A stretch of DNA of 41,617 nucleotides from Alloyangia mangrovi. GTDB taxonomy: Bacteria; Pseudomonadota; Alphaproteobacteria; Rhodobacterales; Rhodobacteraceae. Positions 1 through 41,617 of this stretch are shown here, in pieces. The notes beneath the pieces are model-generated. The model worked only from the letters and a program-made list of their open reading frames with translations. It made no database searches and had not been told where the DNA came from. Position 1 is the first letter of the stretch, and each line of letters opens with the position of its first letter. The stretch spans positions 1 through 41,617 of the forward strand of contig NZ_NTHN02000050.1 in assembly GCF_002300555.2 (NCBI RefSeq), read 5' to 3'. Both the position numbers and the translations under genes were made by a program.

Positions 1-104
1 CAAACCCTGAACAGAGCTAACCTATAAACGCGGACTTAAAGGGGAGCAGGTCACCACTTGCGCATTGGAGCGCCGATGCGCGAGCTCACGCCAACGCTGG
101 CCGC

Positions 105-545
105 GTGATAAACTTAATCGACTATCTCAATCGGCAATTTTTCACCGGAGAAATCGACGCATGGTCAGCAGTTATCAACCGCGCAACACCTGATTGGTCG
201 ACACATATCGCGTCAGCGCTCGCGGCAACCTTTCTGGAACGTCTCGCTCCGGACGCCTTACTGACCTGTCATGGTCTGTGGGTTCACTATCTTTGCCAAC
301 CTCATCTGAGCAATCCAGTGAGCTCTTCGGTCGAACTAATGGTGACAAGGGATTGGCAGCGCATAGCCAAAACTCCCTCGCTTTTCGTTTCACCGGAAAC
401 ATCGCTTTCATGCTTGCGTGCTGCCATCCGCGATCCGAGCGGCGGATGGACCAAGACCCGTCTGATTTTACAGGCTGCACTGGGAGTATCTTCACTACCT
501 GAAGGAGACCAAACACGTGCAACTATCGAAAAGATGACTGATTAG
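105..545 (+). CDS. Hypothetical protein (146 aa), possible gene fragment
   Basis: I do not recognise this protein. The frame is open from position 21, after a TAA at 18-20, and the first usable start is a GTG at 105 without a clear Shine-Dalgarno sequence. The product is about 146 residues with mixed alpha/beta composition, no signal peptide and no obvious catalytic motif. It lies outside the tnsA-tniA-tniB module, whose candidate left end is near 722, so it may belong to the flanking replicon or to an earlier insertion. The lack of a good start and the open frame upstream make an N-terminally truncated gene possible. Confidence that it is a real gene is only moderate. Confidence 0.4.
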   Translation: MINLIDYLNRQFFTGEIDAWSAVINRATPDWSTHIASALAATFLERLAPDALLTCHGLWVHYLCQPHLSNPVSSSVELMVTRDWQRIAKTPSLFVSPETSLSCLRAAIRDPSGGWTKTRLILQAALGVSSLPEGDQTRATIEKMTD

Positions 546-606
546 TCCGCGATCATTTCCCTGCTCAAGGGACAACTGAGGGAATGGACACGGTTTGATA
601 GTTGTA

Positions 607-633
607 TGGCCATCTGAACTGGTCAGATGGCCA
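607..633. repeat. Perfect 11-bp inverted repeat, operator-like
   Basis: The arms TGGCCATCTGA (607-617) and TCAGATGGCCA (623-633) are perfect reverse complements around the 5-base spacer ACTGG. There is no T-tract on either side, so it is a poor intrinsic terminator. It could be an operator or a structured target site next to the transposition module. Nothing in the sequence decides between these. Confidence 0.5.
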
Positions 634-721
634 AGCTATGGTGGTCAGTTCATGTCAGTCAGAGAAAGCAGATGAATGCGCAAAATCAATCACTTCCGAT
701 TCGGCGCCAGGAATCCATAAA

Positions 722-739
722 CATTTTCAACAACTTGCC
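722..739 (+). promoter_or_regulatory. Candidate TniA-binding site, left side of module
   Basis: The sequence CATTTTCA, five bases, TTGCC repeats the pattern seen in inverted orientation on the other side of the module (reverse complement of 5194-5211: CATTTTCA, five bases, TTGAC). From memory, the terminal repeats of Tn402/Tn5053-type elements also contain a CATTTTCAG core. The match is short, I could not fix the exact transposon terminus or a target-site duplication, and the assignment is an inference. Confidence 0.3.
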
Positions 740-849
740 GGACGCGATTTCCAGAGTGAAAGCATATGCCTGCGCAGAAACCAAAAACCTGCGCAGCATC
801 AGAGGCTTAGCTAGTGCGGGCATCCGGGCGCCAGCATCTAGGCATGAAA

Positions 850-873
850 AAACCCGCGCCGAAGCGCGGGTTT
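850..873 (-). terminator. Rho-independent terminator of the tni operon
   Basis: A perfect 10-bp stem (AAACCCGCGC at 850-859, GCGCGGGTTT at 864-873) closes a four-base loop. Read on the minus strand it is followed by a T-rich run, as expected for an intrinsic terminator. It lies 27 bases past the stop of tniB at 900 if the tniB frameshift is repaired, which supports the repaired end of tniB. The stem is flanked by A/T on both sides, so it may act bidirectionally. Confidence 0.8.
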
Positions 874-899
874 CTCAAAGACTGAATTGTCCTGAAAGA

Positions 900-1932
900 T
901 CAGGTGCCGATGGCGGCCCGGAACGGCTTGTCCCTCCGGAACATCCTCTCGTAGCTGTCGTGGGTAAAGGGCGTGGCCAGTTCGTTCATTCCGGTTTTGT
1001 CGCACCATGCCTCCACGAAATCCAAGCGCTCAAGCGACCCTTCCCCCCCTGGCAACCGCAAGTGCCACTGCATCCATGACCATGTCGATGACCAGGCCCC
1101 ATCGGAATGCCCCTGCTGTCGCCAGGCGGTGCAGGAAATCTCCCGTCGGCAGGTCAGCATCGACATTGAGCCCTGCGCTGATCGCGTAACTGCCAACGAT
1201 TTCGTTGAGGGTTTCATAGTCCCGCGCCGGATGCCCGGGCATGCTGTTCAGATCGACTTCACCGAACTCGATCCTGGTCATCAACCGATCAAGCTGCTCC
1301 TCGCGTTGCACATAGCCACCAAGCTCCGGGACGCCGGACAAGATCAGCATGAGCGGCCAGTCGTGAGATGGCATAAAAGCTTCGCCACTCTTCGTGTCAC
1401 GCTTGTCTACCTTCATGAGGCCCTTGAATGCGTCCAGGACAGCTTCGACCTCCTTATCCGATTTGCCCCGCATGATGTGCTGAGCCTCATCGTAGTGGAT
1501 TCCAACGATGCCCTGGAGCTTCGCCTGCTTGATCACGAGATCCCAGATTTCGAACTGTGTCCGGCGCGTACTGCTGGTGATCGGATAGCCCAGAGCCTGC
1601 AGCGTTTTGCGGCCAAGATCCTTCCAGGTACCCTTCGCGCCGAGAACGCAACACGCAAAGCGCGCCGGCTTGCCGTCAGGCAAGAGAACGGCGCTTTCGT
1701 TGAACTGTTCCAGCATGTCCGAGATCTCAGCGGTCTTACCGGAGCCGGACAGCCCTGTGATCAAGAGGCTGCGCCCCTCAAAGCTCTTCCCGGACCGAAG
1801 GCGGCCAAGGTGACGACTGAAGAGCTTCGAGAATTTGCGCTGAAGTTCCTCGCCCCTGGCGAGCGGGAAGTGCCGCTGCGCCAGATCCGCGTTCAGGTTG
1901 GCCAACGAGGGAATGATGAAGGGGTTGGTCAC
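900..1932 (-). CDS. tniB: TniB/TnsC-like AAA+ transposition ATPase, frame broken at a G7 run
   Basis: This is the ATP-dependent target-selection regulator of a Tn7/Tn5053-type transposase; it binds target DNA and activates TniA. The Walker A motif GLSGSGKT is at residues 60-67 and the Walker B HYDEAQH is near 147-152. It starts with GTG at 1932, overlapping the tniA stop as GTGA, so the two genes are translationally coupled. In the raw sequence the frame stops at 1030 after 300 residues. Dropping one base of the C7 run at 1043-1049 (G7 on the coding strand) continues the protein with family-like C-terminal sequence to TGA at 900 (343 residues), just before a terminator. The shift is either a sequencing overcall, a slippage site or a recent mutation. 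Confidence 0.88.
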
Positions 1933-4172
1933 AGTTTGCTATCCTTGATGCTACCGAAGGTCATGGTCTTGATGTCGTCAGGGTCTGGCGCCGAAGTGCT
2001 CACCTCCCCTGGGGGTACATCCGTCGGTCCAGCGGACTGCGGCGGAGGTGCGCTTGCCCTGGGAGGCGTCGATGGGGACGGCGGTTTGAACGGTGCCGCG
2101 CCGGCGGGGCGTGCCGGCACCACCCCTGACGTGCGACCCCTGCTCATGAGGTGCCCGGGGACAGCAGTCGCACCGACATAGGCGGCAGGTCGCGTTTCGA
2201 CCTGAAGCAGTTTGCTCGCGCGAGCCTCGAGCTGAGCGAGCGTCTGGTAGCTCGACGGATCGCGGGAATCCGGGAAGAAACCGGATTCAAGCGCACGGCG
2301 CTTCATCGCTTCGCCCAGGTGCCGATCATGGAGTTCCCGCAAGCTCGGATTGGACTTCGTCGCAGCCTCCAAGATCTCGATGGCTTCTTCGAGCGTCTGA
2401 TCCTTGAAGACGGTCATGCTCAGGCGGGCTTCCATCACGGCATCTTCCCCCTCAGCGGTGACATGGACCTTCCGCAGGTCGTCGGGATCGAGGTGAACGG
2501 TAACCCGCTTCGGGCGTCCCGCTGCAAAGCGTTGGAGTTCCGTAGAGTTGAATGGGATATTGAAAGCCCTTACCCCTTCTGACGTCGTGGTTGCCTGAAC
2601 CTTCGCGCCCAAATGCAGACACCGGTCGCGCTGCGACGGCGGTTCCATCGGGCCGTAAAGCTGCAGGGCCTCTTCCTGCTTCTGACGAGGGGTCGCACCG
2701 TACATCCCGGTGCCGCGATGCGGTCGGAAGGGATACTCATCGATGAAGTATCGTGTGAGGGTGCCATAGAGGTCGTCATGACTGATTTCGGCCGAGGGCT
2801 TGGGCTCGTAGCCAGTCAGTTCGCCAGGGCGGCTACCGGTATACCCTGGCCGGAAATTCAGCACGTCCCACTGCGTCGTGCCGAAAAGCCGCTCGACCAG
2901 CTGCTTGTCCATGGGCTGGTGCGCGCGCGCCGTCATCACGGCCATGCCCATTCCGAGCTGTCCCGCATAAACGTCTGCATTCCGGGTGGCCGTGCCATTG
3001 TCCGCTAGCGCAAGCCCCAGGCGGACGGGCGGCACGGGATCCTGTCTGCAGCCGTATCGCACCTTCTCCTTGGTCTTGTCCCGCGTCGCCATGCGAAGCA
3101 GAGCCTTGCTGTGATCAGCATCGGCCGTTTCCGAGATGACCCAGCCCAGCACCTCGCGGGTCGCGACATCAAGGATCACATGGAGCCAGCAGCGGCGAAT
3201 CTCATTGTCCGCAAGCTCCTGAGGGGCTTCCTTGGGATCGATGACCTCGGCACGAACGACACCGTCGCCGGAGGTGAAAATCGACAGCAGGCACTGGTCC
3301 CATTCGAACTTCTCACCAAACGCCAAGGCGCGCACGTCAGTCGACCCAGCTCCCTTGGTGTTGGCCCCGTGTCGCGTCCCACCGCGACCGAGCACGGTGA
3401 CGACATCGGAAATCGCCTTCGCACGCGTGCGGATCGTCGTGATCGAGGGAAAGTTGATGTCTTGCGCCATCTCTCGGGGAGAGCGGTGGAAGACCTTTGT
3501 CGCCAGCTTATATACAGATGCCAGTTTTGGCTGCTTAGGATCATGCCAACAGTTCAGGACGTAGTCGATGAACTGTTCCTGCCATTCGCAGAGCCTTGGC
3601 TCCCGACGCCCTTTCATGCGGTCACGATCCGCCAAGACAATTGGGTTATGATCGAAGCGATGGTAGACGTCGCGGTAGCTGGCCAAGGTCCGCCCTTGCG
3701 GGACATCGAAGCCGCTTGCGAGCTTCCCGCCGCGGCGTGTCCCGAGAAAATTGTGCCCAGGCGCAAGCTTTTCCGCGCGGGTCAATAGAAGACGGCGATG
3801 TGTACCGCTCTTGTTCATGCTGCGCTGGGTGAGCTTCACGCCTTCAGCGCGCAGCTCGTCCTGTGCGATAACAAGAGCGAGGCGCGCCTGGACAATCCGC
3901 TGGTCTTTTTCCGAAAGCTGCGCAACGCACTCGAGGCCGTCGGTATGCTTGAGCAGGGCCTTCCGCTTTTCAACATCGGCCGGCTTGATGACCTCGCAAT
4001 CCCGGTGTCGGATTGCAGTCTCAACCCGCTCAAGCGGCAGCGTGAAACACTCGCCGGTTTCCTTGCATTCCACCGCATAACCGCTCTCCTCGCGAACCGA
4101 CACCGTCAGTTCTCGACCATCCAGCTTCAGGATGGATCCTTTGGGGATGTTGTAGAGCGGTTGCGAAGTCAT
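1929..4172 (-). CDS. tniA: TniA/TnsB-like DDE (Mu/rve-type) transposase
   Basis: This is the integrase-fold transposase that binds the transposon ends and performs strand transfer. I place the start at ATG 4172, which forms an ATGA overlap with the stop of the upstream tnsA-like gene; an in-frame longer start would lie deep inside that gene. The product is 747 residues. The catalytic triad is visible: D292 (in EWDQ), D391 (in ADNG) and E427 (in VERLFGT), followed by the C-terminal Mu-transposase-like region. N-terminal residues 1-250 contain the predicted DNA-binding portion. The reading frame is intact. It is the second gene of an overlapping three-gene operon; no resolvase or tniQ gene follows within the window. 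Confidence 0.92.
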   Translation of the reverse strand: MTSQPLYNIPKGSILKLDGRELTVSVREESGYAVECKETGECFTLPLERVETAIRHRDCEVIKPADVEKRKALLKHTDGLECVAQLSEKDQRIVQARLALVIAQDELRAEGVKLTQRSMNKSGTHRRLLLTRAEKLAPGHNFLGTRRGGKLASGFDVPQGRTLASYRDVYHRFDHNPIVLADRDRMKGRREPRLCEWQEQFIDYVLNCWHDPKQPKLASVYKLATKVFHRSPREMAQDINFPSITTIRTRAKAISDVVTVLGRGGTRHGANTKGAGSTDVRALAFGEKFEWDQCLLSIFTSGDGVVRAEVIDPKEAPQELADNEIRRCWLHVILDVATREVLGWVISETADADHSKALLRMATRDKTKEKVRYGCRQDPVPPVRLGLALADNGTATRNADVYAGQLGMGMAVMTARAHQPMDKQLVERLFGTTQWDVLNFRPGYTGSRPGELTGYEPKPSAEISHDDLYGTLTRYFIDEYPFRPHRGTGMYGATPRQKQEEALQLYGPMEPPSQRDRCLHLGAKVQATTTSEGVRAFNIPFNSTELQRFAAGRPKRVTVHLDPDDLRKVHVTAEGEDAVMEARLSMTVFKDQTLEEAIEILEAATKSNPSLRELHDRHLGEAMKRRALESGFFPDSRDPSSYQTLAQLEARASKLLQVETRPAAYVGATAVPGHLMSRGRTSGVVPARPAGAAPFKPPSPSTPPRASAPPPQSAGPTDVPPGEVSTSAPDPDDIKTMTFGSIKDSKL

Positions 4173-4909
4173 GCGTTCAGCGCGACCCGCGAGGGGTAGT
4201 CGATGACCCCATGCATGTCCGTCCAGAGCACATTCTGGCCGATGAGCCGCATCGCCGCCTGGTAGCAGCGCCACGGCTCCATGTCGCAATTCGCGATCAG
4301 GTCGCTCAGATACCAATAGCTGGTATTGCGTGCGGCATCCTCGACGAGCGTATCCGCGTCATCGTCCGACACCTGCAGATAGTCCCAGATACGGCGCAGG
4401 TTGTCGCGATAGGCGCGCGTGTAGTCATCGGTGCAGACGACCATGCAGTCGTCAGCAAAGTCCTCGGTGACCGCGGCGAAGATGTCGTCGATCTCGTCCT
4501 GGGTTTCGCGCTTCGCCAAGCTCGTCGCGTTGCGGACGAAAACCGCGCGTCGGTACCCATCCCTGAACGTCAACCGCAAGTCGAACCGATGGGTCCGCAC
4601 CTTGCGCTTCTGCCGACAGTAGAAGCTGAGTGGAGGAAGCTGCACCTCCAGTCCATAGAGCTCAGGGCTGCGAAGGGCATCCAGAGTGACGGCGTATTCG
4701 GACTCGCCATCGAAATGATAGACCTGCCGGATGCCGCCCGTCATCGGCATTGCGATCGCAACCGACACCCGCTTGGCCGTGTCGCTGCGGCTCAGGGGAT
4801 TGCGAGCACCAGCGTAGGGGAGCACCCCGTGGATCGGCGCCACCACCAAGGCGGGCTGTTCCTTCTTTGGTGCCGGTTGGTCCTGCAACCAATCTTCGTA
4901 ATTCGACAT
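4169..4909 (-). CDS. TnsA-like endonuclease-fold protein, possibly catalytically altered
   Basis: The first gene of the tni operon encodes 246 residues resembling the TnsA endonuclease N-terminal domain, which cuts the 5' transposon ends in Tn7. The visible pattern is GESEY (E69), VQLPPLSFY, then RFDLRL (D110) and a following strand AVFVRN. In Tn7 TnsA the equivalent strand carries Gln-x-Lys; here the same place appears to be F124-x-R126, so the nuclease could be inactive or variant. This alignment is by eye. The ATG at 4909 has GGAG five bases upstream and the stop overlaps tniA as ATGA. Association with TniA and TniB is strong; cleavage activity is uncertain. Confidence 0.75.
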   Translation of the reverse strand: MSNYEDWLQDQPAPKKEQPALVVAPIHGVLPYAGARNPLSRSDTAKRVSVAIAMPMTGGIRQVYHFDGESEYAVTLDALRSPELYGLEVQLPPLSFYCRQKRKVRTHRFDLRLTFRDGYRRAVFVRNATSLAKRETQDEIDDIFAAVTEDFADDCMVVCTDDYTRAYRDNLRRIWDYLQVSDDDADTLVEDAARNTSYWYLSDLIANCDMEPWRCYQAAMRLIGQNVLWTDMHGVIDYPSRVALNA

Positions 4910-4921
4910 GCCGTCTCCGTT

Positions 4922-4944
4922 CCCGGAAACGAGGCGTTTCCGGG
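4922..4944 (-). promoter_or_regulatory. Hairpin directly upstream of the tnsA-like ribosome-binding site
   Basis: A perfect 9-bp stem (CCCGGAAAC at 4922-4930 and GTTTCCGGG at 4936-4944) with a five-base loop sits just before the GGAG Shine-Dalgarno sequence of the tnsA-like gene. In the mRNA it would lie immediately 5' of the ribosome-binding site and could modulate translation of the whole coupled operon. As DNA it could equally be a repressor operator. Confidence 0.45.
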
Positions 4945-5048
4945 GTAGTCATCTTTTCATTCTGGAGCTCAGACCGCGCTTGCCCGGACCGTTTTCGGCC
5001 TCTAGCTTGGCAAATGATACACGGGCGACCTTTGCCCCAACTTCCAGG

Positions 5049-5077
5049 CGCGCACCCGAGGGTGCGCGTTTTCTTTT
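5049..5077 (+). terminator. Rho-independent terminator, plus strand, no gene upstream
   Basis: A perfect 9-bp inverted repeat (CGCGCACCC and GGGTGCGCG, 5049-5068) is followed by TTTTCTTTT on the plus strand. No plus-strand gene ends here; the region is the 5' leader of the minus-strand tni operon. It could end a short transcript antisense to the operon leader, or insulate the element from outside reads. On the minus strand there is no T-tract, so it should not stop tni transcription. Confidence 0.6.
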
Positions 5078-5128
5078 GCGCAGGACCTGGCCCTCGTGGA
5101 CCGCCGACCCTGCACAAGGGGAAGGTCC

Positions 5129-5211
5129 GCGAATCCGCTGAAAATCCAAAACAGAAAAATGCGCCCAGCCTTCAAGGCCCTTGCCGAATTGGAGTCAACC
5201 CTCTGAAAATG
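5129..5211 (-). repeat. Two directly repeated CTGAAAAT sites, candidate transposon-end binding sites
   Basis: On the minus strand the two copies read GATTTTCA-N5-TTCGC (5129-5146) and CATTTTCA-N5-TTGAC (5194-5211), spaced 65 bases apart. A third related site in the opposite overall orientation is at 722-739 beyond tniB. Arrays of short transposase-binding repeats inside the ends are typical of Tn7 and Tn402 relatives. A further ATTTTCTTGAAG word follows at 5227-5238 on the plus strand. I could not identify the exact terminal TGT/ACA. Confidence 0.35.
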
Positions 5212-5966
5212 CGAAAAAAATATCGTGTGTATTTTCTTGAAGTGGCCATGTCGAAGACCGCAGGCACAACGTTCTAGGAGCCGGCAGGACGATGGCGGAC
5301 ATGTTTTCGCAAGGCCATGCACAGAACATCGCGAGGAGAAATTTGCAGCCCTCCCGCCGAGCTATCAGCTATGACGGAAATAAAATGGCGCTCCGATCGC
5401 GCCATAGTTGTGTGCCGCGCCATTGTCGACGCTGCCGCAACATGTGCGCAGACGCAGGTCGCCAGCGACGGGCGAGTCGATGGGCGCGGAAAGCCCGGCG
5501 GTTTGAAGATCGGCCAGCTTGTACCCATGGTGGGTACAAACTCGCTCGATGCTAAACCTCGACGCAGTGCGCGTTTCTTGCGAAGTGGCCCGAGAGGCGG
5601 CTGAGATTGCAAGGTGCAGCCGTTCGCCAGGCAGGAGTTGCGATTGACTGCCGGATGTTAACGACGCAGATCGCGGCGTACACAGGGCGGATTTCGGACC
5701 TTCGCTGCGGCGACAAGCCGATCGCCCAACAAAGGTGGAAGCCGACATTCGGAGCGGACCAAGATCGAGGGTTGTTCTGCATCGCCGCATGACCGAGCCA
5801 AGCCCTTTTCCGACGGTCAGTCGACAGACCAGACGGCTTGATCTGCTACAATGTCGCCTGACCACCAGTGCTGCCAGCGAGCAGCGCCGCGGCGGCGCAC
5901 CCTCGGATTTGGCCAAACGACGGCGTCATCTTCTGGCGACCCGAGGAACACTTCCATGAGCACACG
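5212..5966. other. Non-coding region between tni module and lysR-type gene
   Basis: I find no credible gene here. The open frames on both strands are low-complexity, Arg/Ser/Pro-rich shadows with no plausible starts. The stretch contains a palindrome at 5519-5539 and words such as ACCTTCGCTGCGG and GACATTCGG that recur in slightly different forms in other gene-free regions of this window (for example 9931-10559, 17303-17352, 39939-39978). It looks like old, decayed intergenic sequence. Confidence 0.5.
5519..5539. repeat. 21-bp palindrome with perfect 9-bp arms
   Basis: TTGTACCCA (5519-5527) and TGGGTACAA (5531-5539) are perfect reverse complements around TGG. The site lies in a gene-free region, so a regulatory role is not obvious. 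A related but shorter dyad, ATTGGTACCCAAT, is found at 15280-15292. Confidence 0.5.
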
Positions 5967-6863
5967 TCATGATCGTGCCGAACGCAACCGATCGATCAAA
6001 AGCCGCAAGGCAGAGCTGAGATTCCGCCGCCCCATGTAGCACAGGTGGTAGCCGTCGAAGGGCGGGCAGAAGTCGGCGAGGACCCTCCGCACACGTCCGG
6101 TGTCGAGGTCAGCGCGGACTTCCGGCAGTGGCAGGTAGCCGAACCCGTGACCCGCCCGCACCGCTTCCATCACGAGGCCGGGGTCGTTCAGGATGAAAGG
6201 GCCTGCCAGCTTCTTCACAACCTCGGTGCCCTCGATCTCGAACTCCCAGTCATAGACCGGCCCGTCGGATCGGTGCCGCATCAGGATACAGTTGTGGGCA
6301 TCAAGATCGTCGGGGTGTCTTGGTGTACCGCGCCGCGCGAGGTAGCCCGCGCTGGCGACCGCCGCCATTTCCAGCTGCGGGCCTACGGGGACTGCGATCA
6401 TGTCTGGGCTCAGGTGCTCGCCGAGCCGGATCGCGCAGTCAAAGCGGTCTTCGGCAAGGTCAGAAAGCCGCCCTTCGCTGCTGATCTCGATGCGCACGTC
6501 GGGATAGTCGCGCACCAGTTGCGAAGCCACCGGCCACAAGATGTCGCGGGTGGCGGGCACGCTGGAGGTCACCCGCACCAGCCCCGAGGGACGCTCGCCA
6601 AGCGTGCGGATTTCCTCGATCCGGTTGCCGAGCTGCTGGAAGCTGGGGCGCAGCGCTGCGAGAAGCTGTTCGCCCGCATCGGTGGGGGTCACCTTCCGCG
6701 CACTGCGGTTGAGCAGCCGCACGCCGATCTTGTCTTCGAGCCGCCGGATCGTGTGGCTCACGGCAGATTGCGACACGCCGAGACGGTGCCCGGCGCGGGT
6801 GAAATTGCCCTCTTCGGTGACGGCGAGCAGGGTCGAAAGGTCGCCGAGCAATTCACGGTCCAT
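5967..6863 (-). CDS. LysR-family transcriptional regulator
   Basis: This is a 298-residue LysR-type regulator. The N-terminal winged helix-turn-helix (about residues 3-60) contains the family pattern NFTRAGHRLGVSQSAVSHTI followed by RLEDKIGVRLLNR; the rest is the periplasmic-binding-protein-like effector domain. I choose ATG 6863 because AAGGAG lies seven bases upstream; a longer frame to 6953 adds sequence unlike the family. It is divergent from the hydrolase-cupin cluster at 7043-9930 with a 179-bp shared intergenic region that contains a dyad at 6960-6981. By analogy with most LysR pairs it probably controls that cluster and itself. The effector is unknown. Confidence 0.93.
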   Translation of the reverse strand: MDRELLGDLSTLLAVTEEGNFTRAGHRLGVSQSAVSHTIRRLEDKIGVRLLNRSARKVTPTDAGEQLLAALRPSFQQLGNRIEEIRTLGERPSGLVRVTSSVPATRDILWPVASQLVRDYPDVRIEISSEGRLSDLAEDRFDCAIRLGEHLSPDMIAVPVGPQLEMAAVASAGYLARRGTPRHPDDLDAHNCILMRHRSDGPVYDWEFEIEGTEVVKKLAGPFILNDPGLVMEAVRAGHGFGYLPLPEVRADLDTGRVRRVLADFCPPFDGYHLCYMGRRNLSSALRLLIDRLRSARS

Positions 6864-6959
6864 GGCGCGCTCCTTCTGTTGCTCGCGGTGTTCTGGGGCA
6901 ACGAACAGCCTGACGCAAAGGAAAAGCGCCGCCCATGCATGAATCCAGCTCATAGCAAC

Positions 6960-6981
6960 GATAAGGTCAGGCGGCCTTATC
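6960..6981. promoter_or_regulatory. Candidate LysR-type operator
   Basis: GATAAGG (6960-6966) and CCTTATC (6975-6981) are perfect inverted arms around eight bases, in the intergenic region between the LysR gene and the hydrolase gene. Size and position suit a LysR recognition site (interrupted dyad of the T-N11-A type). Confidence 0.5.
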
Positions 6982-7042
6982 CGGCCCCAGGTGCAGCTCC
7001 AGATTGGAGGGCAGACGACACATCCGAACCGGAGTTCCCAAG

Positions 7043-8119
7043 ATGACCACCCCGACCGATCCCCAAAACCCTGCCCGCCGCGAGCTGCTGCTGACTGCCG
7101 GAATGGGCGCCGCTGCGCTTGGCGTGGCCTCGCTGAGCGCCGAAGCCGTACTGGCGCAGGCGACCACCGAGTGGGACAAGACCTTCCCGCAGAGCGACCG
7201 CGTCGACCACCGCAAAGTCAGCTTCACCAACCGCTACGGCATCGCGCTGGTGGGTGATCTCTACCTGCCGAAAGACCGCGGCGACGCGCCTCTTCCGGCC
7301 CTTGCGGTCGCCGGCCCCTTCGGCGCCGTCAAGGAGCAGGCCGCGGGCCTCTATGCTCAGGAGATGGCCGAGCGCGGCTTTGCCGCCGTGGCGTTCGATC
7401 CCTCCTACATCGGCGAAAGCGGCGGAGCGCCGCGCTACGTCGCCTCGCCCGACATCAACACCGAGGACTTCATGGCCGCGGTCGATTTCCTTGGCCTGCA
7501 GGACGCGGTGGACCGCGACCGCATCGGCATGATCGGTATCTGCGGCTTTGGCGGCATGGCGCTCAACGCCGCCTCGCCCGACAAGCGGGTCAAGGCAGTG
7601 GCGGTGACGTCCATGTACGACATGAGCCGGGTCAACGCCCGCGGCTATTTCGATGCGATGACCGAGGAAGATCGCACCGAGGCGCTGACCGCCATGAGCC
7701 TGCAGCGCTGGGAAGACGCCGCCTCGGACGAGGCTCCGAAGCTGGCCGGCGGTCTGCCCGACACGCTGGACGGCATCGATAACCCGGTGATCGCCATGTA
7801 CCACGCCTACTACAAAACCGACCGCGGCTATCACCCGCGTTCGCTCAACTCGAACGGCGGCTGGAACGTCACCTCGGCCATGTCCTTCATGAACATGCCG
7901 CAACTCACCTACATCCATGAGATCTCGCCGCGTCCGGCGCTGATAATCGCCGGGTCCGAGGCGCATTCCCGCTATTTCAGCGAAGACGCCTATGCCGCAG
8001 CACGCGACCCCAAGGAGTTGGTGATCATCGACGGCGCGGATCACTGCGACCTCTACGATCAGAAGGACATCATCCCCTTCGACCGCCTTCAGGCGTTCTT
8101 CAAAGGTCACCTCGCGTAA
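7043..8119 (+). CDS. Tat-exported alpha/beta hydrolase (dienelactone-hydrolase-like)
   Basis: The 358-residue product starts with a twin-arginine signal (RR at 12-13, hydrophobic segment to about residue 38 ending in LAQA), so it is probably exported folded to the periplasm. The mature part is an alpha/beta hydrolase. The nucleophile elbow reads GICGFGG with Cys167 where esterases have Ser, as in dienelactone hydrolases. A conserved D and the GADH motif near the C-terminus supply the rest of a triad. The start at 7043 is preceded by GGAG eight bases upstream. It heads the cluster divergent from the LysR gene. The substrate is unknown; the neighbouring cupins and decarboxylase-like protein suggest an aromatic or lactone compound. 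Confidence 0.87.
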   Translation: MTTPTDPQNPARRELLLTAGMGAAALGVASLSAEAVLAQATTEWDKTFPQSDRVDHRKVSFTNRYGIALVGDLYLPKDRGDAPLPALAVAGPFGAVKEQAAGLYAQEMAERGFAAVAFDPSYIGESGGAPRYVASPDINTEDFMAAVDFLGLQDAVDRDRIGMIGICGFGGMALNAASPDKRVKAVAVTSMYDMSRVNARGYFDAMTEEDRTEALTAMSLQRWEDAASDEAPKLAGGLPDTLDGIDNPVIAMYHAYYKTDRGYHPRSLNSNGGWNVTSAMSFMNMPQLTYIHEISPRPALIIAGSEAHSRYFSEDAYAAARDPKELVIIDGADHCDLYDQKDIIPFDRLQAFFKGHLA

Positions 8120-8128
8120 ATCCCCGGG

Positions 8129-8152
8129 CCTGCCCCCGAATGTGGGGGCAGG
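8129..8152 (+). promoter_or_regulatory. Intercistronic hairpin
   Basis: A perfect 9-bp stem (CCTGCCCCC and GGGGGCAGG) with a six-base loop lies between the hydrolase stop and the first cupin gene. There is no T-tract, so it more likely stabilises the upstream message or reduces read-through than terminates fully. Confidence 0.5.
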
Positions 8153-8187
8153 TCTCATCGCCCCTCTTCCGATCATGGAGACGCCCA

Positions 8188-8644
8188 ATGAAGATGACCC
8201 TCGCCGCGCTTGCGCTGAGCCTCGCCGCCCCCGCAGCTTTCGCCCAGCAGATGACGCAGACCACGCCTCTGGAGCGGGGCGGCCAGATCGGCAGCCCCGA
8301 GACCTTCACCGGCACGGTCTTCGTCGCGCCGGTCTTCGGCCCCGAGATGAACGATGTCAGCGCAGGTGAAGTGACCTTCCTGCCCGGCGCCCGATCGGCG
8401 TGGCACACGCATCCGGTGGGCCAATATCTCGTCGTGACCGCAGGGACCGGCTGGTACCAAGAAGAAGGCGAGGACAAACAGGTGATGCGCACCGGCGATG
8501 TGGTGTTCGCCCCGGCGGGCGTGAACCATTGGCACGGCGCAACCGCAGGAACCTCTGTCACCCACTACGCGGTTCAGGCGGTTCAGGACGGCTCCGCGGT
8601 GACATGGGGGGGAGCTCGTGACCGACGAGGACTACGGCAGCTGA
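8188..8644 (+). CDS. Periplasmic cupin-domain protein, frame broken at a G7 run near the end
   Basis: This is a small single-domain cupin with an N-terminal Sec signal peptide (about residues 1-20, cleavage after AFA). The metal-binding pattern is H73, H75, Q79 and H114, the same pattern as the cupin at 9535. ATG 8188 is preceded by GGAG. In the raw sequence the frame continues to 8676 with a Pro/Arg-rich tail. Removing one base from the G7 run at 8606-8612 gives an ending WGELVTDEDYGS and a stop at 8642-8644 (151 residues), which closely matches the [12 protein letters not shown] ending of the second cupin. The repaired frame is therefore very likely correct. The catalytic role is unknown; relatives are often annotated as cupin mandelonitrile lyases. 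Confidence 0.85.
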
Positions 8645-8722
8645 GACCGAATGCCTGCAACGGGAGACCGGGATGACCGGTCCCCGTCACTTCGCCAAGT
8701 CACCGATACTAAGGATGCTCCC

Positions 8723-9484
8723 ATGAAAACCCAGATCATTGCCTCCGCCTTCGCTCTCGCCAGCACCACCGCCTCGGCGCAGGATCTTGCTCGGACCCTT
8801 CCTGCCGCCGCCGATGCGGTGGCTCCGGCCCTCGCCGGCTATGCCACCGAAGACCTCTTCGGCTCGGTCTGGACCGATGAGAGGCTCTCGATGCGCGACC
8901 GCGCGCTCGTCACCTTCGCGGCGCTGGTCACACGCCACGAGGCGGACACGCTCGGCCCTCACACCGAACTGGCACTCGACGCGGGCGTGACCCCGGCGGA
9001 ACTGTCGGAAACCATCACCCATCTCGCCTTCTACACCGGCTGGGGCAACGCCACCGCAGCCGCCGAGGCCATGGCCCCGGTCTATGACGCGCGCGGCGTG
9101 ACCGCCGAAGACCTGCCCGCTCTCGCCCCCGATCTCCTGCCGCTGGACGAAGAGGCCGAAGCCGCGCGGGAAGAGACGGTTCAGTCCAATTTCGCCACCG
9201 TCAGCCCCGGTGTCGTCGACACCACGCGCGAGCTGCTGTTCAACGACCTCTGGCTGCGCCCGGCCCTTGCGCCCCGCGACCGCAGCATGGTCACCGTCGC
9301 GGCGCTGATCACCGCCGGCCAACCCGAGCAGATGACCTTTCACCTGAACCGCGCGATGGACAACGGGCTGACGCAGGAAGAGGCAGGCGCGATGCTCTCG
9401 CATCTTGCCTTCTATGCGGGCTGGCCCAAGGTGTTCTCGGCGATGCCCGTGGCGCGGCAGGTGTTCGAGAGCCACGCAGACTGA
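8723..9484 (+). CDS. Two-domain carboxymuconolactone decarboxylase-like protein, exported
   Basis: The 253-residue product has a short signal peptide (about residues 1-19, ending TASA) and two tandem carboxymuconolactone-decarboxylase (CMD/AhpD-like) repeats, about residues 50-125 and 165-245. Each repeat carries the motif of an R-D-R helix, a His-containing helix (GPHTELALDAG and TFHLNRAMDNG) and the LAFY-x-GW segment. No Cys-x-x-Cys is present, so it is not an AhpD peroxidase. ATG 8723 follows AAGGA. It lies 78 bases after the repaired cupin stop and 50 bases before the next cupin, so all four genes probably form one transcript. The substrate is not known. Confidence 0.88.
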   Translation: MKTQIIASAFALASTTASAQDLARTLPAAADAVAPALAGYATEDLFGSVWTDERLSMRDRALVTFAALVTRHEADTLGPHTELALDAGVTPAELSETITHLAFYTGWGNATAAAEAMAPVYDARGVTAEDLPALAPDLLPLDEEAEAAREETVQSNFATVSPGVVDTTRELLFNDLWLRPALAPRDRSMVTVAALITAGQPEQMTFHLNRAMDNGLTQEEAGAMLSHLAFYAGWPKVFSAMPVARQVFESHAD

Positions 9485-9534
9485 AATCCTGAGGCGCGGC
9501 CACGGCCACGCCGCCTCACCAACGGAGACATTCC

Positions 9535-9930
9535 ATGAAGATCATCCGAGCTGGCAGCACGCCCTCCGCCCCCGGTCCCGAGGACTACTTTACCGGAACC
9601 GTGCGGATCGACCCCATGTTCCAAGCCGACGCCCCGGGCCGCACCAGCGGTGCCCATGTCACCTTCGAGCCCGGCGCCCGCACCGCGTGGCACACCCACC
9701 CGGCGGGGCAGACCATCATCATCACCTTCGGCCGCGGCCGGGTGCAGCGCGAAGGCGGCCCGATCAAAGAGGTCACAACCGGCGACGTGGTCTTCTTTCC
9801 CGCCGACGAGAAACACTGGCACGGCGCATCGCCCGATACCGCCATGTCGCACATCGCCATTCAGGAGAGCATCGACGGCACGCCGGTGACCTGGCTGGAG
9901 AAGGTCTCGGACGCGGACTATTCTGGCTGA
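9535..9930 (+). CDS. Cupin protein of the (R)-mandelonitrile-lyase-like family
   Basis: This cytoplasmic 131-residue single-domain cupin has metal ligands H53, H55, Q59 and H94 in the motifs AWHTHPAGQ and KHWHGA. This is, from memory, the same spacing as in the manganese cupin hydroxynitrile lyase of Granulicella; homologues are widely annotated that way although the natural substrate is usually unknown. It lacks a signal peptide, unlike its paralogue at 8188, with which it shares the C-terminal V-T-W-x-E pattern. ATG 9535 is preceded by GGAG eight bases upstream. It is the last gene of the LysR-linked cluster. Confidence 0.9.
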
Positions 9931-10559
9931 AGGCAAGCGCGATGCCGCATATTGTGGTGGCAGCGCGGCGATGACTGCAAGGCCGAGTTCCGACGCTCCG
10001 GGACATGGCCGTGAGCGACGGTTTGCTTTGGGACGCCATCGACGGACGTCCATAAACTCCGAGCGTGAGTTCGCCCATGCCTCGGCTTTGCAACCACGGC
10101 GAACGGCCGGTCTGGTAAGGCTGCACCACAGCACAGGCGTCTTTGATGAGTGGCAGGAGTGGGCCGTCTCTGCCGGGCGACCCGCTCACCTGAGCCGCCA
10201 GCACGCGGCACCACCGCACGGCTCCTCCGAGCCCTTGCACGACATTCGTGCTATGCGCAGCGACAAGCCACTGCAACTGCGAAATTCCGCGGGAAGGTTC
10301 GCGATAGCGGACGCCCGCGAAGCTGCTGCGGCGCTCGCCGATGCCAGAGGTCGTTAGACAGGCCCCACCGAGCGCCACGGATGGAACTCGAGGGCAATCC
10401 GATGCCGGGCATGGCCGCGCTTAAAGGTTAATTTCCCTTCGTTCTACCGCCGTCGTGCGGATTGATCTGAATCAATGCCCAAGTGAATACGCGGGCTCAC
10501 CGTATAGCCGCTGGGCGAGGCCTCGATTGTCGAGGGACCGCCGCGAAGGGAGGCTCGCC
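9931..10559. other. Gene-free region of about 630 bp
   Basis: No credible coding sequence is present; all frames are short or low-complexity. I see no strong terminator behind the cupin gene. Words such as GACATTCGTGC resemble those in other gene-free stretches of this window. The promoter of the esterase gene at 10560 must lie in the distal part; a T/A-richer segment around 10425-10475 is the likeliest place. Confidence 0.45.
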
Positions 10560-11603
10560 ATGACCACAAGACGCGGCTTTCTGGCAGCCTCTGCTGTCGC
10601 GGCGCTCGGAACGGCAGTCCCTCCTCGCGTCCATGCAGAGTTCAGCCCCGCGGGCCCTGCAGTGGACGTCGTCCAATCCACCTATGACCTGGTTCTTCCG
10701 GATTTGCGCATGCTGGCCGATGTCAGCCCGTTCGACATCACCGCAGCAACATTGCCGCAACTGCGCGCGACGGTGAATGCCACTGGTGCCGCAAGAGCCA
10801 TGCCGGAGAAGGTCGAGATCGTGGATGTGCCCGGCAGCCCCGCGAGCTTTCGACTCCTTCGGCCGGCGTTGACCCCGGAGGGCCCGGTGCCCTGCATTCT
10901 CTTCATTCACGGCGGCGGCATGATACTCAATCAGGCGCAAAGCTTTGACGCGTTGTGCTATGACTTCGCGCAGCGAACCGGCGCGCTTGTGGCCAATGCA
11001 GAATATCGCCTGGCCCCGGAAGCTCCATTCCCCGGGCCGGTGGAGGATTGCTACGCCGTCTTGAGATACCTCCATGATAATGCTGCCGTACTCGGCATCG
11101 ACCCGTTACGCATTTCGGTGATGGGCCAGTCTGCAGGCGGGGGCCTGGCTGCTGCATTGGCGATCCTCGCCCGTGACCGCGGTGAAGTGGCTGTGAAGGC
11201 GCAGTTCCTCATTTACCCGATGCTCGACTATCGCACGGGAACTGCGGCAGCGCCTGTCAATAACCTGACCACTGGAGAATTTGTCTGGACCCGAGCCAAC
11301 ACCCGTTTTGGCTGGGACGCGCTGCGTGGCGACTACCAATTGGACGACAGTCGCATCGGTCAGTTCTCGCCTTCTCATGTTCCTTCGACCGCTGGTCTTC
11401 CTGCGGCCTTCGTGGCCGTCGGTGATCTGGATCTCTTTCTTGAAGAAGATACCGAATATGTCCTGCGGATGGTCCGTGAACGTGTGCCCTGCGAACTGCA
11501 CATCTACGCTGGTGCGCCGCATGGGTTCGATATGGTACCCGGTGCCGCATCCGCTAAGGCTCACGATGCCAATCTGAATGCGGCGTTCTCGCGCCTTCTA
11601 TGA
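10560..11603 (+). CDS. Tat-exported family IV (HSL-like) esterase/lipase
   Basis: The 347-residue alpha/beta hydrolase belongs to the hormone-sensitive-lipase family. It shows the oxyanion-hole motif HGGG at 117-120, the nucleophile elbow GQSAG with Ser191, an acid in VGDLD (D289 or D291) and the catalytic His321 in APHGFD. The N-terminus MTTRRGFLAASAVAALG is a twin-arginine signal ending near VHA at 26. I choose ATG 10560 because GGGAGG lies six bases upstream and the Tat motif starts there; the frame is open further upstream to 10455 with no family sequence. It is monocistronic. It should hydrolyse short-chain esters in the periplasm; the substrate is unknown. Confidence 0.92.
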   Translation: MTTRRGFLAASAVAALGTAVPPRVHAEFSPAGPAVDVVQSTYDLVLPDLRMLADVSPFDITAATLPQLRATVNATGAARAMPEKVEIVDVPGSPASFRLLRPALTPEGPVPCILFIHGGGMILNQAQSFDALCYDFAQRTGALVANAEYRLAPEAPFPGPVEDCYAVLRYLHDNAAVLGIDPLRISVMGQSAGGGLAAALAILARDRGEVAVKAQFLIYPMLDYRTGTAAAPVNNLTTGEFVWTRANTRFGWDALRGDYQLDDSRIGQFSPSHVPSTAGLPAAFVAVGDLDLFLEEDTEYVLRMVRERVPCELHIYAGAPHGFDMVPGAASAKAHDANLNAAFSRLL

Positions 11604-11930
11604 ATTGATTTCTTGGGGAGGGTAGTCAGAGTCCGAATTGTACTTCGGGCGTTCATGCCTCCGCAGTTGAAAACTGGTGCGTCCGTATGCTGGTGGCCCG
11701 ACGCCACAGCGCCGCACGTCCGCTCCGAGCCCGACCGCGACATTCGCTCGTGCCTTGATCGCACCCATTGCCCGATACGCCCGTAGTTCCCTGCAGGGCC
11801 CGACCGCAAGCGCCGAACTCTTCGTCGAGAACGGCGCCAGCTTGGGGAGGTTTTTCGAAATCGGGCAGGGTAAGATCGGAAAGGCCTCTGGCCGCAGAGT
11901 TTCGCCCACATCAAAAGGGGATGAAAGCGG
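11604..11930. other. Gene-free spacer
   Basis: Nothing coding is recognisable. The region contains GACATTCGCTCGTGCC and related words shared with other non-coding stretches in this window. The promoter and leader of the potassium-channel gene must be in its distal part; AAAGGGGATGAAAGCGG just before 11931 supplies weak ribosome-binding sequence. Confidence 0.45.
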
Positions 11931-12266
11931 ATGATCAGCCTCTATACGACGGTCCTTCGGCTGCTGAAGGCAATCCTGAGATCGCGGAAAATTCCCGAGT
12001 TCCGCGCGGCGCTGGTGCTTGCTGCCCTAACCCTGCTTTCGGGTACGGTCTTCTATCATGGGGTCGAGGGCTGGCGCTGGATCGATGCTTTCTATTTCAG
12101 TGCCACGACCATATCGACAGTCGGTCTCGGCGATCTGTCTCCCCAAACCGACGTCGGCAAGGTCTTTACCGTCATCTACATTTTCGTCGGCGTAGGCATC
12201 TTCGTAGCGCTGTTTTCACAGCTCGCCCGTGCGCTGATCAAGCCAGGAAAGGACGACGAAAAATGA
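11931..12266 (+). CDS. Small two-helix potassium channel (Ion_trans_2)
   Basis: The 111-residue protein has two predicted transmembrane helices (about 25-42 and 75-98) flanking a pore helix and a selectivity filter TVGLGD at residues 63-68, the signature of potassium-selective channels of the KcsA/MthK pore type. It has no cytoplasmic RCK domain, so it would form a bare tetrameric pore. It precedes the cardiolipin synthase gene on the same strand, 324 bases away with a hairpin between, so co-transcription is uncertain. Confidence 0.9.
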   Translation: MISLYTTVLRLLKAILRSRKIPEFRAALVLAALTLLSGTVFYHGVEGWRWIDAFYFSATTISTVGLGDLSPQTDVGKVFTVIYIFVGVGIFVALFSQLARALIKPGKDDEK

Positions 12267-12274
12267 CCGGAATA

Positions 12275-12311
12275 ACGGGTGAGATCGCGTCATCTTCGAT
12301 CCCACCCGTTG
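12275..12311 (+). terminator. Hairpin downstream of channel gene, terminator-like
   Basis: AACGGGTG and CACCCGTT (12275-12282 and 12304-12311) pair perfectly and extend inward after one mismatch by GATCG/CGATC. The T-tract is weak, so it may be a Rho-independent terminator of low efficiency or an mRNA-stabilising structure. Confidence 0.45.
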
Positions 12312-12590
12312 AATGAATTCGCGATGCTGGCGCGTCCCTCCCGAGGGCCACATCTCGGAACCCTGCTCAGATAGGAAAGGCCGTACAGGCATGCGCGCTT
12401 GACGACGCGCTTGCCGCGAGAATGGCCGCTGCGCAGCGCCGCCATGAGGGGGCGGCCTGTCTGCGACAGCGCTCACGGGACAGCTGAATTGATTTCTGAC
12501 AGGAGCGTGTGGGCTCATCGTGACCACCAACGCGATGCGCATGCTAAACTCCGCGTTCACAAGCTTGGTCATTGGAGAGCGAAACGACAG
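12312..12590. other. Leader region of cardiolipin synthase gene
   Basis: This stretch is open in the cls frame from 12399, but the translated sequence (Arg/His-rich, no membrane segment) does not resemble the family, which starts with a hydrophobic helix. I therefore treat it as untranslated leader and spacer; the gene starts at 12591. Confidence 0.5.
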
Positions 12591-14012
12591 ATGATCTGGA
12601 TCGTCCTTCACTATTTGATCGTCGGAGCCTGCGTGTTGCGCATCTTGCTCCGTCAGCACCGGGATCCTTCAGCAAGGGCGGCCTGGGTATTGATCACGCT
12701 CGCGGTCCCTGTCGTCGGCGTTCTGGCATATCTGCTTTTCGGCGAGACGAGCATCGGTCGTCGACGCCTCGCGCGGCTCAGGCGTATCGAGGAGATGCTC
12801 CCGGATGCCGCACGCTTCGCGGCGGACGCGCGTGGCTTGGGCCGCTTGCCAAGGGCTGATGCCCTGTTTCGAGTTGGCGAGTCGATCTCTGGATTTGAGC
12901 CCTGTCCCGGGAACGTTGCCGAGCTCATGGCCGACAGCGATGCGACAGTGGATGCCATCGTCGCCGACATCGACGCGGCGACGGAGCACGTGCATCTCCT
13001 GTTCTACATCTGGGTTGAGGACAACAACGGAAGCAAGGTCGCGGCCGCGCTCATGCGCGCGGCACAGCGCGGCGTGATGTGCCGTGCGATGGTGGATGAT
13101 ATCGGGTCGCGCCGTCTGATCCGCTCCGCACTTTGGACCACGATGAAGAGCGCAGGGGTCCAGCTGGCTTCGGCCTATCAGGTCGGCAACCCGCTGCTGC
13201 GGATCTTCAACGGTCGCATCGATCTGAGAAACCACCGCAAGATCGTCGTCATCGACGGCCGGGTGACCTACTGTGGCAGCCAGAACTGCGCCGATCCGGC
13301 CTTCGTGCAGAAGGCGAAATATGCGCCCTGGGTCGACATCATGCTGCGCATCGAAGGGCCCGTCGTCCAGCAGGCGCAGCGGGTCTTCGCCGCCGACTGG
13401 ATGGAGGCGGTGGATGAAGACCTCTCCGCCCTCGTCGCCCCCAAGATAGCGCCGATCCCGAACGGTTGGCCCGCGCAGGTCGTGGCGACAGGGCCCAGCG
13501 TGCGGGCCTCCGCGATGCCCGAGATGTTCACCAGCCTGATCTACGCGGCACGGGACGAGCTGGTGCTGACGACGCCCTACTACGTCCCCACCGAGGCGAT
13601 CCAGCAAGCACTTTGCGCCGCCGCCTACCGGGGCGTGAAGGTCACCGTCATCTTCCCGGCCCGCAACGACTCCATCTTCGTTGGTGCCACGAGCCGCAGT
13701 TACTACGCGGGCCTTCTCGCATCGGGCGTCTCGGTCCGCGAGTATCTTCCCGGCTTGCTGCACAGCAAGACGCTCGTCGTGGATGGCGAGATCGCCCTGA
13801 TCGGATCGGCCAACCTGGATCGGCGCAGCTTCGATCTGAACTACGAGAACAACATTCTGCTGGTGGACAGGAAGACCTGCGAGAGCATTCGGCAGAGGCA
13901 GGACACGTACATCAAAGATGCAAGGCGCGTCACGCCTGAAGAGGTCGCCGCCTGGTCCCTCCCGCAGCGGCTCTGGCAGAACGCCGTGGCCATGGTCGGA
14001 CCGATCCTCTGA
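12591..14012 (+). CDS. cls: Cardiolipin synthase (phospholipase D family)
   Basis: The 473-residue membrane enzyme condenses phosphatidylglycerol to cardiolipin. Two N-terminal transmembrane helices (about 1-20 and 30-50, ending YLLFGE as in bacterial Cls) are followed by two phospholipase-D domains with HKD motifs: NHRKIVVIDG near residue 213 and LHSKTLVVDG near residue 389, each followed by the GS-x-N element. I start it at ATG 12591, where the typical MIWIVLHYLI membrane helix begins, with GGAGAG 12 bases upstream. The frame is open to 12399, but that part has no family character. It is convergent with the AI-2E permease gene, 51 bases away. Confidence 0.93.
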   Translation: MIWIVLHYLIVGACVLRILLRQHRDPSARAAWVLITLAVPVVGVLAYLLFGETSIGRRRLARLRRIEEMLPDAARFAADARGLGRLPRADALFRVGESISGFEPCPGNVAELMADSDATVDAIVADIDAATEHVHLLFYIWVEDNNGSKVAAALMRAAQRGVMCRAMVDDIGSRRLIRSALWTTMKSAGVQLASAYQVGNPLLRIFNGRIDLRNHRKIVVIDGRVTYCGSQNCADPAFVQKAKYAPWVDIMLRIEGPVVQQAQRVFAADWMEAVDEDLSALVAPKIAPIPNGWPAQVVATGPSVRASAMPEMFTSLIYAARDELVLTTPYYVPTEAIQQALCAAAYRGVKVTVIFPARNDSIFVGATSRSYYAGLLASGVSVREYLPGLLHSKTLVVDGEIALIGSANLDRRSFDLNYENNILLVDRKTCESIRQRQDTYIKDARRVTPEEVAAWSLPQRLWQNAVAMVGPIL

Positions 14013-14063
14013 GCGCCATCGGACCGACCGGCGGGCCAGCGGCAGCCTTGCAGGGTCAAGCTC

Positions 14064-15120
14064 CTATTCCAGGTAGTGGATGTGACCGTCCTTGGAGAGC
14101 AAGACAGCAAGCCAGCGAAGACCGGGCACCTCGGAGGCGACAACCATCACGATGACGGTGAGCGGCACGGCGAGGAACGCTCCGAGCGCCCCCCCACAGC
14201 AGGGACCAGAACATCAGCGAGACCGTGATCATGAGAATGCTCATGTTCAACGACTTGCCCTGCATCATCGGCGTAATCACGTTGCTGATGACCTGATCGG
14301 CTCCGCCGTAGAAGACGATCACCGCCGCCAGCGGCCAGAGGCTGTCGAACTGCGCCAGAGCCACCAGCGAGGGGAGCAGAATGCCGATGAACGCTCCGAT
14401 GTTCGGGATGAAGCCGACGAAGAAGATCATGATCGCGAGGAAAGACGCAAAATCGAGGCCGATCAGCCGAAAGACAAGGTAAGCCACCGCGCCGCTCATG
14501 GCACTTGTCACGGCGTTGACCCACATGAAGTTCTTTATGCCGATGGCCGCGCGCCGGACAATCACCGCGAAGTCCGCGCCATGCGGGTCGGGCGTGGAGA
14601 GAATGGCAACCTTCTTCCGCCAGTCCGACCGCTCGAGGACGAGAAACACGAAATAGATCGTGAGCAGGGACACCTGTGCGATGCTGCCGACGAGGCCGCC
14701 CGCCAGGAAGACCAGAAGATCGCCGATCTTCAGGCTCTCAAGCGCCTGGTTGATTGCATCGACGGTCCGCGGACCGATGACACCTTCGAGCTTGATCGCC
14801 ATGCCGCCGAGACGCTCCTGATATCTCGGCAGGGCCTCGACGATCTCCTGCGCGGCGTTCGAACAGATCACCGCAATGATCCAGGTCGTCGAAATGAAGA
14901 TCACGAGAGCCAGCGCATGGGCCTGCCACCCCGATATGGGCCGCCCGAAAATCGAAATGCGGGAAAGCCTGTCCGTGAAGGCCGTTGCGAGGACAAAGAT
15001 CAGGAATGCCAGCGCCAGAAGTTTCAGAAGGTCCTGACCAAACCAGAGCGTCACGATGACGAACGGCAAGCCGACTATGGTCTTGAACCAATCAGGAGCA
15101 ACAACCTGAGCTGATCTCAT
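14064..15120 (-). CDS. AI-2E family (PerM/TqsA-like) membrane permease, frame broken at a G7 run
   Basis: The product is a polytopic inner-membrane protein of the AI-2E transporter superfamily, with hydrophobic segments near residues 12-50, 60-85, 145-165, 200-280 and 290-320. The PNIGAFIGILLPSLVALAQF segment is typical of the family. The raw frame runs off into Arg-rich sequence to 14056. Dropping one base of the C7 run at 14189-14195 gives the family C-terminus WGALGAFLAVPLTVIV and a TAG at 14064-14066 (351 residues). ATG 15120 follows AGGAAG. Members export small molecules or ions; the substrate here is unknown. Confidence 0.88.
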
Positions 15121-15431
15121 GTCTTCCTGTCCCAGACGATCTGCGCACAGTCTGCGACAGGGAACGCCTTCCTGTCACCGGTAAAGACCAATTGAAACCC
15201 TTGATGGCTGCCGCGCCGGCGCCTCAACCCACTCGGGGATGTTCAATTGCGGGCGGAGCCAAATGGTAGACCGAGCGCTATTGGTACCCAATGTGCGAGC
15301 TAAATATGCATTGAATATGTATGATCTGAAATCTCAAGGTTGCGAATAGGATTGCTCCTGCCATGTCCTGCCAACGCGGCGGCGTCGGTCGAACAGGGTC
15401 ATTTTGAGCACGTTCCTTTGGGAGAAATGAT
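15121..15431. other. Divergent promoter region, permease and M20 peptidase
   Basis: This 311-base stretch separates two divergent genes and has no coding potential. It contains a dyad ATTGGTACCCAAT at 15280-15292 and an A/T-rich segment at 15300-15335 (AATATGCATTGAATATG) likely to hold promoter elements for the peptidase gene. GGAG at 15421-15424 is the ribosome-binding site for the start at 15432. Confidence 0.5.
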
Positions 15432-16952
15432 ATGTTCACAAGGTCTTGTCGCGGAATTTTTCTAATGTGCGTCCTGACCGGGCTTGGCGCTCCGGCGGTC
15501 GCCCAAGACGCGGATCTGCCATCGCTTCAGATGGAAGGCGTTGAACAAATTACAATCGAGGTGGATCTCGATGGCGCCGTCGACCGCCTGTCCAGGGCGG
15601 TGCAGTTCCCCACCGTCTCAAATCAGGACCGCAACGACTTCGACACCAAGGCCTTCGATGACTACCACGCTTTCCTCGCAGAGGCCTATCCCAAGGTTCA
15701 CGCGTCGCTCAAGCGCGAAGTCCTGGGGGACCCGCGGCCCTACAGCCTGCTTTACACTTGGGAGGGCAAGAACCCCGACCTGCCGCCGGCGCTCTTCTAT
15801 GCTCACCAGGACGTCGTGCCGGTTCCCGAGGACTCGCTCGATCAATGGGATCAGGAGCCTTTCTCGGGGACCGTCGCCGATGGCTACATCTGGGGTCGCG
15901 GCGTGCTGGACGACAAGAACCAGATCCATGGCATTCTGGAAGCCGCGGAAATGAAGCTCGAGGAAGGCTGGCAACCCGAACGGACGCTGTATTTCGTCTT
16001 CGGGCAGGACGAGGAGGTCGGCGGACCTGAAGGGGCGAGATACGTCGCGGACGTTCTGGAGCAACGCGGGATCGAGCGGTTCGCCTTTGTCATGGACGAG
16101 TCCGCGCCGCTGATCCCCGGGGTCTTTCCCGGCATTCCGGACAACACAGCCCTGATCGGCATCGCGCAGAAGGGGTACATCAGTCTCGAGCTGGCCATGC
16201 ACGGCGTCGGCGGTCATTCCTCGCAGCCACCCGAAGAGTCCAACATCGGGATTCTCGCGAAGGCGATTACGAAGCTTGAGGCTGCGCAGTTCCCCTATCG
16301 CATCCATGAGGCCGTCCGCCACCAGTACAGGTACATGGGTCCCGAGCTGGAGGAAGCGAGGCAACCCATGTTCGCGGCGGTCGCCTTCGGAAAAGAGGGC
16401 GAGATGACCGACCTCGAGAAGGAGTTCATCGCAGAAATGGCGACCAACCAGGTCACCCGGGCCATGCTGCACACAACCATTGCCGTGACCATGTTCAACG
16501 CCGGCATCAAGGACAACGTGCTGCCCCCCGCCGCCACGGCCGTAGTGAACTTTCGCCCGATGCCGGGAGACACGCCCGACGTGATCATCGAACATGTCCG
16601 GAAGGCGATCGACGATGATCGGATCACGATCACCGACATCTCGGCCTCCACACCCGCGACAGCTGTCGCGGACCCAGACGGCCCCGGCTACAAGGCGCTG
16701 GAAAAGACGATCCGCCAGATTTGGGGCAATGACCTCATCGTGGCGCCCTTCTTCGTCATCGGGGGGTCGGACTCCAAGCACTTCCAAGCAAGGGCCTTTG
16801 CGCCGGATGTCTACACGATCACCGGCATCCAGCTGGAATCCATGAAGGAGTTCGCGGGCTTCCATGGTGTCAACGAGCGCATCAAAGTGGACGAGTACGG
16901 CAAGACCATCGGCTTTTTCTACCAAATCATGAGCAACCTCGACGATCTTTAG
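15432..16952 (+). CDS. Secreted M20-family metallopeptidase (carboxypeptidase S-like)
   Basis: The 506-residue product has a signal peptide (about 1-24, ending AVA) and the full M20 dinuclear zinc peptidase architecture. The zinc ligands and catalytic residues are visible as AHQDVVP (H125, D127), GRGVLDDK (D160), GQDEEVGG (E194/E195) and a C-terminal FHGVNERI histidine. The interrupting dimerisation domain covers roughly residues 245-360 (GVGGHSSQP). It resembles the long carboxypeptidase-S branch rather than the shorter DapE/ArgE enzymes. It probably hydrolyses peptides or N-acyl amino acids in the periplasm. The gene is monocistronic. A G6 run at 16771-16776 is in frame, unlike the heptamers elsewhere. 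Confidence 0.92.
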   Translation: MFTRSCRGIFLMCVLTGLGAPAVAQDADLPSLQMEGVEQITIEVDLDGAVDRLSRAVQFPTVSNQDRNDFDTKAFDDYHAFLAEAYPKVHASLKREVLGDPRPYSLLYTWEGKNPDLPPALFYAHQDVVPVPEDSLDQWDQEPFSGTVADGYIWGRGVLDDKNQIHGILEAAEMKLEEGWQPERTLYFVFGQDEEVGGPEGARYVADVLEQRGIERFAFVMDESAPLIPGVFPGIPDNTALIGIAQKGYISLELAMHGVGGHSSQPPEESNIGILAKAITKLEAAQFPYRIHEAVRHQYRYMGPELEEARQPMFAAVAFGKEGEMTDLEKEFIAEMATNQVTRAMLHTTIAVTMFNAGIKDNVLPPAATAVVNFRPMPGDTPDVIIEHVRKAIDDDRITITDISASTPATAVADPDGPGYKALEKTIRQIWGNDLIVAPFFVIGGSDSKHFQARAFAPDVYTITGIQLESMKEFAGFHGVNERIKVDEYGKTIGFFYQIMSNLDDL

Positions 16953-17545
16953 GGAAGACCGGAGTCAGACGGTAGAGAAGGGACTCGCGGCAGTTTGAGC
17001 GGTCGGCAGTATCTTTCGTCGTTGGCGGATGCATGCGGGCAGAGCCTGGCGCGGAACCGCGATTGCAATTACCATAGCTCCCACTTTGGCCGTAGCAACA
17101 TCCGGCGGTCAACTTCGAAGCCAAGAAGCGGCTGGCCATGCGAGCCGCATTTCCATTGAGGCCAAAATACAGGCCCTCTGAAATTCCGGACGTGAGTCGC
17201 GCCTCAGAAAGGCGCTTGTACTTCAAAAATGGGAGAGTGCTTCTGTCAAAGGCAACTAATGACGGTTTTCGCCCTTCCGGCAAGGCCTCTCGTTCCTGCA
17301 GCACAAATCGAGCATTTGCGGCGAACGGCACGAAGGTCCGCACTGCAGGCCTCGGACCGTTCAAAATGCTGCGGCCTGCATGAATGGCCGCTTCGGTGAA
17401 GCGGCGGAGCGGCCCGGTGACGACCGGTTAGGGCCGTTGTGGTGCCAAGCATAGGGCCCGACCGTCCGCCAAAGGGCCGCCGACGAAGCGCTTGTCATGA
17501 TATCGCCAAGAGAGGTCTAGCAGATCGTCCCGCGAACCTCGTCGT
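16953..17545. other. Gene-free region of about 590 bp with a hairpin at 17387-17405
   Basis: I find no gene. The frames on both strands are Arg/Ala/Ser-rich and lack starts with ribosome-binding sites. A perfect 8-bp hairpin (GCCGCTTC, three bases, GAAGCGGC) lies at 17387-17405 without a T-tract. The part 17300-17375 (GCGGCGAACGGCACGAAGG and following) resembles other non-coding stretches in the window. The end of the minus-strand operon at 17546 faces this region; no strong terminator for it is apparent. Confidence 0.45.
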
Positions 17546-17914
17546 TTATCGCCCAGGCGGTTCCTGCAGACCGAGTGCTGCTTCCGCCAGGATGCGCGCC
17601 TCGTCGATGAACCTTGGGTGTTCGGGCAGCGGCCGGCCCCGCACCTCAATCAGATACCCTCCCCGATCCACACCATGGGCTTCAAGACGGATGACCACGG
17701 CCACCACCTGCCCATATTCGCGATAGAAGCGTGGCTCCCCTTGGCGACCATTGGACCATCCGTGCTCGGGGCGCGGAAATCGGCTCTGCAATTCCAAGTC
17801 GACTGCGTTGATCACATCAGATGCTGGGGCATCAGTGGGTGATTTCAGCAGAATCTGCCGAGCATTCTCTCGCCGGACTAACAGTTTCTCGGTTTTCAGA
17901 TCTTGGACATTCAT
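17546..17914 (-). CDS. Hypothetical protein (122 aa), last gene of nuclease operon
   Basis: I do not recognise this protein. It starts at ATG 17914, forming an ATGA overlap with the repaired stop of the PD-(D/E)XK gene at 17911, which argues that it is translated and coupled to it. The product is soluble, with a basic N-terminal helix (KTEKLLVRRENARQILLKSP), and a central beta-rich part containing EYGQVVAVVIRLEAHG. No catalytic motif is evident. Its position suggests a partner or regulator of the nuclease. Confidence 0.7.
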   Translation of the reverse strand: MNVQDLKTEKLLVRRENARQILLKSPTDAPASDVINAVDLELQSRFPRPEHGWSNGRQGEPRFYREYGQVVAVVIRLEAHGVDRGGYLIEVRGRPLPEHPRFIDEARILAEAALGLQEPPGR

Positions 17915-18901
17915 GCCTGGCACTCCCGTGTCCGGCGATACCAATCCAGCATATCCGTGCCGGAAGCGTTCCACCAAAGGGTCAGACGCGCGATGGCGTC
18001 AAGCCCGGCGCGCACAGCATGTTCCTGACCGGCAAAGACACGCTGCGTCTCCAGCCTTGGCGTGTCGATCGTCAGACCAAGCGAACGGCCCGCCGAGCGC
18101 AAATACCCACCGATATCGCGCAAACTTGCGGGGGGGCGGCGCCTTGGCAGCATGCACCCCCCAATCCGCGATCATCAACTTGGCCGAGGCCGTCGAGGCT
18201 TTGCTGTCCCATGCCTGAACCGAGATCTTCGGAAGCGTCAGGCCTGGATGACAGCGCAACATGCGCTTGGCCTCGAAGTAGAAGGTCCGCGACCCGGTCG
18301 GGCGGGTATCCCCTCCATTGGGATTGCGCTTCAACACCAGGGCCGGATACTCACGCGCCATTAAATCGGCATAGCGGACAAAGAAGTCACCGCTAAAGGG
18401 ATTGGGCACCGCCTCGTAAGGTGTCTCGGCTTGCAGAATGGCCGCCCGCAGCAGATCCGCCTCGGCGCTGCGCTCATCGCCGATCAACTGTTCATAGGCG
18501 ACCCTGCGCTGGAAAAGGGACGCATGGCGAGACGCTTCAAGATAGCTCCGCGGCGCAACCAAGACTGAGATCACCTTGTGCCCTTGCGCCTCCAAGGCCG
18601 AGATTGTGCGACCGTATCGCAGAGGCTGAGCTTGCCCGCTGCGGGTCACGCTCCAGCCCGCGTCGATCTTGTTCTCGACCAATAGCTGCCAGCCACTGTT
18701 GAGATGTATGACCAGATCAATGCTGCCGGCATCGATCGCATGGCGCCTTTGGCGGCCGATCTCGAGCACCGAAACGGCCTCAAATTCGGGACCGATAGCC
18801 GCGAGCAGCCGTCTTTGGGCGAACGGGCTGGATTGCAGCAGATCAGTGATGGCGCGATCCGCCTGCGCTTCGCTTATACGGGTGGACATCGGATCAGTCA
18901 T
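17911..18901 (-). CDS. PD-(D/E)XK superfamily nuclease, frame broken at a C7 run
   Basis: The protein has a PD-(D/E)XK nuclease core near residues 55-95: SIDLVIHL supplies the acidic residue (D62) and LLVENKIDAGWS the E-x-K signature, followed by a Gln and a basic helix (QAQPLRYG). This arrangement fits the PDDEXK_4 type seen in many defence loci. In the raw sequence the frame ends at 17999 with a Cys/Arg-rich tail. Removing one base from the G7 run at 18130-18136 yields 329 residues ending at 17911 with an ATGA overlap to the next gene, which is convincing. Its start overlaps the preceding gene by eight bases. The target is unknown; phage or invading DNA is a reasonable inference. Confidence 0.82.
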
Positions 18902-20231
18902 TGTTGGCTCCCTTCATCCTTGCATTCCAGCGCGCCTCGGCAGCGGCCTCCGCCTGCCGCGCCTTATTGCGCATGAGATCGCGATGATGCCCGAATAAGG
19001 CCTCCAGCCGTTGGGCTTCCTCGGTTAGTTCCCGCTCCAAGGTCCCTGAAAGCAATTGCCGCTGGACGGTCGCCGCGACACTGTAGGCCGGAAAGCGGGT
19101 CTGCGGCCTGTCCTCCCAAAAGCTTCCAGCCTGACGATCCTCGACGCGAAGATCTGGATCGTTGCTGTCAAACAGTTGCCGCAACATTCCCGGGCTTATT
19201 TCCTGCCAGGTAAAGTAAGAGTGCTCATACTCGACGTATGGATTTTCGGGCACGGTGTCCCAATCAAACTCGATATTCTCAACCTGATGTACCCGGCCAC
19301 CCAAGGTTGCCGCAGTGATCGTGTCACTGCCATCCGTGAACGGGTTGTCAAAGGTCACGACGTTACCTTGTGTGTCGGTCCCGACAAAAACGGTTCGGAA
19401 CTCCAACAAACTATCGATCCGGTCAAAACCTGTGGCTGGCGCCAAGGCGAGGCGAATGTCCAGCCAATGCTCAAACGTCAAGCCGATCGGCTGACACCCT
19501 TTGAGATAGAGCTGACCATCGAGACCAGCGCCCAGCCGTTTCATCGCTAGCCTGACGGAGGGAACAGGTGGGATTTCGTCTGAACATATGCTGCCAGCGG
19601 CCAACCCTTCTCCCTGAAACTGTAGCCACAATGACTGACCATCGGCCCTGAATTCACCTTTACGGACGTCATAGATACCGCTGGTCTTCTGAACTTCCCG
19701 CCAGAAGGGATCAAGTTTCATGTCCGTAATGACGCTGCGCCCCATCAACGAAAACTGCTGCGCCAAAACAATCCAGGCCTCTTCGTCCCAGTCTTCGGAA
19801 AACTCCGTGCCAGTGCCGTAGCTGCAGCCCTCAAAGATCCGGCAAACAAATTCGGCCTGATCTTCGTGCAGGATCTCGGCGATCGCCGTCGCGATGTCGA
19901 AATACCGCTTCGGCTTCTTCGCCAGCTTGTCGCGCCTGCGGTCGTCAGAGCCGGGCGGCAGGGTGTAGGTGTAGAGCTGCTTGGTCGAATCCGTGCCCTT
20001 GCCACCAAGCTTGGCAAATTGCGCCACATCCACCTTGCGCAGAAGACCGTCATTCTGCAGGCCCTCGAGCAATTCGTGCGTATTGCCCGCAGCGCGCTGC
20101 TGGTCTGCCGGCGAAAACGGAGCTTTCCGTCGAAGCGCCGACCGCAACTTCTCTGCGCGCTCTGCACGTCCGCCTTTCTGGGTGCGACCACGACGGTCTT
20201 TATTCACTTCCAAGGAAACAACCTCTCCCAT
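18894..20231 (-). CDS. Hypothetical protein (445 aa) of nuclease operon
   Basis: I do not recognise this family. The N-terminal 45 residues are highly basic (RRGRTQKGGRAERAEKLRSALRR is split here as two runs) and could bind nucleic acid. Residues 46-130 contain HTH-like helices and KKPKRYFDIATAIAEI. The central part is beta-rich with acidic stretches and many aromatic residues. The C-terminus (about 385-445) is a charged, probably coiled-coil helix rich in Glu, Arg and Ala. The start ATG 20231 lies five bases after the DUF4258-like stop, and its end overlaps the nuclease start by eight bases, so it is a core member of the operon. A target-recognition or structural role is only a guess. Confidence 0.8.
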   Translation of the reverse strand: MGEVVSLEVNKDRRGRTQKGGRAERAEKLRSALRRKAPFSPADQQRAAGNTHELLEGLQNDGLLRKVDVAQFAKLGGKGTDSTKQLYTYTLPPGSDDRRRDKLAKKPKRYFDIATAIAEILHEDQAEFVCRIFEGCSYGTGTEFSEDWDEEAWIVLAQQFSLMGRSVITDMKLDPFWREVQKTSGIYDVRKGEFRADGQSLWLQFQGEGLAAGSICSDEIPPVPSVRLAMKRLGAGLDGQLYLKGCQPIGLTFEHWLDIRLALAPATGFDRIDSLLEFRTVFVGTDTQGNVVTFDNPFTDGSDTITAATLGGRVHQVENIEFDWDTVPENPYVEYEHSYFTWQEISPGMLRQLFDSNDPDLRVEDRQAGSFWEDRPQTRFPAYSVAATVQRQLLSGTLERELTEEAQRLEALFGHHRDLMRNKARQAEAAAEARWNARMKGANND

Positions 20232-20236
20232 TCCCC

Positions 20237-20536
20237 TTACCCCCGCCCTAGGTAGCGCCGCATCTTGGCCCGGTCGTTGCTTTTGAAGGCCGTCACGACC
20301 TGACTTTGACGGTCACTCCAGACGACAGTCACATCGCACAAGCGTTCCAGCGCTTGCCGACTCTTCGCAGCGGAACCTGCTGCGGCCACCGCACGACGAC
20401 TGACCCGTAGCGCACGACAATCATCCCCGACTAAGTGGTCGACATCGTGTAGCGCCATCACCAGCTCGATGGCATTCTGCTTTATCCCGCGCTGCTGGCA
20501 ACGCTGACGTGCATGGTCTGACAATTGTATCGTCAT
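20237..20536 (-). CDS. DUF4258-like small protein (99 aa)
   Basis: The 99-residue product begins LSDHARQRCQQRGIKQNAIE, the H-x-x-x-R-x-x-x-R-G-I signature of DUF4258 proteins, which share a RelE/ParE-like fold in some members. The C-terminal strand VTVVWSDRQSQVVTAFK also fits. It is the first gene of the four-gene operon and is separated by only five bases from the next. Whether it is a toxin, an RNA-binding regulator or a structural factor is not decidable from sequence; no antitoxin-like gene is adjacent. Confidence 0.75.
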   Translation of the reverse strand: MTIQLSDHARQRCQQRGIKQNAIELVMALHDVDHLVGDDCRALRVSRRAVAAAGSAAKSRQALERLCDVTVVWSDRQSQVVTAFKSNDRAKMRRYLGRG

Positions 20537-20593
20537 CCTGTCTCTCCAACCTGTTCTGCGCTCAAGATGGCTCTAATCGAGGATGCACTCATT

Positions 20594-20635
20594 CCTAAAA
20601 TCCGAAATTTAGGCTGAATTAATTCGGAAAGTATA
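20594..20635 (-). promoter_or_regulatory. Candidate promoter and operator of the nuclease operon
   Basis: Upstream of the DUF4258-like gene an A/T-rich island contains two dyads: CCTAAA and TTTAGG arms spanning 20594-20613, and the palindrome GAATTAATTC at 20616-20625. On the minus strand TATACT (20630-20635) is a good -10 candidate. I cannot place a convincing -35. Overlapping dyads next to a -10 suggest repression of the operon. Confidence 0.35.
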
Positions 20636-21476
20636 GACACCCTTTTTAAGAAGATATGACATTATTATTTAAGAAATCTCCTCACACGGCAACCATGGCA
20701 GAACTCCCGCGCAAATTGATACGCGCTGATCGAGACGGCTTTGCTGAACTTCGTTGCTGGGCACTTCCGGCGCGGACGTGGAGCGGACGCGGCGGAACGA
20801 ATTGTGCGGCGCCCGCTTTGCCCCCCCCCCTGACACATCGTATCTCCCGCCCGCCTACAGACCTCGGCAGGCACAATGGCCATGAACCACAGCGGTAGCA
20901 CCCATTGGCGAGGGGGGCCTCGACTTGCATCTGCCAGACTTGGCCAGAGCCCCGGAGGATCAAACTTCATCGCGGCGCACAGAAAATCGGCGGCATCCAA
21001 AGTGAGCGGTTGATGCTAGAAGGGGGCCGCTCTCTTGATGTCCCTCCGGGGCGAAACAACGGCTCTGCTGCAGCCGATGCCGCACCGTGGTGAGCAAGCG
21101 CCGGTCAAGATCTGCCAGCCGCATTCGGACATGGGGAACTGACGGGCGAGCTGCACTCAGTCGGGCCGGCAGCCTTGGCGACGCCTGCCGCGCAGAATGA
21201 CCGCTTCTTCCGCAGCTCTATTGGAACAGGCCAAATATTGCTGCAGCTGTTGGCGAACGGCTGCTTTCGGGTAACCACCATGCGGCATGCCGGAGCGCCG
21301 ACCGGCAGCTATGGGCCGATCAAAGCTTCAGCCACCTTTGAAAAGGGAAGCCTCATCCCGACCAGAACTTCCCATGTCCCAAAATGCCGAAGGGGCCCGT
21401 CTGGACCCATTGGCTACCTAGGTGCTAGCGTTCGAGCGGAGTCGCCTGACGAGATAGGGTGAGCGCGCTGGCAGTT
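20636..21476. other. Gene-free region of about 840 bp
   Basis: No credible gene is present. The left 60 bases are A/T-rich and contrast with the rest. A C10 homopolymer lies at 20821-20830; given the heptamer problem elsewhere its length is doubtful. The remaining sequence is GC-rich with words shared with other non-coding parts of the window (TTGGCGAACGGCTGCTTTCGG near 21252, split in meaning only). The end of the large helicase gene at 21477 faces it, without an obvious terminator. Confidence 0.45.
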
Positions 21477-24400
21477 TCACTCATCTATGATGTCGAAATC
21501 ATCTTTTTCGGATGAAGGCTTGCTGCGCCTTTGTGGCTTCGGCGCACCTGCCCTCTTCTTTCCTAGAGCGTAGTCCGCCATGGAGGGAGACGGATGGCCG
21601 GGAAACCCTTCCTCGAAGCCCTGCACCATCTCCTTGTAGCTGAGGCCCAATGCAGACATCTTGCAAAGCTCGCGCCCATCGGTCCCGTCCCTGAGCACGA
21701 GGCCGCCACCCTTGGGGGCCACTTCAAGACCCCGTTCTTTGAAGCTGTCGATGAATTCGCCCCAAGACCGGCTTTCGTTGTAGATGCGCTGCGCAAGCGC
21801 AGCGAGAGCATCCGCATCATCCGGCGTGAGGGCTTTCGCAAGCTGCCCGCCCCGGATCTCCGTGCAGCCTGCCGGATTGGCCCGAGAGACGACACTCTCG
21901 ACGGCTGTGTCGGGCAACGTTGCGGCAGAAGGTACTTGTCCCGGAGGGGCAAAAACCAGCTCGGGAAGGACGGTCTCCCAAGCATCTCGACGCGCGTAGT
22001 GCGCGTATTGCTCGTCACCATCCGACTTGCGCCACTGGACCACAGCTCCGACCGCACCCGAAAGCAGGATCTGCCCCGTCGGATGCTCCCATGACTTCGA
22101 CATGCGTCCTACTAGGCGGCCCTGCCGGTCCAGCAACTCCCAGTTGGAGGCTCGGTGGTCCAGGTGCAACGGGTCACCCACCCGGCATTCCCGGATTGCA
22201 CGGTGAACCTCGTGTCGATCTCCCTGGCGACCGGCATATGACAGGTCGGAATGCTTGAGGTTTGGCAGATGGTAGACCCTCGAAGGTAGTCCTCCAGCCG
22301 GGAACTGGGGCACGACCTGTCTCTCAACGACGCAGGGGGTGCCGGGCTTCAGGAACGCATGCTCGCCCGAAGCCATAACGATCAGGCCCTTTTGGGCACG
22401 CGTCATCGCGACGTAGAAAAGTCGGCGCGGAGCATCACGGTCTTCGTTCTTCGATGCCCGGTCCCAACCGCCATCCAGAATAGCCACATGATCGAACTCA
22501 AGCCCCTTGGCCCGGTGGGCTGTCAGCAGGAGCAGCCCGCGTTGCTCGCCCCGTGTCTCACGGGACCATTCGGCCAGCCATTCGACGATATCGGGCACTG
22601 GCATGGTCTTTGTCTTCAGCTCTCTCGCCAGCTCGGCGATGCCTTCTGCCAACAGGTCGACCCACTTGTTACCTGGTTGCTCGTTGAGGAGCTCTATGAT
22701 GTCGGCAACGCCCAGCAGCTCGCCCTGTCGCCGACGCAGACTTGCAACAAGCGCCTGCGTCTCGCGCAGTCGCCAGATGTTTGGCAGGTCCTGATTGGCC
22801 ATTTCGACCTTGATACCCTGCTTTTCAGCATAGGTCCGGACAGCGCCAAGTCTCTTCCAGTCACGAGAGATGACGGCGGCACGGGCCCAGGACCACTCCG
22901 GATCCAGTTTCGACAGCCGCACCATCTCGTCGACGGCAGCGATCGCCTGTGGCACATCGCCGGAGGGGACATTCAGAAGCTGAACCCGGCCCTGTCCAAC
23001 CCCATCCACCTTTGCGAGGACGCCCCCCCTCAGGATCACGCCTGCGATCTGCGTTGATCCTGATCTCATGATCAACCTTCATCCGATCCGGCGCCGCCGA
23101 AATCACCGCATTGGCCGCCGCAATGATGTGGTTGGTGGAACGATAGTTCTCGACCAGGAACGCCGGCCGCGCCTTGTAGTCTTCTTCGAACTGCCGGATG
23201 AACCCGACGGAAGCGCCATTGAAGGCATAGATGTTCTGATCGTCGTCCCCGACGGCGAACAGGCTGAGCTTCAGGTCGGCATCCTCGAGAGATCTGCCCG
23301 CGACCGCCGAGATAAGCTGATACTCTTCCGGCCCGATGTCCTGATACTCGTCCACGAGGATCCAGCGATAGCCCTGGATCAGGGTCTCGCGCTGCGCTTC
23401 GGCTTCGGATTTCGACAGCCCTTCGCCTTCGAGCTGGCGCACCGCCTCCATTACGATGCCATCGAAATCTTCGGTCTCGGCCCGCTGGCCCACAAAACTG
23501 GCCCCCACAAGTTTCATCGCCAGCGCATGACAGGTAGAGACGGTGACACCAACGGCATCGTCGCCGACCAAGGAACGCAGCCGCACGCGGATTTCGGCCG
23601 CTGCGTGCCGGTTGTAGGCGAGAACCAGAATGCCTCGCGGGTCCTCGCGTTTCATACGCAGCAGATAGGCGATCCGATGGACAAGCACCCGCGTCTTGCC
23701 TGACCCCGGGCCCGCCAGGACCAGAACATTCGTCCGGTCCCGGTCATCCGTCACGATATCCTGCTGGACCTTGTTGCCCAGCTTCTCGACGATAGCCTCC
23801 CAAGAGGCGCTGGTGGTCTGACGTCGGACCTCGCGGCCCATGCCCGGCATCCACCGTTTCATGAACTGCTCCTTGTTGAGCAGGAAATAGTCCTCTGACA
23901 GACGTTCTGCATCGCGCTTGGACCGGAGACCGGTTTCGGCATAGGTCGCCATGACATGGGTCTGGAGTGTCTGCTCGCCGTAGTGGTCTTCCAGCGGCGC
24001 GAAATGCGCCTGGGTGAACTGCCCCCCTGCCGGATCGAGATAGACCGTCATGGCAGAGCGGAACACCGTAAGTCCCTTGCCGAGCGTCACCACACCCTGT
24101 TCATGCAGCCACATGAGCGCCCGCTCCATGAGCTTGGTCATGTCACCAATGCCACTGGTCTTCAGGATGGCATCCTGTTTCAGCTGTGCCAGCAGGTCGC
24201 CGACTGTCGTCTCGACCTGGAGATCCTTGCCCCGAACCCCCTTGTCGAGCCGGCCTGTCAGATAGGTCAGGAGCAGCTCGGCCGCTTGCCACCGCAAGTT
24301 TGCCGTTGCCCGAACTGTTTTCCAGGGCCGCACCAGAGTGACCATCAGCGTATTGCGACTGACCCTCCGCAGAGAGATATTCCCGCGACCGCCGTCTTGG

Positions 24401-27046
24401 CTTCGGCCATCTTGGGCAATCCCCCGCACCAGCCTATCGACCGCATCGGGCCTGACATCCGGATGGCCCTGGTCGCGCAAGCGCTGACAGGTTTCAGAAA
24501 GGTTCAAAGGAACCGGGGTTCGGTCATCTATGTCCGGCGCCAGCTCCTGCATCAGTGCGATAAGATTGCCCTCCAGCGCCGAAGACTGAGCCAGTCTCTG
24601 TGCCGAGGAACTGGCAACACCAACGTGGACAAAAACAGTAATCGCAACGTCGTTGCACGCGATGCCCAGCGTTTCCAGCGTCGACATGGCCTTTGGTAGC
24701 GCACCGGGCGATATCCCCGCCACACCGCAAAGCTCATCGGTCGACACGCCTTCGTCAGCCGGGGCCGAGACCAGATGCGCCACGATGGCCAGAAGTTGGT
24801 TGCGATGCGCTAGCGTCAGGTCTGCCCCGGCCAACCGCTGCTTCGCCTCATCCACGGACCGCACCCGCAGGGAGGACGGGAACACCTGAACCCGGTTCTC
24901 TTCCCGCGATACAAGATGCGCTTCCTCCAGCCAGGACACAGCAGTCTTGACGCGGGTGTCGTCCGTGGCGCTGTCGCGCTCGAACTCCTGGTCTTTCTCG
25001 GACCGGACGATCTCACCAGAAGTTGCAACGACCTTGCCGGTCTTTTTTCGTCCGCTCGTCGATCCGACGCAGCGCCTTGAGGATTGCCCCGATTTCATGC
25101 CGGGCGAGGCGCGAACTGGCCGTCAGCCGGAATTGCCGTTCCACATCATCAGCCGCAAACAACAGGACGCAATGGGCGTCCTCCCGGTCCCGTCCGGCGC
25201 GCCCGGCCTCCTGAAGGTAGTTCTCCAAAGACCCTGGGATATCGGCGTGGACGACCAAGCGGATGTCGGGCTTGTCGATCCCCATCCCGAAGGCATTGGT
25301 CGCGGCGATCACGCGCAGCTCGCCCACCCGGAACTGTTCCTGCACGACCTGCTTGTCGTCCGCGCTCATCCCGGCATGGAAATGCGCCGCATCCACACCC
25401 TGAGACTTCAGGAACTCGGCCACCCGCTCGGTTTCCTTGCGCGAGGAACAATAAACCACCGCCCCAGAGCGCCCCTCGGCGGGAAGCAGTGCGTCGAGGA
25501 CGTTCATCACGTCCGACAATTTGGATGCCTTGTTCGTCGGCCGCACTTCAAACGCCAGGTTTGTCCGCGAGGCGCCCCCGTCAAGCGGCAACAGCTCGAC
25601 TCCGGCCTTGGACTGGAAGTGTTCGATGATATCCGCAACAACCTCGGGCTTTGCGGTCGCGGTGAGGCAGAGCACAGGCGCGGGTGGTTGATCCTCCGAG
25701 AACTCCCTGATGAAGCGGCCAAGGTAGCGATAATCCGGCCGGAAATCATGCCCCCACTTCGACACGCAGTGCGCCTCGTCAATCGCCCAAAGCCCCACTT
25801 CGCGTTGCGCCAGCACGCTACGGATCGAGGTGCTGCGAAGCTGCTCAGGAGAGATGATGAGGATCCCGGCGTCGCCCATCCGGACCTTGTCGAGCGCATC
25901 CTGACGTTCCGGCATGGACATCATGCCATTGATCGTGACCGAGCAGGAGATCCCGGCACGCTCCATCCCCTGAACCTGATCCGCCATCAAAGCGACCAGG
26001 GGAGAAATCACCACCGTCAGCGCACCGATCTTGTCGAACCGCGACAGCGCCGGCACCTGGTAGCACAGCGACTTGCCCGTCCCTGTCGGCAGGATCCCCA
26101 GCAGGCTGTTGCCGGACATGGCCTCATCGACGATGCGTTCCTGCAGCGGGCGTCCCTCCGGGTCGACCGGCTTGGCGCGGAAGCTGGGGAACCCGAACCA
26201 CCTTTCCAAGGCGCGCACCGGGTCGTTCTGCTCGGAGCACCAGTTGCAGGCCGGATCCTTGCAGGAGGTGTCCCGCAGATGCCTGACAATCAGGGAGGCC
26301 TCGCGGAACTGCGCCCTCACCCAGGGAGGCATGACGGAGTCGCCGCCTGCCACCGTAATCCACGAGAGGGCATAGGCCATCGGCCAACCGTTCTGAGGGC
26401 TGCTGAGGCGTCGCAACGTCTGTTCTACACGCAACCCGCACGCTCGCCCGTCAAGCAACCGCGTGATCGCGGCCGCAGCCTCGTCATAGCTTGGACAACA
26501 CTTGCCGCGCAGGTAGGAGAACACGGCATCAAAGCCGCCGGCGCGTTCCATGCGCGTGGTCAGATAATGGTAGGCAGCCAGCTCGTCGGGCGCGACATCA
26601 GCCAATTTGGCAAAAGCATCCAGCTGATTGGCGAGCACCTCGAAAACAAGGCGCGCGTCCAGTTCGGGATCGTTTACATGCCCGGTGGCAAGGCGCCCGT
26701 CATGATAGTGCTTCACAAGGTGGTGGTATGGGTTCCGCGGGAAGGCCAGCGGGTTCAGCCACAGGGTGTCGATTGGCGCCTGTATGATCTGGCCAAGTCG
26801 GGGCCGTTTCGCGATCAGATGTTCGAGGTCGTGCTTCAGGAAGTTATGGCCAATGGGATGCGCTACATCACCGACCTGCGCTTCGAGCTGATCGAGGAAC
26901 TCTTCGGAGATCCCTCCCATTGACTTCAGCACCGGCCGTTCATCACCGCGCACGGCCGCTATTCCAAAGATCTTTGCCCTGGAAGGATCGACCTCAAGAT
27001 CGATCGACAGGCACCGGGACAAAAGTTGGTTGTGACGCATTTCCAT
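21477..27046 (-). CDS. DEDD exonuclease-RecQ-UvrD helicase fusion, frame broken at two homopolymers
   Basis: In the raw sequence this is three overlapping frames, 25013-27046, 22861-25098 and 21477-23075. Removing one base from the T6 run at 25043-25048 and one from the C7 run at 23023-23029 joins them into one protein of about 1855 residues. The junctions then read RIDERTKKTGKVVATSGEI and RDPEGGVLAKVDG. Order of domains: DEDD-type 3'-5' exonuclease (D16-x-E18, H72-D73, D126/D130); RecQ helicase with TGTGKS at 321-326, DEAH at 423-426 and an EAGRAGRD motif VI; a winged-helix-rich linker; and a UvrD/Rep SF1A helicase (AGPGSGKT near 1115, VDEYQDIG near 1233, LTAHRAKGLEFDHV near 1510). A nucleolytic, two-motor machine of this kind suggests processing of branched or invading DNA. 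If the shifts are genuine the gene is inactivated. Confidence 0.85.
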
Positions 27047-27165
27047 AGATTTATGAGTAACGATGAGAAAGCGCCGAACAAAGCCCGTTCATTTCGTGGT
27101 GGGGCCCGAACGCAATGACGTGCCTGATGCGACGGGCAGTGGCGCGACCGCCCGATCGCTCTTCC

Positions 27166-30100
27166 TCACTCACTGGCAATAGATCGCCATCCAATGCACT
27201 CCGAAAGGTATGAACGCGCATCCGCTGACAATCTGGCAATCCCCGCGTACCGCGCCAGATCGAGAACGGAATCCTCGCTCCTGCTCAGTTCAGCCGCATG
27301 GCGGTCATAAAGCTCCGCGATCTCCGTGCGGGAAATATCCCGGATAGACCGATCCAGTCCCGACCGGAAGCCGACCCTGTCGGCTTTCGTTCCTACCGCC
27401 CAAAGGAAATCGACACCATTCTCGGGATGCAGCTCAACCTGGCCAAGCGCCCTGGAGACCTGCTCGGAGATCCGCCTCCCCGTCCGTTGCCAGCCATGCA
27501 TTCCGGAGACCCGCTTGCCCAGCAAGGCTATCGGCATGGGCCCTTCGCGCTCGACCACGTCCGCAATCAGGCGCTCAAGGACGGGAATGTAGTCCGCATC
27601 GTAGAACCTTTCGGGATCGGGGCTGGCTTCACTCGAACCAGTTTCTCCCACCTCCGGCCTGGCAGCTGACGGCGCTGCACGGGCAAACTGTGCCTCCTGC
27701 CGGACAGGCGCTGACGGTGCGATGTCTCCTTCGCCGACCTCCATGATCGGCAGATCGACCTCAGCGACCGCTGCTTCCTCGGCCTCATGTGAGACCTCGA
27801 TCTCATCGGCATCTTCCGCGAGCATGGCGTCGCGTGCCGCGTCTTCTTCGGCCCGCTTGGCGCGATCGGCCTCGAGGTGCTCCGTCAGCGCGGTGTGGAT
27901 GCGTTCGACCACGGCCGCAGGATTGCGGAACCAGTCGGTCGACCAGATCCGGAAGATCGTCCAACCAAGGTTTTCCAGCACCGCCTGTCGCACCTTGTCC
28001 CGGTCCCGCGCCGTGGCAGAACCGTGATAGGTCGCCCCGTCACACTCGATCCCGGCAAGATAGACGCCCGCATGATCCGGATGCACGACGCCCAGGTCGA
28101 TGCGGAAGCCCGAGACGCCGATCTGCGGACGCAGCTCCCATCCCTTGGCCTCGATGGCCGCCTTGATCGCGGCCTCGAAGACATTCTCGACCGGCCCGAG
28201 CGAGCCGTCATCTTGCGCCGGGAGCGCGACAGGACCACGTGCCGCAAAATCGAGGAAGCCCTTCAGGTGCTTCACCCCGATGGCCTTGGTGCGCGTCAGG
28301 TCGATCTGATCGGCCCGGATCGAAGCAAATACATGCAGCTCCGCCCGAGCGCGCGTCACCGCCACGTTCAGGCGCTTCTCGCCGCCGTCTCCGTTCAGAG
28401 CGCCGAAGGCCATCGAAAGCTTGCCTGCATGGTCAGGGCCGAAGGTAATCGAGAACAGCATCACGTCCCGCTCATCGCCCTGGATGTTTTCCAGGTTCTT
28501 GACGATGACCGGCTCCTCCCGCGCATCCTCGAAGAACCATTCCAGATCCGGGTTCTTCCGCCGCTCCTCGTCCAGAAGGTCGAGGATCAGACCCTGCTGC
28601 TCGGCGTTGAAGGTGATGACACCAAGTGTCAGCCGCCCCTCCTCCGGCCAAGTCAGCCATTCATTCATGCGGCGCACCGTCATGCGCACGATGGCGCGGG
28701 CTTCGGCCTCGTTGGTCCTGCCCTGACCCCGCGCATAGACGCCATCGACCTGGTGCAGCCTCACCGCTTCCGACGCCGTCGCCGGAGACGGGAAGGTCAC
28801 GAGGCGGCCGCCGTAGTAATGCCAGTTGGAGAAGGCGATGAGCGCCTCGTCCCGGCTGCGATAGTGCCAATCGAGCTGCTGCGTCGGGATGCCTGCCGCG
28901 GCGACCTCGTCCAGGATGGACGCCAGATCCCGCTCTGCTTCAGGCAGCTCGTCCTCACCGGCGTCGCTGCGCCCGAAGAAGTTCGTCGGGGGAAGCTGCT
29001 TTGGGTCGCCGACGATGATCGCCTGCTTGCCCCTCGCGATCGCACCGATCGCGTCCCAGGTGGTGATCTGCGACGCCTCGTCGAAGATCACCACGTCGAA
29101 AGCCGCCTGCCCCGCAGGGAGATACTGCGCCACCGAAAGTGGGGACATCAGCACGCAGGGGGCCAGCTTGGTGAAGGCGTCGGGCATTTCCGAGATCAGC
29201 GTGCGGATCGGCATGCTGGGCCGTTGCAGCCCAAGCTGATGCCGCAGCGTGCCAAGTTCAGACCGACGCGCAACAGCATCCTGGGCTGGCAAGCCATGCT
29301 GGATGCGGGACAGGACCTGCCCCGCCGCCATGTCCGTTGCGCGGTCGTCCAATTCCCGGAAGCGCTTGATCGCGTCCTCGTGCGACCAGTGGGAGAACCC
29401 TCGCAATTCAGGCTGCGCATCCATGGCCTGTGGCAACCACCAGGCCGCATAGGCCGAGGTGAAGGCGGCATCGACATCGCCCGCGATCCCGCCTTCTTCG
29501 ACGGCATGGACAAGGGCCTCAAGCCCTGCCCCGCGGGCTTGTGTGCGGACTTCGACCCACCGGGTCCAATCCTGCAGGTGCTCCTTGTTGTCCTGAATGG
29601 CCTGCAAGGCTGCCAGCAGCTCGGACAGCGCCATCCCCTCGGGTGAGGCATGCGCCGTCTGCGCGAAAGCCCCGGCATGCTCCTGCCAGCTTTCATGTTT
29701 GCGCTGGAAGAGCGTGATCGCGTTGCGCAGGTCACCACCGCTCCGCTGGGCAAGGCTCTGGCGGGCCAGATCCCAACGGGCCGGATCTGCGACCGTGGGC
29801 GCGATCTCGGCGAGTACCGTCTTCATCGCCCGCGCCTGGTCCATCCAGTCAGCCAGGCGCGCCGGATCCGTTTCCACGCCCTTGACCACCGGACAACCGG
29901 TGAGCGGGCTTGCCTCGACCTCGGCTCTGGCGCGCTTGGCGTCCGCCAGCGCGACGATATCGAATTGGGGATCGGCCTTTCCGCCCTCCGCATAGGTCTG
30001 CATAAGCTTGCGCACCGAGGATTTGGCAAAGACCGAGAACGGCCACATCTTCGTCTGTGCAAGTCGCCAGTTGGCATCGAGCTGATCCAGCGGAAGGCTT

Positions 30101-33015
30101 TCCAGCCGCGCCATTGGATAGCTGGCAGAGGTTCGACCGGCTGCGGTGGTGTAGGCAGCGAGCCTGTCCGTCAGCATCTCTGCCTGCGCCTTCATCTCGA
30201 CGACATCCCGCGTCAGCGACCAGCTTACATCCTCGCCCGTCTCAGGGATCGACGACAGGAGCAGCAGCGGCGCGACTTCGGACGCCTCGCCAGCGCCTGC
30301 CCAGGTCAGCCCGGCATGGCGGGCAAGCGCCTCGGCGGCCTCTGCCAGCTCACGGGTGGCCGTGCCCAGCTTCGCGCCTCGTTCCAGAAGTTCCGCCTGC
30401 CAGCCAAAGGACCACTCCTCCGCTTGCACCAGCGGCAGCGGCTTGCGGCCCGCGATGATCTCCTGGCACCGGCCAAGGGCCTCGGCCAGCTTCCTCAGAT
30501 GCATGTAGCTTTCCGCATCATGCGCATCCTTGTTCGCGAAGCCCAGGCTGAACGGCTGTTCCTGACCGGCGGCCTTGCCGATCGCCTGGAAGACGCTGAA
30601 GCCTTGCGTCCCCTTCTTGTGCAGCGCCGTGACATAGGTGTTCAGCTGTTCGCGGGTGACCGTCAGGTCATCCGTCACCTTGATCCAGTCGGCGTGCGAC
30701 GCGCTGGCCGCCCGCGCCCAGCTGCGGCCCAGCTGAGACAACACCGATTTCCGGTCGGCCTTGTTGGAATGCAGCTCGAGCACCGCATCGCCAAGCCCAT
30801 GCGACGCAAGCCGCCGCTGCACCACGTCCAGCGCCGCCGATTTCTCGGCCACGAAGAGGACGGTCTTCTGCATGGCGAGGCATTGCGAGATGATATTGGC
30901 GATGGTTTGGCTCTTGCCGGTGCCCGGCGGCCCGATCAGGACGAAGTCATGCCCCTCCTGCGCGGCCAGAACGGCGGCAAGTTGGGAAGAGTCTGCGGGC
31001 AGCGGCGTGAACAGATCGCGCGGCGCGAGCCTGCGGTCCACATCGACCGCGACCGGCAGTCCCGGCGTCCCTTCGGCCAGGAAAGGCTCGGTCGGGTTGT
31101 CCACTAGATGCTTCACCAGCGCGCTTTCGCGCAGGCTGTCGGTCCGCTCTACCAAGTCCTTCCACATCAGGAACTTTGCAAAGGAGAAGGTCGAAAGCGC
31201 AAGCTCCTCTACCACCTCGAAGCCGGCAACATCGCGCACCTTACGGCGCATGATCTCGAAGATGCGCGGGAGGTCGAAACCGCTCTCATCCCGCGGCAGA
31301 TCACCCTCCAGCTCGGGCACCTTCAGGTCGAAGTCCCGCTTGAGAAACTCCAGCAGCGTGGTGTTGAAGCGCACGTCGTCCTCGTGATGCTCGATCACGA
31401 ACTCCGACTGCGCAGACTTGCGGGAGATCTTCACCGGCACCAGCAGCAGCGGCGCGCGGTAGCTGCGCGTGTCCCCTTCGGACTTCTTCCAGCGCAGGAA
31501 GCCGGCGGCCAGGAACAGGGTGTTCGTGCCGCCTTCCTGCATGTCGCTTTTGGCGCGCCGGTGCAGCTCGAGCAGCCGGCGCTCGCTTTCCTTGCGGGTC
31601 AGCGGGACCGCGATCTGGCCCCTCGCGAAGGCATCCTGCGCGACCTCTTCAAGGAGCTTGGGCTCTTCCTTCGCCAGAAGGTCGCGCGTGCCAACCGGAT
31701 CCTCGTCCTTGAGCGCCAGCGCGCGGAACTTCTTGCCGTCGGCCAGCTGATCTTCCAGTGCCGAGACATCAGGGCACAGGAAGGGGAGCGTCTGCTTGCT
31801 GTCCTTGAAGTTCAGCAGCCGGTTGCGCAGCGACAGGTCCAGAAGCTTGCGTTGCCAGCGAGAGATCCGGTCCGCTGGCGTCGAGGCCTCATCCTCGATC
31901 AGTTCGCCGGGCAGCAGGCCCAGATCCAGCGGGCGCGGCAGGGCTGCCGGACTTGCAGCGACATCTTCCGCCTCGGCCTCCAACTCGGAGCGATGGCTGG
32001 CGAGCGGGCGAATCCGGGCCGCCCGGGCACGCCGGATGTCGACTGCCATGACAAAGCTGTGCTCATTGCGCTCGGAGGTCAGTTCGCGCGCCGTATCAAC
32101 CGCCTGCTCGAACCCGACGCTGGGTTTCTTCGTCAGCAAGGTGGTCTCCATGACCACGAACTCGCGCGCATCGATGGCCTTCCGGACCGTCATCACGTCG
32201 GGCTCGCTGATGGTCCCGAAATCCCGCTCCGTCAGCCAGACCCCGGTCCAGGCATGCCCTTCGGAGAAGAGCACGACGGGGTTGAGACCAGCGGCTTCGA
32301 AGCAGCCGGCCAGCAGCAGGGCACTATCCAGACAGGTAGCCAGTCCTTCAGACTTGATGCGACCGGGGTCACGCACCTTCTGGCCGCGCAACTCGAAACT
32401 TGCCGGAGGCACCGCGTAGGTCAGCCCCATGCCGGTCGCGGCCGACCAGATCGCCCCGGCCAGCATCCATGCACGGGACGGGTCTCGGGACTGGTAGCCA
32501 TCCATGGCACCGCTCTGTCCGGCCCCCTCCAGTAGTCGGCTGGCCTCCTTGAGGACACCAGCGACAACCGAGTCATTGGGAGAGACGAAGGCCGCAAGCA
32601 GATGCGCCATGTCGCCGACACCACCCCATTCGTCTCGGGCCAGCATCTCGATCGGGCGCTGCTCGTGCAGCAGCTCCGTCTCGCGGTGCTTCACAACGAA
32701 CTGCAGCTCTCCCCACTCTGCCTCGTTAAGGCCGCCCAGGATCACCGTATCCAAGGGCGTTTCCAGGTCGCGCAGCTCTTGTCGTTGCCCCGGCGCCAGC
32801 CGATCCACCGTCCAGTTTTTCTGGCGGATCAGACCGGGACTGCACGTCAGTTCGAGAGTGATATTCTCCAGCGGCTCATCTGAAAGGTTCTCCAACACGA
32901 CATTTTTCAGAACCGAGACACCGTTCTGGGACGATGCAAAGTTTACTTTCTGAGCGACGGACAGCACTAGAACGAGCTGGTCACGCGCCTCTTCCCCGAC
33001 CGTATCAAACGACAT
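27166..33015 (-). CDS. Giant DUF4011/SF1 helicase with Vsr-like nuclease domain (1949 aa)
   Basis: Domains in order: an N-terminal beta-rich region (1-130); a transglutaminase-like fold (about 220-262, with C228, D230 and GHAWTGVWL); a DUF4011 domain from about 384 (WQRKLLDLSLRNRLLNF); and an SF1 helicase with GPPGTGKS at 695-702, VVIFDEASQI near 1310, NIQGDERDV near 1515 and LNVAVTRARAELHVF near 1548. These are followed by a Vsr/DUF559-like nuclease near 1600-1690 (FRIDLGVV, GIECDG) and a C-terminal DUF3320-like region. This architecture resembles the single-protein Hhe-type defence proteins (DUF4011, helicase, Vsr), as I recall. I start it at ATG 33015; an in-frame ATG at 33054 is possible. 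The frame is intact. The gene lies between the GIY-YIG fusion and the RecQ-UvrD fusion on the same strand, with 119 bases to the latter. Confidence 0.93.
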   Translation of the reverse strand: MSFDTVGEEARDQLVLVLSVAQKVNFASSQNGVSVLKNVVLENLSDEPLENITLELTCSPGLIRQKNWTVDRLAPGQRQELRDLETPLDTVILGGLNEAEWGELQFVVKHRETELLHEQRPIEMLARDEWGGVGDMAHLLAAFVSPNDSVVAGVLKEASRLLEGAGQSGAMDGYQSRDPSRAWMLAGAIWSAATGMGLTYAVPPASFELRGQKVRDPGRIKSEGLATCLDSALLLAGCFEAAGLNPVVLFSEGHAWTGVWLTERDFGTISEPDVMTVRKAIDAREFVVMETTLLTKKPSVGFEQAVDTARELTSERNEHSFVMAVDIRRARAARIRPLASHRSELEAEAEDVAASPAALPRPLDLGLLPGELIEDEASTPADRISRWQRKLLDLSLRNRLLNFKDSKQTLPFLCPDVSALEDQLADGKKFRALALKDEDPVGTRDLLAKEEPKLLEEVAQDAFARGQIAVPLTRKESERRLLELHRRAKSDMQEGGTNTLFLAAGFLRWKKSEGDTRSYRAPLLLVPVKISRKSAQSEFVIEHHEDDVRFNTTLLEFLKRDFDLKVPELEGDLPRDESGFDLPRIFEIMRRKVRDVAGFEVVEELALSTFSFAKFLMWKDLVERTDSLRESALVKHLVDNPTEPFLAEGTPGLPVAVDVDRRLAPRDLFTPLPADSSQLAAVLAAQEGHDFVLIGPPGTGKSQTIANIISQCLAMQKTVLFVAEKSAALDVVQRRLASHGLGDAVLELHSNKADRKSVLSQLGRSWARAASASHADWIKVTDDLTVTREQLNTYVTALHKKGTQGFSVFQAIGKAAGQEQPFSLGFANKDAHDAESYMHLRKLAEALGRCQEIIAGRKPLPLVQAEEWSFGWQAELLERGAKLGTATRELAEAAEALARHAGLTWAGAGEASEVAPLLLLSSIPETGEDVSWSLTRDVVEMKAQAEMLTDRLAAYTTAAGRTSASYPMARLESLPLDQLDANWRLAQTKMWPFSVFAKSSVRKLMQTYAEGGKADPQFDIVALADAKRARAEVEASPLTGCPVVKGVETDPARLADWMDQARAMKTVLAEIAPTVADPARWDLARQSLAQRSGGDLRNAITLFQRKHESWQEHAGAFAQTAHASPEGMALSELLAALQAIQDNKEHLQDWTRWVEVRTQARGAGLEALVHAVEEGGIAGDVDAAFTSAYAAWWLPQAMDAQPELRGFSHWSHEDAIKRFRELDDRATDMAAGQVLSRIQHGLPAQDAVARRSELGTLRHQLGLQRPSMPIRTLISEMPDAFTKLAPCVLMSPLSVAQYLPAGQAAFDVVIFDEASQITTWDAIGAIARGKQAIIVGDPKQLPPTNFFGRSDAGEDELPEAERDLASILDEVAAAGIPTQQLDWHYRSRDEALIAFSNWHYYGGRLVTFPSPATASEAVRLHQVDGVYARGQGRTNEAEARAIVRMTVRRMNEWLTWPEEGRLTLGVITFNAEQQGLILDLLDEERRKNPDLEWFFEDAREEPVIVKNLENIQGDERDVMLFSITFGPDHAGKLSMAFGALNGDGGEKRLNVAVTRARAELHVFASIRADQIDLTRTKAIGVKHLKGFLDFAARGPVALPAQDDGSLGPVENVFEAAIKAAIEAKGWELRPQIGVSGFRIDLGVVHPDHAGVYLAGIECDGATYHGSATARDRDKVRQAVLENLGWTIFRIWSTDWFRNPAAVVERIHTALTEHLEADRAKRAEEDAARDAMLAEDADEIEVSHEAEEAAVAEVDLPIMEVGEGDIAPSAPVRQEAQFARAAPSAARPEVGETGSSEASPDPERFYDADYIPVLERLIADVVEREGPMPIALLGKRVSGMHGWQRTGRRISEQVSRALGQVELHPENGVDFLWAVGTKADRVGFRSGLDRSIRDISRTEIAELYDRHAAELSRSEDSVLDLARYAGIARLSADARSYLSECIGWRSIASE

Positions 33016-33293
33016 TCTTACGCTACCTGGCCCTTTAATCCCCGAGCCAGTCACTCATACGAGAATGTGTCTGTCAATTGCACGGTCGTTTCGCCGAAGA
33101 ATTGAGAAACGTGCCTATGCTCCCGCGATCTGACGAAGTCGCAGAAGGAAATTTCAGACGCTTGGCCTCCGGAAACTCAGTATTTCAGGTCAGAACCAAC
33201 GGAATTTGGAGCTTATCTTATCCCTCATACCCAATAGAAGAACCTGGAAGACGCCTACGCAAACGGCTGCCGCGCCCGGACGCTCTGCTCACT

Positions 33294-34859
33294 TCACGCC
33301 GATGCTCGCACAAGTGTCACCTGATAGCAGAAGGGTGCGGTTTCGCTAATCTCCACGATATCTCCAGCACGCGCACCGTTGTCTGCAAAGAAGCTGCGCA
33401 CCCAGGATCGGTCACGGAAAATCTTCTTGGTGAGGTCGATATCGGTGACGGCCGGAAGCGCTCCGCCCCAATTAATGGTCAGGGTCCGCGCGGCTGCACT
33501 TGCCCTATTGCCCCCGCCAAGGGTTTCCTTCGGGAAAGAGCTGATGCAATCGCGCAAGTAGAAGTGACTGTTATTGAGGTTGCCTTGGGTCAGCACGCTC
33601 CGCCCAACGAGACCGCGGATTGGCGTCTCGGCCTCGGGCGTCTGGTCTGCCAGAGGTGATGACAGCTCGGATCGGACGTTGGTGGCCGCACGCGGCGAGT
33701 TCCCGGCATCTTCCTCGTCGATGACATCGAAATCCTCCACCACAGCCCGAGCGCCGCCTTCTGCCCTCAGCACGACTTCCGCCGCGGCGCGCGCGTCTTC
33801 GCCCGAATCGTGGTGCTCGAACCTCAGACCAAGGTGCTGCTTGAGCGAGGCCAGGCCATGCCCGCCGTTTCCCTTCAGCTCGGGCCATGCCGCGCGAGCG
33901 ACGGTCACGCTGTTCTGCCAATTCCAGCCCGGCTCCTGCCGGCCAAGCGTGGCACTGGCGGCGCGGATCGCACTGCGGTCGAACCCGGAGTGCTGATAGA
34001 CCGGGCGACCCGCGAGCCCAGCCTCCAACAGGTCAAGGACTTCCCCGATCGTCGGCGCCCCGACCACCATGTCACGCGTAATGCCGTGCAATCCGCTGAA
34101 GACCCAGCGATCCGTTCCAGGGTCGACCAGGGTAACCCAGGTCTCGATGCGGTCATCAGGCAGAACGCAGGCAATCCCGACCTGGCAAATGCTTGCGCGA
34201 TCATGGTTTGCGGTCTCCACATCGAGGGCGAAGAACCCGAAGGGGCCATCGGGCAGCTTCGGCAGCGCGCCGCTCGTGGAAGCGACATCGCGGGGGCCAG
34301 CTGCCTGAACATCCTCACGGGACCGCGCAAGCTGCCGTCCCAGGGCCGCGCGCTCGAAGGGGCTGAGGTCCAGCTCCTCGATCAGGGCATCGACAAGCGC
34401 GGTAGGCTCCTCGTAGGGGTCCATTCCGCGGCGGTTCCAAGCGATCATATCCTGGGGCGCAAGCGCGATGACCTGGGCCTCGATGCCGGCGATATCCGCA
34501 CGATCCGGTAGTGGCACCCAGACGGCTGCGCAATGGCGCGCGATGAAGACGTTGCGTAGGGCCTTCGCGATGTCCCCATCCGCCTTTGTGGCCGGGTCAT
34601 TGCGCAGACGCCACATCCGCCCGGTGTTGTACATGCGCGAGAAGTAGTGGCTGGTGCTTTCGGACCCGGTTCGGTGGCGCTGATGGATGCGCTTGCGGAA
34701 GGTCTCGGAGGCCGAAGAGGTCGAACCGATGTAGCGGAAGGCTCCGGTGTGATCGAAGAGCCCGTAGATGCCACGCGCATCGTCTGGCGCTTCCGAGGTC
34801 GGTCGCGGGGTCGCCGCACGCAGCATTGCCAGGATCTCGGCTGCGGTAGGGGTGGTCAC
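33294..34859 (-). CDS. GIY-YIG nuclease-DnaQ-like exonuclease fusion with C-terminal putative DNA-binding domain
   Basis: The 521-residue protein joins three parts. Residues 28-145 are a GIY-YIG endonuclease domain (GIY at 30-32, YIG at 43-45, R55, E127, terminal WN). Residues 205-365 are a DEDDh 3'-5' exonuclease (ALDVETAN with D213 and E215, D294, H350, D355). Residues 430-517 are a compact domain (HFYLRDC, FPKETLGGGN, FRDRSWVRSFF, AGDIVEI) that I associate by pattern with B3/EcoRII-N-like DNA-binding barrels, without certainty. I start at GTG 34859, preceded by AAGGAG; the frame is open to 34997, but that part lies before the ribosome-binding site. It is the first gene of the minus-strand arm, divergent from the phosphoesterase-TniQ operon. 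Confidence 0.88.
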   Translation of the reverse strand: MTTPTAAEILAMLRAATPRPTSEAPDDARGIYGLFDHTGAFRYIGSTSSASETFRKRIHQRHRTGSESTSHYFSRMYNTGRMWRLRNDPATKADGDIAKALRNVFIARHCAAVWVPLPDRADIAGIEAQVIALAPQDMIAWNRRGMDPYEEPTALVDALIEELDLSPFERAALGRQLARSREDVQAAGPRDVASTSGALPKLPDGPFGFFALDVETANHDRASICQVGIACVLPDDRIETWVTLVDPGTDRWVFSGLHGITRDMVVGAPTIGEVLDLLEAGLAGRPVYQHSGFDRSAIRAASATLGRQEPGWNWQNSVTVARAAWPELKGNGGHGLASLKQHLGLRFEHHDSGEDARAAAEVVLRAEGGARAVVEDFDVIDEEDAGNSPRAATNVRSELSSPLADQTPEAETPIRGLVGRSVLTQGNLNNSHFYLRDCISSFPKETLGGGNRASAAARTLTINWGGALPAVTDIDLTKKIFRDRSWVRSFFADNGARAGDIVEISETAPFCYQVTLVRASA

Positions 34860-35324
34860 GTCGTGTCTCACTCCTTCTCGATACACTGCCAGGCGATACC
34901 GCTGACAATGCCCCAGATACCCTCCTCGTTCGGGCGCCGCCAGCGCGGGATCGCGCATTGCATTCGGCCGTGACGCAGGAAAACGCGATTCGGCCAATGC
35001 CGTCAGATTTGGGGTAAATTGACACCTCAGATCCGTGTTTCGCGACCACGGCTGCGCCGGTTTTTGCGAAAAACTCCGAACTGGAGACTTCAGCGCGTTT
35101 GCGAATAATATTCTTGAATGCCGATAATGGCCCGCAGCTCATGGGCTCCAGTAGCACCGCGACCTTTGCGAAAAAAAATGAGAGCGCTGCGTGGGGCTTG
35201 CACACATGACAAGGCTGCGACAGACCTAGTAGAAATGCCGATGGATCAGTCTCTTAGACAGCCCGTCAGGCGTCAATGCCCACTCTCTCTTGCGGGGGGA
35301 ATGTAGGTCGTCCAGGAGCCCAAG
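34860..35324. other. Shared intergenic region of the divergent nuclease/TniQ locus
   Basis: This 465-base stretch has no coding potential but is relatively A/T-rich and structured. It holds three TTTGCGAA repeats (35063, 35098, 35165), an A8 run at 35171-35178, and a symmetric GTTTTT-GCG-AAAAAC element at 35060-35074. It should contain the promoters of both arms and probably the binding sites of a common regulator, though no regulator gene is adjacent. Confidence 0.55.
35063..35172. repeat. Three direct TTTGCGAA repeats, candidate regulatory sites
   Basis: Exact copies of TTTGCGAA occur at 35063-35070, 35098-35105 and 35165-35172, with start-to-start spacing of 35 and 67 bases. All are followed by A/T-rich sequence. 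The first is embedded in the dyad GTTTTT-GCG-AAAAAC. An 8-base word three times in 110 bp between divergent operons is unlikely by chance in DNA of this GC content. Confidence 0.45.
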
Positions 35325-36470
35325 TTGCAGAGCCCCAACATTATCGAAATTCCGGACAACGGCGGAGCGGTCGCAGTAATGGCAGATCTCCATTTCAAGT
35401 CATATTTGCGGCATGGAAGTAACCCGCTCGAGCTTCATGGTCTGCAAGATCGGCTGCTCCGTGAAAACGTCGATGCCTTGATCGTCTCGGGTGACCTGTC
35501 CGACACCTTCGGCCCGTCACTGCAGGACGCGCTCGCATATCTGAGCCGCTATGTTCCCGCTGGTCGCATCCACCTCCTCCCCGGAAACCATGACTACTAT
35601 TCTGGGCGGCTGGACGACGAGAACCGGCTGCGTGACCTGGTTCACGCAAGCGGGAGTTGGTTCGCGCAGAAGACCGAACTCCGCCATCGTAGCGACCGGT
35701 ATCTCTGCGCCACGCTCTGGACCGACTTCGAGCTACTGGGGGATCAGGAGGCTGCCAAGAACTACGCACGCCGGTTCATGCGCGACTTCGACATGATCTC
35801 CACCGAAGCGTCTGGTCATGAGTGGCTTGATCCGGACGAGGTGCTGCCGCGCCGCATTGTCCCGGTTACACCTGAGGATATAATCGCCGTACATCGGGAT
35901 CACCGCGCTTGGCTGGAAGAAAGACTGGCGACCCCACATTTCGCTGGCAATGGCAGGACCTTCGTTATCACGCACCACGGCCCGCACCCGTCTGCCGCGG
36001 GTCCAATCGATGGCCTCACGCCAGCCTTCCACTCGGACTTGACAGAAGTCCTCGAGCGGAGCGACATCGAAACCTGGTTCTTCGGTCATTCACACCGACG
36101 ACTGTCCTCCGTGGTTGCAGGAACACGTATTCAGAATGTTTCAATCGGCTACCCCGACGAAGATCATGGCGCCGGCGAGGATGACCTGGCGGAGGTCTGC
36201 TTCATTGCAGCGGCGCTGGCCACGCAGCCCTCGAGTGAGCTTGGGGACCTGCCGGCTGATAGACAGGCACTCGAGCGAGACTTCGGGTACGCGCTTCGGT
36301 GCAGCGAAACCGGCATTCCTGTCCTGGTGGACAAGCTCACCCCCTCAACGGGCACCTTTCTGCGCCACGCGTTGAGGGGGTGCGCCTGCCCTATCGTGCC
36401 GGAAGGAGACGCGTACTACGCAACCGATGTCATCGTCGCGCTCAGCCAGAGACGGCCAGGTTCTGAATGA
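35325..36470 (+). CDS. Calcineurin-like metallophosphoesterase
   Basis: The 381-residue protein shows all five metallophosphoesterase motifs: ADLH (D21, H23), GDLSD (D57), GNHDYY (N88, H89), THHGPH and GHSHRR. The two-metal site is therefore complete. Such enzymes act as nucleases or cyclic- or di-nucleotide phosphodiesterases; the branch here cannot be assigned. The start is TTG 35325, with AGGAG at 35314-35318 six bases upstream. Its stop overlaps the next gene as ATGA. It heads the plus-strand operon that ends with an orphan tniQ and an unknown gene, so its nuclease-type activity probably belongs to the same process. Confidence 0.9.
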   Translation: MQSPNIIEIPDNGGAVAVMADLHFKSYLRHGSNPLELHGLQDRLLRENVDALIVSGDLSDTFGPSLQDALAYLSRYVPAGRIHLLPGNHDYYSGRLDDENRLRDLVHASGSWFAQKTELRHRSDRYLCATLWTDFELLGDQEAAKNYARRFMRDFDMISTEASGHEWLDPDEVLPRRIVPVTPEDIIAVHRDHRAWLEERLATPHFAGNGRTFVITHHGPHPSAAGPIDGLTPAFHSDLTEVLERSDIETWFFGHSHRRLSSVVAGTRIQNVSIGYPDEDHGAGEDDLAEVCFIAAALATQPSSELGDLPADRQALERDFGYALRCSETGIPVLVDKLTPSTGTFLRHALRGCACPIVPEGDAYYATDVIVALSQRRPGSE

Positions 36471-36733
36471 TGCCGTTTGATGCGATCATTTCGATCTCGG
36501 GGATGCTGGTCTGCCTGGTTGGCCTTGTTCATGTCGTCATCGCCTACCGGCGCACGACGCGCTCGGCTGAACCTGATCCGCAGCGCGTAAGACGCTTCGT
36601 CGAAAGCGCCCCGCCGATCCCCGGCCACCTGCTTTACGCTCATCAGGATCGATGCCCCACAGCGAGGCCCTCTCGCGCGCAAAAGGCCGAGCCTGCTGAG
36701 GAAGACTCAAAAGACCACGAGGCGCCGCGTTGA
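36467..36733 (+). CDS. Small single-span membrane protein (88 aa)
   Basis: I do not recognise a family. Residues 4-28 (ending VHVVIAYRR) form one hydrophobic helix followed by positive residues, so the N-terminus is probably outside and the 60-residue charged, Pro/Arg/Glu-rich tail is cytoplasmic. The start overlaps the phosphoesterase stop (ATGA) and the stop overlaps the TTG start of tniQ (TTGA), so it is translationally coupled on both sides. A one-span protein in a defence-type operon could act as an anchor or small effector; this is inference only. Confidence 0.7.
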   Translation: MMPFDAIISISGMLVCLVGLVHVVIAYRRTTRSAEPDPQRVRRFVESAPPIPGHLLYAHQDRCPTARPSRAQKAEPAEEDSKDHEAPR

Positions 36734-38604
36734 CCACACCACTCCCCCTCGCGCCCGACCTCCAGGATCGGGAAACTGCCTTTTCCTTCGCATCTCGCCT
36801 CGCCACGATGAACGGCGTGGATACTGCGGGCTTTTGCACCGACATGGGGCTGTCCTTCAGCAAGGTGATCGACGGCAAGCCCGAAGCCTTGGCCCGTCTG
36901 GCAGATCTCAGCGCGGCTGACGTCGAGGACCTGCGGCGCTGGTCGCCCCTCTACCTGGGCAACCGAGAGCACGAGTTCCGCGGCAATCGCTTTCATGCCA
37001 AGGCCATCAAGGAAAGCACCGTCCGGGGCTGCCCTGCCTGTCTGCGGGAGGATGCGGAAGCCGCCCCAGACAGTTTTGAAGGCGACATGTACATCAGGGG
37101 CCACTGGCTCTTCCGGCCTATTACGCTCTGCCTGAAACATCACCATCCTCTCGTTCCGTTATGGGCCGAGGCCAATGTCAGTCGGCGCTACGACGCTGCC
37201 GCTCGCTTGGCCGAGATCGCGCCCGGCGTGTGGGCCGGAGAATTGGACAAGGAGCCGCGCGCGCCCAACCCGTTCGACGTATGGATCGAGGCACGCCTTG
37301 CGGGCACTCCCACGGAGAGCTGGCTGGATCAGTTCGACCTCTACGCCGCAGCGCATTTCTGCGAGTTGCTCGGGCGCGCCATCTGGGCGGTCAGGTTCCC
37401 GAAGTGGAAGAAGTTCGGCCCGGAACGTGCCTGGATGTCCTTCGAGATGGGCTTCCGCTTCGCGACCGAAGGGGAAGCGACGGTCCGTGATACCCTGATG
37501 CAGCTGCAGGAGACCATTGGCGAGGCGACCGACGGCCCCAAGAAGAAGTACGGCGCGCTGTACGACAGGCTCGCGTTCGACCTCCTGGGCGAGGCCTACG
37601 CCCCCTTCCGGGAGCTTCTCCGCGACCACATCGCAAGCACCTGGCCACTAGGTCCGGGCGACGATCTCATGGGAGAGCCTGTGCTGGAGCGAAAGGTCCA
37701 CTCGGTCCGGACCGCCGCGCGCGAACTTGGCATGGATCCCCGGCGCCTGCGCAAGCTGCTGGTCGATGTCGATCTCGTCCGGCCGGCCGAGACTGGCCGC
37801 GATGACCAGTGGGAGCTGTTCGATGCCAAGGCAGCGCAGCCACATCTCGACCGCATCAACACCCTGGTGTCCGCAAAGGACTTCCAGGAAGCATTGAGCA
37901 TGTCCCGCTCGCAGTTCGAACTTTTGCGAAAAGAGGGCCATTTCCCGCCCGCGATCGACGGTGGAGATCACAAGCCACTCTGGGACGTCCGTGCTGCGCA
38001 CCTGCATCTGGAAAGCCTCTTGACCGGTGCCGAGCCAATCTACGTGACCATGCACGGCTGGGATGACATCCCGACAACCGCGCAAAGCCTTAAGGTCTCC
38101 CCCGGCACAGTCCTGAAGCTGCTCGCGGGTGGCAGGGTTCAGCGGATCGGTCGGCACACCAACCGTGATGGCTACGCCAGCATCGTGGTCACGAAAGGCG
38201 AAATCGAACGCCTTCTGGAGCGCCCCGAGGCGCCGGGTCTCAGTATCGACGTCTTCGCCCGCCAGTGCGGTCTGACCCGCTCCGCCGCCATGCGGCTGGT
38301 GCGTGAGGGACATGTCCCGTCCACGGAAGGCCGACACCCCAAGACCAAGGCACGGCAGCGCTTCTTGGCGCCAGGCGACCTCGCCGCTTTCCATGAGCGG
38401 TTCGTGACCCTGCGCGGTCTTGCCGTAGAGCTTGGCATGCCCTGGCAAGCACTCCGGCCCAAGCTGGCGGCTGCGGGGATCGAGCCCTTCAGCCCGGACG
38501 GGCAGGACTACGGCGCGGTTTTCGAAAGACGGGCTGCCGACCCGCTCTTACTTGCCGGCGAAGCACGGAAAAGCAAATCATCAAACAAGAAAGATGAGAC
38601 ATGA
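36730..38604 (+). CDS. tniQ: TniQ family protein, orphan, long C-terminal HTH region
   Basis: The 624-residue protein begins with a TniQ domain (about 1-150). Its signature includes FSFASRLATMNG and a zinc site formed by CPAC (C101, C104) and C134-x-x-H137, with the usual RGHWLFRP between. The rest contains repeated HTH-like segments (for example TAARELGMDPRRLRKLL near 330 and FARQCGLTRSAAMRLV near 510). TniQ proteins are target-selecting partners of TniB/TnsC ATPases. Here no transposase or ATPase gene is adjacent; the only tniA and tniB in the window are 32 kb away. The TTG start at 36730 overlaps the preceding stop as TTGA, and the end overlaps the next gene as ATGA. It may act in trans with the distant module, or have been co-opted as a DNA-targeting subunit of this locus. 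Confidence 0.88.
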   Translation: MTTPLPLAPDLQDRETAFSFASRLATMNGVDTAGFCTDMGLSFSKVIDGKPEALARLADLSAADVEDLRRWSPLYLGNREHEFRGNRFHAKAIKESTVRGCPACLREDAEAAPDSFEGDMYIRGHWLFRPITLCLKHHHPLVPLWAEANVSRRYDAAARLAEIAPGVWAGELDKEPRAPNPFDVWIEARLAGTPTESWLDQFDLYAAAHFCELLGRAIWAVRFPKWKKFGPERAWMSFEMGFRFATEGEATVRDTLMQLQETIGEATDGPKKKYGALYDRLAFDLLGEAYAPFRELLRDHIASTWPLGPGDDLMGEPVLERKVHSVRTAARELGMDPRRLRKLLVDVDLVRPAETGRDDQWELFDAKAAQPHLDRINTLVSAKDFQEALSMSRSQFELLRKEGHFPPAIDGGDHKPLWDVRAAHLHLESLLTGAEPIYVTMHGWDDIPTTAQSLKVSPGTVLKLLAGGRVQRIGRHTNRDGYASIVVTKGEIERLLERPEAPGLSIDVFARQCGLTRSAAMRLVREGHVPSTEGRHPKTKARQRFLAPGDLAAFHERFVTLRGLAVELGMPWQALRPKLAAAGIEPFSPDGQDYGAVFERRAADPLLLAGEARKSKSSNKKDET

Positions 38605-38990
38605 AGTACATGATTGTCAGGGGGATCGGCGACTTGGAAGCCCAAGCTGCTCACCAGAAGCGCTGTGAGGAGAAGCAAGTCCCGTTCATCTACGCCAGGG
38701 CGGAACGAACCCGATGCACCCTCTATTGTGAGTGCATTGATTTGGTCTCGCCGGCGATAGACAAGCTCGTAAATCATGCCGAGGAGATCCAGGTCTTCTT
38801 TCAGCAGCTGGATAGTCGCTACCCTAGACCCGCGAAAATTGACCCGGGATACCCAGCGTTTTACTTCTTTAACAAGTTGTTGGTCTCAGACGTGGACGAA
38901 GTTGCGACTGAAACCTACGACTTCCTGACAGAAATCTTGACCCGAACACCCGACCCACAACGCCCACTGCAATTTGGACAGAGTGGGTGA
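38601..38990 (+). CDS. Hypothetical protein (129 aa), downstream partner of tniQ
   Basis: I do not recognise this protein. It starts at ATG 38601 inside the tniQ stop (ATGA), which strongly supports that it is a real, coupled gene. The product is soluble, with three conserved-looking Cys (CTLYCEC region near residue 40) and an aromatic-rich middle (YPAFYFFNKLL). Its first residues (MKYMIVRGIGDLEAQAAHQK) look like a Rossmann-type strand and helix. It ends the four-gene operon. No function can be proposed beyond association with the phosphoesterase and TniQ. Confidence 0.75.
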   Translation: MKYMIVRGIGDLEAQAAHQKRCEEKQVPFIYARAERTRCTLYCECIDLVSPAIDKLVNHAEEIQVFFQQLDSRYPRPAKIDPGYPAFYFFNKLLVSDVDEVATETYDFLTEILTRTPDPQRPLQFGQSG

Positions 38991-39065
38991 CGCGCGGCGC
39001 AGCGGAGCCAACACGCGCAACGCCACAAACCTTGAAACGAGGCGAGACAAGTCGGCGGCAATATC

Positions 39066-39455
39066 ATGTCGAAACAGAGCAAATTCCTATCACGTATCCT
39101 CCGCCACGAACCCGGTCTCGTTGGACTGACGCTCGCCACGAGCGGCTGGGTCCATGTGGATGACCTCTTGCGCGGCATGAGGAAGGTAGGACAACGCCTT
39201 ACTCTGGTCGAGCTCCGACAGATCGTCGCGGAGAACGACAAGCAACGTTTCACCCTCTCGAAGGACGGGCGCCGCGCCGGATCAGGGCTGCGCAAGGTCA
39301 CAGCATCGCGGTAGATCTAAAATCGGATCCCCCCAAAAGCCTCCGGTCATCCCGCTTCACGGCATGACGAGCGCAAACTTCGATGCAGTCTTTGCAAAAG
39401 GCTTCAGCCCTAGTCGGCGGCCACGCCCCACATATCGCCCCATCGACAACGAACT
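39066..39455 (+). pseudogene. kptA: Decayed RNA 2'-phosphotransferase gene (kptA/tpt1)
   Basis: The N-terminus (KFLSRILRHEPGLVGLTL, then GWVHVDDLL and AENDKQRFTLSKDGRR) is typical of KptA/Tpt1, which removes a 2'-phosphate from RNA using NAD. The frame is lost after residue 71, where CGCCG is tandemly duplicated (39271-39275 and 39276-39280). Removing one copy gives the family continuation RRIRAAQGHSIAVDL. A second shift at the C6 run (39329-39334) then leads to PLHGMTSANFDAVFAKGFSP, again KptA-like. Beyond about 39425 the similarity fades and the next gene begins. Two independent lesions make it a pseudogene. The raw open frame ends at 39314 (82 residues). Confidence 0.8.
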
Positions 39456-39470
39456 ATGGAAGAGACGCAC

Positions 39471-39845
39471 ATGGACTATTCACCTGACGACTGGGTGATC
39501 CTGAAGGTTTCGTTTGCGACGCGGGACAGAACTTTCACTCAACTCAGAGTGTTGGGCGGCTGGCGCGGCGGGTATCTCAGTGGGGATGCATGGCGCATAA
39601 ACTCAGGCATTCAGGCCGTTCATGCGGATGACCTCGAATACCGCTTCGTTGGTCGATCAGGTTCCGTCTATCTATGCCGTCGCGGCGGATATCGCATGTC
39701 ACGCATCATGGCGTCTGGCCTGGAAGAGCTGAAGCGTCAACCGACCGTTGTCGATGCAGAGGTTCTGGAAGACCGGAATTGGTTTGAACCAGGGCTCCTT
39801 GAAGCACTTCTCTCAACGGCGGCTGACGATACAGCGGTGAAGTGA
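39471..39845 (+). CDS. Hypothetical protein (124 aa)
   Basis: I do not recognise it. I choose ATG 39471 because GGAAGAG lies six bases upstream; an in-frame ATG at 39456 is also possible. The product is soluble and beta-rich in its first half (DDWVILKVSF, TQLRVLGGWRGGYLSGDAWRINSGI), with a helical C-terminal part. The first half has an even pattern of strands that could be an SH3-like or tudor-like barrel. It overlaps the decayed end of kptA and may originally have been its operon partner. Confidence 0.6.
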   Translation: MDYSPDDWVILKVSFATRDRTFTQLRVLGGWRGGYLSGDAWRINSGIQAVHADDLEYRFVGRSGSVYLCRRGGYRMSRIMASGLEELKRQPTVVDAEVLEDRNWFEPGLLEALLSTAADDTAVK

Positions 39846-40314
39846 CTTCGCCTCGAGACCTGCGTGCGTCAGCGAAGGCCTGATTGATGCGCAGGTGGGA
39901 GACCTCAGCCGGAAGTGCCGCTGCTTCCGGCCCTCTCCGGACATTCGCCAAGTTGGGCTTCGCTGCGGAGCAGCTTACCCATACCGGACATCGGCGGCAT
40001 CGTGCAGCATCGACTGACAGCCCAAGGTGCGCAGCGCGGACAATGCGCCAGTTCGCTGCCGCTATGCCGATGCCTGCTCTCCTGAAGCGGAAGGTGAGCA
40101 CTATTGGAGCTTAAACCTTCGAACAACGATCATGAGAGATGTGGTTTCGAGATAGACTGAAGTCGCACAATAGGCCCCTGGTCGCAGTTTGATTGGTAAG
40201 GTTTCTGCAACAAGGTCGTCACCAATTTCTGCGGCCTGTTAGAGCTTTGTGGTGAAGCCCAACCGGGACCTGCTAAACCTGATTGAATGCTTCGCAACAG
40301 CAAATTTCTCAAGG
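39846..40314. other. Gene-free region of about 470 bp
   Basis: I see no gene. A hairpin with 7-bp arms CCGGAAG and CTTCCGG (39909-39930) lies 63 bases after the 39471 gene and may be its weak terminator. The segment 39935-40100 contains GGACATTCGCC and GGGCTTCGCTGCGGAG, words recurring in the other non-coding stretches. The right part (40140-40310) is A/T-richer and lies just past the 3' end of the protease gene. Confidence 0.45.
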
Positions 40315-41070
40315 TCACGTACTCGCAAGAAGTTGTTTCAGCGCTGCTGACGGTTCGCCTCGCGCGGAGCCACCGTCTTGTTCAGTAAATACACCGACCA
40401 AAGACACTTGCCCAAGTGCCAGTCTCGCGCTGTTCAACATAGGTCCGCCAGACAGGCCTCGTGGGATTGGCGCAGTTTGAAGCATTTCACTGTTGATAGA
40501 TTTTACCTTGCTTCGTCGATATTGTAGACTAATCAAACCATCGGCTATTTCTTCGGACGTCCCGGTAAATATGTAGGGCTTAGGTTGCAGAGTTGCGCCT
40601 GGGCGTTTGAAGTCTCTGGCTAGCCAACCACCGATGGTGATTGGCGAGGAAGGCGTGTTGCTAATATTGCATATCTCCAGGCAAGGTCGACCAGCTAACT
40701 GATCTGCATAGAAACATGCAATATCGCGATCTTTCGCAAAGTAAACTTCACTATTGACGTCGCCGACATAGACCCAATTTCCTTCAGCATAAAACGCCTT
40801 TTCACCAGCTTCATCCTTTCCGTCATGTCCAAACAAAGTGTGTTTCGCCGTGACCAACATCGGACGTGAATTATGGCTTAGGATGAACCCGGTACCTACT
40901 TGGTCAGGGAGAGTGGAATCCTTCGCGTTCGACGCATAAATCGGCACGAGTGTCGGCTGCACAATCCTCGCAAAATTTTCTCCAATAAGTTCTATGCATT
41001 TCTCAATCATCCTGTAGCCGTCTAACCTGTGTTCAGTAGATGTTACCAAGTCAAGAATCTCAGCCTGCAA
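40315..41070 (-). CDS. Trypsin-like serine peptidase, possibly 5'-truncated by IS3
   Basis: The 251-residue protein has the chymotrypsin-fold triad: H77 in VTAKHTLF, D116 in DRDIACFY and S207 in GLSGGPM, with GTGFILS opening the first barrel. There is no signal peptide, so it would act in the cytoplasm. The only start in frame before the IS end is a TTG at 41070 without a good ribosome-binding site. The frame is open further upstream to the IS3 boundary (41094), so the insertion may have removed the real start. Alternatively ATG 41010 could serve. Base composition is more A/T-rich than most neighbours, suggesting separate acquisition. Stand-alone trypsin-like proteins often accompany defence or effector modules. 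Confidence 0.75.
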   Translation of the reverse strand: MQAEILDLVTSTEHRLDGYRMIEKCIELIGENFARIVQPTLVPIYASNAKDSTLPDQVGTGFILSHNSRPMLVTAKHTLFGHDGKDEAGEKAFYAEGNWVYVGDVNSEVYFAKDRDIACFYADQLAGRPCLEICNISNTPSSPITIGGWLARDFKRPGATLQPKPYIFTGTSEEIADGLISLQYRRSKVKSINSEMLQTAPIPRGLSGGPMLNSARLALGQVSLVGVFTEQDGGSARGEPSAALKQLLAST

Positions 41071-41093
41071 AAGACCGGCCCAATGCGGCCATT

Positions 41094-41536
41094 TGAACTG
41101 CGCCGGGTTTACCGGAGGCTGATCGACGTTAGTTACGCGGCCATTGGTTCATTTTCCAGAGCTGCGTAGAAGTTGGCCTCGGCTTCAGCGGGCGGGATGT
41201 TCCCGATCGGCTCGAGGATACGACGGTTGTTGAACCAGTCCACCCATTCGAGCGTCGCGTATTCCACGGCTTCTAAGCTGCGCCATGGTCCACGGCGGTG
41301 GATGACCTCAGCCTTGAACAGGCCATTGATCGTCTCGGCCAAGGCGTTGTCGTAACTGTCGCCGACGCTGCCCACGGAAGGTTCGATACCGGCTTCCGCC
41401 AAGCGCTCAGTGTAGCGAATAGACAGGTATTGCGAGCCCCTGTCGCTGTGGTGAACCAGCCCCATGCCCTTTCCGGGGCGGCGATCATGGACCGCCTGTT
41501 CCAGGGCATCGAGAAGGCGTTTTTGCGCAAATCTAG
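41094..41536 (-). mobile_element. IS3-family element remnant
   Basis: The 3' part of an IS3-family element reads toward the left. It contains the orfB C-terminal half (41133-41536) and, beyond the stop, a terminal sequence beginning TGAACTGCGCCGGGTTTACC at 41094, with the 5'-TG typical of IS3 ends. The other half is cut off at 41536 by an IS5-type insertion. Confidence 0.75.
41133..41536 (-). pseudogene. IS3-family transposase OrfB, 3' part
   Basis: The remaining roughly 134 residues carry the second Asp (HHSDRGSQYLS) and the Glu (SYDNALAETINGLFKAE) of the IS3 DDE integrase core, and the usual ending EWVDWFNNRRILEPIGNIPP. The N-terminal half including the first Asp is missing: at CTAG (41533-41536) the coding sequence is interrupted by the left end of an IS5-type element. 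The raw frame continues to 41561 through inserted sequence. Confidence 0.85.
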
Positions 41537-41617
41537 GGGATTCATCTCGTGAATCCAGCATCCTAGCCGGGCAGCATGAGCAGACCTCCGAAGCCGACCT
41601 ACAAGACCACCAACTGG
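41537..41617 (+). mobile_element. Left end of an IS5-family element, continues beyond the window
   Basis: The element starts after CTAG, a target typical of IS5-family (IS427-group) insertions, with the end sequence GGGATTCATCTCGTGAATCC. The inner part of this end is itself an inverted repeat (GGATTCA and TGAATCC). A transposase start follows at 41576. Confidence 0.65.
41576..41617 (+). CDS. IS5-family transposase, first 14 codons
   Basis: The visible residues MSRPPKPTYKTTNW match the N-terminus that I recognise from IS5-family transposases of alphaproteobacteria (MSRPPKPTYKTTNW followed by an S/P-A-Y-N segment). The reading frame runs off the window end. It is transcribed away from the IS3 remnant. 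Confidence 0.7.
   Translation, partial: MSRPPKPTYKTTNW

Follow-up and report, generated by a model that had tools for sequence, protein, structure and literature searches.

Helicase and nuclease genes beside a TniQ operon in Alloyangia mangrovi probably lie within a Tn7-like transposon associated with nrdJ

A tniQ gene surrounded by helicase and nuclease genes could belong to an immune system or to a mobile element. We addressed this question in a contig of 41,617 nucleotides from Alloyangia mangrovi, hereafter called the window. A preliminary description had recognized two divergent gene arms, one encoding three large helicase or nuclease proteins and the other a metallophosphoesterase (MPE), a one-span membrane protein (TM), TniQ and a fourth protein, and had proposed that TniQ acts there without a transposase. 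We conclude instead, with a probability of about 0.93, that this locus forms the inner part of a Rhodobacterales Tn7-like transposon, that the helicase genes are cargo, and that TniQ is the likely nrdJ-homing factor. The features of the window are as follows.

657-690, plus strand: transposon left end (AGTCAGAGAAAGCAGATGAATGCGCAAAATCA...), a sharp homology boundary, with more TGCGCA-bearing repeats to about 800
1030-1932, minus strand: tnsC-like AAA+ ATPase, 300 aa (Pfam AAA_22, weak TniB)
1929-4199, minus strand: tnsB-like transposase (Pfam rve and Mu-transpos_C); the ORF runs to 4316
4169-4909, minus strand: tnsA-like endonuclease, 246 aa, 46% identical to the upstream gene of Paracoccus locus L006, without a Pfam match of its own
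4960-5346: conserved region upstream of tnsA, containing a hairpin and a terminator-like sequence, homology extending to 5346 or beyond
5967-20536: metabolic and other cargo (LysR, alpha/beta hydrolases, CMD, cupin, PLDc, AI-2E, M20 peptidase, unknowns)
21477-27046, minus strand: DEDDh-RecQ-UvrD gene in three frames (overlapping ORFs 25013-27046, 22861-25098 and 21477-23075)
27166-33054, minus strand: anti-phage protein ProA, DUF4011-AAA-MTES_1575/Vsr-like-DUF3320, 1962 aa (NCBIfam, PADLOC)
33294-34850, minus strand: GIY-YIG-like plus DnaQ-type exonuclease protein (RNase_T domain); the ORF runs to 34997
35063-35175, plus strand: three TTTGCGAAAAA-type repeats at 35063, 35098 and 35165 (spacing 35 and 67)
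35325-36470, plus strand: MPE (Pfam Metallophos, 53 bits)
36467-36733, plus strand: TM, 88 aa, one hydrophobic span by eye; adjoins MPE in Thioclava too
36730-38604, plus strand: TniQ/TnsD-type target selector, 624 aa, C-terminal HTH (Pfam TniQ 77.8 bits, HTH_17)
38601-38990, plus strand: poorly conserved 129-aa protein, no family match; 34-35% matches in loci L012, L015 and L017
39456-39845, plus strand: 129-aa protein (p39456) downstream of the operon, kept in relatives
41133-41561, minus strand: fragment of an IS3-type integrase core close to the contig end, which comes before any right end

The view that TniQ lacks a transposase did not hold. Genes resembling tnsC, tnsB and tnsA occupy positions 1030-4909 near the left end at 657, with the divergent MPE-TM-TniQ operon situated on the side of the right end. 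The TnsC-like protein was 51% identical to an 'ATP-binding protein' whose gene adjoins the Paracoccus transposase of L006, and the TnsB-like protein was 45% identical to that transposase, with the D, D and E residues aligned. The catalytic triad of TnsA is E-D-K; when the TnsA-like protein was compared with the annotated TnsA of locus L073, the E and D aligned and the position of the lysine was occupied by arginine.

Seven other genomes or plasmids share the homology boundary at 657 (G255, G253, G250, G263, G249, G259 and Tritonibacter L102). The flanks outside it are unrelated, except in G255, G250 and G263, where an end of this kind recurs in inverted form and marks stacked elements. Inverted copies of the left end were also found as right ends, and the ends found carry GCATATGnnTGCGCA-type repeats. 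Complete elements were identified in three genomes of the same genus (26,345 bp in G250, 19,305 bp in G263 and 39,648 bp in G255); in all three, inverted ends enclose tnsABC and MPE-TM-TniQ in the same layout as in the window. Elements bounded by the upstream regions of tnsA and MPE had been considered, and were rejected after these ends were found.

A search of the host genome with the terminal 25-mer, allowing up to 3 mismatches, gave two sites, both of which were exact. One is the end at 657. The other (C100, 2868-2892) is a right end located 21 bp past the stop codon of nrdJ, which encodes B12-dependent ribonucleotide reductase. In G250 this end is found 16 bp past the nrdJ stop codon, and in G042 19 bp past it. 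The window contains the left end only, the right end being on a separate contig, and the assembly therefore does not close the host element; positions 1-54 were rejected as a native nrdJ flank, as they are a repeated, IS-like end. In G263 and G255 the right ends adjoin another Tn7-like element and not nrdJ directly. A position beside nrdJ was directly seen only for the end in the host genome, G250 and G042, and for the TniQ gene in G039, G097, G042 and G013. A clean 5-bp target duplication was not seen: ATGTC directly flanks the left end but is displaced outward by 2 bp at the right end, and no duplication was seen in G250, G263 or G255, all three of which are stacked. These data suggest that nrdJ is a further Tn7-type attachment site, used in marine bacteria of the Salipiger type. 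A review names glmS, tRNA genes and parE as TnsD/TniQ sites (PMC11406308); here the site appears to be nrdJ. Our searches of the open-licence literature found no description of nrdJ as a Tn7-type attachment site, or of Tn7-like elements of Rhodobacterales.

As right ends lie 16-21 bp past nrdJ, and related elements have both ends, tnsABC and TniQ, the protein is most likely a TnsD-type homing factor. Full-length or partial TniQ genes (partial in G042 and G013) were located 157-312 bp from nrdJ in G039, G097, G042 and G013. Of 19 other TniQ places examined, 4 adjoin nrdJ, 11 adjoin a tRNA gene and 4 adjoin neither; these nearest-gene tallies cover the fetched loci and leave out hits in G024 and G231. 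In a TniQ tree that leaves out G042 (owing to its length) and G013, and whose nrdJ label counts were not used because G088, G255 and G263 had received that label ahead of verification, a 100/100 branch split the tRNA-type proteins from the window's clade. Comparison with solved structures gave no sequence match. That one TniQ family occurs beside nrdJ or beside Arg, Gln and Met tRNA genes should be useful in studying DNA choice by TnsD-type proteins. G249 and Tritonibacter L102 combine the same tnsABC lineage with tRNA-type TniQs, which is suggestive of swapping of target selectors; we do not claim it, as these elements look stacked.

We propose that TniQ, a TnsD-type protein with a C-terminal HTH, would bind the 3′ end of nrdJ and that TniQ bound there would recruit TnsC. 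TnsAB would then insert the element in one orientation about 16-21 bp past the nrdJ stop codon, leaving the gene unharmed. The stretches from tnsA to MPE and from the operon to the right end serve as cargo slots, the first of which here holds the metabolic genes, ProA, a broken exonuclease-RecQ-UvrD gene and the GIY-YIG/DnaQ protein.

The element shares hallmarks of Tn7 and Tn7-like transposons that home by TnsD. A TnsB DDE transposase and a TnsC AAA+ ATPase are encoded in one operon, TnsA is recognized by its similarity to the L006 upstream gene (Pfam being silent), and a TniQ/TnsD selector lies between both ends in G250, G263 and G255. Judged by sequence, the inverted ends carry putative repeated TnsB-type sites, and the insertion is fixed and oriented directly past the stop codon of a conserved gene (nrdJ, in three genomes). 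It differs from them in the divergent arrangement of tnsABC and tniQ, which are separated by cargo, and in that tniQ is operonic with MPE and a one-span protein. The element does not resemble a CRISPR-associated transposon: no Cas family was found among the subset of window ORFs scanned with Pfam (part of the element being off the contig), no CRISPR array was found among the 20 largest repeat families, and PADLOC models of Cas-associated proteins gave generic matches only, to helicase, DEDDh and TniQ parts.

The element may still be active. A dead remnant would be consistent with the RecQ-UvrD gene lying in three frames, the right end not being closed and the contig ending in IS sequence; among relatives, TnsB is split in G250 and the MPE of G263 contains one stop. 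However, tnsA, tnsB, tnsC, MPE and TniQ are all open in the window, and its ends are identical to those of other insertions, and we consider a remnant unlikely.

The preliminary description had favored a single immune complex of seven genes, in which TniQ steers the helicases and nucleases to DNA, and had named beforehand two observations that would speak against it, namely arms found apart in most genomes and a TniQ always paired with nearby transposase genes. Observations of both kinds were made, the second on this contig and in the three complete elements. The arms are adjacent and divergent with a common intergenic region, and locus L017 retains the order RecQ/ProA/GIY-DnaQ plus MPE-TM-TniQ, with a single 13.2-kb alignment to the window (93% identity) that spans both arms. 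Such a joint match is what would be expected of a unit inherited together and would count against the transposon-cargo reading. However, at least the giant helicase is present at only 4 of 13 judgeable MPE loci, window included, and the DUF4011 helicase is absent at the other 9. L003 has ProA alone of the helicase arm and L016 is without the GIY-DnaQ gene; between L016 and the window, the helicase DNA is 94% identical and the TniQ DNA only 73%. Neither MPE nor TniQ was found in the stretches flanking the other DUF4011 and RecQ-UvrD loci surveyed (8 of each type), several of which end at contig ends, and these loci are also without the other large gene, L144 having only a 25% RecQ-type match. 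Matches below 60 bits were dropped in these surveys, as in that of MPE loci and complete elements. With tnsABC present and the repeats staying with MPE alone, the immune complex is very improbable. What looked like a TniQ immune complex is most probably a mobile element with well-defined bounds, and the case shows how locating transposon ends can assign a seemingly orphan TniQ to its element.

An alternative suggestion, that two defence systems are adjacent, was half correct, in that the helicase arm is of defence type, but its counterpart is a module for homing of the transposon. The DUF4011-helicase-Vsr giant was borne out. Its NCBIfam NF058533 score of 2104.7 bits exceeds the equivalog cut-off of 1500, the match covers residues 38-1941 and the entire model, and PADLOC PDC-S37 scored 1200 bits. 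This protein is therefore ProA, of a system that may be the one named Prometheus, and this copy may defend against phage. The neighbors of other DUF4011 loci examined differ from those in the window. The GIY-YIG/DnaQ fusion was likewise supported; an RNase_T domain was found, and the GIY-YIG half, which has no Pfam match, matches plasmid proteins annotated as GIY-YIG. Its start is likely near 34850, because a query begun there matches L017 from the first residue. The exonuclease-RecQ-UvrD fusion exists in relatives but is split here. RecQ and UvrD occupy a single open frame in L016 as far as that contig reaches, and in 8 other relatives the open frames are 1484-1845 aa in 5 and 459-708 aa in 3, with long frames in G298 and G055. 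In PADLOC, the UvrD part matches GajB models; neither AAA_15/AAA_21 (OLD-type) nor Toprim was found in the neighboring ORFs scanned with Pfam, which argues against Gabija. With ProA above its cut-off, the helicase arm is defence-type cargo, and the element would be a vehicle carrying ProA between bacteria. Defence cargo in Tn7-like transposons was surveyed in Benler 2021 (PMC8649781), and the cargo here is of that kind. A DUF4011 protein also borders core defence hotspot 1 of P. aeruginosa, next to variable defence genes (PMC10250203). There it is a core chromosomal flank gene, whereas here it is transposon cargo.

The four genes of the MPE arm are present as first described, and each neighboring pair overlaps by 4 bp, which makes translational coupling of MPE, TM, TniQ and the 129-aa gene plausible. 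Residues D21, H23, D57, N88, H89, H217, H255 and H257 of MPE are invariant in 11 aligned sequences including the window, presumably representing intact metallophosphoesterase motifs; the predicted structure had a pLDDT of 35.7. The repeats, which start 160-262 bp before the MPE start codon, are real, as three TTTGCGAAAAA-like sites occurred in 0 of 2000 mononucleotide shuffles. They had been described as part of a promoter region common to both arms, but they belong to the MPE operon, because loci that lack the helicase arm retain them (e.g., L004, L005, L013, L088 and L095). At 11 of 14 MPE loci, two or three sites are retained, 66-67 bp apart. We rejected these repeats as TnsB sites, since the ends carry the GCATATGnnTGCGCA type and the TTTGCGAAAAA array is fixed relative to MPE with or without cargo.

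The MPE-TM pair could itself be cargo, in the form of a small module for defence or stress, its coupling to TniQ being an accident of insertion. Thioclava has MPE-TM (with p39456 in L003 and L005) without this TniQ, the pair adjoins restriction or helicase genes in L004 and L005, and there is a weak PADLOC PDC-S10 match of 21.7 bits. The operon coupled to TniQ by 4-bp overlaps across Salipiger and Tritonibacter loci argues against this reading, as does co-occurrence with TnsB, and we give it slightly less than an even chance. The pair may instead contribute functionally to selecting the target or controlling transposition, as a TniQ partner with a role like that of TnsE or TnsF. In the window's TniQ clade, all 8 members have MPE immediately 5′ of TniQ, with TM recognized in 7, and MPE is found near three TnsB lineages (window type, L003 and L049). 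Within the genus, MPE is present in 7 and TnsB in 8 of 20 genomes, and all 7 are among the 8 (Fisher p 1e-4, genome relatedness not corrected); one tnsABC-bearing genome, G253, is without MPE. Conversely, MPE-TM of Thioclava L005 has no Tns/TniQ query match within 12 kb, no MPE match was found near the fetched tRNA-type TniQs or in L006, and the L016 form is without a recognizable TM; we consider the partner role less likely than not. The TniQ-TnsF elements of Tn6022 type also have TniQ operonic with an extra, unrelated protein, which according to Faure 2023 (PMC10293859) is tyrosine-recombinase-like and paired with a short TniQ. Here the partner is MPE plus a membrane peptide, and TniQ is long with its own HTH. 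Our searches of the open-licence literature found no description of TniQ operonic with a metallophosphoesterase and a one-span protein. The novelty of the locus is the nrdJ attachment site and this operonic arrangement, which is smaller than a new immune complex. Tentatively, and with the odds against it, the element may represent a Tn7-like lineage with nrdJ as its new site in which MPE and TM are a new TniQ accessory, exerting membrane-linked or nucleotide-signal control over the time and place of transposition, with the repeat array as the switch.

Two further regions are conserved. p39456 is matched over its full length at 82-94% in loci of Salipiger and Tritonibacter, over part of its length in L015 (63%) and L014, and at 51-52% in Thioclava. 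Among the Rfam matches listed for the tnsA leader, all were below the gathering score, and we rejected it as a known RNA. Strong matches to 4960-5085 were present in 8 of 20 genus genomes, including the host's own, and part of this region is kept in L006.

The preliminary description had presented this locus as a candidate immune complex without a transposase. However, the same window carries a set of transposition genes, and the locus is very probably the interior of a Tn7-like transposon with the helicase arm as cargo.

1030-1932, minus strand, TnsC-like ATPase
1929-4199, minus strand, rve/Mu-transpos_C transposase (TnsB)
4169-4909, minus strand, TnsA-like protein

The TnsC-like, transposase and TnsA-like proteins were 51, 45 and 46% identical, respectively, to the products of three consecutive genes on a Paracoccus plasmid, where a divergent tniQ encodes a protein 37% identical to the window TniQ. 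Inspection of the window proteins revealed the D, D and E residues of TnsB and the Walker A motif of TnsC. Near the third position of the TnsA catalytic triad, the alignment contained R in the window and Paracoccus locus L006 but K in loci L003, L073 and L049, a replacement that might affect how strands are cut and the way in which the element transposes.

Upstream of tnsA, a conserved stretch (4979-5085) contains, by eye, a hairpin, CCCCAACTT and a second terminator-like hairpin. It was retained in Salipiger, Tritonibacter (L102) and Paracoccus (L006), as well as by eye in Thioclava (L003); among the Rfam matches listed, none reached the gathering score. A small RNA or leader is possible. In genome G255, a second tnsA upstream region, an 82% copy, lies inside the element (L088, about 3806-4064; concatenated 23707-23965) and may be what is left of a merged transposon.

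DNA homology with genomes G255, G253, G250, G263, G249 and G259 and with Tritonibacter L102 started within a few bases of position 657, where the common terminus was AGTCAG. Outside this boundary the flanks bore no relation to one another; the exceptions were G255, G250 and G263, in which a stacked neighbor presents an end of this kind in inverted orientation. Inverted copies of this end closed complete elements of 26,345 bp in G250, 19,305 bp in G263 and 39,648 bp in G255, each containing tnsABC and the MPE-TM-TniQ genes in the divergent layout of the window. The variable cargo that separates tnsA from MPE in these elements measures 6.5 to 21 kb. When the host genome was searched for the terminal 25-mer allowing up to 3 mismatches, only two sites were found, both exact (position 657 and G000:C100:2868-2892). 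The host right end sits on a contig other than the window's, and no clean target duplication was found for the host element. Positions 1-54 of the window are a repeated, IS-like end with many copies in the genus, which may explain the contig break.

The right-hand arm consists of four genes with a 4-bp overlap at every junction.

35325-36470, right-hand arm, metallophosphoesterase (MPE)
36467-36733, right-hand arm, 88-aa one-span membrane protein (TM)
36730-38604, right-hand arm, TniQ with HTH
38601-38990, last gene of the right-hand arm, 129-aa protein

The metal-site residues expected of MPE were present, and the alignment showed them to be invariant across the aligned sequences. A repeat array marks the MPE promoter region: of 14 loci, 6 have three sites, 11 have two or more at 66-67 bp, 2 have a single site and L015 has none. 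The MPE-TM module was also found in Thioclava, where it adjoins another TnsABC lineage at L003 and has no Tn7 matches within 12 kb at L005. At 39456-39845, a 129-aa protein is retained after the MPE operon even in the absence of this TniQ (L003 and L005). A Thioclava plasmid (L004) carries type I-E cas genes at 1-1427, with a TnsB/TniQ fragment and the MPE-TM pair a few kb away.

The stop codon of a gene that we take, from its sequence, to be nrdJ (B12-dependent ribonucleotide reductase) precedes the host right end by 21 bp, and the identical terminal 25-mer lies 16 and 19 bp past nrdJ in G250 and G042, respectively. In G039, G097, G042 and G013, tniQ genes, two of them partial, were 157-312 bp from nrdJ. 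Among 19 of 21 listed places (the host genome and G088 were set apart), TniQ neighbored nrdJ in 4, a tRNA gene (Arg-UCU, Arg-CCU, Gln or Met) in 11 and neither in 4. In a tree of 30 TniQ proteins, a branch with 100/100 support separated the tRNA-type proteins from the window's clade. This pattern is that of a TnsD-type homing protein, and the most likely role of TniQ is to direct homing. A second Tn7-like family with the apparent terminus TGTAGGACCC was found in G263 (L097, L095/L096), directly after nrdJ, and in G255 (L089); it seems to stack with the window-type element. The host genome contains a further TniQ and a distant TnsB (L101, G000:C93:30000-49900), which probably belong to a second Tn7-like element from a different lineage.

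The left-hand arm encodes a GIY-YIG-like/DnaQ protein, a 1962-aa DUF4011-helicase-Vsr-like protein and DEDDh-RecQ-UvrD. Against the NCBIfam model "anti-phage protein ProA" (cut-off 1500), the DUF4011 protein scored 2104.7 bits, and PADLOC PDC-S37 matched it with 1200 bits; this part of the locus is therefore a known defense protein carried as cargo. Ten proteins from other cargo slots and neighboring regions were tested with PADLOC; five matched (PDC-S31, PDC-M48B, ATPase, CapP-like) and five did not. Other slots held plain metabolic genes. The proposed exonuclease-RecQ-UvrD fusion was borne out in relatives but not in the window, where the gene occupies three frames. One open frame spans RecQ and UvrD in L016 up to the contig end, and five of eight other alphaproteobacterial relatives had open frames of 1484-1845 aa (459, 646 and 708 aa in the rest). 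The window copy is therefore either broken or affected by draft errors at that spot.

The seven genes of the two arms did not always stay together. Thirteen MPE loci had enough flank to be judged (2.9 kb was covered at L014); L015, L018 and L019 were too short, and L021 contains only fragments of MPE and of the DUF4011 gene. The DUF4011 helicase was present at four (the window, L003, L016 and L017) and absent from nine (L004, L005, L012, L013, L014, L020, L049, L088 and L095). DUF4011 was the only helicase-arm gene at L003, and L016 lacked the GIY-DnaQ gene. In sampled searches, at least 9 of 248 family genomes had DUF4011 relatives (E up to 1e-200), and at least 9 of 385 class genomes encoded the DEDDh-RecQ protein (E up to 1e-110); both counts include the host. 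Around the eight other DUF4011 and eight other DEDDh-RecQ loci, in stretches of which some were cut by contig ends, neither MPE nor TniQ nor the other of these two large genes matched at 60 bits or more, apart from a RecQ-type match of only 25% identity in L144. Between L016 and the window, helicase DNA was 94% identical and tniQ 73%. Among 20 genomes of the genus, MPE occurred in 7 and TnsB in 8, and every MPE genome had TnsB (Fisher p = 1e-4, uncorrected for relatedness); G253 had TnsB without MPE. These comparisons indicate that the two arms are separable, although a single 13.2-kb alignment at 93% identity spans both arms in L017. In Paracoccus onchidii (L021, about 9360-10488), DUF4011 and MPE remnants lie directly before a right end, which is about 1 kb from what we presume to be a uvrB-like gene.
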